The position numbers were made by a program, and so were the translations under genes. From positions 124,001 through 188,000 of the forward strand of contig JAUIHP010000011.1 in assembly GCA_030431975.1 (NCBI GenBank): a stretch of DNA of 64,000 nucleotides. The letters run 5' to 3'. This stretch comes from a bacterium. Lineage in GTDB: Bacteria > Eisenbacteria > RBG-16-71-46 > CAIMUX01. The notes beneath the pieces were generated by a model. The model was not told the DNA's origin. It did not search any database and worked only from the letters and a program-made list of their open reading frames with translations. Below, one piece after another: positions 1 to 64,000 of this stretch; the first letter of the stretch is position 1; each line of letters starts with the position of its first letter.

Positions 1-2
1 GC

Positions 3-1568
3 AAGATTTCCGAAATCGTGCGCGAAGAGATGGACCGCGCCGGTGCAGCCGAGTTCCTCATGCCGATCGCGCAGCCCAAGGACATCTGGGAAGAGTCCGG
101 TCGTTGGAATCGGTACATCGCCGACGGAATCCTCTTTCATCTCGAAGACTCGAAGGGCGCAGAAATGTGCCTCGGACCGACGCACGAAGAGGTCATCACC
201 ACGTTCGTGAAGCGAATCTGCAACTCCTACAAGCAGCTTCCGTTCAACCTCTATCAGATTCAGGACAAGTTCCGCGACGAGATCCGGCCGCGCTTCGGGT
301 TGATGCGCGGACGCGAGTTCATCATGAAGGACGCCTATTCCTTCGACGCCGATGAAGCAGGCTTGGACAAGAGCTATGACGCCATGGACCAGGCCTATCA
401 CCGCATCTTCGAACGCTGTGGGCTCGAGTTCACCGGAGTCCAGGCGGATCCCGGCGCCATCGGTGGAAGCGCCTCACAGGAGTTCATGGTTCTGGCCGAT
501 CAGGGCGAGGACGCCATCCTCATTTCGGAAGACGGCAAGTACGCGGCCAACGTGGAGAAGGCCGACTCCATCGTGAGCCCGTCCCCGGATCAGGGCGAGC
601 CGAAGCCGCTTCGGAAGGAGCACACGCCCAACATCCGCACCGTCGATGAACTCTGCGAGTTCTTTTCCATGAGCGCGAACCAGATGGCCAAAACGGTTCT
701 CTACACCGCGGTCCTGGAAGACAAGGAAGAAACGGTTGCCGTCATGATGCGCGGTGACCTCGAGATCAACGAGGTCAAGCTCACGAACAAACTCGACGCG
801 CTGGCGCTGAACCTGGCCGACGAGGAAACCATCAAGAAGGTCACCGGCGCCGAGGTCGGTTTCGCCGGCCCGATCGGACTCGCGGAAGACATCCGGGTCT
901 TTGCGGACGTGACACTCAAAGGCATGACCAACCTTCTCGTCGGTTGTTGCGAGACGGACTATCACTGTCTGGACGTCAACATCGGACGCGATTTCAAAGA
1001 GCCGGAGTTCGTCGACCTGCGGGAAGCCCGTGCCGGTGACGGTGCTCCCCACGATGCGTCGGTCAAGCTGATCGGCAAGCGCGGCATCGAGGTCGGACAC
1101 ATCTTCAAGCTTGGTACGAAGTACTCCGAAGCGATGGACGCGACGTTCCTGGATCAGAACGGAAAGCGGCAACCGTTCGTCATGGGTTGCTACGGTTTGG
1201 GTATCTCCCGCACCGCGCAGTCCGCGGTTGAACAGAACTTCGACGACGACGGCATCATCTGGCCCAGGCCGATCGCTCCGTTCGAGGTCGTGGTCGCCAT
1301 TCTCGATTCGAAGAAGTCCGAGCAGGTCGAAGCTGCGGAGAAGATCTACGGAGATCTGAAGTCCGCAGGCGTCGACGTCTGTCTCGACGATCGGCAGATG
1401 GCGCCGGGGGTGAAGTTCAAGGATCTCGACCTTCTGGGCTTCCCGATTCGGGTCGTCGTCGGCCGGAAGGTCAAGGAAGGCATGGTTGAGATCTCGGAGC
1501 GGCGGCAGCCGGATACGAAGCACGACGTTGCCATCGACGGGGTGGGAGAGAAGATCGCCTCGCTGTAG
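3..1568 (+). CDS. proS: Prolyl-tRNA synthetase, 5' end missing
   Basis: Charges tRNA-Pro with proline in the cytoplasm. The reading frame is open from base 3, so the gene starts before the window; about 521 residues are visible, which suggests that roughly 45-50 N-terminal residues are missing relative to bacterial-type ProS. Visible family features are the class II motif 2 region (FRDEIRPRFGLMRGREF), the GPTHEEV loop, a long insertion between motifs 2 and 3 matching the trans-editing INS domain of bacterial ProS, motif 3 (GCYGLGISR) and a C-terminal anticodon-binding domain ending in EKIASL. The downstream gene is convergent and a hairpin lies between them. Assignment is secure from family knowledge. 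Confidence 0.96.
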   Translation, partial: KISEIVREEMDRAGAAEFLMPIAQPKDIWEESGRWNRYIADGILFHLEDSKGAEMCLGPTHEEVITTFVKRICNSYKQLPFNLYQIQDKFRDEIRPRFGLMRGREFIMKDAYSFDADEAGLDKSYDAMDQAYHRIFERCGLEFTGVQADPGAIGGSASQEFMVLADQGEDAILISEDGKYAANVEKADSIVSPSPDQGEPKPLRKEHTPNIRTVDELCEFFSMSANQMAKTVLYTAVLEDKEETVAVMMRGDLEINEVKLTNKLDALALNLADEETIKKVTGAEVGFAGPIGLAEDIRVFADVTLKGMTNLLVGCCETDYHCLDVNIGRDFKEPEFVDLREARAGDGAPHDASVKLIGKRGIEVGHIFKLGTKYSEAMDATFLDQNGKRQPFVMGCYGLGISRTAQSAVEQNFDDDGIIWPRPIAPFEVVVAILDSKKSEQVEAAEKIYGDLKSAGVDVCLDDRQMAPGVKFKDLDLLGFPIRVVVGRKVKEGMVEISERRQPDTKHDVAIDGVGEKIASL

Positions 1569-1619
1569 GTAAGTCGCTGGTTTCCTGTAATGTAGGCCGC
1601 CAGCTATCCGAATGGCCGG

Positions 1620-1647
1620 TCCGCCACCTCACCAGGCTGGTGGCGGA
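1620..1647. terminator. Hairpin between convergent genes
   Basis: A perfect 9 bp inverted repeat (TCCGCCACC / GGTGGCGGA, 10-base loop) sits between the stop of proS and the stop of the minus-strand gene ending at 1653. There is no T-tract on either side, so it is a terminator-like or mRNA-stabilising hairpin rather than a textbook intrinsic terminator. Confidence 0.5.
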
Positions 1648-1652
1648 TCGGG

Positions 1653-2663
1653 CTACGGGGCCGATCCCTCTGCCAACCAGACCGTCCCCTCCAGATTCTC
1701 GAAGAGCGTTTTCGCCTGGGCAAATCCGGGATCAATCTCCAGCGCGCTGGAAACGCGGCGAAATGCATCCGCTTCGGAGCCGGACCGGAGGCTGTCCAAG
1801 GCCCGACCGTACTGAACCCAGGCCTCATACTCGTTCGCACCCAGCGCCGCCTCGTCCAGTTCCGTCTTGAGCAGCTTCGCCAGGTCTGAGGCCAACTCCT
1901 CGATCGCCGGCAGGGACTTCGCGGGGCCGCCCCGAAAGACGACCTCGCGGGTACCGAGAATCTCACTCGTCTCCGTCTGCACGATTCGTGACATCACCAC
2001 GATGTCTTTCTCGATCTTCGAGAACTCAGAGAAGACCATCGTCTGAGCGCCCAGGAGATGGCCAACCCGAACCTGCGTGTCCGGGTCCTGCAAGTCCGAG
2101 ATCTCGAACTCCTTGAGGACGTGCCCGATGCGTTCCCGCTCGACGGATCGAAGTGTCGTACTCGAAGCCAGCACCGCCTGCAACTTGCGGGCGAGAAGCA
2201 CATCGATGCCATCCCACTCGCTCCGCTCTTTACCCGGAACACAGTTGACGAAGTCGAAGACGGCGATCGTCGACATCCCCGGCTTCAGCATCAGCTTCGG
2301 TCCAAAGACCTCGAGATACTCCCTCCAGATCAGTCCGTGGAGTGCGCCGTCCAGCTCGTGGTGCGGATCGACGGCGGCAATACGCTCGAGGCAACCCAAC
2401 ACATCGTCCCTCTGCCCAAGTCGATAATGTGCTCTCGCCTGAAAGAGGAGTGCGTCGACTCTGGACTCCACGGAGAGTCCTTCGCTCTCGAGATACTCCT
2501 GACAGACCCGGACGCATTCGGCGGGATCCCGTTGGTAGGCTTCGCGGATGGAGGCATCGAACGCCGTCGAATCTCCCCATGCAAACAGGTGTCCCAGTAC
2601 CGAAAGGCAGACGACGACAACGATTCGGTACACGGGAGTAAGCAAACTTCGGAAGTAAGTCAT
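1653..2663 (-). CDS. TPR / CsgG-FlgO-like envelope protein
   Basis: Predicted exported protein of 336 residues. A hydrophobic stretch near residues 10-30 followed by WGDSTAF looks like a signal peptide. Residues about 35-110 read as TPR-type helical repeats (hydrophobic heptads, LFQARAHYRLGQ). Residues about 130-260 resemble the CsgG/FlgO/HfaB family: an STIAVFDF strand, then SVERERIGHVLKEFEI and HLLGAQTMVFSEF, the usual order of a strand, an ER-type helix and the LLGA strand. A second TPR-like segment follows (EYEAWVQYGRALDSL). The start overlaps the stop of the upstream kinase by ATGA, so it is the last gene of the minus-strand operon. Family members assemble outer-membrane pores or peptidoglycan-associated rings; the role here is inferred only. 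Confidence 0.7.
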   Translation of the reverse strand: MTYFRSLLTPVYRIVVVVCLSVLGHLFAWGDSTAFDASIREAYQRDPAECVRVCQEYLESEGLSVESRVDALLFQARAHYRLGQRDDVLGCLERIAAVDPHHELDGALHGLIWREYLEVFGPKLMLKPGMSTIAVFDFVNCVPGKERSEWDGIDVLLARKLQAVLASSTTLRSVERERIGHVLKEFEISDLQDPDTQVRVGHLLGAQTMVFSEFSKIEKDIVVMSRIVQTETSEILGTREVVFRGGPAKSLPAIEELASDLAKLLKTELDEAALGANEYEAWVQYGRALDSLRSGSEADAFRRVSSALEIDPGFAQAKTLFENLEGTVWLAEGSAP

Positions 2664-4150
2664 AGACGCGAGACCTCAAACTCACACTCGTTGCGTTGGG
2701 ATTGCGAATCGAGTGTTCCAGTGCAATCGCCCGGCGTGAAACGCCAGAACGGGTCGTTGGGTATCAATTGGTAATCGCCGAGGAGCGAACCGGAGATCTC
2801 GATCGTAGGCTCCCACGGCCCGGACCAGACCTTTTGCCCGTCGACGAGAATTCGGATGTTGGGATCGGGCGAGTTCCGTGGATCGCTCGGGTCGAGAAAC
2901 AGCACGCGAAAGACGTGCGGCGCGACTTCCCCCGGACTTGTTCTCGTCTCCTTCGCCGCGACGTCGGAGAGTTCGGTATCTCTTTCTTTGGCCCGCGGCT
3001 TCGAGTCGGTGGCTTCCTGGGGCTCGGTAGCAGAGATGTCGGGACCACCTGTTGATTTCGGGGTGTTTTCACGTCCGGAATCATCTTTCGAAACCGCTAC
3101 GCTGTCCTCGAGTTGAGTTTGCTGGGCCGGATCGAGTTCGGCATCGCCTTGGCCTCGAAGAACGGCAGAGACCAGAACCGCTGCAACGAAGATGCCCACG
3201 GCGACCAACGCAGCAGCCCGCGACCATCTTCGGCCTTGGACCGACGTCATTCCGGGCTCAGAGGTTCCGGGCTTGGAGATCCCGCGCAAAGTTTCCGAAC
3301 CACTCTGCGAACGGAGCACGGCCGACACATCATCGAGCGTAGGTCGTTGCCGTATGTCCGTCGCCAACATCCGCCTCAGTACGGCTTCAATGGGAAGTGG
3401 AACCGTCGTCGCTTCGGAAACCACCAGGTCTTCCCTGCCTGCGATGTTGGGAATGTACGGGCACTCGTTGAAGAGTTCCCAGAGAACGACCCCCAGCGAG
3501 TAAAGGTCGGATGCCTCACTCGGTGGTGCCTGGTTTTCCAGAAGCTCCGGGGCTGAGTAATGCTCCGTTCCGACGAAACCGCCGGCTTGGGTCACTCTCG
3601 AGGAAGCCTCGAGGTCCAATGCGACACCGAAGTCACAAAGCCAGGCTCGTCCGCTCTCTTCGACAAGGACATTCCCCCCTTTTACGTCGCGATGGAGAAT
3701 CCCCCGCTCATGAACGGCTCGAAGTGCCTCCGTGACTTGAGAGGCAACGTTCATCTTCTCGCCGTTGGTACGCACGGACAGGGTGGCCCACTGATCCAAG
3801 GTCAAGCCGTCGATGAAGTCCATGATCAGAAAAGACAGGACCGGCGAGTCGGAGTCCGCAACAACCACGTGGTCGTAAACCCGGGGAATGTTGGAGTGAA
3901 TCTCGCGATTCAGGATCGTTGCTTCCTGTTCGAATCGGGCGAGAGCGGTGTGAGAGTTGGGAATCCCACGTCGAACGACTTTGACGGCGTGCCAACCGAG
4001 AGTCTCGTGGCGAGACCGAAAGACCCAACCCATCCCTCCCGCTCCCACGAACTCCGGCGCGGTGTAGGGGCGTTGCGCAAGGAGTCGTGCCAACTCGCGC
4101 TGGATTGTTTCCCGAGTCTCTGCGGGCGGCACGTCAGAAGGTGGGTTCAC
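2660..4150 (-). CDS. Membrane-anchored Ser/Thr protein kinase (Pkn type)
   Basis: Protein kinase of 496 residues. The Gly-rich loop is VGAGGMGWVF, the ATP lysine lies in HAVKVV, the catalytic loop is HRDVKGGN and the metal site is DFG, so all catalytic residues are present. The kinase fold covers about residues 25-290. A single membrane segment follows (AAALVAVGIFVAAVLVSAVL), then an acidic Ser/Thr-rich linker and a short C-terminal beta-rich domain of about 90 residues outside the membrane (VFRVLFLDP...DGQKVW) that I cannot assign. The start overlaps the barrel gene upstream by ATGA and the stop overlaps the CsgG-like gene downstream. It is probably the phosphorylation input or output of the envelope system encoded by its operon. 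Confidence 0.92.
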   Translation of the reverse strand: MNPPSDVPPAETRETIQRELARLLAQRPYTAPEFVGAGGMGWVFRSRHETLGWHAVKVVRRGIPNSHTALARFEQEATILNREIHSNIPRVYDHVVVADSDSPVLSFLIMDFIDGLTLDQWATLSVRTNGEKMNVASQVTEALRAVHERGILHRDVKGGNVLVEESGRAWLCDFGVALDLEASSRVTQAGGFVGTEHYSAPELLENQAPPSEASDLYSLGVVLWELFNECPYIPNIAGREDLVVSEATTVPLPIEAVLRRMLATDIRQRPTLDDVSAVLRSQSGSETLRGISKPGTSEPGMTSVQGRRWSRAAALVAVGIFVAAVLVSAVLRGQGDAELDPAQQTQLEDSVAVSKDDSGRENTPKSTGGPDISATEPQEATDSKPRAKERDTELSDVAAKETRTSPGEVAPHVFRVLFLDPSDPRNSPDPNIRILVDGQKVWSGPWEPTIEISGSLLGDYQLIPNDPFWRFTPGDCTGTLDSQSQRNECEFEVSRL

Positions 4151-5274
4151 CGAAACCTCTGCTCCAGCGCCAACCGAACTCGATACCCGCTGATGTTCAC
4201 GCGGTCTGCCTCATCGATGTTTGGATTGCCGTCGATCTGGGCATCGAAGAGCCCAAGCCGTAGGTTGATCCGACTATCAGCGGCTACTCGAAATGCAGCG
4301 CCGAGTCGAAGTTCCGTCCGAGAGGCTGCACCGAGGTCCGAAAGGTTTCCATCGTCCCAGCCGGAGTGACGAACGAACTCCACGGAGCCTTCGCTGTCCA
4401 CCCGACGGTGAAGACGCCAACCACCTCCAAGTCCAACTCGAACACGGGGGCCCCGCGTTGCCGTGGAGAGGAGCTCTTCCTCCGCCGACACGCCGTAACG
4501 GCTGGGAACGGAGTAACCGAAACGAAGAAACCCATGAGTCGCCGGCTTCCGTCCGACGACCGCGGTTTCGATTCCCCAGGTTGGATCGACCGAGATGGTC
4601 GTTCCTTCGATGGCTCCATCCGCTCGGTGGCCCCAGGAGAGTTGCGATCTCCATCCCCACGCCGCGCTCGAGTAGTCTACGGCTCCCGTTGTCGACAGCC
4701 GCATTCCGCGTTCCAATTTCGCCCCGCCATCCAGCGGACGAAGATCCGAATGAAGTCCAAACGCCGACCCGACTCCAACCGACCAGCGCGGCGCAGGAGA
4801 GAAGGTGTAGCTGACACCGCCGTTGACCACGGTGCCTGAACCCAGGCTCGGAACGGCCATGTTCAGGAGGTCATCCTGGAGACGCACGGCAAGATCGAAC
4901 TCATCGGCGCGAAGCTCCGTCGACCCTGTCGGAATGTTGGTCGCCAGCCGCAGCATCAAGTTGTGCACCGGACGCCAACTTGCCGTCAATTGAGTATCGG
5001 AGAGCTGGGAAACACTCCGATTGCCTTCAGCCTCCGCCCGGACGAACCCGCCGGTTACGGAGAGCCGTAGTTCAGGTGTGACAGGACTTGTCAGGTGAAC
5101 TCGATGGCTCTGCAGTTCGAGGAACTCATCATCCCACTCGGCTCGTTCCTGTACGAGTTCGTAGGTTGCTGTGGCCGACGGCGCTGCTTCGGCTTTGAGG
5201 AGAGATCCCGACACACCGAGGACGGCGCACCCGAGAAGGAAGCGAAGCAGCCGAAGTATGATTCGGTTATCCAT
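4147..5274 (-). CDS. Outer-membrane beta-barrel protein
   Basis: Predicted outer-membrane barrel of 375 residues. I chose the ATG at 5274 because it opens a clear signal peptide (MDNRIILRLLRFLL... ending KAEAAPSA) and lies 16 bases after the upstream stop; the frame stays open for 170 further codons upstream, but that segment is the shadow of the preceding gene. The mature part alternates polar and hydrophobic residues with many Gly/Arg/Ser turns (for example PTWGIETAVVGRK and RVRVGLGGGWRLHRR) and ends in aromatic-terminated EQRFR, typical of a transmembrane barrel. No specific channel family recognised. It lies between a CsgG-like lipoprotein and a membrane kinase, which suggests an envelope-spanning assembly. 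Confidence 0.75.
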   Translation of the reverse strand: MDNRIILRLLRFLLGCAVLGVSGSLLKAEAAPSATATYELVQERAEWDDEFLELQSHRVHLTSPVTPELRLSVTGGFVRAEAEGNRSVSQLSDTQLTASWRPVHNLMLRLATNIPTGSTELRADEFDLAVRLQDDLLNMAVPSLGSGTVVNGGVSYTFSPAPRWSVGVGSAFGLHSDLRPLDGGAKLERGMRLSTTGAVDYSSAAWGWRSQLSWGHRADGAIEGTTISVDPTWGIETAVVGRKPATHGFLRFGYSVPSRYGVSAEEELLSTATRGPRVRVGLGGGWRLHRRVDSEGSVEFVRHSGWDDGNLSDLGAASRTELRLGAAFRVAADSRINLRLGLFDAQIDGNPNIDEADRVNISGYRVRLALEQRFR

Positions 5275-5290
5275 TAGTTCTGCCCCACTT

Positions 5291-6658
5291 TCATCTCGGC
5301 GGATCGGGCGGCCCAGGAATACGGATCTGAAGATGCCCATCGTCCGGTAGGACGGTCGGATCCTCGACCAGATCGTCGAGCACATCTTCAAGAAGTCCTC
5401 CGGCGGTATCCGATCCCTCTTCCGTCTCATCTGGGTTCGACATTCGATCCGAAGGAAGGATGTGTTCGAAATCGACGGACTGGGCAAGGCCGGGTTCGGC
5501 GTCGCGAGCACTGCTATCCGTGGCCTTCTCCCCTTCGAATGCCTTCGCCAGCTCCGTGGTCGACTCCGGATTTCCCGACACGCGGTCTGCAGAGAGACGC
5601 GCCGCCAGAAACTCGTCGTCGGAGTCGATCGCGCGGAGATAGGCTTCGCGCGCTTCCGAGTATCTCGCCGCTCGTTCGAACTCGAGACCCTGGCCGTAGG
5701 CCAGAAACGCGTTGAGATTGCGAGAACCCGACGGCGCAAGACGAGCCCACTCGCCGGGCGACAGTTCCCGTCCCAAGCCGGCAAGCAGTTCCGAGGTCAG
5801 GTCCTTCTGCACTTCCCAGAACCGATCCCGGGACCCGTTTGCCGCGACGACCACCGGACTCGAACCATCCTGAAAGTTCCATGACATCTCGATACGAATC
5901 TGGTCGTCACCCAGCTGCGTGATCGAGCCGAGCACGAAGGCTTCGCTACGCAAGAGCCGCGCCGGACGCAGAGTAGTCGCCGGGTCGACCAGATGAGCCT
6001 CGGCCATTTTCAACTCGCGGAGGATCGCATCGATGTTCCGGCGTTCGAGCAGAACGAACCCGCCGATCTCCTCCAAGTCCCGGCCCAGTTGGCTTGCAAC
6101 GGCATTGCCGAGACCTTGAAGCTCCGGACTCCGTTCATCGTCCAAGGCGAAGATTGCTACGCTGCCCACGACGGGTGGTGCGGTATCCGTGGAGTCCTCC
6201 AGCGCGACGACCCGCTCGGCCCAGGACTCGCTCTGCGTCCTTTCCAACAGGTTCATCCTCGAACTCATCCGGGAACGTAGAGATGAAAGGGGAGCCGCGT
6301 CCAAGTAGTAGCTGTACGCCTGGATCGCACCGGACCAGTCTTCACGTTCCTCACGCAACAGCCCGAGACGAAACCATCCCTCGGCGAGATCAGGATCGAC
6401 CTCGACGACAGACGTGAGAAGAGATTCGGCTTCGCTCGTCTCGCCTCTCTCGGCAAGGACGCGGGCCAGCCCAACCTTTGACGCGACCGAACCGGCTTCT
6501 GCTTCCGATTGCAGGAGTGGAAGCGCCTCCTCGTATCGTTCTTCTTCCAACAAGGCAAGGCCGGGACTGGAGGTGGAACAGCCCGTCTGCGTGAGCAACG
6601 CGAGGGCTATAGAGGACGCCAGAAGTACGAACTTCCCTCGGAACGCGTCGAGACTCAC
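5291..6658 (-). CDS. TPR lipoprotein with CsgG/FlgO-like domain
   Basis: Predicted outer-membrane lipoprotein of 455 residues. The GTG at 6658 is chosen over longer starts because it is 4 bases after the upstream stop and has a strong GAGGAGG ribosome site 8 bases away. The N-terminus VSLDAFRGKFVLLASS leads to a hydrophobic run ending QTGC, a slightly non-canonical lipobox. Residues about 40-130 are TPR repeats (EERYEEALPLLQSEAEAG, ARVLAERGETSEAESLL). Residues about 160-290 match the CsgG/FlgO pattern (VGSVAIFALDDE, LLERRNIDAILRELKMAEAH, LLRSEAFVLGSITQL). The C-terminus is acidic and disordered-looking with a DD-rich stretch. Together with the CsgG-like protein at 1653-2663 it gives the operon two members of one pore-forming or ring-forming family. 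Confidence 0.75.
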   Translation of the reverse strand: MSLDAFRGKFVLLASSIALALLTQTGCSTSSPGLALLEEERYEEALPLLQSEAEAGSVASKVGLARVLAERGETSEAESLLTSVVEVDPDLAEGWFRLGLLREEREDWSGAIQAYSYYLDAAPLSSLRSRMSSRMNLLERTQSESWAERVVALEDSTDTAPPVVGSVAIFALDDERSPELQGLGNAVASQLGRDLEEIGGFVLLERRNIDAILRELKMAEAHLVDPATTLRPARLLRSEAFVLGSITQLGDDQIRIEMSWNFQDGSSPVVVAANGSRDRFWEVQKDLTSELLAGLGRELSPGEWARLAPSGSRNLNAFLAYGQGLEFERAARYSEAREAYLRAIDSDDEFLAARLSADRVSGNPESTTELAKAFEGEKATDSSARDAEPGLAQSVDFEHILPSDRMSNPDETEEGSDTAGGLLEDVLDDLVEDPTVLPDDGHLQIRIPGPPDPPR

Positions 6659-6662
6659 AGGA

Positions 6663-7442
6663 TCATTCCTCCTCCTCACGTAGACGGAGCTCGACTTCCG
6701 AGACCCCGTAGCCGAGGTCGCACACGGCGTAGTCGGCTCCGCGTACCGTATCAAACTTCGCTCTCGAAACGGTGCCGTCCCTTCTCGTCACACGCACATG
6801 GGTTCGTTGAGCCACGCCGAGATCCCAGAGCAGCAGGGCTGCACCTGCGTCCCCCATTCGGTTCGCGACGGCACGGTCTGCATGGTCTGCATGGTCTGCA
6901 TGGTCTGCATGGTCTGCTTGGTCTGCACGGTCCGCATCGTTGCCCGTTCCAGCGCCGTTGTCGATCGCCATGACGACGACATCGTTCTGCGTCACCCATT
7001 GGCGGACGGATGAGTCGCCATCGCCAACGGCTCCCGCGGTTCCCCCGAAATGGGGCAACAGCCGCAATGAGCCATGGAACAGGCTCGCCTCCACCTCAAG
7101 GCGAAACACACCCGGAATGCTCACCTGCAGTCCAAGCTTCGCAGTACGGTCGGATTCCACGCGCCGGCCCGGGGCGCCGGGGCTTGATGCCTCCATCGTC
7201 GGATTCGCAAACGCGTTCCAACTCCCATCGAAGTCGTCCGCGATTCCATCGATCACATCCACGAAGGCGCGCGCCTCCGGGTCGTGTGCAATCCATGCCG
7301 CCACGGCTTGGCTTTCGGGGTCTGTCGCGACTCCGGCCCGAAACCGCGCCAGCACGTAGTAGTGTTCGGGCTGCAAACTTCTGTGGTCCTTTCTCCCGCG
7401 GCTCGCCAACCTGACTTGGCGCGAGACTGACCGTTCTCGCAA
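6663..7442 (-). CDS. Anti-sigma-like protein with HAD/RAD tripeptide repeat
   Basis: Protein of 259 residues, no membrane segment. The first 55 or so residues after EHYYVLARFRAGVATDPES have the look of the N-terminal domain of FecR-type anti-sigma factors (an L-x-R-[FY]-x-AG motif, then acidic helices ending DFDGSWNAFA). The same pattern occurs in the protein at 11285-11992 (LLRYCAG...NFDDAWTRFA), so the two look paralogous there. The C-terminal half is beta-rich and unassigned. A 9 bp tandem repeat encodes DAD-RAD-QAD-HAD-HAD-HAD-HAD-RA near residues 170-192. The start is a TTG directly after an in-frame TGA; no good ribosome site is visible, so translation may begin slightly downstream. Function as a regulator is inferred from the paralogue's coupling to a sigma factor. 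Confidence 0.6.
   Translation of the reverse strand: MRERSVSRQVRLASRGRKDHRSLQPEHYYVLARFRAGVATDPESQAVAAWIAHDPEARAFVDVIDGIADDFDGSWNAFANPTMEASSPGAPGRRVESDRTAKLGLQVSIPGVFRLEVEASLFHGSLRLLPHFGGTAGAVGDGDSSVRQWVTQNDVVVMAIDNGAGTGNDADRADQADHADHADHADHADRAVANRMGDAGAALLLWDLGVAQRTHVRVTRRDGTVSRAKFDTVRGADYAVCDLGYGVSEVELRLREEEE
6871..6933. repeat. 9 bp tandem repeat, seven units
   Basis: Seven consecutive units of GCATGGTCT (units 2-5 identical; units 1, 6 and 7 have one or two changes) inside the anti-sigma-like gene. Nine bases keep the reading frame, so copy-number change would lengthen or shorten an Ala-Asp-His/Arg stretch without breaking the protein. Confidence 0.95.
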
Positions 7443-7494
7443 TCACGACCCGTCTTTCTTGTAAGGTGGACCCTCATCTTTTCGAGACATGCCC

Positions 7495-8946
7495 CTACCC
7501 ATGGGTCGTATCCCAACCGGAGTCCGAAACCGGGTCCGACGCGGCTTGGCTCGCCTCCAGCCCCTGAATCATTCGTCCGGGATCCAGGCCGGCCTCCTCG
7601 AGCGATCGCCGGATCGCGGGGCGGGGTCGACGGAGCAATGCCTGAAGAAGATCCGCCTCCGTCACGACGCGGTTCGGCCTTCGGGAAGCCAGCAGTCGGG
7701 CCTCGACGAACGTGGTCTGATAACCCTGGGTCGTCTTGAGTTCGGCCTTGCTAGGAGACTCCCGAACACCATCACGACCTAGCCGAAGGAGCGCCTTCTC
7801 ATCGGCGAGTTCAACGAGAACGGGGCTACGCATCCGCGCCATCGCCCGCAGGATGTGCAGCGTTTCCCGCTGTCCGCCACCTTCTGCGGCGGCCATCCCA
7901 CTCGCAAGGAGATCGGCCCGCGCAACGATTGGGGAGTAGAGAAGCGCACCGGGAGCAGCGCGACCTGCAGCCCCACGTCGGACAGCGCGAACGTCGACTC
8001 CATGACAGGCGACCGTCTCGACGAAGTGACGAGCGATCTCTTCGGCTCGCACCGGGTCCCGACTCTTGTCTCTGGCAAGTTCGGTCGACTCGAGGATCCG
8101 GATTCTTCCGGCTCGGATCCACTCCCGCAGGGCATCGGCCTCTATGACCTCCTCATCACTGCCGGAAGTCTTGGGAGTATTGAGTATCTTGGGATTCCCG
8201 GGTGTACTGGGAGTCCCGGGTGTACTGGCCTCGGAGTCTGGGGCCGTCCACGCCGCTACCATCGCGTGATCCGGCCGGTCTTCGCAACCGCCACTGAAAA
8301 CCAGGATGGGTGCACCTCCGCTCGACTCATGTAAGGCCGCAAGAAGAAGTGAGAAATCCAGACAGGTCCCGTCCTGTCCCTGTGCGATCTCTGTCGGGGT
8401 CGGAACCCGCTGCGCCGTTGCTCCATTCGAAAGCCGCAGACGGTGTGGAAGTCGGTACCCGGAAGCGAGGATGTCAGCGCATCGCCTGAAGTCCGACAGG
8501 AGATCCGAATGAGGTGCTGCACCGGACCAGAAGCGCCCCAAAGCGGGGTCCGTTGGATCCACGTGACAGGTGATGGACGTCCTGGCTGCGGGATGGTGCG
8601 GCCAGTGATCGCGTGGCACGAGTGCGGTCGTCGCCGGTTCGATTTCCGGCGCGTCCGGTCGCCGAATCTGGCACGGGACCGGGCGGTCGAGGGTCTGAAG
8701 CAAGGCCTCAAACCGGATGCTTTCGTCCGGGGAGCCCAGTTCAAGACTGACTCCCAACGGAGGAACCTCTACCTGAAGGGGAGGTTCATGGCTCTTCGTT
8801 GATCGGACATTCCCGGGCCGGGATGGGTCGCCATCGTCCCGAGCAGACGGAGAGGTCGACTCTTCTTGCGTCAACACTTGCGTCAACGGAGCCCCAAGGC
8901 GATACAGTGACAGGTTGTAGGCTGGTACTACCGAGAAGCGTTGCAC
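7495..8946 (-). CDS. Transglutaminase-like domain protein with Clp-N-like repeats (intact C/H)
   Basis: Numbering is from a GTG at 8946 (483 residues); the frame is open to 9069, and the true start is uncertain because the divergent gene begins at 8975. The central part matches the transglutaminase-like domain found beside DUF4011 in large bacterial helicase and anti-phage proteins: HVDPTDPALGRFW, then QRVPTPTEIAQGQDGTCLDF with the nucleophile Cys195, LLLAALHESSGGAPILVF, and His227 in PDHAMVAAW, followed by the family tail VDVRAVRRG. A Pro/Thr/Ser-rich insert follows the His. The last 130 residues hold one clear and one weak Clp-N-type helical repeat (EADLLQALLRRPRPAIRRSLEEAG). No Walker motifs are present, so it is not a Clp ATPase. 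First gene of the minus operon. It probably hydrolyses or cross-links a peptide substrate bound by the Clp-N repeats; this is inference. Confidence 0.65.
   Translation of the reverse strand: MQRFSVVPAYNLSLYRLGAPLTQVLTQEESTSPSARDDGDPSRPGNVRSTKSHEPPLQVEVPPLGVSLELGSPDESIRFEALLQTLDRPVPCQIRRPDAPEIEPATTALVPRDHWPHHPAARTSITCHVDPTDPALGRFWSGAAPHSDLLSDFRRCADILASGYRLPHRLRLSNGATAQRVPTPTEIAQGQDGTCLDFSLLLAALHESSGGAPILVFSGGCEDRPDHAMVAAWTAPDSEASTPGTPSTPGNPKILNTPKTSGSDEEVIEADALREWIRAGRIRILESTELARDKSRDPVRAEEIARHFVETVACHGVDVRAVRRGAAGRAAPGALLYSPIVARADLLASGMAAAEGGGQRETLHILRAMARMRSPVLVELADEKALLRLGRDGVRESPSKAELKTTQGYQTTFVEARLLASRRPNRVVTEADLLQALLRRPRPAIRRSLEEAGLDPGRMIQGLEASQAASDPVSDSGWDTTHG
8865..8888. repeat. 12 bp direct repeat near the divergent starts
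   Basis: Two adjacent copies of CTTGCGTCAACA/G lie just inside the 5' part of the minus-strand transglutaminase-like gene and about 90-110 bases upstream of the divergent ATG at 8975. On the minus strand each copy carries TTGACG. This could be a regulator-binding site for the divergent pair or simply coding repetition (TQVLTQ). Confidence 0.5.
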
Positions 8947-8974
8947 TGGACCTTGCCCCCGGGGTGCGTTCGAG

Positions 8975-10297
8975 ATGATCGACGGTGAAGCGGACAGACT
9001 TGAATTGTACAGCTTTGCTGCTCTGTGGTCAGGTTGTGAGCCACCGGTCCCGGAGGACGCAGGATCCATCCACGTCGAGTTTCTCGAACCGACGAGGGGC
9101 TTTCCCTACACGCTTTCGTTCGAGTGGACTGACCGCAAATCAAGAACCGACGTAGACGAACCTCGCACCGGAAACCGGCAGCAGAACCCTCTAAGTTTCC
9201 TAATCGGACGGTGGATGCAGTCCCTCACGGAACCCACTCGAGTCCGAGTCTCCGCGGACAGCCGGACACCTTATGTCGTCGAGCTCGGCGCCCCCTATTC
9301 CATGTCCGACTCCGAGACCCAACGAGTTGGCTGGGCTGCACGAGTCGATCCGAATGACATCGGAGTCCGGCGATGCCTCGGCAACCAGAAACGACACGAA
9401 GAGACTCAACAGAACGCGAGTCTGCACACCCTTCTCCGAATGTCGGCGAGTCTCCCAAGTCCCGTACGCCGGCAAGACCCGTCGGACGATTCCACTGTGC
9501 GCCCCCCGTGGCTCGTCCTTGATGCGATTGAAGACGGACGTAGCGCCGGAACAAGGGAGGAGATTGCGCTCATACTCGCTTCGGCGGCGGAGGCACTCGG
9601 TGAGCATCCTTTACTCGTACTGACGAAGACGGGAATGAGCGTGGGCTGCGTCCTCAGGTCTCGTCCTTCTTTTCGTCCGTTGTGGACGGCAGAAGAGGTC
9701 AGGCATTGCGTGGGAGAGGGAAGGTTCGTTCGCATCGAGCAAGCTGCGGGAACTCCATCAACCGAACTGGAGATGGACGGTGTGATCGGGGCCATCGACA
9801 TCAGGGCAGCCCGCCCTGACATTGGGAAAGTGGAACCTCTTCGCCTTTCGCACGATCCTGTCGTGCATCAGGCGATGGTTTGGGCAACGCAACTTGGACG
9901 CCCCAAGCAGCGGCTGGAAACTGCAGACCTTATGTACGGCCTGCTCCGTTCCGACGGATCACTCTTGTCCGACACACTCCTTTCCAGCGGAGTCCCGGAC
10001 TCGTGGATCGAGTTGAAACGAAGTGAACCCGCGGTCGCTCAAACACCTCTCGACAACTTCGACGCCCCGCCATTGCCCATGACCCGTAGCCACGCCGTCT
10101 GCCTGGAGGCCGCGACCAGCTTGTCGCGGGAGGCCGGTCTGCACACCGTACGTGAACAAGACCTGACATGGGCGCTCCTTCAGAGTCGCAGCCGATCCAC
10201 CTGGAGGTTTCTGGAGGAATGGAGAATCTCGTTGGAACTTGTCGAAAAGAAGTTGGCAGAACGGGTTCCTCGTCCCGCGCATACGCGATGGGGATGA
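8975..10297 (+). CDS. Catalytically dead transglutaminase-like paralogue with Clp-N-like repeats
   Basis: Protein of 440 residues and a divergent partner of the gene at 7495-8946, with the same domain order. Matching landmarks are ARVDPNDIGVRRCL (for HVDPTDPALGRFW), AGTREEIALILASAAEALGEHPLLVL (for DGTCLDF and what follows), and GAIDIRAARP (for HGVDVRAVRRG). The catalytic Cys position is Arg194 and the following His region (GMSVGCVL) has no His, so it should be inactive. Two Clp-N-like repeats end the protein (RLETADLMYGLLRSDGSLL; TVREQDLTWALLQSRSRS). It is followed 76 bases later by the sigma factor gene. A non-enzymatic sensor or scaffold role is likely but inferred. The start ATG at 8975 leaves only 28 bases to the assumed start of the divergent gene. 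Confidence 0.65.
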   Translation: MIDGEADRLELYSFAALWSGCEPPVPEDAGSIHVEFLEPTRGFPYTLSFEWTDRKSRTDVDEPRTGNRQQNPLSFLIGRWMQSLTEPTRVRVSADSRTPYVVELGAPYSMSDSETQRVGWAARVDPNDIGVRRCLGNQKRHEETQQNASLHTLLRMSASLPSPVRRQDPSDDSTVRPPWLVLDAIEDGRSAGTREEIALILASAAEALGEHPLLVLTKTGMSVGCVLRSRPSFRPLWTAEEVRHCVGEGRFVRIEQAAGTPSTELEMDGVIGAIDIRAARPDIGKVEPLRLSHDPVVHQAMVWATQLGRPKQRLETADLMYGLLRSDGSLLSDTLLSSGVPDSWIELKRSEPAVAQTPLDNFDAPPLPMTRSHAVCLEAATSLSREAGLHTVREQDLTWALLQSRSRSTWRFLEEWRISLELVEKKLAERVPRPAHTRWG

Positions 10298-10373
10298 CTC
10301 AGCTGATGTCGTATCGTTGAAGGTGGTCGCACTCGATCCTCAAAGGTCGACCCTGATTGGGTTAGACTCAACG

Positions 10374-11288
10374 ATGTCGGAAGGGGCTCGAAGAAGATTG
10401 ACCGAAGGTGAACTGACAGAACTCCTGCTGCGTTCCCGAAACGACGAAACGGGTGATGCTCGAGAACGGGTGATTGCGCAGGTTTTTCCCTGGGGCGTTT
10501 CGCAGGTCGCAAAGATTGCCCGAAAGCACGACTGCGATCTGGACGACGCCGTATCGGTCTTCTCGGAACGACTCCTGTCCGGATTGGACGGTTTCGACCC
10601 GGCTCGCGGCGCCCTCTTCGGACTCGTCTATCGTATCGCCCAAAACTCCGTTCGGGAGTGTTACAAGAAACGCGCACGTGACCGAAAGGTCTTCGTTTTG
10701 GAGTCCCAATCCAGCGCCGATGACGAGGATCGATCGAGTTATCACGAGCGACATCCTTCCAAGGAGAGGGCCGACAAGCCGATCGAGTACTACCAGCACC
10801 AGGCATTCCTGGTCATTCTCGCGATCATCGGTGGTTACCCTCACCAACAGATCGCGTTCGGTCTGACGAGATACCTGGTTTCAAGTCACAACGCCCCGCA
10901 GGCCGTCACCGACGAGTACGGCCCCGGGCTCTTGCCCCAACTGTTGGAAGAAGTGCGCGACGCGATTCACGAGTCCGGTCATGCAGCGAAGGATCTCGCC
11001 GAGTTCGTTGCCGACGTCATCCGCCACAGAATGAAATGCCAGGGAAAGGATCTGTTCGGCAAGGACTACCCTCACCTCGCGACTCGGGAGGTCGACGACA
11101 CCCAGCTCTGTGAGTACTTCGGAAAGACCGGCGGGGCCCGCTCGATTGCCGACTGGAACAGCCGGATACGACAACGCATCGAGAGATGCTGCATCGATCC
11201 GGACGCAGTCATCCAGAAGTCCCGACTTCCCGAAGTGCTGCCTCATCAAGACCGATTGAAGGCAGCTGTGGAGGACATCCGTCCGTGA
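10374..11288 (+). CDS. Sigma-70 region 2 protein, atypical ECF-like sigma factor
   Basis: Protein of 304 residues from the ATG at 10374; the frame is open to 10239 but that part overlaps the upstream gene. Residues about 25-105 match sigma-70 region 2: DLDDAVSVFSERLLSGLDGF followed by FGLVYRIAQNSVRECYKKRARDRKV, the core-binding and -10 recognition helices. I cannot see a normal region 4 helix-turn-helix; instead about 150 residues follow with IGGYPHQQIAFGLTRYL and a helical segment ending in IADWNSRIRQRIERCC, which could be a divergent DNA-binding module. It is longer than usual ECF factors (around 170-200). The stop overlaps the next start by GTGA, so it is translationally coupled to the anti-sigma-like gene. 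It probably directs transcription of one or both arms of this locus. Confidence 0.75.
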   Translation: MSEGARRRLTEGELTELLLRSRNDETGDARERVIAQVFPWGVSQVAKIARKHDCDLDDAVSVFSERLLSGLDGFDPARGALFGLVYRIAQNSVRECYKKRARDRKVFVLESQSSADDEDRSSYHERHPSKERADKPIEYYQHQAFLVILAIIGGYPHQQIAFGLTRYLVSSHNAPQAVTDEYGPGLLPQLLEEVRDAIHESGHAAKDLAEFVADVIRHRMKCQGKDLFGKDYPHLATREVDDTQLCEYFGKTGGARSIADWNSRIRQRIERCCIDPDAVIQKSRLPEVLPHQDRLKAAVEDIRP

Positions 11289-11992
11289 AACCTGCGGAGC
11301 AAATGGAGTGGACGGTCCGCTTACTCCGCTACTGTGCCGGGCAGTCCAGCCCGGACGAAGCACTCGAGGTCTACCGGTCCATTCAGAAGTCCGATGAGCT
11401 TCGTCGTCAGATGATCGCGATCCAGACGATCAGCGAGAACTTCGACGACGCCTGGACCCGGTTCGCTCGAAACGCCGATTCCGAAACCACACCCATTCGC
11501 CTCGGGATCCGCGGCGCCCTCGACGAAGCCCGGAAGGTCGCCATCGCCTTTGCCCGCCCCTTCACGGAGCAGCAGGCAGAAACCTACGGGCCTTCCCTTG
11601 CATTGTCGGGAGCCGGCGTCGCAGGCCCAGACTCCTACGCGTCCATTCGGCGGGAGGAAGCCGAGATCCGTTCGAACGCCATCCAAACCGAAGACCTGCT
11701 TGCGGGTCTCGACTCCATGCTTCCTCTTGTTCAGCGCGTCCCCGATCTCGAGAAAGAGATCTGTTGGGACCTGGAATGGAACGGCAGGAGTGTCGGCGAG
11801 TTCCGCGTCTTCCCGACGGACGGACAGGCGATCGTCCGTGTCCATCAGCCGGGAACCTGGGCCGTACTCCTTCACTCCACGCAAGGGTGGGAATCCCACG
11901 AGCTCGAGACTCGTGACGGAATCGACGGTGTGCTCGCGGAGTTCAAGCTTCCGTCGGGTCCGTTTGACCTGCAGCTGATCGAGTCGGCATAG
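11285..11992 (+). CDS. Anti-sigma-like protein coupled to the sigma factor
   Basis: Protein of 235 residues starting with GTG that overlaps the sigma factor stop (GTGA). The first 60 residues (MEWTVRLLRYCAG...NFDDAWTRFARNA) parallel the N-terminus of the protein at 6663-7442 and resemble FecR-type anti-sigma N-domains; no zinc-binding HxxxCxxC motif is present. The rest is a mixed region (IRREEAEIRSNAIQTEDLLAGLDSMLPL) and a beta-sandwich-like C-terminus (CWDLEWNGRSVGEFRVF...RVHQPGTWAVLL). No membrane segment, so any sensing would be cytoplasmic. Coupling to a sigma gene is the classic arrangement for an anti-sigma factor or sigma cofactor; direct evidence is lacking. Confidence 0.6.
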   Translation: MKPAEQMEWTVRLLRYCAGQSSPDEALEVYRSIQKSDELRRQMIAIQTISENFDDAWTRFARNADSETTPIRLGIRGALDEARKVAIAFARPFTEQQAETYGPSLALSGAGVAGPDSYASIRREEAEIRSNAIQTEDLLAGLDSMLPLVQRVPDLEKEICWDLEWNGRSVGEFRVFPTDGQAIVRVHQPGTWAVLLHSTQGWESHELETRDGIDGVLAEFKLPSGPFDLQLIESA

Positions 11993-12064
11993 ATCGGCGG
12001 GTAGCCGCAGCAGACTCGGTGCTCCATCGCCGCATTGCCGCCACGTCCGTGGCCTGTTCGGATG

Positions 12065-12574
12065 TCAACCGATCGGCACGGTCGCTCCCAGAGAGACATT
12101 GAAGCCTCCGCCCTCGACCCGGACCTCCCCAAACCCATCGAGCCGGTCCGTCAATGGAAGAGTCGCTCCCCCGAGCAGATTGACGGAAACGCCAGTACCG
12201 GAGGCCGAGTAGTACGCCACCGGCCCACCCCATGACGTCCGAACCAGAGCCAGGCCACCGCCGGCGTAAGGCTTCACAGAAGAGTTCACAGCAAACTCGT
12301 AGCGTACGTCCGCATTCAGGCGGAACTGAGAGATCTTCCACTCCTGGTAGTACGTCTTGGACCAGTAGGTCACACTTGGCCGAAAGGCCAGGCTGGGGAT
12401 GAACTCGCCCATGTCGGCGTTAGCGCCGAAGGCTACAGCCGAGCCCGCGCCGCCCGTGTCACTGAGCGCGAGATGCCCGCCGATTCCCTTGAACCCGATG
12501 TCCGCAGCATCGGCGCCGACAACCGCGCAGGCAAGCCCCAAGAACACTGCTACGGAACTGATGAGTCGCTTCAT
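12065..12574 (-). CDS. Small outer-membrane beta-barrel protein
   Basis: Protein of 169 residues with a clear signal peptide (MKRLISSVAVFLGLACAVVG ending ADAADIGF) and an AGGAGG ribosome site 8 bases before the ATG. The mature part is about 145 residues of alternating strands rich in Gly, Tyr and Ser (SVTYWSKTYYQEWKISQFRL, KPYAGGGLALVRTSW), as in eight-stranded OmpA/OmpX/OMP_b-brl barrels. Convergent with the anti-sigma-like gene and divergent from the giant secreted protein. No substrate can be proposed. Confidence 0.75.
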   Translation of the reverse strand: MKRLISSVAVFLGLACAVVGADAADIGFKGIGGHLALSDTGGAGSAVAFGANADMGEFIPSLAFRPSVTYWSKTYYQEWKISQFRLNADVRYEFAVNSSVKPYAGGGLALVRTSWGGPVAYYSASGTGVSVNLLGGATLPLTDRLDGFGEVRVEGGGFNVSLGATVPIG

Positions 12575-12898
12575 TTCGTATACCTCCTGGCGATCGCGCC
12601 GCCCTCGTCGATTTCCTATGGAAGGGGATGGACAAGGGGACTTGTCGGGAGGAGGTCAGGTCTCGCAGGCGGACTCACATTTTCTTCATGACGTTTCTGC
12701 CCGTCGGCAGCCATGGGATTGTGTATCCTACCCATCCCGTTTTCGCACGGGCCCAAAGTTTATTGAGCTCGCTTGCGAGAAGGCTGCCCTTCGCTCCAAG
12801 CACCAGATACAACGAACCCAGGTGCAAGGAAGTCGACCCATCCGCCCCTCGAGTCGTAATCGAGCCGGATCGTCGACGCTGTCTGAGGAGGACCGACA
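12575..12898. other. Divergent intergenic region
   Basis: 324 bases between the divergently transcribed small barrel gene and the giant repeat protein. It holds the two ribosome sites (AGGAGG on both strands, next to each start). Short open frames here have no coding character. I see no convincing -35/-10 pair; both promoters presumably lie here. Confidence 0.6.
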
Positions 12899-15800
12899 AT
12901 GCCCCCGAGCCGTGACCCCAACCGAATTCAAACATTCACCGTACGGTTGCTTCTCGCCGCCGTCCTGGTGGTCCTGGGATCCGGGCAGGCCCTGAGCCAA
13001 TCCCTGGAAACGGCCGTCCACGCCACGTCGAACGTCGTGGTGAACGGGACGACGGAGCGGTATGAACTCTCCATCACGAATGAAGGCGCTAACAGCCTGA
13101 CAGATGTGGTTGGGACCGTAGTGATTCCGACAGCCTTTCGCAGTTTCAGCGAACAGGACAACCTTGACTGCCCCGGCAGCGGATGCGACCCGGGCGAGAT
13201 CGGGACTTGGACGATCGGCCCGCTCGGAGCTGGGGAGACGACAACCCTGGCCTTTTCCGCGTCCGGAGCCGCAGAGGCGACCGGTGACTACACCCTGTCC
13301 TTGACCGCGAGCGCTCCGGGCCAGTCCGATAGCCAGACCGACCTGACGTTGGCACTGAGAGAAGAGCACGGACTCGCCACCAAGCTGGTCGCAGATCCGG
13401 GACCCGCTGTCGCAGGATCGGAGTTCCGATACGTCCTCTCCTATTCGAATCGAGGGACGGTCACGGCGGCGAACACAACTCTGACGTTCGATGTCCCTGC
13501 CCAATCGACTTTCGTCAGCGCTTCCGATGGCGGAGTTCACAGCGGTGGTTCCGTATCCTGGGACCTTCAGGCCCTGTCCCCCGAGGTCGGTGGACAGGTC
13601 GAGGTCATCGTCGCGGTCGATGAAAATCCGAGCACCGGCGCCGTACTCGATGGCGTCGCGACGATCGACTCCGCAGGTGGACCCAGCCTCTCCTCGAGTA
13701 CTGCAACCCCGGTGCGTTCCCTTCCGACGGCCCTTCACATGGAGTATGGCTTTGCCCGGAACACCATCGAGCCGGGAGGACGTTTCACCTTCTTCTTTAC
13801 GGCTGCCAATCAGGGAGATGTTCTGCTCACTGACGTGGTCGCCGAGGTCATGCTTCCCTCGCACATCAATACGATCCGGAACATCGTCGGAGAAACGAAC
13901 TTCTCCTGTCCCGGCAGTGCCTGCGAGCAGAACGAGATCGGTGTCTGGACCGTGGGAACCCTCGCACCTGGAGCTTCGACCACGTTGATTGTCGAGGGGT
14001 CACTTCTCAACAACACGCCTGCCGGAGCGATACTTTCTTCCCGACTGTTGGCCAACTCATCAGAAAACGTGCAGGTCATGGCCGGCCAGGACCTGATCGC
14101 CGACAGCACACCGCTTCTGCGACTGCACCTGGCCGGAGACCCCGGCCCGGCGGTCGCTGGACAGGACTTCACCTACCGGATCCACGTCGGAAACATTGGA
14201 GAAACCACACCGACCAATCCGGAGCTTCGGCTTCGACTCCCCCAGGGCGTGTCCTTCATTTCCGACACGGCGGGCGGCTCCCATAGCGACGGTGTTGTGA
14301 CCTGGACCCTTGGGCCAGTGGCCACGGATAGCGGCCGCGAGCTTGAAGTTCTCGTCAGTATCGACGCCGCTCTCGAAGAAGGAGAAGTCCTTCGCGCGAT
14401 CGCCGAACTCGATTCCGGCATCAGCAATGAGTTCGACCTCCAGGCCGCTTACCTGCTTCCCGTCGCTTCCCAGCCCGACCTTCACATCGAGTACACCGTT
14501 GACCGATCCTCCTCGGGCTTGAACTGGAACACCATCTACTCCCTCACCGCCTCCAACCTCGGCGACGTTCAGATCTCCGATGTCGTTGCGCAGTTCGTCG
14601 TCCCACCCTACCTCCAGACCTTCGGAGCCGTGCACATCTTCGGAGAGGGAACCCTGCAGTGCCCCGGCACGAACTGTGAAGATACCGAGCTCGCAACCTG
14701 GACCATCGGCGTACTCGAACCGGGACAGTCACGTACAGTACAGTTCAGAACCTCTCCAACGGGATCGCCGCCGGCCGCAGAACTTCTGCCTTCACCTCTG
14801 CTCGCCTCGTCATCCGAAGGCATTCAGATCAGTGCCGATCGAACTCTCATTTACGACGCCACGCCATTGTTCATCCTGGAAGTCGCCCCGGAAACAGGAC
14901 CCGCCGTCGCGGGCGACGAGTTCCGATACACACTTTCCTACGGCAACCTTGGTGACGCGACTCCTGCGGCCAGCGATCTGACGTTCGCCCTTCCAGCGGC
15001 GACGTCCTTTGTCAGCGCGACCGACGGCGGCACCTTCAATGCCATCGAGAATACGGTTGTCTGGGACCTGGCGCCTCTTCCTCCCGACGCTGGCGGACAG
15101 GTCGAGTTGGTTCTCGTGGTAGACGAAGATGCGGCCGAAGGAGCGACTCTCGAAGCGGTTGCGTCCATCGATCCGGGAGCAGGCAGCGATTACGTACTCT
15201 CATCGACAGCCGTTTCTCACGTCCGCAACATGCCGGCTGACCTCGACATTCAGTACGCCTTCGCGCAGAACTCCGTTGAGCCAGGTGGCCGGTACACGTT
15301 GACGCTGACCGCCGCCAACCACGGAGAGATTCAACTCAGCGACGTCGTGGCCGAGGTTCTGCTGCCCGGAGCTATCAGCACCGTAAGCAGTATCTTCGGG
15401 GAGACCGGATTTTCCTGTCCCGGAAGTGCGTGCGAGCAAAACGAGATCGGCGTCTGGGACATCGGAATTCTCGCGCCCGGTGAGTTTACTTCCATCATCC
15501 TGGAAGGGGCCGTACGAGCCGACGCGGGGCACGCGACCGTGCTCTCCTCCAGGCTCAGCGCATTCTCGTCCGAGAACATCCAGGTCCTTGCCGGTTCAGA
15601 CGTGAGTGTCGACGGCTCTCCGCTTCTACGTTTGCATCTTGCGGGAGACCCCGGTCCGGCCGTCGCGGGCAACGACTATGCCTACCAGATCCACATCGGA
15701 AACATCGGTGAGACCACACCGACGACTCCGGAACTTCGGCTTCGACTTCCAGATGGGGTGACGTTCGTTTCCGACACCGGCGGTGGTTCACATGCGGACG

Positions 15801-18800
15801 GAGTCGTGACCTGGAACCTCGGGTCCATCCCCACAGACAGTGGCCGTGAGATCGAAGTGATTGTCGGCATCGATCCGGCATTCGAAGAGGGTGATCTACT
15901 CCGCGCTATCGCCGAACTCGATTCCAACATCAGCAATGAGTTCGATCTTCAGGCGTCCCACATCATCGCGGTCGCTCCTCGCCCCGATCTCCAGATCGAA
16001 TACACGGTCGACCGCTCCTCTTCCGGCTTGAGTTGGAACACCATCTACTCCGTAACGGCCTCCAACCGGGGTGACGTCCAGCTGACCGACGTTGTCGCGC
16101 AGTTCGTCGTCCCCCGTTATCTCCAGGCCTTCGGACCCGGACAAACCCTTGGCGAAGGGGAACTCGGGTGCGCCGGGAGTAACTGCGAGAACACAGAACT
16201 CGCAACCTGGACCGTTGGCGTGCTCCAGCCGGGACAGACTCGGACGGTGCAGTTCCGCACCCACCCGACCGGCTCTCCTCCGGCGGCCGAGATCCTTTCG
16301 TCCCCGCTCCTGGCATCCTCATCCGAGGGGATTCAGATCCGCGGCGATAGAACTCTCATCTTCGACGCGACTCCCCTCTTCGTCCTCGAGGTCGCGCCGG
16401 AATCGGGACCGGCCGTCGTGGGTGACGAGTTCCGATACGTTCTCACCTACGGGAACCTCGGTGACGTCACGCCGCAGAGCAGCGATCTGACATTCGTCCT
16501 TCCCGAAGCCACCTCCTTCGTCAGCGCGACGGACGGAGGCACATTCGATGCAGCCGAAGGCTCGGTGAGCTGGGATCTCTCCCCGCTGTCACCGGACAGC
16601 GGAGGCCAGGTCGAACTGACCGTTCTCGTCGACAGCGATGCAGACGAGGGCGCCACCCTCGAGGCCGTCGCGTCCATCGATCCGGGATCGGGGAGCGACT
16701 ACGTACTTACATCGACCGCCGTATCCCATGTTCGGGAGACCGCGACCGATTTGGATATTCAGTATGCCTTCGCCCAGAACACCCTGGAACCGGGAGGGCG
16801 CTACACCCTGACCCTGACCGCCGCCAACCACGGCGACGTTCCGCTCAGCGATGTCGTGGCCGAAGTCCTTCTTCCCTCCCAGATCAATACGGTGACCAGC
16901 ATCTTCGGGGAAACCAACTTCTCCTGTCCCGGAAGTGCATGCGAGCGAAACGAGATCGGCATTTGGGACATCGGGACACTCGCGCCGGGCGAGTTCACCT
17001 CGATCATCCTCGAGGGGTCGCTCCGCAACGACGCGACACATGCAGGGACCGTCTCTTCCAGGCTCAGTGCCTTCTCCTCCGAGAATGTGCAAGTCCTGGC
17101 CGGTCAGGACATGAGCGTCGACAGCACGCCTCTTCTTCGGCTCCATCTCGCAGCGGACGCCGGCCCTGCCGTTGCGGGAGAGAACCATGCGTACCAGATT
17201 CACATTGGGAACATCGGCGAGACCACGCCGACGACACCCGAACTTCGACTTCAGCTGCCGCCCGGCGCCGGTTACGTCTCGGACACCGCAGGTGGATCGC
17301 ATGTCGACGGTACCGTGACGTGGAACCTCGGGGCCATCGCCACCGACACCGGACGCGAGATCGAAGTCATCGTGGGAATCGACCCCACGCTCGAAGACGG
17401 TGATCTGCTTCGCGCCACCGCGGAGCTGGACTCCGGAATCAACAGCGAGTTCGACCTCCAGGCTTTCCACCTCCTCTCGGTGGCGCCGCGACCTGACCTG
17501 CACATCGATTACACTATCGATCGCTCTTCGTCGGGCCTGAACGGGAACACCATCTACTCGATCACCGCGTCCAACCAAGGGGACATCCAGCTCACCGACG
17601 TCATCGCGCAGTTCGTCGTTCCGCCATACCTCCAAGCTTTCGGATCCGGTCAAATCTTCGGAGAAGGGGACCTGGGCTGCGCCGGAACCAACTGCGAGAA
17701 CACCGAACTCGCTACCTGGACCGTCGGCGTGCTCGAACCCGGACAGACCCGCACGGTGCAGTTCCGGACTTACCCAACAGGTTCGCCGCCGGCAGCAGAG
17801 ATCCTATCCTCGCCACTTCTTGCCACTTCCTCCGAGGGAATTCAGGTCCGTGCGGACCGTACTCTGATCTTTGACGCCACCCCGCTCTTCGCCCTCGACG
17901 TAGCCCCCGAAACGGGACCGGCCGTCGCCGGAGACGAGTTCCACTACACCGTCTCCTACGGCAACATCGGCGACATCACTCCTCAGGCAAGCAATCTGAC
18001 TTTCGTGCTGCCACCGGCTACGTCTTTTGTCAGTGCGACGGACGGCGGCGAGTTCGACGCTGCCGACGGGTCGGTCACCTGGGACCTCTCACCGCTCTCG
18101 CCCGATGCAGGCGGACAGGTCGAGCTCGTTCTCCTCGTCGACAGCGGCGCATCCGACGGAACGGTCCTCGAAGCCGTGGCGTCCATTGACCCTGGAGTGG
18201 GGAGCGACTACGTACTGACCTCGACCACCGTCTCTCACGTACGAAACACCACGGCGGATCTCGACATCCAGTACGCCTTTGCCCAAAGCGTGCTGGAACC
18301 GGGTGGTCGCTACATGCTGACGCTCACCGCCACCAACCATGGTGACGTACAGCTCAGCGACGTCGTCGCGGAAGTTCTGCTGCCCGCTCACCTCAACACC
18401 GTGACAAACATCGTCGGCGAGACCAGCTTCACGTGTCCCGGAGGTGCGTGCGAGCGGAACGAAATCGGCACCTGGAACATCGGAACGATGGCGCCGGGAG
18501 CGTTCACGTCCGTGGTCCTGGAGGGCGCATTGCGCAACGATGCGACCGACGCCGCAGTCCTCTCCTCGAGGCTGAGCGCCTTCTCTTCTGAGAACGTTCA
18601 GGTCCTGGCCGGTCAGGACATGATTGTCGACGGCACGCCGCTACTCCGTCTCCATCTGGCCGGCGATCCGGGGCCCGCCGTCGCGGGACAGAACTATGCC
18701 TACCAGATCCACATCGGAAACATCGGAACGAGTACACCGACTTCATCCGACCTGCAACTGCGCCTTCCCACGGGGGTCTCCTTCGTCTCGGCGAGCGGCG

Positions 18801-21800
18801 GTGGGACCGAGTCGGGTGGTGTCGTGGCCTGGAACCTTGGCGCTCTGGCGCAAGGAACCGGCGAGTTCTTTGAGGTCGTCACTCAGGTGAGTGGATTGCT
18901 CGACGAAGGATACCTGCTTCGTGCGATCGCAGAACTCGACTCCGGCACCGGCAACGAATTCGAGATCCGTTCGGACTTCGTCACACCGGTCGTGGATTCG
19001 ACTCCGCCTCTGGAAGTGGAGTTGCTTACGGTGCCTCGAAGCGGAATGCCATCACAACAACTGCTTCTTCGCGCAAACGTTCGCAACACGACGAATCTGG
19101 AGCAGGCTGACGTCCACGTCCGCATCGTTCTGCCACCCAACATCGTCTCGTTTCCCGAGGCCGATCCAGGCCACTGTCCCGGCTCGGGTTGCGATCCCAG
19201 TGAGGTCGTGAACTGGACTCTCGCCTCGTTGGGGCCAAACCAAAGTCAAACCCTCGACATGAGTACGAGTTTCCGAAACACCGCACCGCTCGGCGAGATC
19301 CTACGCAGCGTTGCGGTCGCAAGCTCCAGTGCCCAAAAGCCGGCACTGTCGGCAGTCTCGACATTCGTAGGAAGCAAGTCCGTTGCAGTCGGCGCCTGTT
19401 GCCTTCCGGACGGATCCTGCATCCTGACGTCGGCAGATCAGTGTTCCCCCGTCGGGGTGTATCAGGGGGACGACGTCTCGTGCACACCGAATCCGTGCCC
19501 GGCCGAGGCAGAAGGCGCATGCTGCGCGCCGGACGGATCCTGCAGCCTGACCCCGGCCTCACAGTGTCAGGATGACTACCAGGGCGACGATACTACCTGT
19601 GATCCGAACCCGTGCGACCAGCCGACCGGCGCGTGCTGCGCGCCCGACGGCTCCTGCAGTGTCACCACAGCCGCAGAGTGTCTGGACGACTACCGGGGTG
19701 ACGGGACGATCTGTGTTCCGAACCCATGCGAACAGCCGACCGGAGCGTGCTGCGCGTCCGACGGGTCCTGCAGTGTGACCACAGCGGCAGAATGTCCGGA
19801 CGACTACCGGGGCGACGGGACGATCTGTGTTCCGAACCCATGCGAACAGCCGACCGGAGCATGCTGCGCCCCCGACGGCTCCTGCAGTGTCACCACCGCC
19901 GCAGAATGTCAGGACGACTACCGGGGTGACGGGACGATCTGTGTTCCGAACCCGTGCGAACAGCCGACCGGAGCGTGCTGTGCGCCCGACGGCTCCTGCA
20001 GTGTCACCACAGCGGCAGAATGTCAGGACGACTACCAAGGTGACGAAACGGTTTGCGATCCCAATCCCTGCGACCAACCGACCGGCGTCTGTTGTTTTCT
20101 CGACGGCAGCTGCCAGGTTCTCACCGACGCGGCCTGCACGATCGGTGGTGGCACGTTCGATGAAACGCGGACCGCATGCGATCCGAACCCGTGTCTGCAA
20201 CCGGATCCAACGGGGGCCTGCTGCTCGAGCGGAACGGATTGTGTCATCCGAACCGAAGTCGAGTGCACGAACACAGGCGGCAACTACCGTGGCGACGGAG
20301 TCTCCTGCGCGCCGGATCCGTGTCCACCCCTCCCGATCAGCATTCTTCCGACTCCGGGTGCTCCCGTCTCACCGTTCGCCCCACTGATCGTGCTCTTCGA
20401 CGAGTCCGTCACCGGCAACGCAGAGTGGTCCGTCACGGTCGACGGAGCACCGGTATCAGGGGACTCGAAGGTCATCGGAAGCCGGGTCGTGTTCACTCCG
20501 TCCGCTCCCTTTGATCGTTGCGATGTCGTCAGCGCGCAACTGAACGGCGGGATCGGGGACGCCGCCGGAAATCTGGCCGCTCCCGAGTCGTGGACGTTCG
20601 ATGTTGCCTGCGAACCGCAGGACGTGTCTTTCATTCAGCCACCGAGAAGCGGTCGATACACCCTCATGTCTGTACCCGTACTGACAACAGGGAGAGCTTC
20701 GGATCTTCTGTCCAGTTTGGGCGAACAGGGCGACCTGACCTGGCGCGCCTTCGGTTGGACCGGTTCCTCCTACGTCGAAGATCCCGAGGTCGGACCAGGT
20801 GATGCTTTCTGGATCGCTGGAACGGAGGACGTGTTCGACGGATCCGATCTCAGTATCGCAGGCGTCCCCAATGGCGACGCCATGCGAATCGAACTGGAGC
20901 AGGGATGGAACCTCATCGGCGTTCCGAACCCGGGTCAGGCCGCGGACTGGAGTTCCGTCCTCGTCATCGCAGACTCGGGAATCGAGCCGCTGTCCACGAG
21001 CAGCATCGTCGACCAGCCCTGCTTCTACGACGACTCCAGCGACGACTTCGTCAACAACGGCGACTACACGATCGCCGATCGGGTGAGTTCGAATCCGCTT
21101 GGCGGCTATTGGGCCTTCGCGAGAGAGCGGTGCACCCTGCTGTTCTCCGACGACGCCGGCCTCTTGCCGGGAGTCCTCGTTCAGGCAGGCAACGCAAGCT
21201 CCAGTTCGATATCGAGTAGCTTGGTATCCGAGTGGACGGTTCGCTTCCGCGCAACCTCCGGAGTGTGGGGCGACGGTGGGATCTTGATCGGCACGCGCAC
21301 CGACGCTCGTCACGGACTCGACCGCACGGATGTCGCCAAGCCACCCGCATTCCAGTCTGAACTGACGCTTGCAGCTCGCGTGCCGGGAACATCCGACCCG
21401 TTCCTGGTCTCGTACCAACCGCCGCGGGAGTCGGACACCGAATGGACATTGTCCGTCGAGGGAAGCCCGGAGTTCGTCGACCTGCATTGGTCCGAGGTGA
21501 AGCCGATCCCTGAGGGACAACGGCTGTACCTCTTCGACGAAGACGCCCGGCTACTCGCCGAGGTCACGGGCGAAGGCAGCCAGCGCGTCGTCCTTAGAGG
21601 CTCGAGGGAACTCACGCTGCGCGCGACACAAACCGAGTTGGAAACTCCTACGACGACGACACAGTTGCGAATTCTCCCCAACCCGGTTCAGGACGTGGGA
21701 CAGGTTCACCTGCAACTCGAAACGGCCAAGGCGGTCTCCCTCCAGATCGTGGATGTGTCCGGAAGGACGGTCACCAAGGTCCACGAGGGCTTGCTCGACG

Positions 21801-21913
21801 CCGGAGCCCACTTCTTCGATTGGGAGCCCGCCACTGCCGGCTCAGGGGTCTACTTCCTTCGCGGATCTGTCGGCTCGGAAAACATTCACACCAAGATTCT
21901 GGTCATCAAGTAG
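12899..21913 (+). CDS. Giant secreted DUF11-repeat protein with Cys-rich repeats and sorting domain
   Basis: 3004 residues, ATG preceded by GAGGAGG. A signal peptide is present (FTVRLLLAAVLVVLGSGQALSQS). Residues about 33-2160 hold 17 DUF11-like Ig-type domains of about 125 residues, alternating between a type with a conserved C-PG-xx-C pair and EIGxW/ELATW and a type with GPAVAG. Four of them form an exactly 503-residue super-repeat present three times plus a partial fourth. Residues 2165-2478 are eight Cys-rich GACCAPDGSC repeats. A Big_5-like Ig domain (about 2480-2575), an AHP-type region of about 330 residues (QGWNLIGVPN) and a C-terminal type-A sorting domain (LRILPNPVQDV...GVYFLRG...KILVIK) complete it. 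Probably a surface-attached filament or adhesin exported by a type IX-like route; no partner enzymes are seen here. Confidence 0.9.
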   Translation: MPPSRDPNRIQTFTVRLLLAAVLVVLGSGQALSQSLETAVHATSNVVVNGTTERYELSITNEGANSLTDVVGTVVIPTAFRSFSEQDNLDCPGSGCDPGEIGTWTIGPLGAGETTTLAFSASGAAEATGDYTLSLTASAPGQSDSQTDLTLALREEHGLATKLVADPGPAVAGSEFRYVLSYSNRGTVTAANTTLTFDVPAQSTFVSASDGGVHSGGSVSWDLQALSPEVGGQVEVIVAVDENPSTGAVLDGVATIDSAGGPSLSSSTATPVRSLPTALHMEYGFARNTIEPGGRFTFFFTAANQGDVLLTDVVAEVMLPSHINTIRNIVGETNFSCPGSACEQNEIGVWTVGTLAPGASTTLIVEGSLLNNTPAGAILSSRLLANSSENVQVMAGQDLIADSTPLLRLHLAGDPGPAVAGQDFTYRIHVGNIGETTPTNPELRLRLPQGVSFISDTAGGSHSDGVVTWTLGPVATDSGRELEVLVSIDAALEEGEVLRAIAELDSGISNEFDLQAAYLLPVASQPDLHIEYTVDRSSSGLNWNTIYSLTASNLGDVQISDVVAQFVVPPYLQTFGAVHIFGEGTLQCPGTNCEDTELATWTIGVLEPGQSRTVQFRTSPTGSPPAAELLPSPLLASSSEGIQISADRTLIYDATPLFILEVAPETGPAVAGDEFRYTLSYGNLGDATPAASDLTFALPAATSFVSATDGGTFNAIENTVVWDLAPLPPDAGGQVELVLVVDEDAAEGATLEAVASIDPGAGSDYVLSSTAVSHVRNMPADLDIQYAFAQNSVEPGGRYTLTLTAANHGEIQLSDVVAEVLLPGAISTVSSIFGETGFSCPGSACEQNEIGVWDIGILAPGEFTSIILEGAVRADAGHATVLSSRLSAFSSENIQVLAGSDVSVDGSPLLRLHLAGDPGPAVAGNDYAYQIHIGNIGETTPTTPELRLRLPDGVTFVSDTGGGSHADGVVTWNLGSIPTDSGREIEVIVGIDPAFEEGDLLRAIAELDSNISNEFDLQASHIIAVAPRPDLQIEYTVDRSSSGLSWNTIYSVTASNRGDVQLTDVVAQFVVPRYLQAFGPGQTLGEGELGCAGSNCENTELATWTVGVLQPGQTRTVQFRTHPTGSPPAAEILSSPLLASSSEGIQIRGDRTLIFDATPLFVLEVAPESGPAVVGDEFRYVLTYGNLGDVTPQSSDLTFVLPEATSFVSATDGGTFDAAEGSVSWDLSPLSPDSGGQVELTVLVDSDADEGATLEAVASIDPGSGSDYVLTSTAVSHVRETATDLDIQYAFAQNTLEPGGRYTLTLTAANHGDVPLSDVVAEVLLPSQINTVTSIFGETNFSCPGSACERNEIGIWDIGTLAPGEFTSIILEGSLRNDATHAGTVSSRLSAFSSENVQVLAGQDMSVDSTPLLRLHLAADAGPAVAGENHAYQIHIGNIGETTPTTPELRLQLPPGAGYVSDTAGGSHVDGTVTWNLGAIATDTGREIEVIVGIDPTLEDGDLLRATAELDSGINSEFDLQAFHLLSVAPRPDLHIDYTIDRSSSGLNGNTIYSITASNQGDIQLTDVIAQFVVPPYLQAFGSGQIFGEGDLGCAGTNCENTELATWTVGVLEPGQTRTVQFRTYPTGSPPAAEILSSPLLATSSEGIQVRADRTLIFDATPLFALDVAPETGPAVAGDEFHYTVSYGNIGDITPQASNLTFVLPPATSFVSATDGGEFDAADGSVTWDLSPLSPDAGGQVELVLLVDSGASDGTVLEAVASIDPGVGSDYVLTSTTVSHVRNTTADLDIQYAFAQSVLEPGGRYMLTLTATNHGDVQLSDVVAEVLLPAHLNTVTNIVGETSFTCPGGACERNEIGTWNIGTMAPGAFTSVVLEGALRNDATDAAVLSSRLSAFSSENVQVLAGQDMIVDGTPLLRLHLAGDPGPAVAGQNYAYQIHIGNIGTSTPTSSDLQLRLPTGVSFVSASGGGTESGGVVAWNLGALAQGTGEFFEVVTQVSGLLDEGYLLRAIAELDSGTGNEFEIRSDFVTPVVDSTPPLEVELLTVPRSGMPSQQLLLRANVRNTTNLEQADVHVRIVLPPNIVSFPEADPGHCPGSGCDPSEVVNWTLASLGPNQSQTLDMSTSFRNTAPLGEILRSVAVASSSAQKPALSAVSTFVGSKSVAVGACCLPDGSCILTSADQCSPVGVYQGDDVSCTPNPCPAEAEGACCAPDGSCSLTPASQCQDDYQGDDTTCDPNPCDQPTGACCAPDGSCSVTTAAECLDDYRGDGTICVPNPCEQPTGACCASDGSCSVTTAAECPDDYRGDGTICVPNPCEQPTGACCAPDGSCSVTTAAECQDDYRGDGTICVPNPCEQPTGACCAPDGSCSVTTAAECQDDYQGDETVCDPNPCDQPTGVCCFLDGSCQVLTDAACTIGGGTFDETRTACDPNPCLQPDPTGACCSSGTDCVIRTEVECTNTGGNYRGDGVSCAPDPCPPLPISILPTPGAPVSPFAPLIVLFDESVTGNAEWSVTVDGAPVSGDSKVIGSRVVFTPSAPFDRCDVVSAQLNGGIGDAAGNLAAPESWTFDVACEPQDVSFIQPPRSGRYTLMSVPVLTTGRASDLLSSLGEQGDLTWRAFGWTGSSYVEDPEVGPGDAFWIAGTEDVFDGSDLSIAGVPNGDAMRIELEQGWNLIGVPNPGQAADWSSVLVIADSGIEPLSTSSIVDQPCFYDDSSDDFVNNGDYTIADRVSSNPLGGYWAFARERCTLLFSDDAGLLPGVLVQAGNASSSSISSSLVSEWTVRFRATSGVWGDGGILIGTRTDARHGLDRTDVAKPPAFQSELTLAARVPGTSDPFLVSYQPPRESDTEWTLSVEGSPEFVDLHWSEVKPIPEGQRLYLFDEDARLLAEVTGEGSQRVVLRGSRELTLRATQTELETPTTTTQLRILPNPVQDVGQVHLQLETAKAVSLQIVDVSGRTVTKVHEGLLDAGAHFFDWEPATAGSGVYFLRGSVGSENIHTKILVIK
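13733..18973 (+). repeat. 1509 bp super-repeat, three copies plus a partial fourth
   Basis: Equivalent codons of the LDIQYAF/LHMEYGF motif begin at 13733, 15242, 16751 and 18260, exactly 1509 bp (503 codons) apart each time. Each full unit contains four Ig-like domains in the order A-B-C-D; the fourth copy keeps only A and B before a divergent closing domain. No insertion or deletion has accumulated between units although many base substitutions have. Confidence 0.95.
19391..20333 (+). repeat. Eight Cys-rich repeats, 114 bp core unit
   Basis: Tandem units in the giant protein with pattern GACCxxDGSC, then EC, DDYxGD, and CxPNPC. The central four (starting 19628, 19742, 19856, 19970) are 114 bp apart and nearly identical in DNA, which shows recent amplification; the outer units are diverged. 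Each unit has six cysteines, probably disulfide-bonded outside the cell. Confidence 0.93.
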
Positions 21914-21924
21914 GGAGGTGGATC

Positions 21925-22164
21925 ATGAAGAGTTGGAAGTTGCTGTTCGTCCTCGCAATCGGCGCCTTGTCCATGTCCTGTCTGGCCTGCGGAGGTGGGG
22001 ATTCCGGACCTGACAAAACGCCAACCGCGCCCACGATCCCGGAGCCTCCGGAAGAGCCGACGCACTCGGCCATCGGCATCGGAACACCGGAATCGCCCGG
22101 GCTCCTCGGCGCCTTCAGCGAGGAACCTTCTGCGGTCTGCGATCCGCACCGGCCTTTGTTCTAG
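21925..22164 (+). CDS. Small putative lipoprotein
   Basis: 79 residues, with a GGGAGGTGG ribosome site 5-6 bases before the ATG and 11 bases after the giant protein's stop. The N-terminus MKSWKLLFVLAIGALSMSC followed by LACGGGDSG is a lipoprotein-like signal with a Gly-rich start of the mature chain; two candidate cysteines are present. The remainder is Pro/Glu-rich and has no recognisable domain. Co-transcription with the giant protein and a terminator just after suggest a two-gene unit; it could be an anchor or chaperone, but nothing in the sequence proves that. Confidence 0.65.
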   Translation: MKSWKLLFVLAIGALSMSCLACGGGDSGPDKTPTAPTIPEPPEEPTHSAIGIGTPESPGLLGAFSEEPSAVCDPHRPLF

Positions 22165-22190
22165 AGGCGAAGAACGATCGTGAGTCGGTC

Positions 22191-22224
22191 ACGGGTTGGG
22201 GGCGAACACCCCCAACCCGTTTTC
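22191..22224 (+). terminator. Intrinsic terminator
   Basis: Perfect 12 bp stem (ACGGGTTGGGGG / CCCCCAACCCGT) with a 6-base loop, followed by TTTCATT, 26 bases after the small lipoprotein stop. Ends the unit 12899-22164. The remaining bases up to 22365 show no gene. Confidence 0.9.
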
Positions 22225-22365
22225 ATTGGAGCTTGTTTCCCTTCTAAGGGTTCTCCTGGCCGGATTCCAAGTAACGACGTACCCCCGAGCGACGGAACGA
22301 CGCCGACCCATCGAACAGCTGGAGCGCGCCGACGGCGCCATCACTCGAATCGAAGATTGGCGGCC

Positions 22366-25300
22366 TTACCCGCGGTCGCCTAGCCCCTCCAGCTCAGCCC
22401 GCGCGCGCCCTTCCGCATCCGTATCCCGCGCCGCATTCGTAGTCGCATCCGCCCCAAAGATCAGCTCGCTACTGATACTCAGCCGCGAATACACATCCTC
22501 CCCAACCTGATCGATCTGCAGCCACACCTTGTCCCTTGGAATCAGCAACCGAACAAGGCTGAGCCCGGTCCCCGTGGTCGAACCTGTTTCCAGATCGAAG
22601 CCGTCGGGGAGCCGTCCTTCGTTTCGAATCTGAATGACGACGGCCTCACCGGTTCTCGAAAGATGGACGTCGATTCCCGAGCTTCCGGGGACTCGGTGGC
22701 GCGCCGCATTGAAGACCACTTCGTTGAGGACCAACGCGATGGGAACGCCTTCCCCGCTGGCCAGCGCGAGGTCTGCTTCCTGAATGTGGTCGCGAACCGC
22801 CACCTCGCATTGCAGCGTCGTTCGAACGTGGTGTGCGATGGTCCGAACCAGCTCGGCAACGCGGACGCGACCGGACTTGCTCTCCAGACCATGCACCGTT
22901 GCCACCGCGTTGATCTGAAGGATGGACGACTCCAACGCGTCGCGGCTCTCGGGCTTCTCGTGGATCTGATTCTCCAGAAGGCCGACGACTCCCTGCAGGG
23001 TGTTCTTCACTCGATGATGAACTTCCTGAACGATCGCGCTGCGCTGCTTCTCTTCTTCGTGTCGCCGTACTTCTTCCTCTTGCCGGCGGTCGGTGACATC
23101 TTCGATGAGAGCGGCAATCATGGAAAGTCGGCCGTTTGCGTTACGCAAAGGAAAAGACCGCTCCCGCACCCAGTGAACGTCTTCCCCGTGACGCCGCATT
23201 CGATACTCCAGGACACCGGGAACGCCGGCTGCAACCGATGCATGGTGTCTTTCGACGACCTCACGATCTTCAGGCTCAACCTGCTCACGCCACTGACTTC
23301 GAGATCGAAGAGCCCCGCGGGTCGCCGCATAGTTTCGCCAGATATCGACTCCGGCCGGATTGACGTAGGCCAATCGATCGCTGTCCGCCTCACCCAACCA
23401 AACGATCTCCCGCGCCTGCTCGGCGATACCTCGAAAGAGCTGTTCACTCGTTGCGAGGGCTTTGCGACCGCGCGCTCGTTGTCGAACAATTCCGAAGCCA
23501 AGCCAACCGACGGTCAGCAACAAGCCGATCATCGTGCCGGCCACAGCAGGATGGGTGTAGGTCGGCTTCTTGACGCGAAAGTCGACGCGAGTGGTTTGAA
23601 GCTCTCCGGAGGGTGAGCGAGACTGGACGCGAAGCTCGTTCTCCCCCGCGGGTGGATCGGTCACGACCAACTGTCGCGCGGTGGACCACTTCGACCATTC
23701 CTCTCCGTTGATGGACGTTCGGGTGTGCACTTCGGACGCGGGTTTTGTTCCCCACCAGGCATAGACGTCCCAGTCGACGTGAAGCCTTCCCGAATCCACG
23801 ACCGGCGTCTGGACTTCGACCCTGGGCGGCGGAATCACATGGATCCCGCTGGAGATCTCATAGAGCCCGGAACTGCGCGACCCCACGAGAATGCTGTCCC
23901 GAAGGAGCAGCAAGCGCCCCAACTGTGTTGCCGTCGTTAGCGGTTCAGAATCGAAGTACTGCCAGCCCTCGGACCGGTGTAGGAAGATTCCCGCCAACGA
24001 AACGCACCAAACGGCGCCGTCCTCCCCGAACGCGACATCCCGGGCTTCATAGGGTCCGTCCTCGTCGATCGTGATTTCATCGTTGTCGCCGATCCATCCA
24101 ACGTGAAGCCCGCGGGCTCCGAACCAAACCCGGCCGTCGGGCCCCTGCTTCACGAAACGGAAGTAGCCGCTCCAGTTGTCGGCGAGGTCCCAGTGCTTCC
24201 ACATCCCGTCGACATCGCGCCGGGAGATTCCGTCCCTCGTCGCGATCCACAGTCGGCCCCGATCATCGTCGAGAAGAGCTGAGCCGGGGCGACCACCGAG
24301 TTCATCCACATCCTCGAAAGGGCGGATCCCGTCGTCGGTAAGGCGATAGACAGACGGCTGCTCTTTCGTCGGTTGATGGTTCATCAACCAGATGCCGTCG
24401 TTGGCGTCGACCTGGACCCGTAGAAAACGCGGTAGAGGCTGACCGTCGGCGTCGACGGACACGACTTCCCACTTCGTTCCATCCCAAACGGCGGCTCCTT
24501 CGAAACCGTCAGGGCTACATGTCCAGATGCGACCGTCCGCGGCCTGACGAACCGAAGTCAACAGTTCACCGTTCGCAACGGGCGGCACCGGAAGATGGTT
24601 CAGTTCACGCGTCGTCCTTGATCCGACTCGGTGACGCGGCCCGACGGAAAGCAACCCACCGGACGTCGCAGCGAAGACCCTCCCGTCCCGGGTCGAAATG
24701 AGATCGTGGACCTGGTTCCACGGCGAGTTCACAGCCGAGTCGCGATGCTGACTCCAGTAGTTGTTGGATTGCATGAAGACATGCATCTCTCCAACCGATC
24801 CAACCCACAGGTCCCCCCCGGCGGTGTAGGTCACCGATGTGGCCGATCGAATCGACGTCGGCACCGGATACAGCGACCGCCACTGACCGTTCTCGCGCAG
24901 GCGGACATCGCCCGACTCATAGACAACGATCGCTTCTCCATCTTCCGACACCGCTGCGCAGCGAACGACGCCTCGGCCTTCGCTCGTAACGTGGCGAATG
25001 CCAAGTTCCGGAGAGATCTCCCAGATCCCCATGACACTCCGGGGCGCGCGAAACGCGATCAATCCGTCCCCGCTCGCGTTCATGTCGGCACACCGCGGCT
25101 TCAGATCGCCTGCGTCCGACTCGAGCAACAACTGCAGCCCGTTCTTATAGCTATAAAGCCCGGAACCCGCAGAGATCAGCGGACGGGCTCGCGTGGAGTA
25201 AAGGTGCGGCGGCTGTGAAAACTCCGCTTTCTGCAGGTCGGAAGGTTCGGTGAGTTCCTGATCCAGACGGAACGCTTTCCAGTCCCCCTCGTCACCCCGA

Positions 25301-25806
25301 ACGACGAAAGCCACGCCGCCGACCGGATGAGGAATGATCGAGGTGACCATCCCGTCGTTAAAGGGTTCCGGCAGGATCACCTTCTCGAACGCCTCGTCCG
25401 TTCCACCTTGGTAAAGACCGTTGTGAGAGGCAACCCAGAGCCGTCCGTTCGCATCGACGCACAGATCCAACACGTACTCGACAGGCGGAGACAACGGCCT
25501 CCACTTCCATCCGTCGTAGAGGAGAACGTCATCATGCGTTAGCGCGAGGATGCCATCCTCGTGCTCCTGGATCGAAAGGATCGGACTGTCAGGCAGACCG
25601 TCCGTGCTGCCGAACCGGGTCCAGCGCCACGTGTCGAGGTAGGCTTCTGAGTGCCGAAGGGACGTGTCGTCTTGACGATTGGAGGTGTCACCCTCCGTCA
25701 CGGCATGCGCGGACGGCCCCAAAGCGGAGAGGAGGAGGGCGAGGGCAATAGCGAGGATCGGAACGATCCCCGGCTTCGCTCCCGAAGTCGTCTGAAAGTC
25801 ACGCAT
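22366..25806 (-). CDS. Beta-propeller sensor histidine kinase (PAS, HisKA_2)
   Basis: 1146 residues from the ATG at 25806. Order: signal/membrane segment (VPILAIALALLLSALGP), a long periplasmic two-component-regulator propeller with many short blades (TDGLPDSPILSI, RLWVASHNGLYQG, RLWIATRDGISR), a Y_Y_Y-type Ig domain (INGEEWSKWS), a transmembrane helix (VAGTMIGLLLTVGWLGFGIV), a PAS domain (about 785-895), a HisKA_2-type dimerisation domain with EVHHRVKNTLQG (His near 930) and an HATPase with N-box (LNEVVFNAARHR) and GTGLSL. No receiver domain in the protein and no response regulator next to it, so its output is elsewhere. Divergent from the DUF4097 protein at 26078. Confidence 0.92.
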   Translation of the reverse strand: MRDFQTTSGAKPGIVPILAIALALLLSALGPSAHAVTEGDTSNRQDDTSLRHSEAYLDTWRWTRFGSTDGLPDSPILSIQEHEDGILALTHDDVLLYDGWKWRPLSPPVEYVLDLCVDANGRLWVASHNGLYQGGTDEAFEKVILPEPFNDGMVTSIIPHPVGGVAFVVRGDEGDWKAFRLDQELTEPSDLQKAEFSQPPHLYSTRARPLISAGSGLYSYKNGLQLLLESDAGDLKPRCADMNASGDGLIAFRAPRSVMGIWEISPELGIRHVTSEGRGVVRCAAVSEDGEAIVVYESGDVRLRENGQWRSLYPVPTSIRSATSVTYTAGGDLWVGSVGEMHVFMQSNNYWSQHRDSAVNSPWNQVHDLISTRDGRVFAATSGGLLSVGPRHRVGSRTTRELNHLPVPPVANGELLTSVRQAADGRIWTCSPDGFEGAAVWDGTKWEVVSVDADGQPLPRFLRVQVDANDGIWLMNHQPTKEQPSVYRLTDDGIRPFEDVDELGGRPGSALLDDDRGRLWIATRDGISRRDVDGMWKHWDLADNWSGYFRFVKQGPDGRVWFGARGLHVGWIGDNDEITIDEDGPYEARDVAFGEDGAVWCVSLAGIFLHRSEGWQYFDSEPLTTATQLGRLLLLRDSILVGSRSSGLYEISSGIHVIPPPRVEVQTPVVDSGRLHVDWDVYAWWGTKPASEVHTRTSINGEEWSKWSTARQLVVTDPPAGENELRVQSRSPSGELQTTRVDFRVKKPTYTHPAVAGTMIGLLLTVGWLGFGIVRQRARGRKALATSEQLFRGIAEQAREIVWLGEADSDRLAYVNPAGVDIWRNYAATRGALRSRSQWREQVEPEDREVVERHHASVAAGVPGVLEYRMRRHGEDVHWVRERSFPLRNANGRLSMIAALIEDVTDRRQEEEVRRHEEEKQRSAIVQEVHHRVKNTLQGVVGLLENQIHEKPESRDALESSILQINAVATVHGLESKSGRVRVAELVRTIAHHVRTTLQCEVAVRDHIQEADLALASGEGVPIALVLNEVVFNAARHRVPGSSGIDVHLSRTGEAVVIQIRNEGRLPDGFDLETGSTTGTGLSLVRLLIPRDKVWLQIDQVGEDVYSRLSISSELIFGADATTNAARDTDAEGRARAELEGLGDRG

Positions 25807-26077
25807 TGAAAGGGCTGCGGCCAAGCCTCCCGATCAGCTGGGCTTCGCTCAAGGCCCGGACATTCGGGCTGAGATTTCGAACCTTCGAAGAGGGGACCTA
25901 CGATACTCGCTGAAGAACTGCATGCGATTCAAGCAGTTACTTCGTGTGAGCCTCCCGGTTCCTCCCCCATTGATCCAGGACCGGAGTGCAACCGAACGTG
26001 CCGAATGCCCGTAGTCTTCCTCGGCTCGCCCTTCCATGGACAGCCGCGGCAGACGTGTACTCGAACAGGAGGCTCTG

Positions 26078-27199
26078 ATGATGGGACGACTTCAAACCTC
26101 GGCAGAACGGACCCGAAGTGTGGCGGCAACTCTCGCGCTCCCACTGGCAACGACGGCACTGCTCGCCTCCTACGCCTTCGCCGGTCCCCTCGACCAGAGC
26201 TTCGAACTCGGCGGACGAACCCTCGTCGTCAACAACCTGATCGGCAAGATCGAAGTTCAGGGACACTCGGGCAACGGATACGAAGTCGAGGTCACGATCC
26301 GAGGCGAGGACGCGGAGCCGGATCTCATCCAGATCGAAGTTGATGAAGGCCGCGTCAGCACCGTCGACATTCTCTTTCCGATCCATGAAGAGACGGAGTA
26401 CGTCTACCCGGAACTCTCGCGTGGATCCGACACTCGCTTCACCCTTCGCAACCATGACTCCGATCAGGGGTGGCTTCGCAAGCTACTCGGCTCCGCCAAT
26501 TCCGAGCGGATTCGGGTTTCACACTCCGGACGAGGCCTCGAAGTTTGGGCCGACGTCGTCGTTCGTGTCCCCAAGGACGGAAAAGCCCGCATCTATCACG
26601 GGGTCGGAACCATCGAGGCCCACGACATTCACGGAGACCTCGTCCTCGATACCCGTAGCGGCGCCATTCACGGCGAGCACATCGTCGGAGACCTTCTCGT
26701 AGACACCGGATCGGGCAAAGTCACTCTCGCCGACATCGAAGGTGAAGTCAGCTGCGATACCGGCAGCGGCAAGGTCGAGATCGAAAACGTCGAAGGACCG
26801 TACGTCTCGGTCGACACTGGCAGCGGCAAGGTCGAGGTTCGAAGCATCAAGTGCGAAGAGCTTCACATCGATACCGGAAGCGGTGGAGTCCGCGGCTACG
26901 ACCTCAGCGCCGACGACGCCAATATCGATACGGGCAGCGGCGGGGTCAGTGTCGAGTTCGTACACATGGGTGACGGCGACTTCATCATCGACACCGGAAG
27001 CGGCGGTATCGATCTCATCGTTCCTGCCGATGCTTCCGCCGACGTGCTTGCGGAGACGGGTAGCGGGCGTATCAACGTGAACGTGGCCGACGCCAAGATT
27101 CGTCACAAGGACAAGGACGAGGTCGCACTGACGATCGGTCGCGGAGATGCGCGCGTATCGCTCGACACGGGAAGCGGGAGCATCTCGATCGAGAACTGA
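26078..27199 (+). CDS. DUF4097-type beta-solenoid envelope protein
   Basis: 373 residues; AGGAGG lies 5 bases before the ATG at 26078 and 8 before a second ATG at 26081, so either may be used. The N-terminus has a hydrophobic signal (TLALPLATTALLASYAFAG). Residues about 30-165 start with the DUF4097 pattern (LVVNNLIGKIEVQG). From about residue 185 there are ten short repeats centred on DTGSG-[KG]-V (IDTGSGGVRG, VDTGSGKVEV), one per solenoid turn, ending SGSISIEN. The family is widespread and often called putative adhesin, without a known reaction. No obvious partner; divergent from the sensor kinase, which could regulate it. Confidence 0.85.
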   Translation: MMGRLQTSAERTRSVAATLALPLATTALLASYAFAGPLDQSFELGGRTLVVNNLIGKIEVQGHSGNGYEVEVTIRGEDAEPDLIQIEVDEGRVSTVDILFPIHEETEYVYPELSRGSDTRFTLRNHDSDQGWLRKLLGSANSERIRVSHSGRGLEVWADVVVRVPKDGKARIYHGVGTIEAHDIHGDLVLDTRSGAIHGEHIVGDLLVDTGSGKVTLADIEGEVSCDTGSGKVEIENVEGPYVSVDTGSGKVEVRSIKCEELHIDTGSGGVRGYDLSADDANIDTGSGGVSVEFVHMGDGDFIIDTGSGGIDLIVPADASADVLAETGSGRINVNVADAKIRHKDKDEVALTIGRGDARVSLDTGSGSISIEN

Positions 27200-27253
27200 C
27201 TCGCGGTGGCGGAACGTATCTCGATCGAGAACGGATTCGCGGTGGCAGATCCA
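27182..27253 (+). repeat. 36 bp direct duplication over the stop codon
   Basis: The last codons and stop of the DUF4097 gene (beginning ATCTCGATCGAGAAC) are repeated 36 bp downstream. The first copy reads AAC-TGA; the second reads AAC-GGA, so the second copy would continue translation if the first stop were lost. Each copy contains the 12 bp palindrome TCTCGATCGAGA. Confidence 0.9.
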
Positions 27254-27321
27254 ACAAGGTTCATCCGGGCTTGACCGAGTAAGGCTCATCAGGAACTCGG
27301 AGGAAGTCGATGGGATCCGCC

Positions 27322-30300
27322 TCAGTCACGATCCTGCGTCTCCCGAGTCATCCATTCATCGAGGAAGGGCGGCACCTCCTGGGCCGGAGTCTTCCAAGAC
27401 TTGACCCGCTCACCTACGGCGTGGACCGATTCCACCGAAAGGCGCGAGGGGATCGCCTGGACTCCGGCAACCAGATCGTCGTCGTCGAAGCCGGGCAGGT
27501 GAAGGTCGTTCTGCCGAACGACGCGATCCGCCGCAAGATAGAACTCCGCAGCACTTTCGTCGAGGCCGGAACGGTCTGCCAGTCGAGCGGCGGTGACCAG
27601 AAAGTCCACCCAGGTGAAGAGGTCATCATCACTGATCTTGTCGCAGGCACTTTGTAGCCTGCGGCATGCTTCCGTCTTCCGATCCAGATCGAGTAGAGCC
27701 TGGGCCGCCATGATCTCCGAGCGAGCCAGGTTTCCCGGCTCATCGATCTCCGTGAGAATCTTGATGGCTCGTTCGTATTCCTGCAGCGCGGCCTCCTTGT
27801 CACCCCGGTAGTAGGCGATCTTCCCCAGATTGTTGCGCACCTTGGATTCGGTGAAAGGGACGTCGAGTTCCTGCACGATTCGAAGGCTTTCGAGGCAAGG
27901 CTCCACGGCACTTTCGACTTCCCTCATGTCCAGCCAACAGCTTGCGAGGTTGTTCAAAGTACGAGCGACGTTGATCGGCGTCGACTTCCCTCTTTGCAGT
28001 TCCAAGCCGGCTTCGCACATCTCGATCGCCTTGCCGAAGTTTCCGGCTCGCCGTTCGCCCAAACCCAGGTTGGACAGGCAGGCTCCACGAATCCCCTGGG
28101 AGTCCGGCATGGACTCCGGGTCGGCGTCAATCAGGTCAATGGCTCTTTCGTAGTGATGCCGCGCATCCTGGGAAAGCATGAGGCGGGCGTTTCCAGCGGC
28201 GACGTGGGCAAGCACCTGCGGCGGGGTCGGGACCTCGGACGTCACCCGAGAGAGAAACGCCTCGATTCCCTCTGCCGACGACGTCCAGTTGCCGCGGGCC
28301 AGATGATAGCGATTGAGGTAGAAAGTGAGGCTCAGTCCATCCTCGATTCTTCCTCGCTGGAGAAGTTCATTCAATACGCTGTCCAGAGTGTCCCGGAGTT
28401 CATCGATCCGCGCCCAGGATACGCCTTCGTTGGGTCCTGCATTCTTGGCCATCGAGTCCTTCGCTACACCGAGGCAGTATCGAACCAGTCGACTCCAGGT
28501 TTCGTCACGGTCCTCCGTTTCAACGAGTTTCTCGTGAGCGTAGGTCCGCAGGGTGACGAGCATGGAGTACTGAACCGTCTCCTCCGTTTCCTGAAACACG
28601 GCTTCGACCATCGACTTGTCGACCAGACCATCCAGAGTATCAAGCACGGCCCATCCCGCGAGATCCGTGTCGGCACAAACCTGTTCGGCCGCACCGATCG
28701 TCCATCGGCTCGGGAAGACCGAAAGTCGTCGGAAGAGAATCTGCTCTTCCCGGGTCAGGAGTTCGTGGCTTGCCTCCATCGAGAGTTGAAGGGAACCGTG
28801 TCGTTCCGAGTCTACGTTTGTCGATCGACGTGTCAGGAGCTGTGCCCCAAGACGCTTTCCGATCTCCAGGATGGACAATGAGCGGCATCGTGCCGCAGCC
28901 AGTTCGATCGCCAGCGGCAATCCGTCGACCTGTTCGCAGATGCTCCGAACGACTTCCGTTTCGGCGTCGTCCAGAACCAGGTTGGGTCGCACCGACCGTG
29001 CACGATCCATGAATAGCCGGGTAGAAGGCGCGCCCTCTTCATCGATGGGGAGAGGCGAAACCGGAACAACGTACTCCTCCGGCAGGCCCAGCGACTGCCG
29101 ACTGGTGGTTAGGATGTGAAGCCCCGTTCCGATGGAGAGTATGTGTCGCACCAGCGCCGAGACCTCTGCGACGAGGTGCTCGCAGTTGTCAAAGACAAGA
29201 AGGCCCTGGAAACTCGCCAGCTCGCTATCCAAAGTCTCTTCCAGAGACTGTGGAGTCGCCGACGTCACTCCGAAGACTGTGGCGACCTCCCCTAGCAGTC
29301 GCTGCGGATTGGAAACGGAGGCCAGGGGCACCCAAACAGCTCCATCGATGAAGCGCGAAGCGGATGTACGAGCCGCTTCCGCACACAGACGACTTTTCCC
29401 CACACCGCCCGGGCCCCGTAGGGTCACCAGCCGCCGGTCTCGAACCGCGCCGACGACGGAGGCCACCTCCGTCTCGCGCCCCACGAACGTCGAGGCATAC
29501 CGGGGTACATCGTGGCTGGTCTCCGACCTCGTACGCGAGGAATGGGGCGTTCTTCCCGAGGCGATCTCTTCGTCGAAGATACTCAGGACCCGCTCGGCGC
29601 TGGGTCGAAGCTCCGGCTCCTTTTCCAGCGCACCCTGCAACACCTCGGCGATTCCGTGTCCGAGATCGCGAGGAAGGAGGTCCCAGTCCGGCTCTTCTTC
29701 GGTCGTTCTCCGGAGGGTTTCTTCCAGTGTCTGATCGCGGAAGGCCGGACGGCCGGTGATCGACTCGTAGAGGAGGCAGCCGAGCGACCAGATATCCGTT
29801 CGATCCGTGACCGTTTCGGCCCGAGTTTGTTCCGGACTCAGATACCCGGGGGTCCCGGCGATTCGCGGCTTTTCCGTGGACGCCGCCGACGCTTCGACCC
29901 CAACAGATAGGCCGAAATCCAGAACCTTGACGACTCCGTCGGTGCGAACCCGCACGTTGTTGGGGCTGAGGTCCCGATGCGCAATGTTCTCACGGTGGAT
30001 CGCCTGCAGGCCCGCCGCGATCTGTCGAAACGTGAAGAGATACTCGCGACGCGCCATCACCCCGGTCTGCCACCGCTCGGAAAGACTCGATCCTTCGATG
30101 ACTTCGAGCGTGAGAAAGACGATACGTCGGCCGGAGACTTCTGCGGTTTCCAGCGAGTGGATCGTGACCAGATTCGGATGATTGAGGCTGGCCAACATCC
30201 GCCCCTCATCCCGTATTTGCTCCTCCGACAGGCTGGCCGCCATCTCGTTTCGCAGCAGTTTGATGGCAACCGGTCGACGGAGCGAATTGTCGATTCCCAG

Positions 30301-30504
30301 GTAGACGCGACCGGAACCCCCGTGTCCTAGCACTCCCAGAATAGGGTACCGCCCTATATCAGAGGGCGGAGTCGGCTCATCTGACGTCGCGTCATCTCGA
30401 GCAAGACCTTCGCAATCGGAAATCGGAATCGTCATGCGTTGGATCTCACGCTTCAGACTGGGGTCGCGAACGAGAGAAAGCAATTCGCTCATCGAGTCAG
30501 GCAT
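27322..30504 (-). CDS. Ser/Thr kinase-STAND ATPase-TPR regulator
   Basis: 1060 residues from the ATG at 30504, whose first bases overlap the sigma factor's TGA (TGATG); an ATG at 30540 in frame is less likely. Domains: protein kinase, about 50-310 (LGHGGSGRVYLG, AIKLL, HRDLSPNN with Ser in place of the usual Lys of HRDLKxxN, DFG); STAND/NB-ARC ATPase of the type in AfsR/LuxR regulators, about 335-640 (GPGGVGKSRL, LLVFDNCEHL, LTTSRQSL, GLPLAIELAAARCR); then 350 residues of TPR repeats (NNLASCWLDM, VRNNLGKIAYYRGDKEAALQ). Cytoplasmic; no membrane helix. It likely senses a protein or ligand through TPRs and switches the kinase or the coupled sigma factor. Confidence 0.9.
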   Translation of the reverse strand: MPDSMSELLSLVRDPSLKREIQRMTIPISDCEGLARDDATSDEPTPPSDIGRYPILGVLGHGGSGRVYLGIDNSLRRPVAIKLLRNEMAASLSEEQIRDEGRMLASLNHPNLVTIHSLETAEVSGRRIVFLTLEVIEGSSLSERWQTGVMARREYLFTFRQIAAGLQAIHRENIAHRDLSPNNVRVRTDGVVKVLDFGLSVGVEASAASTEKPRIAGTPGYLSPEQTRAETVTDRTDIWSLGCLLYESITGRPAFRDQTLEETLRRTTEEEPDWDLLPRDLGHGIAEVLQGALEKEPELRPSAERVLSIFDEEIASGRTPHSSRTRSETSHDVPRYASTFVGRETEVASVVGAVRDRRLVTLRGPGGVGKSRLCAEAARTSASRFIDGAVWVPLASVSNPQRLLGEVATVFGVTSATPQSLEETLDSELASFQGLLVFDNCEHLVAEVSALVRHILSIGTGLHILTTSRQSLGLPEEYVVPVSPLPIDEEGAPSTRLFMDRARSVRPNLVLDDAETEVVRSICEQVDGLPLAIELAAARCRSLSILEIGKRLGAQLLTRRSTNVDSERHGSLQLSMEASHELLTREEQILFRRLSVFPSRWTIGAAEQVCADTDLAGWAVLDTLDGLVDKSMVEAVFQETEETVQYSMLVTLRTYAHEKLVETEDRDETWSRLVRYCLGVAKDSMAKNAGPNEGVSWARIDELRDTLDSVLNELLQRGRIEDGLSLTFYLNRYHLARGNWTSSAEGIEAFLSRVTSEVPTPPQVLAHVAAGNARLMLSQDARHHYERAIDLIDADPESMPDSQGIRGACLSNLGLGERRAGNFGKAIEMCEAGLELQRGKSTPINVARTLNNLASCWLDMREVESAVEPCLESLRIVQELDVPFTESKVRNNLGKIAYYRGDKEAALQEYERAIKILTEIDEPGNLARSEIMAAQALLDLDRKTEACRRLQSACDKISDDDLFTWVDFLVTAARLADRSGLDESAAEFYLAADRVVRQNDLHLPGFDDDDLVAGVQAIPSRLSVESVHAVGERVKSWKTPAQEVPPFLDEWMTRETQDRD

Positions 30505-31229
30505 CAGACGGTGTCGGGCTCCCGGTTTCGCTTCTTCCATTCTCGTTTCAACGCTTCGAGGGCGCGCCCCACGGCTTTCCTGGCCGCATCCGCAGACGGT
30601 TTCCCCAGGGCTTCGGCCACCTCTTCGTAGGAAAGTTCGAGTTCGATTCTCGTTTGGATCGCCAGTCGATCCTCTGGACGCAACCGCTCCAATGCCTGCT
30701 CGTATCGATCGAGAGCATCCTCACGCAGCACGCGGTCCAACGGCGACGGCGCATTGTCCGGGCTTCTGTCCTCGTGCTCCACGTGCGGCCCATGTCGGCG
30801 CACCCGCCGAGCTTCGTCCACGACCCGGTTCACGACGGCCCGGCGGAGATAGGCCTGAAAGTCACCTGCGTTCTCGAAATGCGCACCGTCCAGGCGGCGG
30901 ACGGCATTGGACAGGACTTCCTGAGCGATGTCGACCGTCTCCACCATACCGCGAGCTTCGGGAGGAAGTTTGCGTGTCGCCAGCCGGTGCAGCCTTGGCA
31001 GGTAACGTGCACATAGCCGGTTGAGAGCCTCATCGTCTCCGCCCTTTGCGAGGCGCAGCACGTTGAGCGTGTCCGTGATCGGCGGAGTCGGATCGAGGGA
31101 ATCGTCGGGCTGCTCGTGTGTCGATCGGCCGTCCAAGGGCAACTCTTCCGGGTTCGGGCGATCGACAGGGCTCAAAACAACCTCCGGAGTGTCCGCTTCA
31201 TAGTGCCGCGGAGCTGACATGTATACCAT
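30504..31229 (-). CDS. ECF-type RNA polymerase sigma factor
   Basis: 241 residues; ATG at 31229 has GGGGG five bases upstream. A 55-residue acidic Pro-rich extension precedes region 2 (about 60-135: RLAKGGDDEALNRLCARYLP, VDIAQEVLSNAVRRL, FQAYLRRAVVNRVVDEARR). Region 4 follows (LRPEDRLAIQTRIELELSYEEVAEALGKPS, KAVGRALEALKREW). The QEV and LRRAVVNRVVDEARR pattern is that of ECF factors found next to Ser/Thr kinases in Planctomycetes and related phyla. Translationally coupled (TGATG) to the kinase-STAND-TPR gene, which probably controls it in place of an anti-sigma factor. Confidence 0.9.
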   Translation of the reverse strand: MVYMSAPRHYEADTPEVVLSPVDRPNPEELPLDGRSTHEQPDDSLDPTPPITDTLNVLRLAKGGDDEALNRLCARYLPRLHRLATRKLPPEARGMVETVDIAQEVLSNAVRRLDGAHFENAGDFQAYLRRAVVNRVVDEARRVRRHGPHVEHEDRSPDNAPSPLDRVLREDALDRYEQALERLRPEDRLAIQTRIELELSYEEVAEALGKPSADAARKAVGRALEALKREWKKRNREPDTV

Positions 31230-31293
31230 CTTAACCCCCTTGATTTCGTACAGCGGGTGCGAGGCCCCGTATCAAACGAACGCCGCAAATGAC

Positions 31294-31325
31294 GGGGGCG
31301 GACTCGAAAAGTTCGGCCCGCCCCC
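31294..31325 (-). terminator. Strong hairpin after the dockerin-like gene
   Basis: GGGGGCGG pairs with CCGCCCCC, with an inner CGAA/TTCG pair, 29 bases beyond the stop of the minus gene ending at 31354 and before the ECF sigma gene. No T-run follows on the minus strand, so termination strength is uncertain. Confidence 0.5.
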
Positions 31326-31353
31326 CAATTGGACTTAGTTGTCCTGCTAAGAC

Positions 31354-32001
31354 CTATGGCTGACAGGAGTTACCTGACACGAAGGCCGGAGAAAAGATGA
31401 TCAGATCCTCCAACCCCGTAGTACCGGAGTTGTCGTAGTCGTGGCAGTCCGAAGACGAACTCCCGAGGAACTCACCCGAAAAATCGATCAGGTCGGGCAG
31501 ATTGACGACAAGATCACCACTGCCGCCGTCGAAGTCCGGACTCTTCACGTTCTCGTAGGTTCGCAGAGTGATTCCGTTCACCTTTACCGTCGCGGCCAAC
31601 GGAGTCTGATGGAAACAACCACCGCCAAATAGGTTGAAGGTCACTTCTCCGCTGGCATTCGTCACTCCGGTGAGAACAGCGGAGGCGCAAAGCGCAATCC
31701 CACCCGGCCCCCAGGCGCCGGCCCCCGACCCTGAAACTTCGACGATGGCTGACGCACCCTCAACCGGATCGTTGGCGGCGTTACGTACCGTCAACGTATG
31801 AATCGAAGCCGCAACCGGGGTCGGATCATCGGGTGCGAAGACGAGTCCGTTCAGGCCGTCCGCCGGCTCGAGTTCACTGTTGGCAGGGCTCGGAACGCCG
31901 TCGCTCTCGGCTTCAGCCAGGGCCGGACCCGCGACGCATGTTAGGAGGACCGCCCCAGCGGCAAGTCCGCAGAAGAGCTCCGGAAGTTTTCTCAGCGTCA
32001 T
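31354..32001 (-). CDS. Secreted Ig-like protein with dockerin-like tail
   Basis: 215 residues; the ATG at 32001 has GAGGGG seven bases upstream and opens a signal peptide (MTLRKLPELFCGLAAGAVLL ending PALAEAE). The frame is open further upstream but without coding character. Residues about 55-150 resemble a bacterial Ig-like/invasin-type domain (HTLTVRNAANDPVEGASAIV, NASGEVTFNLFGGG). The C-terminus CHDYDNSGTTGLEDLIIFSP resembles a dockerin or EF-hand calcium loop (DxDNSGxxxxxDL) of the kind that ends many secreted proteins in Planctomycetes and Eisenbacteria-like genomes. Function unknown; exported. Confidence 0.7.
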   Translation of the reverse strand: MTLRKLPELFCGLAAGAVLLTCVAGPALAEAESDGVPSPANSELEPADGLNGLVFAPDDPTPVAASIHTLTVRNAANDPVEGASAIVEVSGSGAGAWGPGGIALCASAVLTGVTNASGEVTFNLFGGGCFHQTPLAATVKVNGITLRTYENVKSPDFDGGSGDLVVNLPDLIDFSGEFLGSSSSDCHDYDNSGTTGLEDLIIFSPAFVSGNSCQP

Positions 32002-32189
32002 AGTCTTTCCCCTCTTGAAGTTCACGGAAACGCCCGTGGCTGCTTTGAGCCGCGCATCTTCGACGCCACAGGCCCTTCGTTCAGTCACAAGCCGACCTCC
32101 TGACTCAAGGCCGTCACATGTTAAACGAATACACCGGTACGAATCGGACAAGCCGACTTGGGCTTCTGATCTGTTCGGTCGCGGTCGCA

Positions 32190-34850
32190 CTACCACCCGA
32201 AGCCCGCAGGCATCTCGTGGCAATCGCAGGAACCGCCCGCAGGGCCGAATGCGGAGGGGCGAGCTTCGAACGCATTGGGGTTGCCGATCGAGTTGCCAAT
32301 CGGACTGCCCGGCGGCGGCGTCACCGGAGTCGGAGATGTTGCCACAGCGTGCGGCCGTTCAAGGAAACGCTCAACGTCGTCGCGAACCCGGTCCGCATGC
32401 GCCTTCATCTGCGGATCCGCTCCCCGATTGCGCTCTGACTCGCTGACAATGTACCGAAGGGCCTCGTCCGCGAGGGCCCGCACGGTCGGTTCGGCCCGAC
32501 CATCACCGGAAAGGCCGGTCAGTCCATCGACGACAGCATCCCTCAACGTTCGAACGAGCCCGCGGGAGTAGGGATCCTTCGGGATGTCCTCTTCCCATGC
32601 GAACGCGACGAGTCGCGCCACGACGTCTCGGAAACCCGGCAGGTCCGGATGGATCAAGGTCTGCTGTTCCAACCGTGCCGCACGTTCCCGTTGCAGCAGT
32701 GACGTCACGACCTGGTCACAAACAACGCGTGCGGAGGCCAACGGATCGAGGTACTTGCCCGTGTTCCGCGGGAATCGCTCACGAGAGTCGAAGTATCCGT
32801 AGGGATGCGGCGGGATCTCGGTGAGGAGTTGATCCGGCATGCGGAGCGCTTCCGGCCTTAGCACATCCAACAAAGCATTGAGCGCATCCATCTGCCGATC
32901 CCGACGAACGGGGCGACGTCCGGAACGCGCCTCGCCCGACAGCTCGTACTCATAGAAGGCTCCCCCGACGGACTTGACCGCGGCATCGATCTGGAAACGG
33001 TGCAGCAGATAGATCGGAACGAGGATCTCTTCGAGAAGAGCCGTCGGCTGATCCGCGGACAAGCTGGACGTGTCGAAACGGTCCAGGGCCAACGCCCGAA
33101 CGTCCATGATTTCTTCGAGTGCCGCGATCGGGTCGTTGCCGTTGTCCCAAAGCGCCGCGTTGGGATGACCAGCGCCGGAACCGCGGGCGTCGGCGTCGCT
33201 CATGTACTCCAGACCGGCCGCGCGCGCTTCATCCGCGATGCGCTTTAGCTCTGCACCTTCGTCAGCGCCTTCTGCGAACTGACTGTAGGCGAACCGCGTG
33301 GTGAACTTGTCCCATTCGCCAATACCAACGTCGTAGGCGTCCGTCGCGTCCAGCTCTCCGTCTTTCAGGCGGATCCACGGCGCCGGGTAGTCCATGACCG
33401 ACGCGCGACCGTTGGTGCTGGCCGCAAAGTTGTGGGCGAAACCGAGCGTATGTCCCACTTCGTGCGCCGAAAGTTGCCGGATACGGGCCAGCGCCAGTTC
33501 GACGGTCTGCGGCCCGCGGCCAAAGAGGCCTTCGAAAATGAGACGATCCTGACGGACGCGAAGAGAACCCAACGAAACCTTGGCTTTGAGGATCTCACCG
33601 GTACGCGGATCGATGACCTGGGATCCGTAGGACCAGCCTCTCGTTGAGCGATGCACCCATTGAATGACGTTGTACCGAATGTCGAGGGGATCGGCGTCTT
33701 CAGGAAGAACTTCCACACGGAATGCATTTTCGAATCCCGCCGCCTCGAACGCTTCGTTCCACCAACTGGCGCCCTCGACGAGGGCAGATCGCACCGGCTC
33801 GGGAGCTCCCGGGTCGACGTAGTAAACGATCGGCTCGATGACCGGCGAGGACGGCGCCGTCGGATCCGTCTTTTCCAGCCTGTGTCTTTGAATCCACCGC
33901 TGCGTAAGCGGACGATCGAGTTCGCTCGCGTAGTCGTGAAACGCAATGTGGAAGCCGCCGATGCGGGGATCAAAGGCGCGCGGTTCGTATCCGTCCGGCG
34001 GAAGCTGCACGAAGGAATGGCGCACCCGCAGAGTCACCGAAGTTGGGTCCGGCGCCGTCTCTCGAACGTAGCGCCCCGGATCGGATCCCCCGAACGTCAG
34101 CTCGACAGAGATCTCGGTGTTCTGAGGGAATGCCTTGGTTCGCGGCCGGTAGACGTAGGACCGGTCTTTGTCCAACTGGAAGCTTCCCTGGTCGGCATCC
34201 TTCAGCGAGCCCGCGACATCGTGAACGTCGCGAAAGAGAAACGAAGACGCATCAACCAAAAGGCGGCCGTTCTCTTCTGCTGCAATCTCTCCAGCCCACA
34301 GTACCGATCGGGCAAACGATTCTTCGACGGCAACCCGCTCGGCGGCGTCCTCGGAAAGCGCTCGATAGTCCTGGTTCGGTTCGACCAGAAGCACCTTCGG
34401 CCCGACCCTTTCGAAACGGACGATGCGTTCGGCTCCCAGCTGTCCGCGATCGAGTCCTACCGGATTTGATCCGAGGCCGGTTTCGAGAACGTCGAAGTAG
34501 ATGAACTCTTCGCCGAGGCGAGTGATCTCGAACCAGATCTTGCCGGAGGTTTCTTCCCAGAAGAATGGAAGAAAGCCGTCGCTACGTTCCATCTTTGCCG
34601 TGCGTTCGGCGAAAGACTCCTTGTCGGCTGCAGACGCGGCGGAAGCGAACACGGCGGCGTGGATCAGGAAGGTGGCGGCAAGTGCGAGAGAGATGCGCGC
34701 AAGCGAGATGCGCGCAAGCGAGATCCGCGCGCGGGAGATGCGCGCGAGCGAGATGCGCGCAAAGGAGATGCGCGTGAAGTTGGTCTCCGAAGCAGAATCC
34801 GAGCAGGTGTCGTCCGTGAACGGCAGAACTTGTATTGCATGATTAGACAT
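32190..34850 (-). CDS. Secreted zinc metalloprotease (DUF5117/DUF4953 type)
   Basis: 886 residues. The zinc site HEVGHTLGFAHN (His463, His467, His473) is complete, with SVMDYPAP further on as the Met-turn region; this is the order in the DUF5117-DUF4953 family of metzincin-like proteases. The N-terminal half contains FLPFFWEETSGKIWFEI and YFDVLETGLGSNPVGLDRGQ, typical of that family. The N-terminus is unusual: residues 1-23 resemble the start of the RNase HI encoded at 39178-39630, followed by six RIS-x-A repeats and then a signal-like hydrophobic run (LALAATFLIHAAVFASAASA). There is no other in-frame start before the signal. The C-terminus is Pro-rich with a CDCH motif. Probably acts outside the cytoplasm. 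Confidence 0.88.
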   Translation of the reverse strand: MSNHAIQVLPFTDDTCSDSASETNFTRISFARISLARISRARISLARISLARISLALAATFLIHAAVFASAASAADKESFAERTAKMERSDGFLPFFWEETSGKIWFEITRLGEEFIYFDVLETGLGSNPVGLDRGQLGAERIVRFERVGPKVLLVEPNQDYRALSEDAAERVAVEESFARSVLWAGEIAAEENGRLLVDASSFLFRDVHDVAGSLKDADQGSFQLDKDRSYVYRPRTKAFPQNTEISVELTFGGSDPGRYVRETAPDPTSVTLRVRHSFVQLPPDGYEPRAFDPRIGGFHIAFHDYASELDRPLTQRWIQRHRLEKTDPTAPSSPVIEPIVYYVDPGAPEPVRSALVEGASWWNEAFEAAGFENAFRVEVLPEDADPLDIRYNVIQWVHRSTRGWSYGSQVIDPRTGEILKAKVSLGSLRVRQDRLIFEGLFGRGPQTVELALARIRQLSAHEVGHTLGFAHNFAASTNGRASVMDYPAPWIRLKDGELDATDAYDVGIGEWDKFTTRFAYSQFAEGADEGAELKRIADEARAAGLEYMSDADARGSGAGHPNAALWDNGNDPIAALEEIMDVRALALDRFDTSSLSADQPTALLEEILVPIYLLHRFQIDAAVKSVGGAFYEYELSGEARSGRRPVRRDRQMDALNALLDVLRPEALRMPDQLLTEIPPHPYGYFDSRERFPRNTGKYLDPLASARVVCDQVVTSLLQRERAARLEQQTLIHPDLPGFRDVVARLVAFAWEEDIPKDPYSRGLVRTLRDAVVDGLTGLSGDGRAEPTVRALADEALRYIVSESERNRGADPQMKAHADRVRDDVERFLERPHAVATSPTPVTPPPGSPIGNSIGNPNAFEARPSAFGPAGGSCDCHEMPAGFGW
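34684..34773. repeat. 15 bp tandem repeat, six units
   Basis: Six consecutive 15 bp units (consensus GCAAGCGAGATGCGC on the plus strand) in the 5' part of the metalloprotease gene. They encode Ala-Arg-Ile-Ser-Leu type pentapeptides, an Arg-rich stretch placed directly before the signal-peptide core. Confidence 0.95.
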
Positions 34851-34885
34851 GGCGCGAGCCTAGCCCGAACTATTCGTGAAGGCTA
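34801..34885 (-). promoter_or_regulatory. Copy of the rnhA 5' region and start codon block
   Basis: This segment aligns with 39581-39666: about three quarters of positions match over the coding part and nearly all over the non-coding part (shared AGCCTAGCCCGAAC and TGAAGG..CTACTGC). It includes the first codons of both genes: MSNHAIQVLPFTD here, MSENATQVLLFTD in rnhA. It therefore carries the upstream region, start codon and start of coding sequence of an RNase HI gene placed in front of a metalloprotease. Confidence 0.8.
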
Positions 34886-34907
34886 CTGCAGGGATAGCCT
34901 TCACGAA
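34873..34907 (-). terminator. Hairpin after the Cys-rich repeat gene
   Basis: Perfect 13 bp inverted repeat (TTCGTGAAGGCTA / TAGCCTTCACGAA, 9-base loop) 17 bases past the stop of the minus gene ending at 34924 and immediately before the metalloprotease start. No T-run. It overlaps the duplicated rnhA-like upstream block. Confidence 0.6.
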
Positions 34908-34923
34908 CAGATGCCGGCTCACA

Positions 34924-37890
34924 TCACCGTGCCAGGACGACTCGCTGTCTCATTCGCGACTGCCCAACCGTCGCCTCCAGGAAATAGACGCCACTCGCAA
35001 AGCCGTCACGGCTCCCGAGCTGGAACTCCAGCGAATGGGTACCCGCCGCCAGAATTCGAGACTCCGTCGGCCCTACCTGTGTTCCGTCGACGGAGTACCA
35101 ACGAAGATCGACCGAGGCAGATTCGGGCAGCCCCAACCGAATGAGTACCGAACCGACGGTCGGGTTGGGATAGGGAGAGGCAAGCGTGATCCTGGTCGGG
35201 ATCGGCAAATCATCCGGCGTGCCAACGGGCGCGCACGGATTCGGCTCACAGCTGATGCCGGTGCCCTGGAAGATTCCACCGGACTCCGTGCAATCCTGCG
35301 GGAGTCGGACTTCACAAGTCTCGGATCCCAAACAGCAAGCCCCGGAGCCCGGCACGGGGACCGGACAGGGAGCGCTACCGCTGGTGAAGAACCCGAAGGA
35401 GCCGAGTTCCGTGATCGGGTCCGCGAGGGACGGAACCGAATCGTCAAAGAAGAACGCGCCCTGAGTCGGATGGGGAACGAGCGAGAACTCTCCCGCCTGA
35501 TCGACGGACCCTCGGGCAGCGAACCAGTAGACGGGAACCAGCAACTCGGTCCGCGCTTCGTTCCAGGCCAGGTTGACGCCCGATCCGGATTCGAGCGGCC
35601 AACCGGACGATCCGACTTCGAAGTCGGCGCAGGAACCCCATCCTTCGACAAAGACATCTTCGCCTTGGCTGACACCGAAGGTAATGCCGGCCATCCGAGG
35701 CGAACTCGCCGGACTGAAGGCCGCGAGGACGTGGAGAACCTGCGTATCTGAGACGAAGGTCTCCGTCGTCGCCTGATCGCATTCAACGATCGCCGGGGCC
35801 TCGCAGTAGGTCGAGCCTTGCGAGTAGACGACGCCGGGGTCCGCATGAACGATCAGCGTGCCGCCGCCGTTGATGCCTCCGTCCGCGCACCCCGCTGCTG
35901 CGCAGTCCGTGTCACCGAGGTGGGTTCCCCCTTGCGCTTCGCAGTCCGCCGGCAAGAGCTCAACACAACCGAATCCGGGGATGCAGCATGCGCCGGCAAC
36001 GCACGGAGCCGGATCGCAACCGATCCCATACTCGAGCGAAACCCCGCCGTCGTTTTCGCAACCGAACAGTGTTTGAACCGAGCATTGGTCGCCGATACAA
36101 CACGCCGTGAAGCAGAGGTTGTACGGATCGCACGACTGCGAATCCCCGAAGTAGAACCCACCGGCGGCGGTGCAGTCCCCCTCAGGCAGGATCCGGCAGT
36201 TTCCGAAGTCGTCGATGCAACAGGCACCGAGCGGCTGCGGGCAGGATCCGTCACACACGGTGCCGAAGCCGAGAAAGAACCCCTCACTGTCGCACCGATT
36301 CGGGTATGAGCCGATCTCGCAGCTTCCGTTGACGAGACAGCAAGCGCCCTTGCACGGATCGGGAGAACAGCCGACATCCGGAAGAAACGTCTCATCATTT
36401 CCGGTGCACTCATCGGACGAGCTGATCGTGCATCGTCCGCGGTCCGAGCAGCAGGCACCGACATCGGACGGGCAGGGATTCGGGTCGCACTCCTCACCTT
36501 GCCCGAGGAAAAGGTCTTCGCACTCACCGACGATGCGAATCAAGCAGGTTTCATCCGGGAGGCAGCAGGGGCCACGGCAGGGAAGAGGTTCGCAGAACTC
36601 ACCTGGGTAGAAGAAGTGATTCGGACTCGTACAGTCCTCTGCGGTTTCGATGGTGCAGTTGCCCGTAGCGCTGCAGCAGGCGCCGATCTCTTCGGGACAT
36701 GGGTCCGGGGAGCAAGTCGTCCCCGCACCGAGGAAAATGCTGAAACACTCGGCCTCGAGGGTGATCTCGCAGGTCCCAAGTGGATCGCAACAGGCACCGA
36801 ACGCGCCAGCACACGGATTCGGTTCACAGAGACTCATCGAACCGAGGAAGTCGCCGTCGCAGACGAATTCGTAGGCCAACGTACAGCTTCCGTCGGTGAG
36901 ACAGCACGCGCCAAGACAGGAGTCATCGCAACCGGTTCCATCTCCAAAGTAGGTCGGATTGAACGCCCCGTAGGTACCGAAACACGTGGTTTCGGTTGCC
37001 AACAAGCAGAGACCGACATCAAGACAGCAACCGCCGAACGGCTCCCGGCACGGGTTCGGATCGCAGGCGGTTGCGGACGAGTCGAAGACACCTCCGGACA
37101 CGGAACAATCGGTTGCGGTGGTGAGTGAACAGCTTCCATCCGTAGCGCAGCAGGCTCGGGTCGCACTGCACGGGTCCGGATCGCAGCTTGTGTCGTCGCC
37201 AAGGTAGGCGCCGCCGGAAGCGAAGCAGCGGCTTACGTCGGTCAGGTCACAGGATCCATCCGCGCGGCAGCAGGCTCCCTGATTGAGGTCGTCGACGCAC
37301 GGAACGTAGCCGTCCTGGGCAAAACCGAAGCTACCCAGATCTGCGATGAGGTCTACGACTGGAGGGTCGCTGTCGTCCAGGAACACCGCGCCAAGATCCG
37401 GATGTTCGATGAGGTCGAGGCTCCTGGGATTGCCGTAGTAGTTGTAGGCCGCCACGAACATGAGAGCGGTGTTCAGGCTCTCCGCCGGATTGGAGAACCG
37501 GATCTCGACGCCACTCCCGGGAGCCGGCCACTCCGGATCGCCGAACCACTCCGTCGGCCCGCAGTTGGAGTAAGCGCTGAGGAAGACTTCGTGGTCGTCG
37601 TAGTCGAGACCGAACGCGACATCGGCAACCCGCGGCGACGCTCCCGCTGGGAAGCCCGCGATTACGTGAAGCAATACTGTTTCGAAACTGTCTTCGCGAC
37701 TGTCGACGTCCTCACAGCTGTCGGGGAGGGGAAAGTCGCAAGGGTCGCACTGAGTGCAGCTCCAGTAGTCGACGTCGTGAAGAATGAGGACACCGCCGGC
37801 GTTTGGGCCGGCAGTCGAGGTCGCGGGTAGCAGGAAGACTGAGAAAAGCACGAACGACATGGCGAGAGCCAGACGGAATGGGAAGAACAT
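34924..37890 (-). CDS. Secreted Cys-rich repeat protein with sorting domain
   Basis: 988 residues from the ATG at 37890 (AGGA 8 bases upstream; ATG 37905 and TTG 37926 also in frame). A signal peptide is present (MFFPFRLALAMSFVLFSVFL, then PATSTAG). Residues about 30-200 form a domain starting GGVLILHDVDYW and ending DLGSFGFAQDG; a homologue of it recurs near 670-845 (GGTLIVHADPG ... ELGSFGFFTSG). Between them lie twelve Cys-rich GACC-x-DGSC units and after the second domain one more. The C-terminus (SPYPNPTVGS, GVYFLEATVGQSRMRQRVVL) is a type-A sorting domain. Exported and probably surface-bound. The Cys repeats here are more diverged than in the giant protein at 12899. Confidence 0.87.
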   Translation of the reverse strand: MFFPFRLALAMSFVLFSVFLLPATSTAGPNAGGVLILHDVDYWSCTQCDPCDFPLPDSCEDVDSREDSFETVLLHVIAGFPAGASPRVADVAFGLDYDDHEVFLSAYSNCGPTEWFGDPEWPAPGSGVEIRFSNPAESLNTALMFVAAYNYYGNPRSLDLIEHPDLGAVFLDDSDPPVVDLIADLGSFGFAQDGYVPCVDDLNQGACCRADGSCDLTDVSRCFASGGAYLGDDTSCDPDPCSATRACCATDGSCSLTTATDCSVSGGVFDSSATACDPNPCREPFGGCCLDVGLCLLATETTCFGTYGAFNPTYFGDGTGCDDSCLGACCLTDGSCTLAYEFVCDGDFLGSMSLCEPNPCAGAFGACCDPLGTCEITLEAECFSIFLGAGTTCSPDPCPEEIGACCSATGNCTIETAEDCTSPNHFFYPGEFCEPLPCRGPCCLPDETCLIRIVGECEDLFLGQGEECDPNPCPSDVGACCSDRGRCTISSSDECTGNDETFLPDVGCSPDPCKGACCLVNGSCEIGSYPNRCDSEGFFLGFGTVCDGSCPQPLGACCIDDFGNCRILPEGDCTAAGGFYFGDSQSCDPYNLCFTACCIGDQCSVQTLFGCENDGGVSLEYGIGCDPAPCVAGACCIPGFGCVELLPADCEAQGGTHLGDTDCAAAGCADGGINGGGTLIVHADPGVVYSQGSTYCEAPAIVECDQATTETFVSDTQVLHVLAAFSPASSPRMAGITFGVSQGEDVFVEGWGSCADFEVGSSGWPLESGSGVNLAWNEARTELLVPVYWFAARGSVDQAGEFSLVPHPTQGAFFFDDSVPSLADPITELGSFGFFTSGSAPCPVPVPGSGACCLGSETCEVRLPQDCTESGGIFQGTGISCEPNPCAPVGTPDDLPIPTRITLASPYPNPTVGSVLIRLGLPESASVDLRWYSVDGTQVGPTESRILAAGTHSLEFQLGSRDGFASGVYFLEATVGQSRMRQRVVLAR

Positions 37891-38054
37891 GCGGTGTGTC
37901 CTCATTGATTGCCTGTTGCGTGCCAAGTGTACCGTCTTGGGCAGAACTTAAGCCAGCATGACGCGTCACCGGCAGGGGGCTGCGAGTCCCGGATCCAGAA
38001 AACACGGTTTCCGTTTGTCTTTCGGGGAATGGCGATCTCGTGTAACTTGTACAC

Positions 38055-38250
38055 ATGGTCGCATCGAGAGTCCGGGTCGTCCTGATTGCGGCGGTCCTTG
38101 CCAGTGTTCTTTCCTCAGGATCTTGTTCCCGGACTCCCCGGGTCGGGCGAACATCTCGAGATCGCGGACCACGAGTTCGGGAACTTCTACTACAGGGTCC
38201 GATCGGCTGACACCCTTCTCTGCGAAGTCATCGAAAGCGGCCCGACGTGA
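38055..38250 (+). pseudogene. Frameshifted small lipoprotein remnant
   Basis: An ATG at 38055 opens MVASRVRVVLIAAVLASVLS followed by SGSC, a lipoprotein-like signal. Around 38120-38150 the coding character moves to the +1 frame, which reads EHLEIADHEFGNFYYRVRSA and continues DTLLCEVIESGPT to a TGA at 38248-38250 with strong G/C third positions. The two halves make sense only if joined by a frameshift, so this is a broken gene, a programmed shift or a sequencing error. The other bases between 37891 and 38282 hold nothing I can name. Confidence 0.4.
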
Positions 38251-38282
38251 ACCCGTGGCCTTGAGCTCTCAGAGAAACATTC

Positions 38283-38594
38283 TTATCCAAGAAGGCCCGG
38301 AACATCCCGGGCGCTATGGACTACTCGGACGACCACAATGGCACTTGGTTTCGCTTGGTAGAAGATCACGTAGCGAGTGAAGTCCGGAACCGGCCACATC
38401 CTGAGGCCGGCCAGCCGAGTCTGGGCGAAAGTCCGCTCGACTCCGATGTTCGGATGATCCGCCAATCGATCGACCGCGCGATGCACCGCCTCGTGCAGTC
38501 TTAGTGCGGCATCTAGATTGTCGTGGGCGATGTGCTCGACGTGTTCAGCGAGGTCTTGATCGGCTCGAGGCAGGAATACTACGCGGAGAGTCAC
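38283..38594 (-). CDS. parE: ParE/RelE-family toxin
   Basis: 103 residues starting with GTG that overlaps the antitoxin stop (GTGA). The fold pattern fits ParE/RelE toxins: LPRADQDLAEHVEHIAHDNLDAA helix pair, RLADHPNIGVERT loop, GLRMWPVPDFTRYVIFYQ strands and VVVRVVHSARDV at the C-terminus. ParE toxins of this group usually inhibit DNA gyrase, RelE types cleave mRNA; ParE is favoured by the RxxPVxxFxRYVIFY-like strand and the ParD-like partner. Confidence 0.88.
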   Translation of the reverse strand: MTLRVVFLPRADQDLAEHVEHIAHDNLDAALRLHEAVHRAVDRLADHPNIGVERTFAQTRLAGLRMWPVPDFTRYVIFYQAKPSAIVVVRVVHSARDVPGLLG

Positions 38595-38854
38595 GCGTGC
38601 TTTTTGCGCGGCCGGAATCGTTCGATCAATTCCTTTCGCTTTCGTTCCCAGTATTCCGGTGTGATTTCAATCCCGTCTCCACTCTCCAAACCCTCCAACA
38701 GCATCTCTTCCAGACGTGATTCGGCACGGGCGCGCTGGTCCCGCCGGACCAGTTCCCGGAAGTACTCACTCGTGGTTTGGTAGCCGTGGCTCTTTACCAC
38801 TTCTTCCACCCAGTCCCGCATGTCATCGGGAACGGAAATGTTTATGGTTGCCAC
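38591..38854 (-). CDS. parD: ParD-like ribbon-helix-helix antitoxin
   Basis: 87 residues, GTG start with GGAG nine bases upstream. The N-terminus ATINISVPDDMRDWVEEVV followed by GYQTTSEYFRELVRRD is the ribbon-helix-helix DNA-binding fold; the acidic/basic C-terminal tail (EEMLLEGLESGDGIEITPEY) would wrap the toxin. Binds the toxin and represses its own operon through the palindrome upstream. First gene of a two-gene operon. Confidence 0.9.
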   Translation of the reverse strand: MATINISVPDDMRDWVEEVVKSHGYQTTSEYFRELVRRDQRARAESRLEEMLLEGLESGDGIEITPEYWERKRKELIERFRPRKKHA

Positions 38855-38883
38855 GATGGATCGCTCCTTCCTTCATTCAATTA

Positions 38884-38916
38884 AAGGTAGCGATATTGGC
38901 AAATATTGTCAATATC
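38884..38916 (-). promoter_or_regulatory. parDE promoter with overlapping operator
   Basis: On the minus strand a perfect -35 TTGACA (38907-38912), a 17-base spacer and TACCTT as -10 (38884-38889). A near-perfect AT-rich palindrome with arms GATATTGGCAA and TTGTCAATATC (10 of 11 pairs) covers 38892-38916 and overlaps the -35 box, as expected for an autoregulated RHH antitoxin. Confidence 0.7.
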
Positions 38917-39005
38917 TGACAGGTGGATGAGTGGCCTGATACTCGCGGCTTCTCGAGGTGGGGGACGACCGCTTCCGGCACCGTTGGGAGGAGATCCCGG
39001 AATTC

Positions 39006-39042
39006 CCGTACAAATCGGCAGTCACTTTGCGGATTTGTACGG
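39006..39042. repeat. 11 bp inverted repeat downstream of rnhA
   Basis: CCGTACAAATC and GATTTGTACGG form a perfect 11 bp inverted repeat with a 15-base loop, in the 260-base non-coding stretch between parD and rnhA. It lies 136 bases after the rnhA stop. It could be a terminator hairpin or a protein-binding site. Nothing else is recognisable in 38921-39177. Confidence 0.55.
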
Positions 39043-39177
39043 ATTCGGCGAGGGGCGGGGCATGGTCAAACTGGCAGCCGTCAGACCTTCTTGGGTTCAT
39101 CCTAGGGTCATCGATAGGCGTGAGCTCGCACTGAACCGCCATGTGCAGCCGGGGATGGAGGACCTCCCCGTAAATGT

Positions 39178-39630
39178 TCAAAGGTACTTCTGGTACGCAT
39201 CCACCGCGAGTTCATCAACCCGCTCGTTCTCCGGATGCCCCGCATGTCCCCGAACCCACTCGAACGTCACATCATGCCGCTCCGTCAACTCGAGCAGCTC
39301 CAACCAGAGATCTTTGTTCTTCACCGGCTTCTTGTTCGCCGTCTTCCAATTGTTGCGCATCCAGCCGTGGATCCACTCGTTCATCCCTTTGATGGCGTAG
39401 TTGGAATCGCTGAAGACGTGCACCTTCGAAGGCTTGGTCAAAGCTTTCAATCCCTCGATGATGGCGAGCATTTCCATGCGATTGTTCGTGGTCTCCGGAT
39501 CGGATCCGGTCAGCTCGCGCTCTTTGCCCGTGGACGGATTCTTGAGCAGCGCGGCCCAACCGCCGGGGCCGGGATTGCCGGAGCAGGCTCCGTCTGTGAA
39601 GAGGAGCACCTGAGTTGCATTTTCTGACAT
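39178..39630 (-). CDS. rnhA: Ribonuclease HI
   Basis: 150 residues, the usual length. Degrades the RNA strand of RNA-DNA hybrids. Catalytic residues are all present: Asp13 (FTDGACSGNPGPGG), Glu53 (NNRMEML), Asp75 (FSDSNYA), His129 (WVRGHAGHPENE) and Asp139 (RVDELA). Includes the basic handle region (WMRNNWKTANKKPVKNKDLW). Its upstream region and first codons are closely matched by those of the metalloprotease gene at 34850. Confidence 0.97.
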   Translation of the reverse strand: MSENATQVLLFTDGACSGNPGPGGWAALLKNPSTGKERELTGSDPETTNNRMEMLAIIEGLKALTKPSKVHVFSDSNYAIKGMNEWIHGWMRNNWKTANKKPVKNKDLWLELLELTERHDVTFEWVRGHAGHPENERVDELAVDAYQKYL

Positions 39631-39640
39631 GGGCTGGAGC

Positions 39641-39713
39641 CTAGCCCGAACGATTCATGAAGGTCTACTGCGATGACGAATCTGCCCACTTCATGAAACA
39701 GTTCGGGCCTAGC
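39641..39713 (-). terminator. Long imperfect hairpin between GT-C gene and rnhA
   Basis: Nested inverted repeats: CTAGCCCGAAC / GTTCGGGCCTAG outside (one bulge) and TTCATGAAG / CTTCATGAA inside (39654-39662 and 39689-39697). It overlaps the stop of the minus gene ending at 39709 and precedes rnhA. Likely the upstream gene's terminator and part of the block copied to 34801-34907. Confidence 0.55.
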
Positions 39714-41367
39714 CGGAGTATGTCGGGAGAGAAACGGAAATCCCGTGCAGCCAGATCGCTACGATTCCCAAAGCGAGTACGGCCCAGGCCAAACCGGATG
39801 CGGGTCGCACTCCCCACGGGTACTCGTCGGTGTTGGTGAACGTGCGCCACGGTGTCCAGGCTTCCTCCGGGTCTCCGTCGCGTCTTCGCAAACGAACGCG
39901 GGACTGAACGAGGAATCCCCACGCGCCGCGCATCGCGATCGGAACGAGCAACGGCATCAATAGCAGTCGCGTGTCGCCGACTCCCCCGCCGATCACCCCG
40001 GTCATGAAGACGGCAAGCGCCGAGACGAAGAGGATGCGCTCGGTTTGCCCTCTTCCACGAAGTAGCACCCACCAACACAGAACCAGAGACAGGACCATTC
40101 CATAGAAGATCCCTTGAGCGAGCTGGAAGTAGATCCCTTCATATGGGAACCGGTCCAGGGTGGCGGCGTCGTTCCATCCGGAGAAGCCGAGAATGTCCGA
40201 TGCGCGAAGCAGCCAGATGTGCGCGACCTTGCCGGGATCGGTTGCGACATATCCAAGGACGTCTCCCAGGGCGAGACGGTTCTCGAGGACGGGAATGTGA
40301 TCGGGCCGGACGGTGAAGCGACCGGGAATGACGTAGTCGATCGAATGCGATCCCGGAACCGTCGCCGCACGCCACCGCATGGCCCAGGTCGAGTCCATGA
40401 AGACGACCTCGCCGTGAACTCGGGAGTTGCGAACCATCCACGGAGTGGCCACGCCAGCCATGACAGTAAGTGCCAGGATAGCGAGCAGAAACGGGCGAAG
40501 ACGGCGGCGACCGAAGCTGCGCGAAGCGTTTGAAGCAGGCGAAGTGCCCGCGGTGAATGACGCGCCCGTCGGGCGGCTCACCTGAAACATCTTCCGGCTC
40601 GGCGGAAAGGCAACCCTTGCCGCCAACAGTGCGAGTGCGGGAATCCACATCCCGAATCGGCCGAGCAGCATCGTCCCCAGAACGATCCCCGCGAACACCG
40701 CTTCCAAGACATGGGGACCGTTCCGATTGCGCGTCCAGGTCAGCGCGGCCATGGCCCACAGCAACATCAGGATGAGAACCGGGGAGAAGTGCCGGATCGC
40801 GGCCAACGACTGCGGAAAGAATGCGACGAGTAGTCCGGCGACCCAAGCGTATCGGGAACTCAGTCCGGCATAGCGAACGATCAGGGCGACCGTGCACGCC
40901 GTGAAGCCGAGAACGAGCACGTGGGATAGAAGAACCGCTTCGTGGCTGTACCCGATCCATCCATAGAAGACCGAAAGATAGAACGGGTACAACGGCGGTA
41001 CGACGGCGGTCGGTCCAAAACCAATCCCGACGGCCAACCGAAGGGCGAGCTGGTCGAAGGCGAGACCCGGTCCAATGTAGGAGTCGGCGGGATGCTGCAC
41101 CACGAAAACGCCGGCGAGTACGGAGAGAAGGAAGAGCCCTAGAAGGTAAGACTCCCGAAACCACTCCTTCCAGCGCCCCGGCTCTCCGGAGCCCGAACGG
41201 GGCACTGCGGTCGTCCGATTCTCGGGAAGGGCGGAGCTATGGCTTGCCGGGTCTGAGATGGTGGCCTCCTCCCCTTGGGTATCGGCGAGCTCCTCCCCCT
41301 TCCTTGTCCCCACGTTTTCCACATCCTTTGCCGGTCTCGCCGCACAACCTGTCCACAGCTTATCCAC
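39709..41367 (-). CDS. Polytopic membrane protein, GT-C/PMT glycosyltransferase-like
   Basis: 552 residues with about ten membrane helices starting near residue 75 (LLGLFLLSVLAGVFVV, VLVLGFTACTVALIVRYAGL, LILMLLWAMAALTW, LLAILALTVMAGVATPW). The PPLYPFYLSVFYGW segment and the first loop layout with an Asp-containing motif (HPADSYIGPGLAFDQLALRL) are reminiscent of GT-C dolichyl-phosphate-mannose/ArnT-type transferases; PWMVRNSRVHGEVVF is a frequent mark of this family. The substrate is unknown. The GTG start lies inside a cluster of DnaA-box-like motifs, and the first 70 residues are low-complexity, so the true start may be further in. 33 bases downstream of the PqqB-like gene. Confidence 0.72.
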   Translation of the reverse strand: MDKLWTGCAARPAKDVENVGTRKGEELADTQGEEATISDPASHSSALPENRTTAVPRSGSGEPGRWKEWFRESYLLGLFLLSVLAGVFVVQHPADSYIGPGLAFDQLALRLAVGIGFGPTAVVPPLYPFYLSVFYGWIGYSHEAVLLSHVLVLGFTACTVALIVRYAGLSSRYAWVAGLLVAFFPQSLAAIRHFSPVLILMLLWAMAALTWTRNRNGPHVLEAVFAGIVLGTMLLGRFGMWIPALALLAARVAFPPSRKMFQVSRPTGASFTAGTSPASNASRSFGRRRLRPFLLAILALTVMAGVATPWMVRNSRVHGEVVFMDSTWAMRWRAATVPGSHSIDYVIPGRFTVRPDHIPVLENRLALGDVLGYVATDPGKVAHIWLLRASDILGFSGWNDAATLDRFPYEGIYFQLAQGIFYGMVLSLVLCWWVLLRGRGQTERILFVSALAVFMTGVIGGGVGDTRLLLMPLLVPIAMRGAWGFLVQSRVRLRRRDGDPEEAWTPWRTFTNTDEYPWGVRPASGLAWAVLALGIVAIWLHGISVSLPTYSG

Positions 41368-41368
41368 A
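41315..41368. promoter_or_regulatory. Three DnaA-box-like motifs
   Basis: TTTTCCACA (41315-41323) and TTATCCACA (41360-41368) both fit the TTWTNCACA DnaA box; CTGTCCACA (41350-41358) is a weaker third. All are in the same orientation within 54 bases at the 5' end of the GT-C gene. No dnaA/dnaN genes or AT-rich unwinding region are nearby. Confidence 0.35.
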
Positions 41369-41400
41369 CGCTAAGGCACTACTCTCCATGCAGTTAGCTT

Positions 41401-42288
41401 TCATATCCCCATTTCCTCTCCTTCAACGGCCAGGCGGAATCCACGCTCGTGAACATCCGTTTGGGCGGATGTCCCGTCATGAAGAACCGGGTTGGTGTGG
41501 TTGAAGTGCAGAAAGCGAACCCGGGCGCGGAGTTCACGGCTCAGCCCCTTCAGACGCTCCATCGTCACGACCATTGGCGGGTGCGGAATCTCGGACAGCG
41601 ACCGGTTCGGCAGTTCCGATTCGTCATAGAAGCTGCCGTCCAGGTAGACGACGTCATGGGCGGCAACGACTTCAGCCAAGTCCAACGTCCACTCTTCCCA
41701 CCGATCGATGTCCGGAAGAAACAGCACCGATCGGTGTCGTCCCTGAATTCTGAACGCAACGGTTTCGGAGTACTCGCCCCTATGAGGTACCGGAACGGCT
41801 GTCACGGAAACAGGGCCCGGTTCGTCGTCCGTGGGTTGGAGCGGCACCGGCCGGCCCGGATCCAGCGTGCACAACTGAACGTTGCCCAGTCGTACGAGTT
41901 GGTCCCAGGGACCGTTCTCCCGAAGGAAGCTTTCCATTCGCGGCATGACGTGGAGCGGAACGCCGCGGGTCCCCAAAGCCTCGCGGCCCAGGTGCATGAG
42001 TCCTGTGTAGTGACCGATGTGGGCATGGGTCAGAAAGATCCCATCCAGGATGGGTCGACGACGGCGGAACTCGGGGTCGGCCGAACAGAGCAGGCGATGC
42101 AGTTGATCGGGAAAGTTCGGCGTGGCCTCGAACATCCATCTGGCACCGGTGGATCGGTCAAAGATTCCAAGGCATGCCGCGGTACGCCGTCGAACAGGAT
42201 TTGTCCAGGCCTCTTCACAGCAGGCTCGGCGACAACCAACATGCGGAAAGCCTGCGTCCTGCGACGTTCCGAGAACCACCAACCGCAT
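41401..42288 (-). CDS. PqqB-like metallo-beta-lactamase-fold hydrolase
   Basis: 295 residues from the ATG at 42288, chosen because the family begins at once with VVLGTSQDAGFPHVGC; the frame is open to 42435. Metallo-beta-lactamase fold of the PqqB subgroup: QDAGFPHVGCRRAC Cys-rich start, LTHAHIGHYTGL (HxHxGHxxG metal motif), HVMPRMESFLRENGPW, LFLPDIDRWEEW and a final FLHFNHTNP His. PqqB acts in pyrroloquinoline quinone biosynthesis, but no other pqq genes are here, so a related hydrolase or oxidoreductase activity is more prudent. Probable two-gene operon with the membrane protein downstream. Confidence 0.85.
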   Translation of the reverse strand: MRLVVLGTSQDAGFPHVGCRRACCEEAWTNPVRRRTAACLGIFDRSTGARWMFEATPNFPDQLHRLLCSADPEFRRRRPILDGIFLTHAHIGHYTGLMHLGREALGTRGVPLHVMPRMESFLRENGPWDQLVRLGNVQLCTLDPGRPVPLQPTDDEPGPVSVTAVPVPHRGEYSETVAFRIQGRHRSVLFLPDIDRWEEWTLDLAEVVAAHDVVYLDGSFYDESELPNRSLSEIPHPPMVVTMERLKGLSRELRARVRFLHFNHTNPVLHDGTSAQTDVHERGFRLAVEGEEMGI

Positions 42289-42461
42289 ATGGCTCTGATC
42301 TCCCTGCTCGGGATCGCGCTCATCACGCCCAGGAAAGTTACCTTTCACGCTCTTCATGTTTTCTGGTCGCCTCCGGTTGCGATAGGCTTCTCTCTCTGGT
42401 TCCGAAATCATCCTCGTCTGCGGCCCCGCCGCCAATCAACTCTTCGAGTAGGAGACGGTTC

Positions 42462-44315
42462 ATGTCTCAGGACAAACCTCAGGACGCCGCTGCAGAAACT
42501 GCGGCCAACGACACCACGAACGAAAACGCAACGACCACTGACGCCGCGCAGGATGCAGCAGCGTCGGGTGAGGCTGCAACGGCTGACGCTGCACCGGCCG
42601 AAGGTACGGCGACTCACAACGAGCCGACCGACAGCGCAACCACGGCAGCGGCAGAGGCCGCGGCCCCGGCGCAGTCCGAAGCCGTCGCCACCGACGCTGC
42701 GGCTGACGCGCCAACCGCGCAAGCTGACGCCGGCGCCACTGCTGACACCGGCGCTTCCAAGGCCGGCTCGGACAACGCTCCGGCAGCGGCCGCGGAAGTT
42801 GATCCTGACGAAGCGGCGGAACAGCAGGAGCAGGAACGCCGTAAGGAAATGGCGGCCATGCTCGACCAGTTCGAAACGTCGAAGCCGTCCGAGACTCCAG
42901 CCGTCGGCACCAAGGTCAAAGGCAAGATCGTTCAGATCGGAGAGGACACGTGCTTCGTGGATTTCGGCGGACGCAGTGAAGGCGCCGTCGAGACCAAGCA
43001 TCTCGTTCCGGAAGGAAGCGACTCGAAGCCGGAAGTCGGGGACGAAGTCGAACTCTACATCGTTGCCGACGGGGACCAGATCATCCTCGCTCCTACGGTC
43101 ACGCTGCAACCGAGCGAAGCCGTTCAGGCGATCATCGAAGCGCGGCAGACCAAGACTCCAATCAGCGGCAAGGTCAACTCGATCAACTCCGGCGGTCTTG
43201 AAGTCAGCCTCAGCGGCCAGCGCGCTTTTTGCCCGTTTTCCCAGATCGAAGAGGGCTACTGCGCGGAGCCTTCGGGCTATCTCGGCCAGACTCTGGAGTT
43301 CCTGGTTCAGGACGTCACCGACAACGGAAAGAACATCGTCGTTTCGCGACGGGCGCTTCTTCGCCGGGAATCCAAGGCCAAGGGTGAGCAGTTGCTCGCT
43401 TCGCTCGAGCCGGGCCAGATGCTGGAAGGAAAGGTCGTCCGCATCCAGCCGTTCGGCGCGTTCGTCAACATCGGCGGGCTCGAGGGCCTCGTCCACGTTT
43501 CCGAGATTCGTCACGGCCGGGTCGAGAATCCGAGCGACGCGCTGAAACCGGGACAGAATGTTCGCGTCAAGGTTCTCCGCGTCGAGCAACAGGAAGGCAA
43601 GAAGAAGCCGCGCATCGGCCTCTCCATCAAGGCGGCCGAGCCCGATCCGTGGGATGAGATCGCCGAGCAGTTCTGGGCCGGAAAGAAGACGACGGGAACG
43701 GTCGCGCGTCTGCAGGACTTCGGCGCCTTCGTCGAACTGGTTCCCGGTGTCGACGGTTTGGTTCACGTCTCGCAGATTGCGCACAAGCGAATCCAACATC
43801 CGAAGGACGAACTCAAGGTCGGTCAGCAGGTCGACGTTTCCGTCCTCTCCGTGGACAAGGAGAAGAAGCGGATCTCGCTTTCGATCAAAGAGCTTCTTGA
43901 GGTCGACCCGGAAACGGCCGCGGCCTCCGCAGAGTCCAATGCTCCGCGGCGTCAGGCCAAGGTCGGTGACATCCTCGACGGCGTCATCGCCAACATCAAA
44001 CCGTACGGATTGTTCGTCGACCTTCCGGATTACGGTCCCCGTACCCGAGGTCTCTGTCCGCACGAGGAAACGGGTGAGCGTCGCGGGACGGAGTTGGACA
44101 AGCGATTCGAACCGGGCGCACCGGTGAAGGTCGCGGTCATCGACGTCCAGGCCGACGGCAAGATTCGGCTGAGCATGACCGCCGTCCAAAAGAACGAAGA
44201 GCGGGCAGCCTTTGACAGCTACCGGCAATCCAGCCGATCCACTGCTTCGCCGGGGGGCTCGAACACGGCGATGGCCGACGCCTTCAAGAAGGCAATGGCC
44301 AAGAACAAATCGTGA
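42462..44315 (+). CDS. rpsA: Ribosomal protein S1 (S1-domain protein) with long acidic/Ala-rich N-terminus
   Basis: 617 residues; ATG with GGAG seven bases upstream. Residues 1-130 are low-complexity Ala/Thr/Asp/Glu (DAAAETAANDTTNENATT). Five S1 OB-fold domains follow: about 145-215 (GKIVQIGEDTCFVDFGG), 228-300 (GKVNSINSGGLEVSLSG), 315-395 (GKVVRIQPFGAFVNIGG, VHVSEI), 402-480 (GTVARLQDFGAFVELVPG, VHVSQI) and 500-590 (GVIANIKPYGLFVDL). Binds mRNA and helps translation initiation. E. coli S1 has six domains; five plus an acidic N-terminal tail is a known kind of variation. Very likely the genuine S1. Confidence 0.88.
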   Translation: MSQDKPQDAAAETAANDTTNENATTTDAAQDAAASGEAATADAAPAEGTATHNEPTDSATTAAAEAAAPAQSEAVATDAAADAPTAQADAGATADTGASKAGSDNAPAAAAEVDPDEAAEQQEQERRKEMAAMLDQFETSKPSETPAVGTKVKGKIVQIGEDTCFVDFGGRSEGAVETKHLVPEGSDSKPEVGDEVELYIVADGDQIILAPTVTLQPSEAVQAIIEARQTKTPISGKVNSINSGGLEVSLSGQRAFCPFSQIEEGYCAEPSGYLGQTLEFLVQDVTDNGKNIVVSRRALLRRESKAKGEQLLASLEPGQMLEGKVVRIQPFGAFVNIGGLEGLVHVSEIRHGRVENPSDALKPGQNVRVKVLRVEQQEGKKKPRIGLSIKAAEPDPWDEIAEQFWAGKKTTGTVARLQDFGAFVELVPGVDGLVHVSQIAHKRIQHPKDELKVGQQVDVSVLSVDKEKKRISLSIKELLEVDPETAAASAESNAPRRQAKVGDILDGVIANIKPYGLFVDLPDYGPRTRGLCPHEETGERRGTELDKRFEPGAPVKVAVIDVQADGKIRLSMTAVQKNEERAAFDSYRQSSRSTASPGGSNTAMADAFKKAMAKNKS

Positions 44316-44369
44316 GATTGACGTAAGTCAATCCATCTGACTTGACGTTGTCAAATCTAGGAGTAGTCT
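44316..44369 (+). promoter_or_regulatory. Palindromes and promoter before the Fur-family gene
   Basis: GATTGACGTAAGTCAATC (44316-44333) is a perfect 7 bp inverted repeat right after the S1 stop. TTGACGTTGTCAA (44342-44354) is a second palindrome and its TTGACG forms a -35 with TAGTCT (44364-44369) at 16 bases. Both share TTGAC/GTCAA half-sites, so they are good candidates for autoregulatory binding by the downstream Fur-family protein; the first may also act as S1 terminator. Confidence 0.55.
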
Positions 44370-44407
44370 GGCCGTAGTGTCGTCCTCGGGGCACGGCTCT
44401 GCACCCA

Positions 44408-44848
44408 ATGATCGATCAATCCAGCCTTGAGACGGCACGCAAGTTTCTCAAAGACCGGGGGTTACGGGCGACCAATCCCCGAGTCCTGGTCTACGGACTG
44501 CTACGTGAAATGGGCGGCCATCACTCGGTTGACGGGCTGGTCGCCCAACTGGAAAACCGGGGGATCCCCGTGCCCCGGATGTCGGTCTACAATGTCGTGA
44601 CCGACCTGCAGCATTCCGGACTCATCATGTGTGCCGACTGCGGACCAGGCCGGGCTTTGTATGAGGCCAGCGACGAGTGGCACCACCACTTCGTTTGCCG
44701 CATCTGTATGGAAGTCACCGACGTGCCCTGTATCCTGGGTCGCAAACCCTGTCTCGTCCCGCCGGGTAGCGCTCCCGGAACCGTGGACGAAGCACAGGTG
44801 ATCTTCCGTGGAGTCTGTTACGCCTGTCAGGCCAAGTTGCAGTCCTAG
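44408..44848 (+). CDS. Fur-family metal/peroxide-responsive regulator
   Basis: 146 residues. Winged-helix N-domain (TARKFLKDRGLRATNPRVLV, HHSVDGLVAQL, VPRMSVYNVVTDLQHSGLI) and C-terminal metal domain (EWHHHFVCRICMEVTDVPC; RGVCYAC). CxxC pairs for structural zinc are at CRIC and CYAC. The HHHF metal site and absence of a HHDHxxC motif of classical Fur make PerR-like function at least as likely; the exact metal cannot be decided from sequence. Followed 9 bases later by a DUF454 gene in the same transcript. Confidence 0.9.
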   Translation: MIDQSSLETARKFLKDRGLRATNPRVLVYGLLREMGGHHSVDGLVAQLENRGIPVPRMSVYNVVTDLQHSGLIMCADCGPGRALYEASDEWHHHFVCRICMEVTDVPCILGRKPCLVPPGSAPGTVDEAQVIFRGVCYACQAKLQS

Positions 44849-44857
44849 GAACGAGGA

Positions 44858-45442
44858 ATGGCACAGACCAAGTCTGCACGACACAACGCCGACTCAGCCG
44901 GATTGACAGAGTCACCCGTGGCTACCTTCGCCGCGGGCCGATCCGTCCGTCGATGGGTATACGTCGTTCTCGGAATGCTGTCGGTCGGACTCGCGGCTGT
45001 CGGAGTTTTCGTGCCGGGACTGCCGACGACCGTTTTCCTCATTCTCGGCTCCTACTTCTTCACGCGAAGCTGCCCCTGGTTGGAAGACCGCCTGATCCGA
45101 AATCGACTCTTCGGCCCGTATCTGAGGTACCTGGACGGTGACGCGGAAATGCCGACACGCGCACGGGTGCTGACGATCCTTGTCATGTGGTTGGCCGTGA
45201 CAGGAAGTAGCGTACTGATGGCGTCGAAGGGAGCGCTCGCGCCGTGGTTCCTCATCACGGTAGCGGCCTCCGCGCTGGTTGGGTCCGTCGTTGTCTGGCG
45301 GTTCCGCCGGACCGGCAGCTCCGCAGGGAAACAACGGTCGTTGTCGAACCCGCCATCCGTTTGCCCGGCGCATCACGTCTCCTCCGCTCATCGACCGACC
45401 GGGTCAACGCCTTCCCACTCAGCACCATCCGATTCCGAGTGA
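44858..45442 (+). CDS. DUF454 (YbaN-type) inner-membrane protein
   Basis: 194 residues. Two to four membrane helices (VYVVLGMLSVGLAAVGVFVP; ILVMWLAVTGSSVLM; WFLITVAASALVGSVVVW). The signature GVFVPGLPTTVFLILGSYFF followed by TRSCPWLEDRLIRNRLFGPY is that of the DUF454/YbaN family, often linked to heme or metal genes; function unproven. The C-terminal 45 residues are Ser/His/Pro-rich and look disordered. The stop overlaps the start of the HAD gene (GTGA), and it follows the Fur-family gene by 9 bases, so the three form one operon. Confidence 0.85.
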   Translation: MAQTKSARHNADSAGLTESPVATFAAGRSVRRWVYVVLGMLSVGLAAVGVFVPGLPTTVFLILGSYFFTRSCPWLEDRLIRNRLFGPYLRYLDGDAEMPTRARVLTILVMWLAVTGSSVLMASKGALAPWFLITVAASALVGSVVVWRFRRTGSSAGKQRSLSNPPSVCPAHHVSSAHRPTGSTPSHSAPSDSE

Positions 45443-46197
45443 GTTTGCTGCGACTTCGCGTCGTCTTCTTCGATCTCGACGACACGCTCTTCGATCATCG
45501 TTACGCCGCCCGTTGCGCGGTCGAGTGCTTGCCGGCCAGTCACCCCTGTTTGCGCGATGTCCCGCTGTCGCAGATCGAGTCCGTCAATCATGAGGTGCTG
45601 GAGGAGATTCATCTCCGCGTTCTCGCGGGAACGATCGACGTCGATGAAGCCCGGATCGAAAGAATGGCCCGGATCGTCGGGGCTTTCGGCGGCTCCGTCT
45701 CCGATGCGGAGGCAGGAGTGATCGCAGACCGATACCGCCGGGCCTACTCGGCCTCCCGCCGTTCCGTCCCGGGTGCGGCGGCACTCCTTCAGCACATGAG
45801 GGAGGCCGGCTTGGCCGTCGGTGTCGTGACCAACAACATGGTCGACGAGCAGGTCAAGAAGCTGGAGGACCTGCAACTCACGCACCTCGTCGATGAACTC
45901 ATCGTTTCGGAAGCCGTCGGTGCCTGGAAGCCGGACCGTCGCATCTTTGATTTCGCCTTGGACCGATTCAAAGTTCGCGCCGACGAAGCGGTGATGATCG
46001 GCGACTCGTGGACTTCGGATGTCGAAGGAGCTCTCGGCGTCGGTATTCCGCCTGTCTGGTACAACCCGGAAGGCAAGGCTCGCCCCGATTCCGATGTCTC
46101 TCGTCGTAACCGGAAGCGCCACGTCGTCGAGATCTCCGCACTCGAGCCGACGGAAACGATCGCCGAGCGCATTCTCAGTGTGGAACCTCAACCCTGA
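45439..46197 (+). CDS. HAD-superfamily hydrolase (subfamily IA)
   Basis: 252 residues; the GTG at 45439 overlaps the upstream stop. HAD motif I FFDLDDTLFD, motif II GVVTNNM, motif III with Lys in AVGAWKPDRRIFDFAL, and motif IV MIGDSWTSDVEGA, all intact, with a helical cap of about 90 residues as in YjjG-like nucleotidases or phosphoglycolate phosphatases. It hydrolyses a small phosphorylated metabolite; substrate not predictable. Confidence 0.92.
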   Translation: MSLLRLRVVFFDLDDTLFDHRYAARCAVECLPASHPCLRDVPLSQIESVNHEVLEEIHLRVLAGTIDVDEARIERMARIVGAFGGSVSDAEAGVIADRYRRAYSASRRSVPGAAALLQHMREAGLAVGVVTNNMVDEQVKKLEDLQLTHLVDELIVSEAVGAWKPDRRIFDFALDRFKVRADEAVMIGDSWTSDVEGALGVGIPPVWYNPEGKARPDSDVSRRNRKRHVVEISALEPTETIAERILSVEPQP

Positions 46198-46308
46198 TTG
46201 GGCAAAGCTCGTCGTTTTCGCTCGATGTTTTTCTCCATCAGGTCCAGGCGCGGGCCGAAGACGGTTTCAGCCGTGAAAGAATGACGATTCGAGGCTAGAC
46301 TCGAACGC

Positions 46309-48450
46309 GTGAAGCGCTACCTCTCCTCCAGAGTTCCGGTGTCCGGCGCCGCCGGTCCGACTTCCACCGCATTGCTCTTGTGCTGTTGCATCCTCACCGT
46401 CCTTGCGAGCGGGCCCGGATGTCTTCGCCCTCGCTTCGCGACTCTCTCCCAGCTGCAGGAACGCTACAGCCTGCCCGCGATTCCTAAACCCGCGGACTAT
46501 CCCGAAGACGACGCCGTCGTCGTGCTGTCGACGATCGACAACGAGCTCTACTACACCAACGAAGGCTTGCACACGGACCGCGTCGTGCACCGCGTCGTCC
46601 GCATTCTCAGGAATCCCGGCTCGCAGTCGGTCGTCGAGGTCGACATCTTTCCCGGGGAAGAGCTGGTCGGGTTGCGGGCACGGATTCACGATCCGAATGG
46701 GGCCGTACGGGAACTGGGTCCGGCGGAGATCGATCTGGGTAGAGTGACGCTCGCCGGGTCGGATGGCGCAGCGCAGGATGATGACGAGATGGCCTCGGGA
46801 TCCGACTCCAAGTCGGGGTCGGGGTCGGGGTCGGGGTCGGGCGATTCGCCCAACGAGGCGGAAACCTTCCATCGTGAGAAGAACACGTTTCGATTCCTCT
46901 ACCCAAACGTCGTCACCGGTTCGACTCTCGAATATCGCTACCGACTTCGACGCTCATGGCCCTATGTCTTCGATACCTGGGCGGTTCAGGAATACGATCC
47001 CGTTCTCTACACGCACTACACGCTCAAAGTACCCACCGTGCTCTACGACGAAGAAGGGCGGGAATGGGACTGGCGATACCGTCTCTATCGTTGCGCCCGC
47101 ATTGGCGCACCCGAAATCTACGAAGAACAAAACCCCGGTCTTGGCTACACCACGACCTACCGTTGGTCTCTTCGCGACGTCGGCGCCTTTCGTCCGGAAC
47201 CGCGGATGCCTGCCCACTCTGAAGAGCTCGCGTTTGCCCGCTTCGCGGACAAGAGCTGGGATACGTGGGACGCTGTCAGCGAGTGGTACACCGAGACCTA
47301 TCTTGAGGACGCTCTGGCAAAGGACGACCGCACTTCAGAGATCGTTGCAGACATCGTCCCCTCAGGCAGTGGGGACGAAGAGAAGTTACGAGAACTGGTG
47401 GACACCGTTTTGCGATTGGAGACGGTCGAACTCGAGCTCGGCCAGGGTCGCCTGACCCCAACACGCCCGCCCGTCGTCTTTGAACGCGGTCGAGGTGACG
47501 TCAAAGACAAAGCCATTCTCCTGGTTGCATTGCTTCGTGAAGCCGGCTTTCAGGCCGACCCGGCGCTGGTCATCACTCGCGACCGGGGAAATCTGGATCG
47601 ACCGTTTCCCAACTGGAGCTTCAATCACATGCTCGTCCTTGTGGAAAACGGGCCCGGGCCGTTCGCGAACCAGAAGCTATGGATCGATCCGACGGCCCAA
47701 CACCAGGAACTCGGGGAACTTCCGTGGCGTGCGGAAGGAGTCGAGGCCGTCGTCCTTCGTCCCGACTACACGGCAGACCTGCAAAAAACGCCCATGTCTA
47801 CGTGGTCGGACAACCGACACCTGCTTCAGGTTCGAATGCAGGCGCGTGCCGACAGCTCGATCGTCGGAGAAGTCGACCTCGTTATGGACGGAGAGGCCGG
47901 CTCGGAACTCCTGAACTCTCTGGACTCCGCCACGCGGCGCCTCGACGGCGCCCGGGAAGTCAGCCGCACTTGGATTCGACAATCGTATCCGGACGCAACC
48001 GTCGAACGTGTCGTCGTCCGCGAACCTTCACCCGGCCAGGTGCTGCTTTCGTTTCGTTTTCTGACCCGAGATTGGCTCGCAGATGACGTCCTACCGCGTT
48101 TGGCCGCCGCACCCCTGCCCTTTGATGCGGGGATCGAACGGATCGCCGAGGAATCGAGACGTTACCCCGTCGACAACGGCTACGCCGCAACGTGGACACG
48201 GCGATGGAGCCTGGACTTGTCGGAGTCCCCCTGGGAATGCGAAGCCATTCCATCCCCGGTCGACATCGAGAACCGCGACCTCTTGTACCGCAGCCGAGTC
48301 AACCGCAAGTCGGGAAACCTCGTTCAGGGTGAAGACGTGTTGGAGGTACGGCGCCCGCGCATCAAGACGCGAAACTACAAGGTTTGCGGACGCATCGTTC
48401 TCGCGCAGGAAGAGGGCGGCGCCGCGGCAGTCCTGCTCGGTCCGAGGTGA
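46309..48450 (+). CDS. DUF3857/transglutaminase-like exported protein, catalytic Cys lost
   Basis: 713 residues, GTG start; GAGG lies 14 bases upstream, rather far. The N-terminal hydrophobic segment (ALLLCCCILTVLASGPGC) looks like a lipoprotein signal. Residues about 60-290 match DUF3857 (EGLHTDRVVHRVVRILRNPG, YRYRLRRSWPYVFDTWAVQE). Residues about 340-480 are the transglutaminase-like core; the usual GDCKDKA is here GDVKDKAILLVALLREAGF, so Val replaces the nucleophilic Cys, while the His (WSFNHMLVLVE) and Asp (WIDPTA) positions remain. A Ser-Gly repeat encoded by a 6 bp microsatellite lies near residue 170. Probably a non-catalytic envelope protein. Confidence 0.8.
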   Translation: MKRYLSSRVPVSGAAGPTSTALLLCCCILTVLASGPGCLRPRFATLSQLQERYSLPAIPKPADYPEDDAVVVLSTIDNELYYTNEGLHTDRVVHRVVRILRNPGSQSVVEVDIFPGEELVGLRARIHDPNGAVRELGPAEIDLGRVTLAGSDGAAQDDDEMASGSDSKSGSGSGSGSGDSPNEAETFHREKNTFRFLYPNVVTGSTLEYRYRLRRSWPYVFDTWAVQEYDPVLYTHYTLKVPTVLYDEEGREWDWRYRLYRCARIGAPEIYEEQNPGLGYTTTYRWSLRDVGAFRPEPRMPAHSEELAFARFADKSWDTWDAVSEWYTETYLEDALAKDDRTSEIVADIVPSGSGDEEKLRELVDTVLRLETVELELGQGRLTPTRPPVVFERGRGDVKDKAILLVALLREAGFQADPALVITRDRGNLDRPFPNWSFNHMLVLVENGPGPFANQKLWIDPTAQHQELGELPWRAEGVEAVVLRPDYTADLQKTPMSTWSDNRHLLQVRMQARADSSIVGEVDLVMDGEAGSELLNSLDSATRRLDGAREVSRTWIRQSYPDATVERVVVREPSPGQVLLSFRFLTRDWLADDVLPRLAAAPLPFDAGIERIAEESRRYPVDNGYAATWTRRWSLDLSESPWECEAIPSPVDIENRDLLYRSRVNRKSGNLVQGEDVLEVRRPRIKTRNYKVCGRIVLAQEEGGAAAVLLGPR
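46813..46842 (+). repeat. 6 bp microsatellite encoding Ser-Gly
   Basis: Four perfect TCGGGG units and a final TCGGGC in frame within the DUF3857 gene, coding a flexible SGSGSGSGSG linker. Copy-number change would not alter the frame. Confidence 0.93.
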
Positions 48451-48462
48451 GTTGCTGTAGTT

Positions 48463-49944
48463 CTACTCGGAGCGCGGTGATTCGTCTTGAGCCGCAGACT
48501 TTGATGCGCCCAGAACCGAGTAGCGTCGATCCGATCCCAATCGCGTCGAGCCGCCGAAGATTCTGCGCAACGTCGGGCCATAGTCGACACCGTGTGCCCC
48601 GACGACGAGCAACATTCCTCCCGGCTTCAAGACTTCGAAGGCCGGACGAAAGAGGCGCGTCGCTTCTTCGACCGTCATTGCGTGGTTCGAGTGAAACGGC
48701 GGGTTGCTCACGACCAGGTCCATGGACGCCGAAGGCAGACCACCGACGCCATCGGCAATCAACGTCTCAGGGGCAGGCAATCCGTTCTCTTCGAAGCTCA
48801 ACGCGGCGGACGCAATGGCCAGGTAGGACTCGTCGACCAAAGTGATCTTGGCTTCGGGTTGGGACGTGGCCAGGGCGAGGCCGAGGACGCCGGAGCCGCA
48901 GCCCAGATCGACGGCATGCTGTCCCGGCTCCAGTGCGGGAAGGTGTTGGAGAAGCAGTCGCGTTCCGGCGTCCAGTCGACGGGCTCCGAAGACACCGGGG
49001 TAGGCGAAGACGCGAATAGCACCGTCGGCGCGAGGTTCGTCGGCATCGAGTTCGTCGACGTTGCGACCACCGGGTGTCGGTTCACCCGCCGCACGGGTCG
49101 TGTCCTCTCCCAGTATCGAGTCGTCATCTTCCGTTGCGATCTCATACCAGGCTGGCATGAGGGCTTCTTCGTCGACTTCCTGTTCTGTGATCTCATCGAC
49201 CTGAAAGATCACGGCCTTCTTGAAAACACGCAGCGTTTGCGTCGGCCCGAAGCGCTCTTCCAGCAATGCACTCGTATGAGGGCTCAGGTGCTTGGTCATC
49301 CCAACAGCCAACACCTTCGCGGCGGGTGCAAGACACGGCTTCATCCATTCCGCCTCGTAACCAAGAAAGGCAAGTGCCTTGGGCACGTGAATGACGACGA
49401 GGTCAAATCGAGTGTCCAGTTCTTCAGGATCGGACGTGACGTTGACGGACGCGACGGCGTCTTCGCGATAGCCATTGGCGACCAGGTTCTTCCGAAGAGA
49501 TTCCTGACCGAGCCACGAGTCCGTCAGATGAACGACCTTCACGTCCGGAAGCAGTGCGTGAAGGACAACGGTCAACGCACCAAACGGATCATTGGCAACC
49601 AGGATCGACTTCCACGCCGCTCCCGTGGTTGCAGCGGAACTTGCTGAAGAAGCCGAACTCGCCTCCGAGTCCGGGAAAAGGGTGCGGAGGACGTATTCGT
49701 CGGCCGCACTCCAGGCACGAAGCGTCGGGTCAGAGATTTCCGGGTGACGCCGGAACTCGAACGAGTGGCCGCCGAACTCGAAGTGGGTATCCGCGGGAGG
49801 CAGGGCCGTCGTCCGTGGTTCACGACGTCGCTCGAACGACTTCTTTCGTCCCGGCGTGGAACGGCGCCTGTTCGAGGACGCTCCGCCGCCTCCTGGGCCG
49901 CGTCCCTGCTTTTTTGTCGTCTTCTTCACGGAACACGCCCCCAT
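48463..49944 (-). CDS. rlmG: RlmG/RsmC-like rRNA guanine-N2 methyltransferase
   Basis: 493 residues, ATG 49944; a GTG at 49929 behind a GGGG site is an equal candidate. The N-terminus is Lys/Arg-rich (VKKTTKKQGRGPGGGGASSN). A degenerate methyltransferase domain occupies about 60-260 and an active one about 300-480 with SAM motif VDLGCGSGVLGLALA, acidic LVDES and catalytic VSNPPFHSNHAMTVEEA. Two tandem domains with NPPFH are typical of RlmG (23S rRNA G1835) and RsmC (16S G1207); the length and the NHAMT sequence favour RlmG. An Asp/Glu-rich insert of about 50 residues (EDDDSILGEDTTRAAGEPT) separates the domains. Confidence 0.82.
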   Translation of the reverse strand: MGACSVKKTTKKQGRGPGGGGASSNRRRSTPGRKKSFERRREPRTTALPPADTHFEFGGHSFEFRRHPEISDPTLRAWSAADEYVLRTLFPDSEASSASSASSAATTGAAWKSILVANDPFGALTVVLHALLPDVKVVHLTDSWLGQESLRKNLVANGYREDAVASVNVTSDPEELDTRFDLVVIHVPKALAFLGYEAEWMKPCLAPAAKVLAVGMTKHLSPHTSALLEERFGPTQTLRVFKKAVIFQVDEITEQEVDEEALMPAWYEIATEDDDSILGEDTTRAAGEPTPGGRNVDELDADEPRADGAIRVFAYPGVFGARRLDAGTRLLLQHLPALEPGQHAVDLGCGSGVLGLALATSQPEAKITLVDESYLAIASAALSFEENGLPAPETLIADGVGGLPSASMDLVVSNPPFHSNHAMTVEEATRLFRPAFEVLKPGGMLLVVGAHGVDYGPTLRRIFGGSTRLGSDRRYSVLGASKSAAQDESPRSE

Positions 49945-50042
49945 CTCGTCATCTCATCAGCGATTCGGCCAGCTGGATCCGGCAGGCCGAGGCTTCGGTT
50001 CGGCCAGCGACATCCGGCGGGCCAAGGTTTAGGCTCTTCGTC

Positions 50043-51122
50043 ATGGAACCCAATCCGAGGAGCATACTCCAGGCCTTCGGCGGAAGCACCGACAAGGTCG
50101 AGTCTTTGTACCGCTGGGCTCCTGTGTATCGCGTCGGACCGGGTGGAGCCTGGGTTCTCAAGCGGACCCGTTCCCCGATCGCTGCGGGCCGGGCCATCGC
50201 CGATTGGACTCGCGCGCTGAAGGCCGCGGGCATCCGTTCGGTCGCACCAATCGCGGACCTGCCCGAGAACCCCATGGCCATCGGAGACGAGAGCTGGGTC
50301 CTCTACCCTTTCGTCAGCGGGAGTCCCTACGAAGGGCGCGTGGATCAGCTTCGGGCCGCCGGGCGCCTTCTCGGCAGCATTCACGCTCTCGCGGCGAATG
50401 GCGTCAAGGGACCCGTCGCCACGGACCTCAAGCATCATCCCACCGTCCCGATTCTGGATTCTGAAGACTTGGAATCCGGGCTCGAACAGTTGAACAAAGC
50501 GGTCGCGAAGCATGCCCCCGACCTCGCCGAGGAGACTCGCTCAATCAGCCAGATTGAAGGACGGCGCTTCGCCTTGCAAACAGCACCCGCCCTCCGCGAC
50601 GAGATGCTGCCTACGGCGATCTGCACGTGGGACTACAAAGCGAGCAACGTCGTTTTCTCGGCCGAAGCATCGGCCAACGACCTCGAGGCCGAAACCAGCG
50701 ACCTAAAGACCGAGACTGGCACCGAGGCTGAGAGCGAGACCGAGACCAACCACCTAAAGACCGAGGCTGACACCGAAAGTGAGACCGTGGCGACCTTGAT
50801 CGACCCGGACAATGCGTCTTCGATCCCGCGCTTGTTCGATCTCGCGATCTCCGTCGTTCTTTTCAACAACTTCGAGTCCGAGGCCGCGCCGCGACGCGTT
50901 TTCTCACCCGACGAATGGTGCGTGTATCGGGGCGCCTATCTGGAAGCGATCTCTCTCAACGACCTCGAGCATGAGGTTTGGGACCACGTGCTGCACGCGG
51001 CCTGGATGGACGAAGGCCTCTACGTGCTCTACGCGGATCCGGAAGAGTGGGCCAATCCGGACGTGAGGCCGTTCTTCGAGAGTCTGCTTCGCTTCGACAT
51101 CGCGGAGTTTCCCCTGCGATGA
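50043..51122 (+). CDS. APH-fold kinase-like protein with degenerate catalytic loop
   Basis: 359 residues, ATG at 50043. Follows the aminoglycoside phosphotransferase/choline kinase layout: WVLKRTRSP as the ATP lysine strand, SWVLYPFVSGSPYEG hinge, AAGRLLGSIHAL helix, then CTWDYKASNVVF where the family has HxDxxxxN. Asp and Asn are kept but His is replaced (Thr-Trp before Asp). LIDPDNASSIPRLFDLA keeps the second Asp. Between the two motifs is an insert of about 45 Glu/Thr-rich residues (DLKTETGTEAESETETNHL). It may phosphorylate a small molecule or be inactive. The stop overlaps the next gene by ATGA. Confidence 0.75.
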   Translation: MEPNPRSILQAFGGSTDKVESLYRWAPVYRVGPGGAWVLKRTRSPIAAGRAIADWTRALKAAGIRSVAPIADLPENPMAIGDESWVLYPFVSGSPYEGRVDQLRAAGRLLGSIHALAANGVKGPVATDLKHHPTVPILDSEDLESGLEQLNKAVAKHAPDLAEETRSISQIEGRRFALQTAPALRDEMLPTAICTWDYKASNVVFSAEASANDLEAETSDLKTETGTEAESETETNHLKTEADTESETVATLIDPDNASSIPRLFDLAISVVLFNNFESEAAPRRVFSPDEWCVYRGAYLEAISLNDLEHEVWDHVLHAAWMDEGLYVLYADPEEWANPDVRPFFESLLRFDIAEFPLR

Positions 51123-51784
51123 GTGGGACCCTGATGGCCAGCCTCGCCGCGTGGGTCGGACTCTGGATCGCAGTTGGGGCCGGCTTCGTCCTGATGACCC
51201 GTCGCGGCTATGACTACATTCGCGGATGGAAGCCGACCAGCGCTTACTTTCTCGCGCTCTCCATCGTTGCCGGCATGGCGTTCGGCGATACGCTACGACA
51301 CGCACTCGAGAGTTTCCGAGTGCATCACCTGGGGTTCCTGCTGGGACTGATCGTACTGCAGTTCGCGGTCCACCACGTCGCCCACCGGTTTGGACGTCCG
51401 CCCGTCCGCCGAATCGAACGCGCTCCCCACGTCTACTGGCTTCGCATGGATGCGCGCTACCTGGTTTCCAAGACCTTCGAAATTCTGTTCCAACAGACGA
51501 TGCTCTGGATTCTGGTTTTGATGCTGCGCGAAGCCGGTTTCGGGGTCCGCGAACTCACCCTGGTCGCAGTTCCGGTCTTTGGGATCGTCCACGTTCCGAT
51601 CGCCATGCTCGTGGGTCGGTTCTTCGGGATCTACTACTTCGTATCGTCGCTCTTCGCAGGACTCATCTTCCCGTACGTGATTCTGACCTGGCCGGACGGG
51701 TTTCTTTGGAGCCTTATCTGTCACTGGGGCTACTACCTGGTGTCGCAGCTGCTCTTTTGGGACTGGGAAAGCACGGAGACATGA
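51119..51784 (+). CDS. Multi-pass membrane protein of unknown function
   Basis: 221 residues with about six hydrophobic helices (LAAWVGLWIAVGAGFVLMT, AYFLALSIVAGMAFGDTL, HHLGFLLGLIVLQFAVHHV, TLVAVPVFGIVHVPIAML, FVSSLFAGLIFPYVILT, LWSLICHWGYYLVSQLLFW). Many His residues lie near membrane edges. Layout faintly recalls CPBP-type membrane proteins but the EExxxR motif is absent, so I do not assign it. Coupled by ATGA to the genes on both sides. Confidence 0.7.
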   Translation: MSGTLMASLAAWVGLWIAVGAGFVLMTRRGYDYIRGWKPTSAYFLALSIVAGMAFGDTLRHALESFRVHHLGFLLGLIVLQFAVHHVAHRFGRPPVRRIERAPHVYWLRMDARYLVSKTFEILFQQTMLWILVLMLREAGFGVRELTLVAVPVFGIVHVPIAMLVGRFFGIYYFVSSLFAGLIFPYVILTWPDGFLWSLICHWGYYLVSQLLFWDWESTET

Positions 51785-52212
51785 CGGTGGTCGCAATGAC
51801 CGAGATGCTGCAGTTCGCTTCGACCCTTTTCATGACCGGGCTGATCTGGCTGGTTCAACGGGTTCAGTACCCTGGGTTCCACCACGTCGATGAGGCTTCG
51901 TTTCCAACGTTCCACGAGGAGCACTCGCGGCGGATCAGCACTGTTGTGGGGCCGGCTATGTTGATCGAGCTGCTCGCCGCAATCTACCTCACGTATGCGG
52001 GTACGACCTTCCCCCTCTGGATTCAGTGGATCTGTTTGGCGCTTACACTCGGGACGTGGCTGTCGACCGCCTTGTTACAGGTGCCGGCCCACCGGCGTTT
52101 AGCCCAAGGAAAGAGCGATCCATGGATCGACCGACTGATTCGCGGGAACTGGGTGCGGACGGTTCTATGGACGATCAAGTCGCTGATTCTTATCTCGACC
52201 CACAGTGGGTAG
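51781..52212 (+). CDS. Four-helix membrane protein (conserved hypothetical)
   Basis: 143 residues with four predicted helices. The pattern WLVQRVQYPGFHHV ... FHEEHSRRISTVVGPAMLIE is typical of a widespread uncharacterised membrane family with HxxR near the second helix. An alternative ATG is five codons in. Last gene of a three-gene operon coupled by two ATGA overlaps (kinase-like protein, membrane protein, this gene). Confidence 0.72.
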   Translation: MTVVAMTEMLQFASTLFMTGLIWLVQRVQYPGFHHVDEASFPTFHEEHSRRISTVVGPAMLIELLAAIYLTYAGTTFPLWIQWICLALTLGTWLSTALLQVPAHRRLAQGKSDPWIDRLIRGNWVRTVLWTIKSLILISTHSG

Positions 52213-52386
52213 CGCCTCTTCGCCGACCACGTGTGGATGGTCGATCGTCCGGGTTGGTCACCCGTGCTGGTCACCGAAAATCTGCAGCTGATAAAGAATC
52301 TCGATTCGGCTCGACTGGCCAGATGTTGTACGATCGCCTGAGTCGCAACGTTCGTCTCCAGTTCGCGGCAGCGAGGACGACACGTG

Positions 52387-53790
52387 ATGATTCTGAATCC
52401 CTCCCGTTCGTGGCCCATGTTCCTGGCCCTCGCCGCTTTCGCAGCGGGCAATCTCTGCTCCGGAGCCGTACTTTCTGTCAGTCCGGACGGTACCGGTGAG
52501 TTTCCAAACATCCAATCCGCGATCGACGCCGCATCCCCCGGTGATGTCGTGGAGCTTAGAGACGGTGTCTACTCCGGTCCCGGAAACACGTCTCTACAGA
52601 TTCGCGGCGGTCCGATCACAATACGCTCGCAGAGCGAAGATGCTCGACGGTGTGCAATTGATTATGAGGCCGACTCCGCCCTAACTGAGTACCCATCCGA
52701 GGCTCTGGTTCTTTTCTTCCCCGAAGGGACCCAGGCCGAAGTCATTGGCATCATGTTCACGCGAGCAGGAAGAGAAGGTCCCATCTCGAACTCGATCCGC
52801 ATTAGTGCGGGCTGCAACATCCGCTTTCGGAATTGCGTGTTTCGACTTTCCCGAGCGGCGAACGGCGTAATCTCTATCGGTAGGGCCGAGTCGGTTTCCG
52901 TAGAGAACTGTGCGTTCGAGTGGAACCAGGGCAGCGCAGGTCAGCTCACCGCATCCGGGATTTCATGCAACGAAACCACGGTCCGGGTGACCGATTCCGT
53001 GTTCTATGGAAACTCGGGCGCTCCTTCGATCTTGCTCTGGGAATCCAGAGTTGAAGTCGACAACTGCGACTTCGTGCACAACCGGAGTCTCAGGCGTGGT
53101 GTCATTGGCTCCATCAAAGGACGAAAGGTTGCGGGAAGCGGTCTTCGAGTGACGAACTGCCGCTTCCGCGAGAATGAAGGCGCCGGCATCTACGCCAACC
53201 ACATTCCTGACCTGTTGGTGGAGAACAGCGAGTTCACCGGGAACACGCAGGTCGAAAAAGGTGCCATCACGATTTTCGACGGAGACGCCGTGACCATAAG
53301 AGGATGCGTCTTCGTCAAGAATATCGACTCAGGCATCCACATACGCGAAGGTCAAAGGTGCGTCGTCGAGCAAAGCACCTTCGTCGAGAATCACGCAACA
53401 CACGGCGGGGGCGCGATGCGGTTCGAGGACTCTTCCGTCGAAGTCTCCAACTGCCTCGCCGTAGGAAACTCAGGAGTGGGAACCGTCTCCTGCGACGGAG
53501 GCGACATCAGCGTCGAGTGCTGCAACTTCTACGACAATTCCTTTGAGGACTGGTTCGGTTGTGTCCAAGACGAGTTGGGAACCCGAAACAACTTCTCAGA
53601 GGATCCGCTGTTTTGCGACGAGCCCAACAGCCTGGCCATCCGTGACGACTCACCCTGCGCGCCAGACTCTGAGTATGGGGAAGAATGCGGCCTCATCGGC
53701 GCACTCCCGGTTTCCTGCATGCGCCTGACACCCATTGTCGAAACGTCCTGGGGGCGCGTGAAGGCGGACTTCAGAAAGATGAAGCGGTAG
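52387..53790 (+). CDS. Secreted right-handed parallel beta-helix protein
   Basis: 467 residues; ATG preceded by GTG in frame, with GAGGA about nine bases upstream. Signal peptide present (SWPMFLALAAFAAGNLCSGA). The chain begins with the pectate-lyase-like entry motif FPNIQSAIDAASPGDVVELR, then about ten parallel coils with repeated NC-F/V pattern (VENCAFEWN, VDNCDFVHN, VTNCRFRENEGAGIY, VENSEFTGN). It closes with FSEDPLFC and CGLIGALPVSC, usual in Eisenbacteria- or Planctomycetes-like secreted proteins. No catalytic lyase residues can be assigned. The last 20 residues (TPIVETSWGRVKADFRKMKR) form a basic tail. Confidence 0.85.
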   Translation: MILNPSRSWPMFLALAAFAAGNLCSGAVLSVSPDGTGEFPNIQSAIDAASPGDVVELRDGVYSGPGNTSLQIRGGPITIRSQSEDARRCAIDYEADSALTEYPSEALVLFFPEGTQAEVIGIMFTRAGREGPISNSIRISAGCNIRFRNCVFRLSRAANGVISIGRAESVSVENCAFEWNQGSAGQLTASGISCNETTVRVTDSVFYGNSGAPSILLWESRVEVDNCDFVHNRSLRRGVIGSIKGRKVAGSGLRVTNCRFRENEGAGIYANHIPDLLVENSEFTGNTQVEKGAITIFDGDAVTIRGCVFVKNIDSGIHIREGQRCVVEQSTFVENHATHGGGAMRFEDSSVEVSNCLAVGNSGVGTVSCDGGDISVECCNFYDNSFEDWFGCVQDELGTRNNFSEDPLFCDEPNSLAIRDDSPCAPDSEYGEECGLIGALPVSCMRLTPIVETSWGRVKADFRKMKR

Positions 53791-53804
53791 AGAGGCGATG
53801 CCCG

Positions 53805-55466
53805 CTACCCCGGAACCGTCCGTTCGGGGTCCCGCTCCGCGCGGCGGCCCAGGATCATCAGCGTGATGTCGTCGTTGGCGTCCGTGTCTCCCAGGAACTC
53901 GAAGAGGTCGTCGAGGATTCCCTGTCCAATCTCTCGAACCGGCTTCGTCATGCGGTTCTTGATGGACTGGATGAGCCGCTCTTCGTCATAAAACTCTTCC
54001 CCGACCTGGGCTTCGGGGATTCCGTCGGTGAAAATGGCCAGCAGCGCGTGGTCGGGAATCTTGACCGTGCCCACTTCGAATGCCGCTCCCGGCATCATTC
54101 CCACCGGAATCCCCGTGGCCTCGATCTCCTCGACCTTCTTGTCCAACGTGATGAGGAACGGTGCATTGTGTCCAGCGTTGACGTACGTCAGCTCGTGCAT
54201 CTTCGGATCCAAGCGGCCGACGAAGAGCGTGACGAAGCGGGTCATCTCCGTTGAAGCCTGCAGCTGGTCGTTGAGGCGTGAGACGACGCGGGCGAGATCG
54301 TTCGACTCTTCATAGAGCACCCGGAGCCCGGCCATGACGTTGGACATGAGCAGTGCGGCGCCGAGTCCTTTGCCGCTGACGTCGCCGACCACGATCATCA
54401 AAGAGCCGTCCGGCAGTGCCGCAACGTCGTAAAGGTCTCCGGCCGTTTCGAAGCACGACATCTGCTTGGCAAAAATGGCGTACCCATCCGCGTCCGGCAG
54501 ATTCTCCGGAAGCAGACCGACCTGAATCTTCTGCGCCGTCGCCATCTCCTCGGCCAGGCGCTCTTTCTCGCGCTGCTCTTCCAGCAGCTTGGTCTGCGTG
54601 ATCTTGATCGCAATGAGGTTGGCGAGAAGGGTGAATGCCCGAAGCTGATCCTCGTCGTAGCGAACGAGGGGATCGTCGTGATCGACGTAGATCAGTCCGA
54701 TGACGTGCTCGTTGTCGAAAAGCGGCGCGACAAGCGCGGAGCGGACGTTGAAGGCAACGATACTCTCCTGCGCGGCAAATCGGTCGTCGGCCATCGCGTC
54801 GGAAACCAACAGTGCGGATCGCTCTTCGAGAACCGTCCGGGTCATGCTCGCCGAAAGCATGAGCTCTTCACCGTCCTGGCGGGCCGGACGGGCGGCCTTG
54901 ACCTCGAGTTCCTTCGTCTCCGGATTCTCCAGAAGGACCAACTTTCGTCGGGATGGAACCATCTTGTCGACGATCTCGAGCACCGCTTCGAAGAGTTCTT
55001 CCAGGGGACGAGGCTGAACGAGCAGGGGCGCAGCTTCCGTCACCGCCCGGAAGAGCACTCCCTGGTCCGGAGACTGGTCGCTGAGGTCGTCCCAGGAGAT
55101 CCGGGTCTTGGCCAGCTGCGAGTCGTCTCCCGAGTGCATCCTCGGCAGAGACCCGCTGGCGGTCATCGGCGAGTCCGGCGAAAGAACGTTCAGTTCGATC
55201 GCCCCAAAACGGACCCGGTCGCCAATCTTCGCCGCCTCTGCCGCCGACCCCACCCGCCGGTCGTTGATGAACGTTCCGTTCCGGCTTCCGGAGTCCTCGA
55301 CGGAGAACCCCTTGTCTCCGATCGAGATCTGGGCGTGCTCGCGGGAGACGGACCGGTGAACCAGATGAACTCCCGACTGGGAGCCGCGGCCGACGACGTA
55401 GGTGCCGTCGCCCAGGGTGCGGCGGTAGTAGCGGTCCCCAACAAAACCTTCCAAGAGAAATTCCAT
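53805..55466 (-). CDS. FHA-GAF-PP2C (SpoIIE/RsbU-type) phosphatase
   Basis: 553 residues from the ATG at 55466; the frame is open to 55703 without domain content. FHA domain, about 20-95 (YVVGRGSQSGVHL, SVSREHAQI, DSGSRNGTFINDRR) binds phosphothreonine. GAF domain, about 155-300 (ERSALLVSDAMADDRFAAQE, IGLIYVDHDDP). A short coiled coil leads into the SpoIIE/PP2C domain, about 330-545 (GDLYDVAALPDGSLMIVVGD, SGKGLGAALLMSNVMAG, NAGHNAPFL, TDGIPEAQ, DDITLMIL), with the metal-binding Asp residues present. It would dephosphorylate a partner-switching protein, guided by FHA binding to kinase products; several Ser/Thr kinases are encoded nearby. Confidence 0.92.
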   Translation of the reverse strand: MEFLLEGFVGDRYYRRTLGDGTYVVGRGSQSGVHLVHRSVSREHAQISIGDKGFSVEDSGSRNGTFINDRRVGSAAEAAKIGDRVRFGAIELNVLSPDSPMTASGSLPRMHSGDDSQLAKTRISWDDLSDQSPDQGVLFRAVTEAAPLLVQPRPLEELFEAVLEIVDKMVPSRRKLVLLENPETKELEVKAARPARQDGEELMLSASMTRTVLEERSALLVSDAMADDRFAAQESIVAFNVRSALVAPLFDNEHVIGLIYVDHDDPLVRYDEDQLRAFTLLANLIAIKITQTKLLEEQREKERLAEEMATAQKIQVGLLPENLPDADGYAIFAKQMSCFETAGDLYDVAALPDGSLMIVVGDVSGKGLGAALLMSNVMAGLRVLYEESNDLARVVSRLNDQLQASTEMTRFVTLFVGRLDPKMHELTYVNAGHNAPFLITLDKKVEEIEATGIPVGMMPGAAFEVGTVKIPDHALLAIFTDGIPEAQVGEEFYDEERLIQSIKNRMTKPVREIGQGILDDLFEFLGDTDANDDITLMILGRRAERDPERTVPG

Positions 55467-55676
55467 GTCCGAAATTGTCGCACATTCGCCACTACAAATG
55501 GGGGATGACGCGGCCGATGCCACAAGCGTAGGCTTTGCGGCCACGTCGTGAGTCGGGCCCGGCCAGACTTTGGCTAGGTCCACCGTGGGTTCGGGTTCGA
55601 CCCGGGCACCGTGGATCGGTCTTCCCCGCCTCAATGTAGGTGGGGTTTTGACGTAAGTAGCGCTTTGTGTGTTTGA

Positions 55677-55752
55677 TGGGCGGTAGCTCAACTGGCAGAG
55701 CAACGGACTGTTAATCCGTCGGTTGGTGGTTCGAATCCACCCCGCCCAGCCA
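55677..55752 (+). tRNA. tRNA-Asn (GTT)
   Basis: 76 bases. Acceptor TGGGCGG pairs with CCGCCCA; discriminator G followed by an encoded CCA. Anticodon stem CGGAC/ ... with loop CTGTTAA gives anticodon GTT (55710-55712), decoding Asn. T arm GGTGG-TTCGAAT-CCACC is canonical. Confidence 0.97.
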
Positions 55753-55777
55753 ATCCTTCACCACTCTTCACGACGGA

Positions 55778-55814
55778 GGATGGCTCCGGACCCAACAAGG
55801 ATCCGAAGCCATCC
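55778..55814. terminator. Hairpin between tRNA-Asn and the convergent secreted-protein gene
   Basis: GGATGGCT pairs with AGCCATCC, extended past a one-base mismatch by CGGA/TCCG, giving about 12 pairs. It lies 26 bases after the tRNA and 63 bases beyond the stop of the minus gene ending at 55877, so it could serve both. No T-run. Confidence 0.6.
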
Positions 55815-55876
55815 CGATTCCGCCCCGCAGCAATCGAACAGACGGACTCGTCGACCCCAATCAACGAATCGGTCTA

Positions 55877-58693
55877 CTACTCGATGCGAACGATTCGTCT
55901 TTGCAGCGAGGTCACTCGCCCGTCCGCGGCCTTCGCATGGACCCTGACGAAGTACACCCCGGCTGGAGCCAATGCACCGGCATCGAAGCGCCCATCCCAG
56001 CTCATCGACATCGCTCCGGCATCCACGGAGTGAGCGCCCAAGCTGCGGCGAAGTCGACCGTCGACTGAGAAGACTCCGACTTCGAGATCGACGGGCTCGG
56101 GTGTCCAAAGATCGAAGTGAACCACGCCCGAAGTCGGGTTCGGGTGGAGCGAGGTCAGCATCATCGCGATCGCGCTGACCGGATTCTCCTCGGGGACGTT
56201 CGACGGCATCTCGATCGTCGAGATGACCTCATTCGTCAGGACCACCTCGTTGAAGTCGAAGTAGATTCCGGCGCGGTTGGCAATCTCGGTGCCGGGCGTC
56301 AGATCCGGGATCGGATCGATCGAGAACTCAACGAAGCCGTGGCTGAGCGGCTCGTTGGAAGAACTGTCCGGCAGCTCGATTCCGATGAACGACCAGATCA
56401 GTTCCCGGCCACTGACCTCGAGATCGTAGGCGTGGCTGGCCGCACCGATCTCGAGCGTGGAAATGTCGAGCAACGTATCCAAGGTGTCGCGCACCACGAT
56501 GTTGATCGCAGACGCTGTTCCCACGTTCTGGAAGTTGATGTGGTAATCGAGCCGCTGCTCCGGAGCGATCTCGCCTACCGGAGAGACGTGCTTGTCGTTG
56601 GGGTCAAACGATCCGATGACGACCACCGAGCTCATCGCCGTATTGTTGCTCAGATCCACATCGTCAACGACGTCGACGGTTCCCACCGTCACGAGGCTGG
56701 TCCCGAGGGTCGCCGTCGTTGCCACCTCGACCCCAACGTAGAGCCGAATCAACTCTTCCGGATCCAAGCCGTCCACGTTCCAGGTCACGGTTCCTGGCGA
56801 TCCGCCGCGCGCAGCGCCGGAAGGCGTGAACACTCCTCCGTCGGAAGCAAAGTCGAACGTCGTGTCATCGGGAAGCTGGAGTACGACCTCCGCAGGCTCG
56901 GTCGTCGCAGTTCCGATGTTTCGGACTTCCGTGACCATGCCAGTTTTGAAGCCCGGTCGGGCTCGTTGTGAACCGACGGCGATCGTCAGGTCGTCGATGT
57001 CGAGGATCGGTCGAGTCGCGAAGTCTATTCCAGTGACTTCTTCCCCGGAGGACACCGTCAGATCGTAGGTCGAGACCGGACAGGTCTGCTCCCAGTGTGT
57101 CCGCGGGATGAGCGAGACCTCGTACGAACCCGGCTCGACAAACCCGAACGTGAATGATCCATCCGGCTGGCTGGTCGCAACGGACCCGCCGGGCTCCAGG
57201 AGCGCATAACGTTTCGTCAGCGTACCGTCGGCCACGCAGTCTCCGGAATCATCACGCACAATGGAGCCGGCGACGGATGCCGCTTCCGAAGGCACCTTCA
57301 GAAGAATGGCCAGATTATCGAGGAGCGGCGTTTCGTTGCCGTTGCAAGGTTCGACCGTGCAGGGCGGAAGACCGAAGGACACGGGGTCCGACAGAAGCTC
57401 GTACATGAAACGTACTCGTTCCGCATAAGCGGGAAACTCCGGGGCGACATTTCGTTGAGCTCGGCAGTCTGCAAATGACCCGATGAAGAACCAGGTACCG
57501 GTTGGGTCCCGATCGGACCAGTCACTTCCACCTTCAGTGCTCGGCCAGTACTGCCAGCTGGGCCGAAAGTAAACGCCGTCCGCCTGCGGTAGCACCGAGT
57601 ACTGATCCCACACCGCAATCGTGGAATCCGGCTGAATGGCGGAGATGTCCACAGCCGGGGAGAAGATCGCTGCCCACTGGCCGTCCGGATGGAAGAGCTC
57701 GTCGTTGTGAAGTTCGAGTACATTGCCCGAGAGCAATCCACAGTCCACGTCGCCGTAGAGGGAGCTGTCCCGAGTTCCGACAAAGTCGCCTACCTGGCCG
57801 CACTGAAGGGCGACAAAGCCGTGGTCATCCGTCTCGAAGTCCCACATCTGGTCGCCTTCGACGATGTTGTTCGCCAAGGTGATGTTGTCGGCAACGAACG
57901 GCCCGTAGGCCGTATTGTAGAAACCATCCTGGTCATCGAAGCTCCCGTCCGAGGCCATTTCGAAGACCAGAGCGAAGTCCGTTTGGCCCGCAAAGTCGGA
58001 CTCGGTGATCGTGCCGCTGAAGTTCAGGAAAGTCACCGGCGGAGAACCGTCCACACCCGTGAACTCCTGCAGCAGAACTTCGGTGCCATCGCCCAGAAGG
58101 ACAAGCACCCGGGAGAAGTCGAAGCCGTCCTCCGTATTGTTGAAGTAGTCGAAGGAAACGTCGACGTCCCCGGTTCCGTCGTAGGTCAGCTGCGGACTCT
58201 GAAACCGTTGGCACCAGAACGAGCCGTAGCCCAGTCCTCCGCCCCATTCGTCGGCCAACGCTTCATCATCGAAGTATCCGACCCAGGCCGCCCCGTCACC
58301 ACTCGGGATCGGAGCAGCAATGCCGTTCCGCTCATCCCATTCCGTCGTCGTGATGCGGCGCCAGGCGTTGACGGCGTCTCCGGCGCTCAGGTCCCGGGTT
58401 GTCCATCCTTCCAATGGATCAGGGTCGCCGTGATCGAAGGTCCAGGTCTCTCCTTCGACTGCGAACGGCTCCCCGCCGATGATCGTGTAAAAGCCGTACT
58501 GAAGGGTCTGCAGGTCTTCCCCTCGATGGGATCTCACCACTTCATCCGGCGAGTTTGACGGCTCTGACGCTCGACCCGTCGTGACATGTTGAGTGACAGC
58601 GAGCGGTTCGGTGCTCTTGCCCTCCGCGGCACCGACCAGAGAACCGTAGATGACTACGGCTCCAATCATTGAAGAAGCAAACTTGACTCGCAC
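55877..58693 (-). CDS. Secreted multidomain protein with sorting domain
   Basis: 938 residues, GTG start with AAGGAG six bases upstream. Signal peptide near residues 5-25 (FASSMIGAVVIYGSLVGAAEG). Residues about 75-480 look like beta-sandwich carbohydrate-binding or MAM-like modules (WTFDHGDPDPLEGWTTRDLS, DVDVSFDYFNNTEDGFDFSR; a second WDFETDDHGF unit). A carboxypeptidase-regulatory-like domain follows (GSIVRDDSGDCVADGTL). Then come a DUF11-type Ig domain and a DUF7619-like domain (GSFDPNDKHVSPVGEI ... GIYFDFNEVVLTNEV). The C-terminus LHPNPTSGVVHFDLW ... GVYFVRVHAKAADGRV is a type-A sorting domain. Third such protein in the window. Divergent from the ECF sigma factor at 58916. Confidence 0.87.
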   Translation of the reverse strand: MRVKFASSMIGAVVIYGSLVGAAEGKSTEPLAVTQHVTTGRASEPSNSPDEVVRSHRGEDLQTLQYGFYTIIGGEPFAVEGETWTFDHGDPDPLEGWTTRDLSAGDAVNAWRRITTTEWDERNGIAAPIPSGDGAAWVGYFDDEALADEWGGGLGYGSFWCQRFQSPQLTYDGTGDVDVSFDYFNNTEDGFDFSRVLVLLGDGTEVLLQEFTGVDGSPPVTFLNFSGTITESDFAGQTDFALVFEMASDGSFDDQDGFYNTAYGPFVADNITLANNIVEGDQMWDFETDDHGFVALQCGQVGDFVGTRDSSLYGDVDCGLLSGNVLELHNDELFHPDGQWAAIFSPAVDISAIQPDSTIAVWDQYSVLPQADGVYFRPSWQYWPSTEGGSDWSDRDPTGTWFFIGSFADCRAQRNVAPEFPAYAERVRFMYELLSDPVSFGLPPCTVEPCNGNETPLLDNLAILLKVPSEAASVAGSIVRDDSGDCVADGTLTKRYALLEPGGSVATSQPDGSFTFGFVEPGSYEVSLIPRTHWEQTCPVSTYDLTVSSGEEVTGIDFATRPILDIDDLTIAVGSQRARPGFKTGMVTEVRNIGTATTEPAEVVLQLPDDTTFDFASDGGVFTPSGAARGGSPGTVTWNVDGLDPEELIRLYVGVEVATTATLGTSLVTVGTVDVVDDVDLSNNTAMSSVVVIGSFDPNDKHVSPVGEIAPEQRLDYHINFQNVGTASAINIVVRDTLDTLLDISTLEIGAASHAYDLEVSGRELIWSFIGIELPDSSSNEPLSHGFVEFSIDPIPDLTPGTEIANRAGIYFDFNEVVLTNEVISTIEMPSNVPEENPVSAIAMMLTSLHPNPTSGVVHFDLWTPEPVDLEVGVFSVDGRLRRSLGAHSVDAGAMSMSWDGRFDAGALAPAGVYFVRVHAKAADGRVTSLQRRIVRIE

Positions 58694-58915
58694 GTGAATC
58701 TCCTTTGTGTTCGATCTGGGATCGTTGGCACCGGTACAAGCGCAAGCGGACTCGAGAACTGCAAAAGTGAGTCAAAGATTCACACGGGGTTGCTCCGCCG
58801 GAGAGAGCATCGCCGGCGTTGCTTTCAATCTATATAGTTGATGTAATGCGGCTTATAGAGTCGGCGGGATCGGGTTGGTGGCTCGTAACCAAGGAACCGG
58901 GCGCGAAGTGCGCCG

Positions 58916-59515
58916 ATGACTCAGGGCAAAGGCGATGAGAGGGGTTTGCCAGTCGTGTCTTCGGATCCTCCGGATCAAAGTGAAAACCAGCCCGGAAGTG
59001 GTAACCGGCCGGGCCGGGATCTGTTCGAACTCGCCTACGACGAGCTTCGTGCGATGGCAGCCGGTCTCATGCAGAACGAGAGTTCCGATCACACGCTGCA
59101 GCCGACGGCCCTCGTTCACGAGGTCTATCTGCGGCTGCGGTCCGTCGATGCCATCGGGACGGAGGGCAAGTCGTACTTCTTCGTCGCTGCGGCGAGCGCG
59201 ATGAGACGCGTGCTGGTCGACCACGCACGAAGGCGGTCTGCCCAGAAGCGCGGCGGCAATCCACAGCGGATCACCCTTCGGGAAGACCTTGGACTCGTCG
59301 GCAAGAATGAAGTCGACGTCCTGAGCTTTGATCGGGTCATCGTTCGCCTCGAAGAGATCGACCCGCGAATGGCGAAGATTGTCGAACTCCGAGCCTTCGC
59401 CGGACTGACGACGACCGAGGTCGCCGAGACGCTGGAACTGAGTGAGCGCACGGTTCACGCGCAGTGGGCAGCGGCGAAGCAGTGGATCCGTGCGGAGATG
59501 TCGGCCGACACGTAG
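58916..59515 (+). CDS. ECF sigma factor, TIGR02999-like family
   Basis: 199 residues. Region 2 contains LFELAYDELRAMAAGLMQ and the diagnostic HTLQPTALVHEVYLRL, followed by FFVAAASAMRRVLVDHARRR; region 4 is DPRMAKIVELRAFAGLTTTEVAETLELSERTVHAQW. This family is typically encoded beside Ser/Thr kinases in Planctomycetes, Acidobacteria and relatives. Here the next gene (convergent) and the one after it are kinase-FGE fusions. No anti-sigma gene nearby; kinase control is probable. Confidence 0.92.
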   Translation: MTQGKGDERGLPVVSSDPPDQSENQPGSGNRPGRDLFELAYDELRAMAAGLMQNESSDHTLQPTALVHEVYLRLRSVDAIGTEGKSYFFVAAASAMRRVLVDHARRRSAQKRGGNPQRITLREDLGLVGKNEVDVLSFDRVIVRLEEIDPRMAKIVELRAFAGLTTTEVAETLELSERTVHAQWAAAKQWIRAEMSADT

Positions 59516-59554
59516 CCGACTTGCGGGCGTCCGATCTTCGCGGCCGTCCGGTAC

Positions 59555-62527
59555 TCACTTCGGTCGTACAGGACGGCTCGGCCGCACTCCGATCGTGCTG
59601 GGCATTGCATCCGGAGCGGTCGTCGCCCTGCAGGCACAGGCGGAAGCCGTCGGTCCATCCATAAAGGATCCGCCGCGATAGGGGCGCGACTCGGTTGATC
59701 CTCCAGGTACCTCCCCCGTTCCCGGCAAGCGCTCCGTTTCTTCGGTCCAGTGCCGGACGGCGTCGCGGCACCATTCGCCGACATTGCCGTGCACGTCATG
59801 CAGTCCGAACGGATTCGGACGAAACCGGTCCACGGGTGAGGTCAGGACATAACCGTCAAACAGCTCTTCGTCACCCGACCAACTTCTCAGCGAATTGAGT
59901 TTGTGGAATCGGTCTGCCAGGTTGGCCGCTCCCTGAAGCGAGTTTCTCTCGGCTCCCGTCCACCAAGGTGTGTCCGTGCCGCCGCGGGCGGCATACTCCC
60001 ACTGGGCTTCGGTAGGAAGCTCGAGCCCAACCTGCGACAGGACTTCGACACTCTGGTGCCAGCTCACCTGTTCGACGGGATAGGTCAGATCGTGCTGATT
60101 CCCCCACGCATTTGCGGGTGGTCTCGACGACGAAGGGTTCGTACCCGTCAGTCGCTTCCATTGACCCTGAGTCACCAGATAGCGACTGATGAAGAAAGGT
60201 GCGAGGTCGACTTCGTAGACGGGTCCGTCCCGTTCCGTAGCTTGCGGGACAAAAAGCGGCTCCTCTGCCGAAACTGCCTGCCCTCCGAGGAGTCGTGTAC
60301 CGCCCGGAAGCAAGACCATGACGACACCGGTCTCTTCATCGATTCGCCACCGACTCGGAGACTCTGGATCGGCGTTCCGCTCGGGACGCGCCCCGGTCTG
60401 CGGCAGCCAGAACTCCCACAGTCCCGTTTGCGGATCGACACTGAGCGGCAGCAGGCCGAATTGTGGAGCCACCTCGAAACCAGCGTAGGCGTTGCTCTCC
60501 CTGATGCTCGCAGCAACTGTGTCCCACAACTGGCCCGACGCTTCGGAATGCAGCGTCTGTTCCTCGACTTCTTCGATCAGCTGGATCCTTGCTTCGACGG
60601 CCGCGATGGATCCGGCGGTGTGCGCATCTGATTGGAGCCGTACCAATCCGCTGACAAGTTCACTCTGGATGTCGTGCCGCCACTGATCGTCCACGTGCTC
60701 GAAGCGCCAAGAGTGCCTCTTCATGTCATCCACGACACACGCGTCCAGGTCCTCCGTCAACTCGACGACATGTCGGCGAAGTGCGTCCAGTTCAGTCTGG
60801 GTCTCCTCACGGGTACGTTCATGGGGCCCTGTTTCCGACTCCGGCGGGGGCTGCGGCTCAAAGCGTTCTTCCAGGCGTGATTCCAACTCCCCGATCAAGC
60901 GAGTGTAGGTCGCGAGCTCCCCCGCCAGGACCAGACGTCTCTTGCGTATCGGATCCACTGATCGGTCGCGTTCTCGTTCTTCTGCCGTGTACGGAAGAGC
61001 GGACTCTTCGAGACGTTGAAGCGCGCCCCGATGAGTCGGCAATCGCTCGGACAACTCGCGAGCTTCCTCGACCCATCGGCGAAGTGACGGAAGAAGTGAG
61101 GGATCGACCGCCCGAAGTTTGGTCTCCTCCGCACTCAGCTCCGTCGATCGCCGCACATCCGACATTTGCATGAATTCGCGGTACTGAAGCTCTGCCTTCT
61201 GCCTTTCTCGTTCCGCCTCGGCCCGACTCTCTTCCATCTCATCCCGCGCCTGGATCGCGGCGCGCTCCCGCAACCCGGCCAGGTGCCGTTGTCGGTCGAG
61301 GTCTTCGGTCAGTCGCTGTTCGCGCTTTCGCGTTGCCTCGACCCGGCGAAGGATGAGATTGGTCCCGACGAGGGCCGCCAGCAAACCGACCAGAGTCACC
61401 GAGGTTACGCTTGCCGCGACGACTCCTCCAACCGCGGCTGCCATCCCCATCGTCGATGCGGCGGCCGCTCCAATCCACACGGGCTTCCGATGCCGATACA
61501 GAAGTTTCCGAACTCGATATCCAAAGTGCTTCTCACGCATGGAGACAGGGTCACCACGCAGAACCAGTTCGAGATCCCGCCGCAGTAGCGAAACGTCGCC
61601 GTACCTTTCGTCCGGGTGGTGGGCGATCGCTTTCATCACGATCCAGTCCAGGTCGCTGCGAAGCCATCGCCGCAGTCGGGAGGCCGGTAGTCGCATGGAT
61701 TGCGCTATGTCCGCGTCCGCCTTTGTACCGTGGCCAATGCAATCGCTGGGTCGCTGCTGCCGGCTGGATGGATCGGGCAACCGTCCTGTCAGCAGTTCGA
61801 AGAGAATGATCCCAAGTGCATAGACATCCCATCGGGTATCGACGGGTAGCCCGCCGTGCTTCTGCTCGGGACTCATGTACGCCGGCGTGCCGATCCCTTT
61901 CCGATCCGTGTCTTCGGAGGATGCAAGTGTCGAAGTTGTCGTGTCCCGCAACAATCGAGCCGCAGCCCCGAAGTCCAGAAGGACGGGCCGAGGTCCACCG
62001 TCTGTATGCATAACCACAACATTCGCCGGCTTCAGGTCGGAGTGGACGAACCCTCTCTGGTGCACGTGCTGCAGCACTTCGCACAGAGAGATCACGAGTT
62101 GGAGACGATCCTGAAAAGAGACGTCTCCCTGAAGGCAGAAGTCGCGCAACGTGGGCCCCTCGGCGAGCTCCATCGCGAAGTACGGTAGACCGTCATCCGT
62201 CTCCCCCGAGTCGAAAGCCCGGGGTGTGCCCAAGTGGGAGAAGTTCGCCAGGATCCGGTACTCCGCGAACAGGAGATCCGAGGCCCGCGTGGCCTTGAGC
62301 TCCGGCCGAAGAACCTTCAGTGCAACTCGGCGATCCACGGGTCCGTCGCGACGGGCGACATAGACCACCGATGTCGCGCCCTCTCCGAGCGTTCCGAGAA
62401 CACGATACGGACCGATTTGCGTGACCGATGGCGTTCCCTCGGGAACATCGTTGCCGTCAACCGCCTCCTGCGCCGCGTGTCCCGACGCGGCGGCTACCGG
62501 AACTCGATCCTTCCCCGCTCTACCCAC
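59555..62527 (-). CDS. Ser/Thr kinase-FGE-sulfatase fusion
   Basis: 990 residues from the GTG at 62527 (GGAG six bases upstream, overlapping the upstream stop by 8 bases). Kinase domain, about 38-310 (LGTLGEGATSVVYVARR, ALKVL, HSDLKPANVVV with Ser in place of Arg, LLDFGAA). A hydrophobic region of two helices follows (AAAASTMGMAAAVGGVVAAS, TLVGLLAALVGTNLIL), then about 220 residues of coiled coil (RKREQRLTEDLDRQRHLAGL) and an extracytoplasmic FGE-sulfatase domain (formylglycine-generating-enzyme-like, about 730-985: PFFISRYLVTQGQWKRLTG, YPVEQVSWHQSVEVLSQ, LPTEAQWEYAARGG, NPFGLHDVHGNVGEWC). C-terminal copper-binding cysteines are not evident, so it is likely a ligand-binding sensor. Confidence 0.9.
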   Translation of the reverse strand: MGRAGKDRVPVAAASGHAAQEAVDGNDVPEGTPSVTQIGPYRVLGTLGEGATSVVYVARRDGPVDRRVALKVLRPELKATRASDLLFAEYRILANFSHLGTPRAFDSGETDDGLPYFAMELAEGPTLRDFCLQGDVSFQDRLQLVISLCEVLQHVHQRGFVHSDLKPANVVVMHTDGGPRPVLLDFGAAARLLRDTTTSTLASSEDTDRKGIGTPAYMSPEQKHGGLPVDTRWDVYALGIILFELLTGRLPDPSSRQQRPSDCIGHGTKADADIAQSMRLPASRLRRWLRSDLDWIVMKAIAHHPDERYGDVSLLRRDLELVLRGDPVSMREKHFGYRVRKLLYRHRKPVWIGAAAASTMGMAAAVGGVVAASVTSVTLVGLLAALVGTNLILRRVEATRKREQRLTEDLDRQRHLAGLRERAAIQARDEMEESRAEAERERQKAELQYREFMQMSDVRRSTELSAEETKLRAVDPSLLPSLRRWVEEARELSERLPTHRGALQRLEESALPYTAEERERDRSVDPIRKRRLVLAGELATYTRLIGELESRLEERFEPQPPPESETGPHERTREETQTELDALRRHVVELTEDLDACVVDDMKRHSWRFEHVDDQWRHDIQSELVSGLVRLQSDAHTAGSIAAVEARIQLIEEVEEQTLHSEASGQLWDTVAASIRESNAYAGFEVAPQFGLLPLSVDPQTGLWEFWLPQTGARPERNADPESPSRWRIDEETGVVMVLLPGGTRLLGGQAVSAEEPLFVPQATERDGPVYEVDLAPFFISRYLVTQGQWKRLTGTNPSSSRPPANAWGNQHDLTYPVEQVSWHQSVEVLSQVGLELPTEAQWEYAARGGTDTPWWTGAERNSLQGAANLADRFHKLNSLRSWSGDEELFDGYVLTSPVDRFRPNPFGLHDVHGNVGEWCRDAVRHWTEETERLPGTGEVPGGSTESRPYRGGSFMDGPTASACACRATTAPDAMPSTIGVRPSRPVRPK

Positions 62528-64000
62528 GGTTCTCCAGCCTTCGGATCGCGCGGACTCCGATGAACAAGTCACGCGAGTCTTCCGCTCTAGCCTCCCGCCG
62601 GTAGATCTTCGCCCGGTCGGCGGAAGCCCAGTACGATCCGCCCCGCGTCACCCTGGCAGTCGATGCACCATCGGCCTCGACATGGGAGTCTTCACTGGAG
62701 TTGTCGTAGATGTCGTCGCACCATTCGCAGAGGTTTCCGTGAACATCGTGCAGGCCAAACGGATTGGGCCGAAAGTAACCCACCGGAGAAGGGCCGACGA
62801 ATCCGTCGAAGTTCCAATCGTCGCACACCCACCTGGGCGGACCATTGTTCTTGGCGAACCGATCGGCAAGGTTGTCGACACCAATCAGACTCTTCGGATC
62901 TCCGCCCGACCACCAGGGCGTGGTTGTTCCGGCCCGGGCTGCATACTCCCACTCTTCACCGGTGGGCAGGTCCAGTCCCATTTGCGAGAGCACTCGCCTG
63001 CAGTCTCTCCAACTGACACTCTCGACCGGATACCTTAGATCGTGTTGACGGCCGGCGATGTTTCGGTTTGCGCTGAAGGCAGGATTGGAGCCGGTATGCC
63101 GTCGCCACTGTCCCTGAGTCACGAGGTACCGTCCGACAAAGAACGCAGAAACTTCCGCGTTCCTGACCGGGATGTCGTCACTTGGGGAGGGATCGTAGTT
63201 CGGTCGGTTCGAGTCTTCCGATTGAACGCCAACGACGCAGCGGCCCGCCGGCACGAGAACCATCACCATTCCCATGTCCTCGGTCACCTCCCAGGGACTG
63301 TTGCTCTCTGGGTCTTTCGCCGGACGTGGGCGATCTCCGGACGCCACGTGCCAAAACTGCCATAGCCCGGTCCGTGGGTCTTTCCCAAGCGGCAGCAGTC
63401 CAAACTGCGGCGTGAGCTCGATCCCGCCATAAAGAGGAGAGGCCTCGACGTCAGTGATCGCCTTCGCCCACGCGGCCTTGGCTTCGGCTTCGTCAAGCGT
63501 GGTCGCCTGGAGCCTCTCGGTCATCTTGACGCGTTGGACGATGCTCGCGATGGTCGGATCCGTCGACCCGTCGCTTTCAGGCTCATCGCTTTCGAAGGCA
63601 CGAATCCCATCCACCAACTCAGCAAGAAGCGCTTCGAGCCAGCGGTCGGCGGCAGACTCGTAGTCCCAGGTTCGTCTCTGGCCCAGGCGGTTCTCGATGG
63701 ACGCGATTTGCGTTTCCGTCTCGTCGATCAATCGCTCCAAAGTCTCGACGTGTGCTTCAATCTCTTCCCGTGTCAGTGCGTGGGGGCCCGTCTCGTCCTC
63801 CGGGTTCACTCCCTCTGAAGGCACGCGCTCCCCTATTCGTTTACGTACTTCCTGTAGACGGTCGAGTTGCGCGTTGGCACTCTCGAGCTCTGCGTTGAGC
63901 GGATCCGTCTCGGCATCGCGCCTGACGTCGTCCGGTCCGTAGGGCAGGGCTCTCGACCGAAGAAAGTTCAATGCCGACTCGTGTTGGATCCGACGACTGG
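62520..64000 (-). CDS. Second kinase-FGE-type protein, 5' end outside window
   Basis: At least 493 residues; the frame is open to the window edge (the TTG at 63971 is an internal codon, since codons before it align with the paralogue: SALNFLRSRALPY versus ESALPY). The visible part has a coiled coil (ESANAQLDRLQEVRKRIGER; EAHVETLERLIDETETQIAS) and an FGE-sulfatase domain (FFVGRYLVTQGQWRRHTGSN, YPVESVSWRDCRRVLSQMGL, LPTGEEWEYAARAGTTTPWW, NPFGLHDVHGNLCEWC, GGSYWASADRA). By comparison with the neighbour it should begin with a kinase domain. Tandem paralogue and operon partner of the gene at 59555-62527, with 8-base overlap. Confidence 0.85.
   Translation of the reverse strand, partial: SRRIQHESALNFLRSRALPYGPDDVRRDAETDPLNAELESANAQLDRLQEVRKRIGERVPSEGVNPEDETGPHALTREEIEAHVETLERLIDETETQIASIENRLGQRRTWDYESAADRWLEALLAELVDGIRAFESDEPESDGSTDPTIASIVQRVKMTERLQATTLDEAEAKAAWAKAITDVEASPLYGGIELTPQFGLLPLGKDPRTGLWQFWHVASGDRPRPAKDPESNSPWEVTEDMGMVMVLVPAGRCVVGVQSEDSNRPNYDPSPSDDIPVRNAEVSAFFVGRYLVTQGQWRRHTGSNPAFSANRNIAGRQHDLRYPVESVSWRDCRRVLSQMGLDLPTGEEWEYAARAGTTTPWWSGGDPKSLIGVDNLADRFAKNNGPPRWVCDDWNFDGFVGPSPVGYFRPNPFGLHDVHGNLCEWCDDIYDNSSEDSHVEADGASTARVTRGGSYWASADRAKIYRREARAEDSRDLFIGVRAIRRLENRG

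Follow-up and report, generated by a model that had tools for sequence, protein, structure and literature searches.

ProA, which NCBIfam lists as an anti-phage protein (NF058533; PADLOC PDC-S37), is a DUF4011 helicase whose N-terminal ~340 residues consist of an Ig-like and a transglutaminase-like domain, and the same pair of domains was found in two divergently encoded proteins of the DNA analyzed here, a stretch of 64,000 nucleotides that we call the window. Unlike ProA, the two proteins (440 and 483 residues, hereafter the twins) have Clp_N repeats in place of the DUF4011, SF1 helicase and MTES_1575 nuclease domains. Two Clp_N repeats, recognizable in the twins by sequence and fold, are also present in the N-domains of ClpC, ClpA and ClpB and in a stand-alone ClpC2-type Clp_N protein (PDB 8b9o); in contrast to ClpC, ClpA and ClpB, the twins have no AAA+ module, and their repeats are located at the C-terminus, behind the transglutaminase-like domain. 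Some transglutaminase domains of polymorphic toxins are inactive, having lost at least one residue of the Cys, His and Asp triad, and peptide binding has been proposed for them (PMC3482391). One of the twins, which we call the dead twin, resembles these domains in the loss of triad residues; however, the toxin domains form the N-terminal portion of secreted RHS proteins, the passages considered mention no active twin for them, and the RHS architecture is absent from the present locus. Pairs of ECF-type sigma factors and zinc-finger anti-sigma factors have their likeness in the transglutaminase gene cluster, where Sigma70 region 2 (E 9e-10, genome G004) is followed by a zf-HC2 anti-sigma factor (E 3e-8, genome G005). 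The sigma-like proteins of this cluster differ from such pairs in that their C-terminal domain is unusual and Pfam detects no region 4, either in the window or in loci L013, L014, L060 and L068, and the anti-sigma-like genes of the window lack the zinc ligands.

The active twin is encoded on the minus strand at 7495..8946 (483 aa, GTG start at 8946) and comprises an Ig-like domain (about residues 1-112), a transglutaminase-like domain (about 113-335) and two Clp_N repeats (about 336-395 and about 396-484). The dead twin, which has the same three-part architecture, is encoded on the plus strand at 8975..10297 (440 aa, ATG start at 8975) in an intact frame. The minus-strand ORF spans 9069-7495, and a longer ATG start at 9069 is possible; its 41 extra residues would all lie ahead of the first conserved family block, which starts just downstream of GTG 8946, and an AAGG is present upstream of this GTG. 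With the GTG 8946 start, the coordinates, motifs and numbering of the original prediction were correct, with Cys195 in DGTCLDF and His227 in PDHAMVAAW of the minus gene, and with Arg194 (GTREEIA) at the Cys position and no His at the matching place of the plus gene. The divergent start codons are separated by 28 bp (8947..8974), and the promoter of either gene must therefore sit inside the reading frame of the other. A sigma-70-like promoter match for the minus arm, CTGACC-17-TACAAT, was located inside the plus gene (9004..9032, minus strand); it is a consensus match only, found once against 0.0 expected in shuffles. A recent inverted duplication was considered as the origin of the twins and rejected, since no long inverted repeat joins the genes. 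An Rfam search returned a tRNA as its sole match.

Because the twins barely matched each other directly (best BLASTP E 0.008 across 48 residues), their paralogy rests on a shared family profile. The family HMM, built from nine relatives with the window proteins left out, scored the minus protein at 116.9 bits (E 3e-35) and the plus protein at 107.5 bits (E 2e-32), whereas the best score among 400 shuffled sequences and 190 further ORFs of the window was 2.9 bits (E near 1 or worse). These matches are not due to chance, and sequence comparison identifies both twins as genuine, divergent members of one family. When 59 related genomes were searched with each twin separately, the same single genes were found in G001, G004 and G005; therefore, both twins are versions of one gene. 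The landmarks that had been pointed out in the plus protein (VDPNDIGV, ALGEHPLLVL and DIRAAR) were found to fall on conserved family columns (V129, P131, P213, D318, A321 and R323). L058, L057 and L065, which are named copies of the genomes G001, G004 and G046, are Candidatus Eisenbacteria MAGs, which places the host in that class, and more members were found in Fermentibacteria, one 'Deferribacteres' MAG and Chloroflexi. The relatives had one gene per genome, except for a single MAG with two on different contigs, and the gene was catalytically intact in all relatives examined. An AU test allowed the twins to be sisters (p 0.35), on branches too long for a firm placement.

From the N- to the C-terminus, the family architecture is an Ig-like domain, a transglutaminase-like domain and two Clp_N repeats, to which many relatives add an N-terminal FHA domain. 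The FHA domain is common but not universal in the family (Pfam E 1e-11 to 1e-13); it was detected by Pfam in L068, L016 and L165 and by eye in L058, L061 and L062, and it was absent from both window twins and from several relatives. By sequence, the Clp_N repeats were matched through an HMM to ClpC N-domains (E 5e-11), and Pfam alone detected them in some relatives only. The AlphaFold models of the twins were fair to good, with pLDDT values of 77 and 83 and pTM values of 0.76 and 0.84; Foldseek searches with the whole models found the Clp_N fold in each, with only Clp_N structures at the top of the lists and hence no confirmation of the transglutaminase fold. The original prediction had recognized the transglutaminase-like, DUF4011-linked domain of these proteins but had overlooked both C-terminal Clp_N repeats. 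A stand-alone intact Ig+transglutaminase protein of 473 aa, in which no Clp_N was found, is encoded at L056:1468-2889 (contig C131 of G004) with an AAA ATPase gene directly after it.

Pfam alone recognized almost nothing in the window twins, the transglutaminase match being below the cut-off, and the Ig+transglutaminase profile found no credible match among PDB sequences. The evidence for a transglutaminase consists of Pfam matches in a minority of the members (DUF553 'Transglutaminase-like' in 16 of 46 and Transglut_core in 12 of 46) and of a profile-profile alignment in which Cys and His (C195 and H227 in the active twin) paired with the catalytic Cys and His of Transglut_core proteins (E 6e-5), and it points, as had been proposed, to the transglutaminase superfamily. 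The transglutaminase-like residues of the active twin were Q179, C195, D197, H227, W233 and E286, the last lying in a column occupied by E or D in 60 of 61 aligned domains. The plus protein, also a family member, lacked the first five of these residues, so that the claimed active/inactive pair held up: Q179 was replaced by S, C195 by R194, D197 by E196 and W233 by V, and H227 was lost. The catalytic residues of the superfamily were thus found in the active twin and not in the dead twin. Among the 61 aligned Ig+transglutaminase domains, only the plus protein lacked Gln, Cys, Asp, His and Trp together, a comparison in which Cys and Asp, though not Gln, His and Trp, were partly guaranteed because most of the other 60 domains had been gathered with the pattern [TN]C[LI]D. 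Both AlphaFold models shared the same order of elements, in which Cys or Arg opens helix 194-207 and the same strands follow.

The losses in the dead twin were concentrated in the active site. Across 68 conserved transglutaminase columns, the dead twin kept 34 and the active twin 31, and at the six active-site columns (W115, Q179, C195, D197, H227 and W233) the dead twin kept none and the active twin all six; the hypergeometric probabilities were 0.012 and 0.007, respectively, for a set of columns chosen after seeing the data. With the scaffold kept and the catalytic residues lost, a pseudoenzyme retained for its shape would fit better than uniform decay. The plus gene could instead be a duplicate that lost its active site, has no regulatory role and is drifting toward a pseudogene. 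The end branches of both twins measured 3.56 changes per column, about three times the median, so both evolve very fast and the dead copy, with 16-26% identity to its kin, could simply be decaying; moreover, no other dead copy was found in searches of the host's class, the Fermentibacteria group, the phylum of L061 and the class of L062, and this confinement to one genome, without a second dead member or close relative, counts against a pseudoenzyme. Both anti-sigma-like genes of the window lack zinc ligands, so that relaxed selection may extend across the entire locus. However, the 440-codon frame is intact, the scaffold columns are kept as well as in the active twin with only the catalytic ones gone, and the C-terminal Clp_N columns are also kept (in repeat 2, both twins keep 12 of 19). 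We consider such drift somewhat unlikely.

The lead to DUF4011 proved correct, as the Ig+transglutaminase region of the twins corresponds to the domain adjoining DUF4011 on its N-terminal side in anti-phage helicases. The same region opens DUF4011 helicases of ~1900-2300 aa, immediately ahead of DUF4011 (residues 387-560 in L063), and DUF4011, SF1 helicase and MTES_1575 nuclease domains were all present in L063 and L076. NF058533 matched the compact relative L068 over model positions 2-338 (E 7e-41) and the active twin over 184-241 (E 4e-8), and an HMM of 35 helicase N-termini matched the active twin at E 3e-14 and the dead twin at E 8e-5. In the literature collection searched, we found no paper joining DUF4011 with transglutaminase and none on ProA. 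The poorly understood N-terminal domain of the ProA helicase is now connected with a second family, which is compact, has Clp_N repeats and belongs to a kinase/sigma cluster, and this link yields testable ideas on its role. Homologues of the domain also work in ProA in a different setting, which counts against reading the twins through a kinase/sigma circuit. The domain could work here as in ProA, in a defense module whose dead copy acts as a decoy to phage proteins, a role also proposed for inactive enzymes in VMAP ternary systems. Besides the domain homology, this is favored by a survey of conflict systems (eLife 2020, PMC7159879) in which most caspases and trypsins at effector positions were inactive and dominant-negative or peptide-binding roles were suggested; those peptidases belong to a different kind of system and would serve as an analogy only. 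Against it, PADLOC matched neither twin nor one compact relative, no MoxR or vWA gene was identified in the near neighborhood, and the recognized neighbors (sigma, kinase, CsgG and OMP genes) are in keeping with envelope signaling. A defense role is, in our estimate, very unlikely.

The earlier reading of the genes had seen the twin pair correctly but had overlooked its membership of a sigma/anti-sigma/kinase/CsgG cluster. The relatives' gene usually lies among sigma-factor, zinc-finger anti-sigma, Ser/Thr-kinase and CsgG/TPR genes. G004 has a seven-gene run on one strand (sigma, anti-sigma, TPR-CsgG, OMP, kinase, CsgG and transglutaminase), and two Fermentibacteria loci have sigma, anti-sigma and transglutaminase genes with a kinase gene downstream in both. 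All seven gene kinds of the G004 run were found in the window, divided over two divergent arms. On the minus strand, the active twin is followed by a probable degenerate anti-sigma-like gene at 6663..7442, recognized by a weak match (E 0.29), the shared motif xxDFDxxWxxF and its position, with the zinc ligands absent; by a TPR + CsgG-like protein at 5291..6754 (E 2e-38 to the G004 cluster); by an outer-membrane-like protein at 4147..5784 (E 7e-14 to the G004 cluster), the N-terminal part of whose ORF overlaps the TPR + CsgG-like gene and is probably noncoding; by a Ser/Thr protein kinase at 2660..4150 (Pkinase E 5e-36); and by a second TPR/CsgG-like protein at 1653..2663. On the plus strand, the dead twin is followed by a sigma-70-like factor at 10239..11288 (E 2e-20 to the relatives' sigma genes), composed of region 2 and a C-terminal GGYPHQQIAFG...YFGK..SIADW domain, and then by an anti-sigma-like gene at 11186..11992 (E 4e-6). 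The zinc-finger ligands HxxxCxxC, present in the relatives, were lost in both anti-sigma-like copies of the window. As judged from gene content, the transglutaminase gene is doubled, with one copy per arm, and the anti-sigma gene is probably doubled in the same way. In the Chloroflexi-group locus L165:1033-3516, a kinase-like region (degenerate, by eye) is fused ahead of FHA-Ig-transglutaminase-Clp_N, which supports the kinase link.

This division of the cluster would also suit a separation of roles, in which the active copy performs a peptidase step, the dead copy serves the sigma operon through its Clp_N repeats alone, as an adaptor or peptide binder, and the two never meet. Consistent with this, both Clp_N repeats are kept in the dead twin, which lies beside the sigma and anti-sigma genes, and the active twin lies beside the kinase and CsgG genes; however, a dead transglutaminase scaffold would be needless if Clp_N alone mattered, and we regard such a separation as unlikely. 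The explanation that we tentatively prefer, with a probability of about 0.45, is a kinase/sigma circuit that combines an active thiol-peptidase/Clp_N protein with a neighboring pseudoenzyme. It is supported by the family membership of both twins, the catalytic-only loss, the matching models, the Clp_N repeats and the conservation of the cluster, and the weakly recognized anti-sigma partner on the active arm counts against it. The arrangement suggests, without proving it, that the dead copy regulates the live copy or the adjoining gene switch. The allosteric control, substrate mimicry or heterodimer raised in the original prediction may apply to the pair. The ancestor may have been an FHA-guided, Clp_N-bearing thiol peptidase (or binder) in a kinase/sigma signaling relay, perhaps directed at the anti-sigma factor or offering substrates to ClpC/ClpA; the FHA domain of the relatives would read the cluster's kinase, and Clp_N would recruit or mimic Clp substrates. 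After duplication, the active twin, a putative peptidase, would have kept the enzymatic step, and the copy beside the sigma factor, probably in one transcription unit with it, would have become a pseudoenzyme that no longer cuts but binds the shared partner, competing for it, shielding it or acting as a scaffold. A narrower version, a sigma-factor switch in which a transglutaminase-like thiol protease carries a Clp_N adaptor, the pseudoenzyme twin shields the target and both are co-regulated via overlapping divergent promoters, appears improbable. A functional relationship between the twins would make them a protease and pseudo-protease pair through which a bacterium controls transcription.

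Several other features were observed in the window and in the relatives. The sigma-70-like factor of the window has kin at L013:13260-14276, L014:243-1268, L060:6774-7862 and L068:6900-7919, with a conserved C-terminal PHQ ... F ... YFGK ... S-x-ADW pattern, and these proteins may represent an undescribed sigma subfamily. Inside the minus-arm anti-sigma-like gene, a nine-base tandem repeat at 6862-6949 encodes a DHADHADHA stretch. A repetitive surface-type protein of 3004 aa is encoded at 12899-21913; its C-terminal ~80 residues, which match the C-termini of several proteins near the relatives' clusters, are probably a sorting domain. Protein kinases fused to NB-ARC/AAA and TPR repeats were found at 27322-30540 of the window and at L060:10933-14172, beside a Fermentibacteria transglutaminase gene. 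A DUF3857 + Transglut_core protein of a different transglutaminase family is encoded at 46309-48450, and a protein kinase fused to a formylglycine-generating-enzyme-like domain is encoded at 59555-62572.
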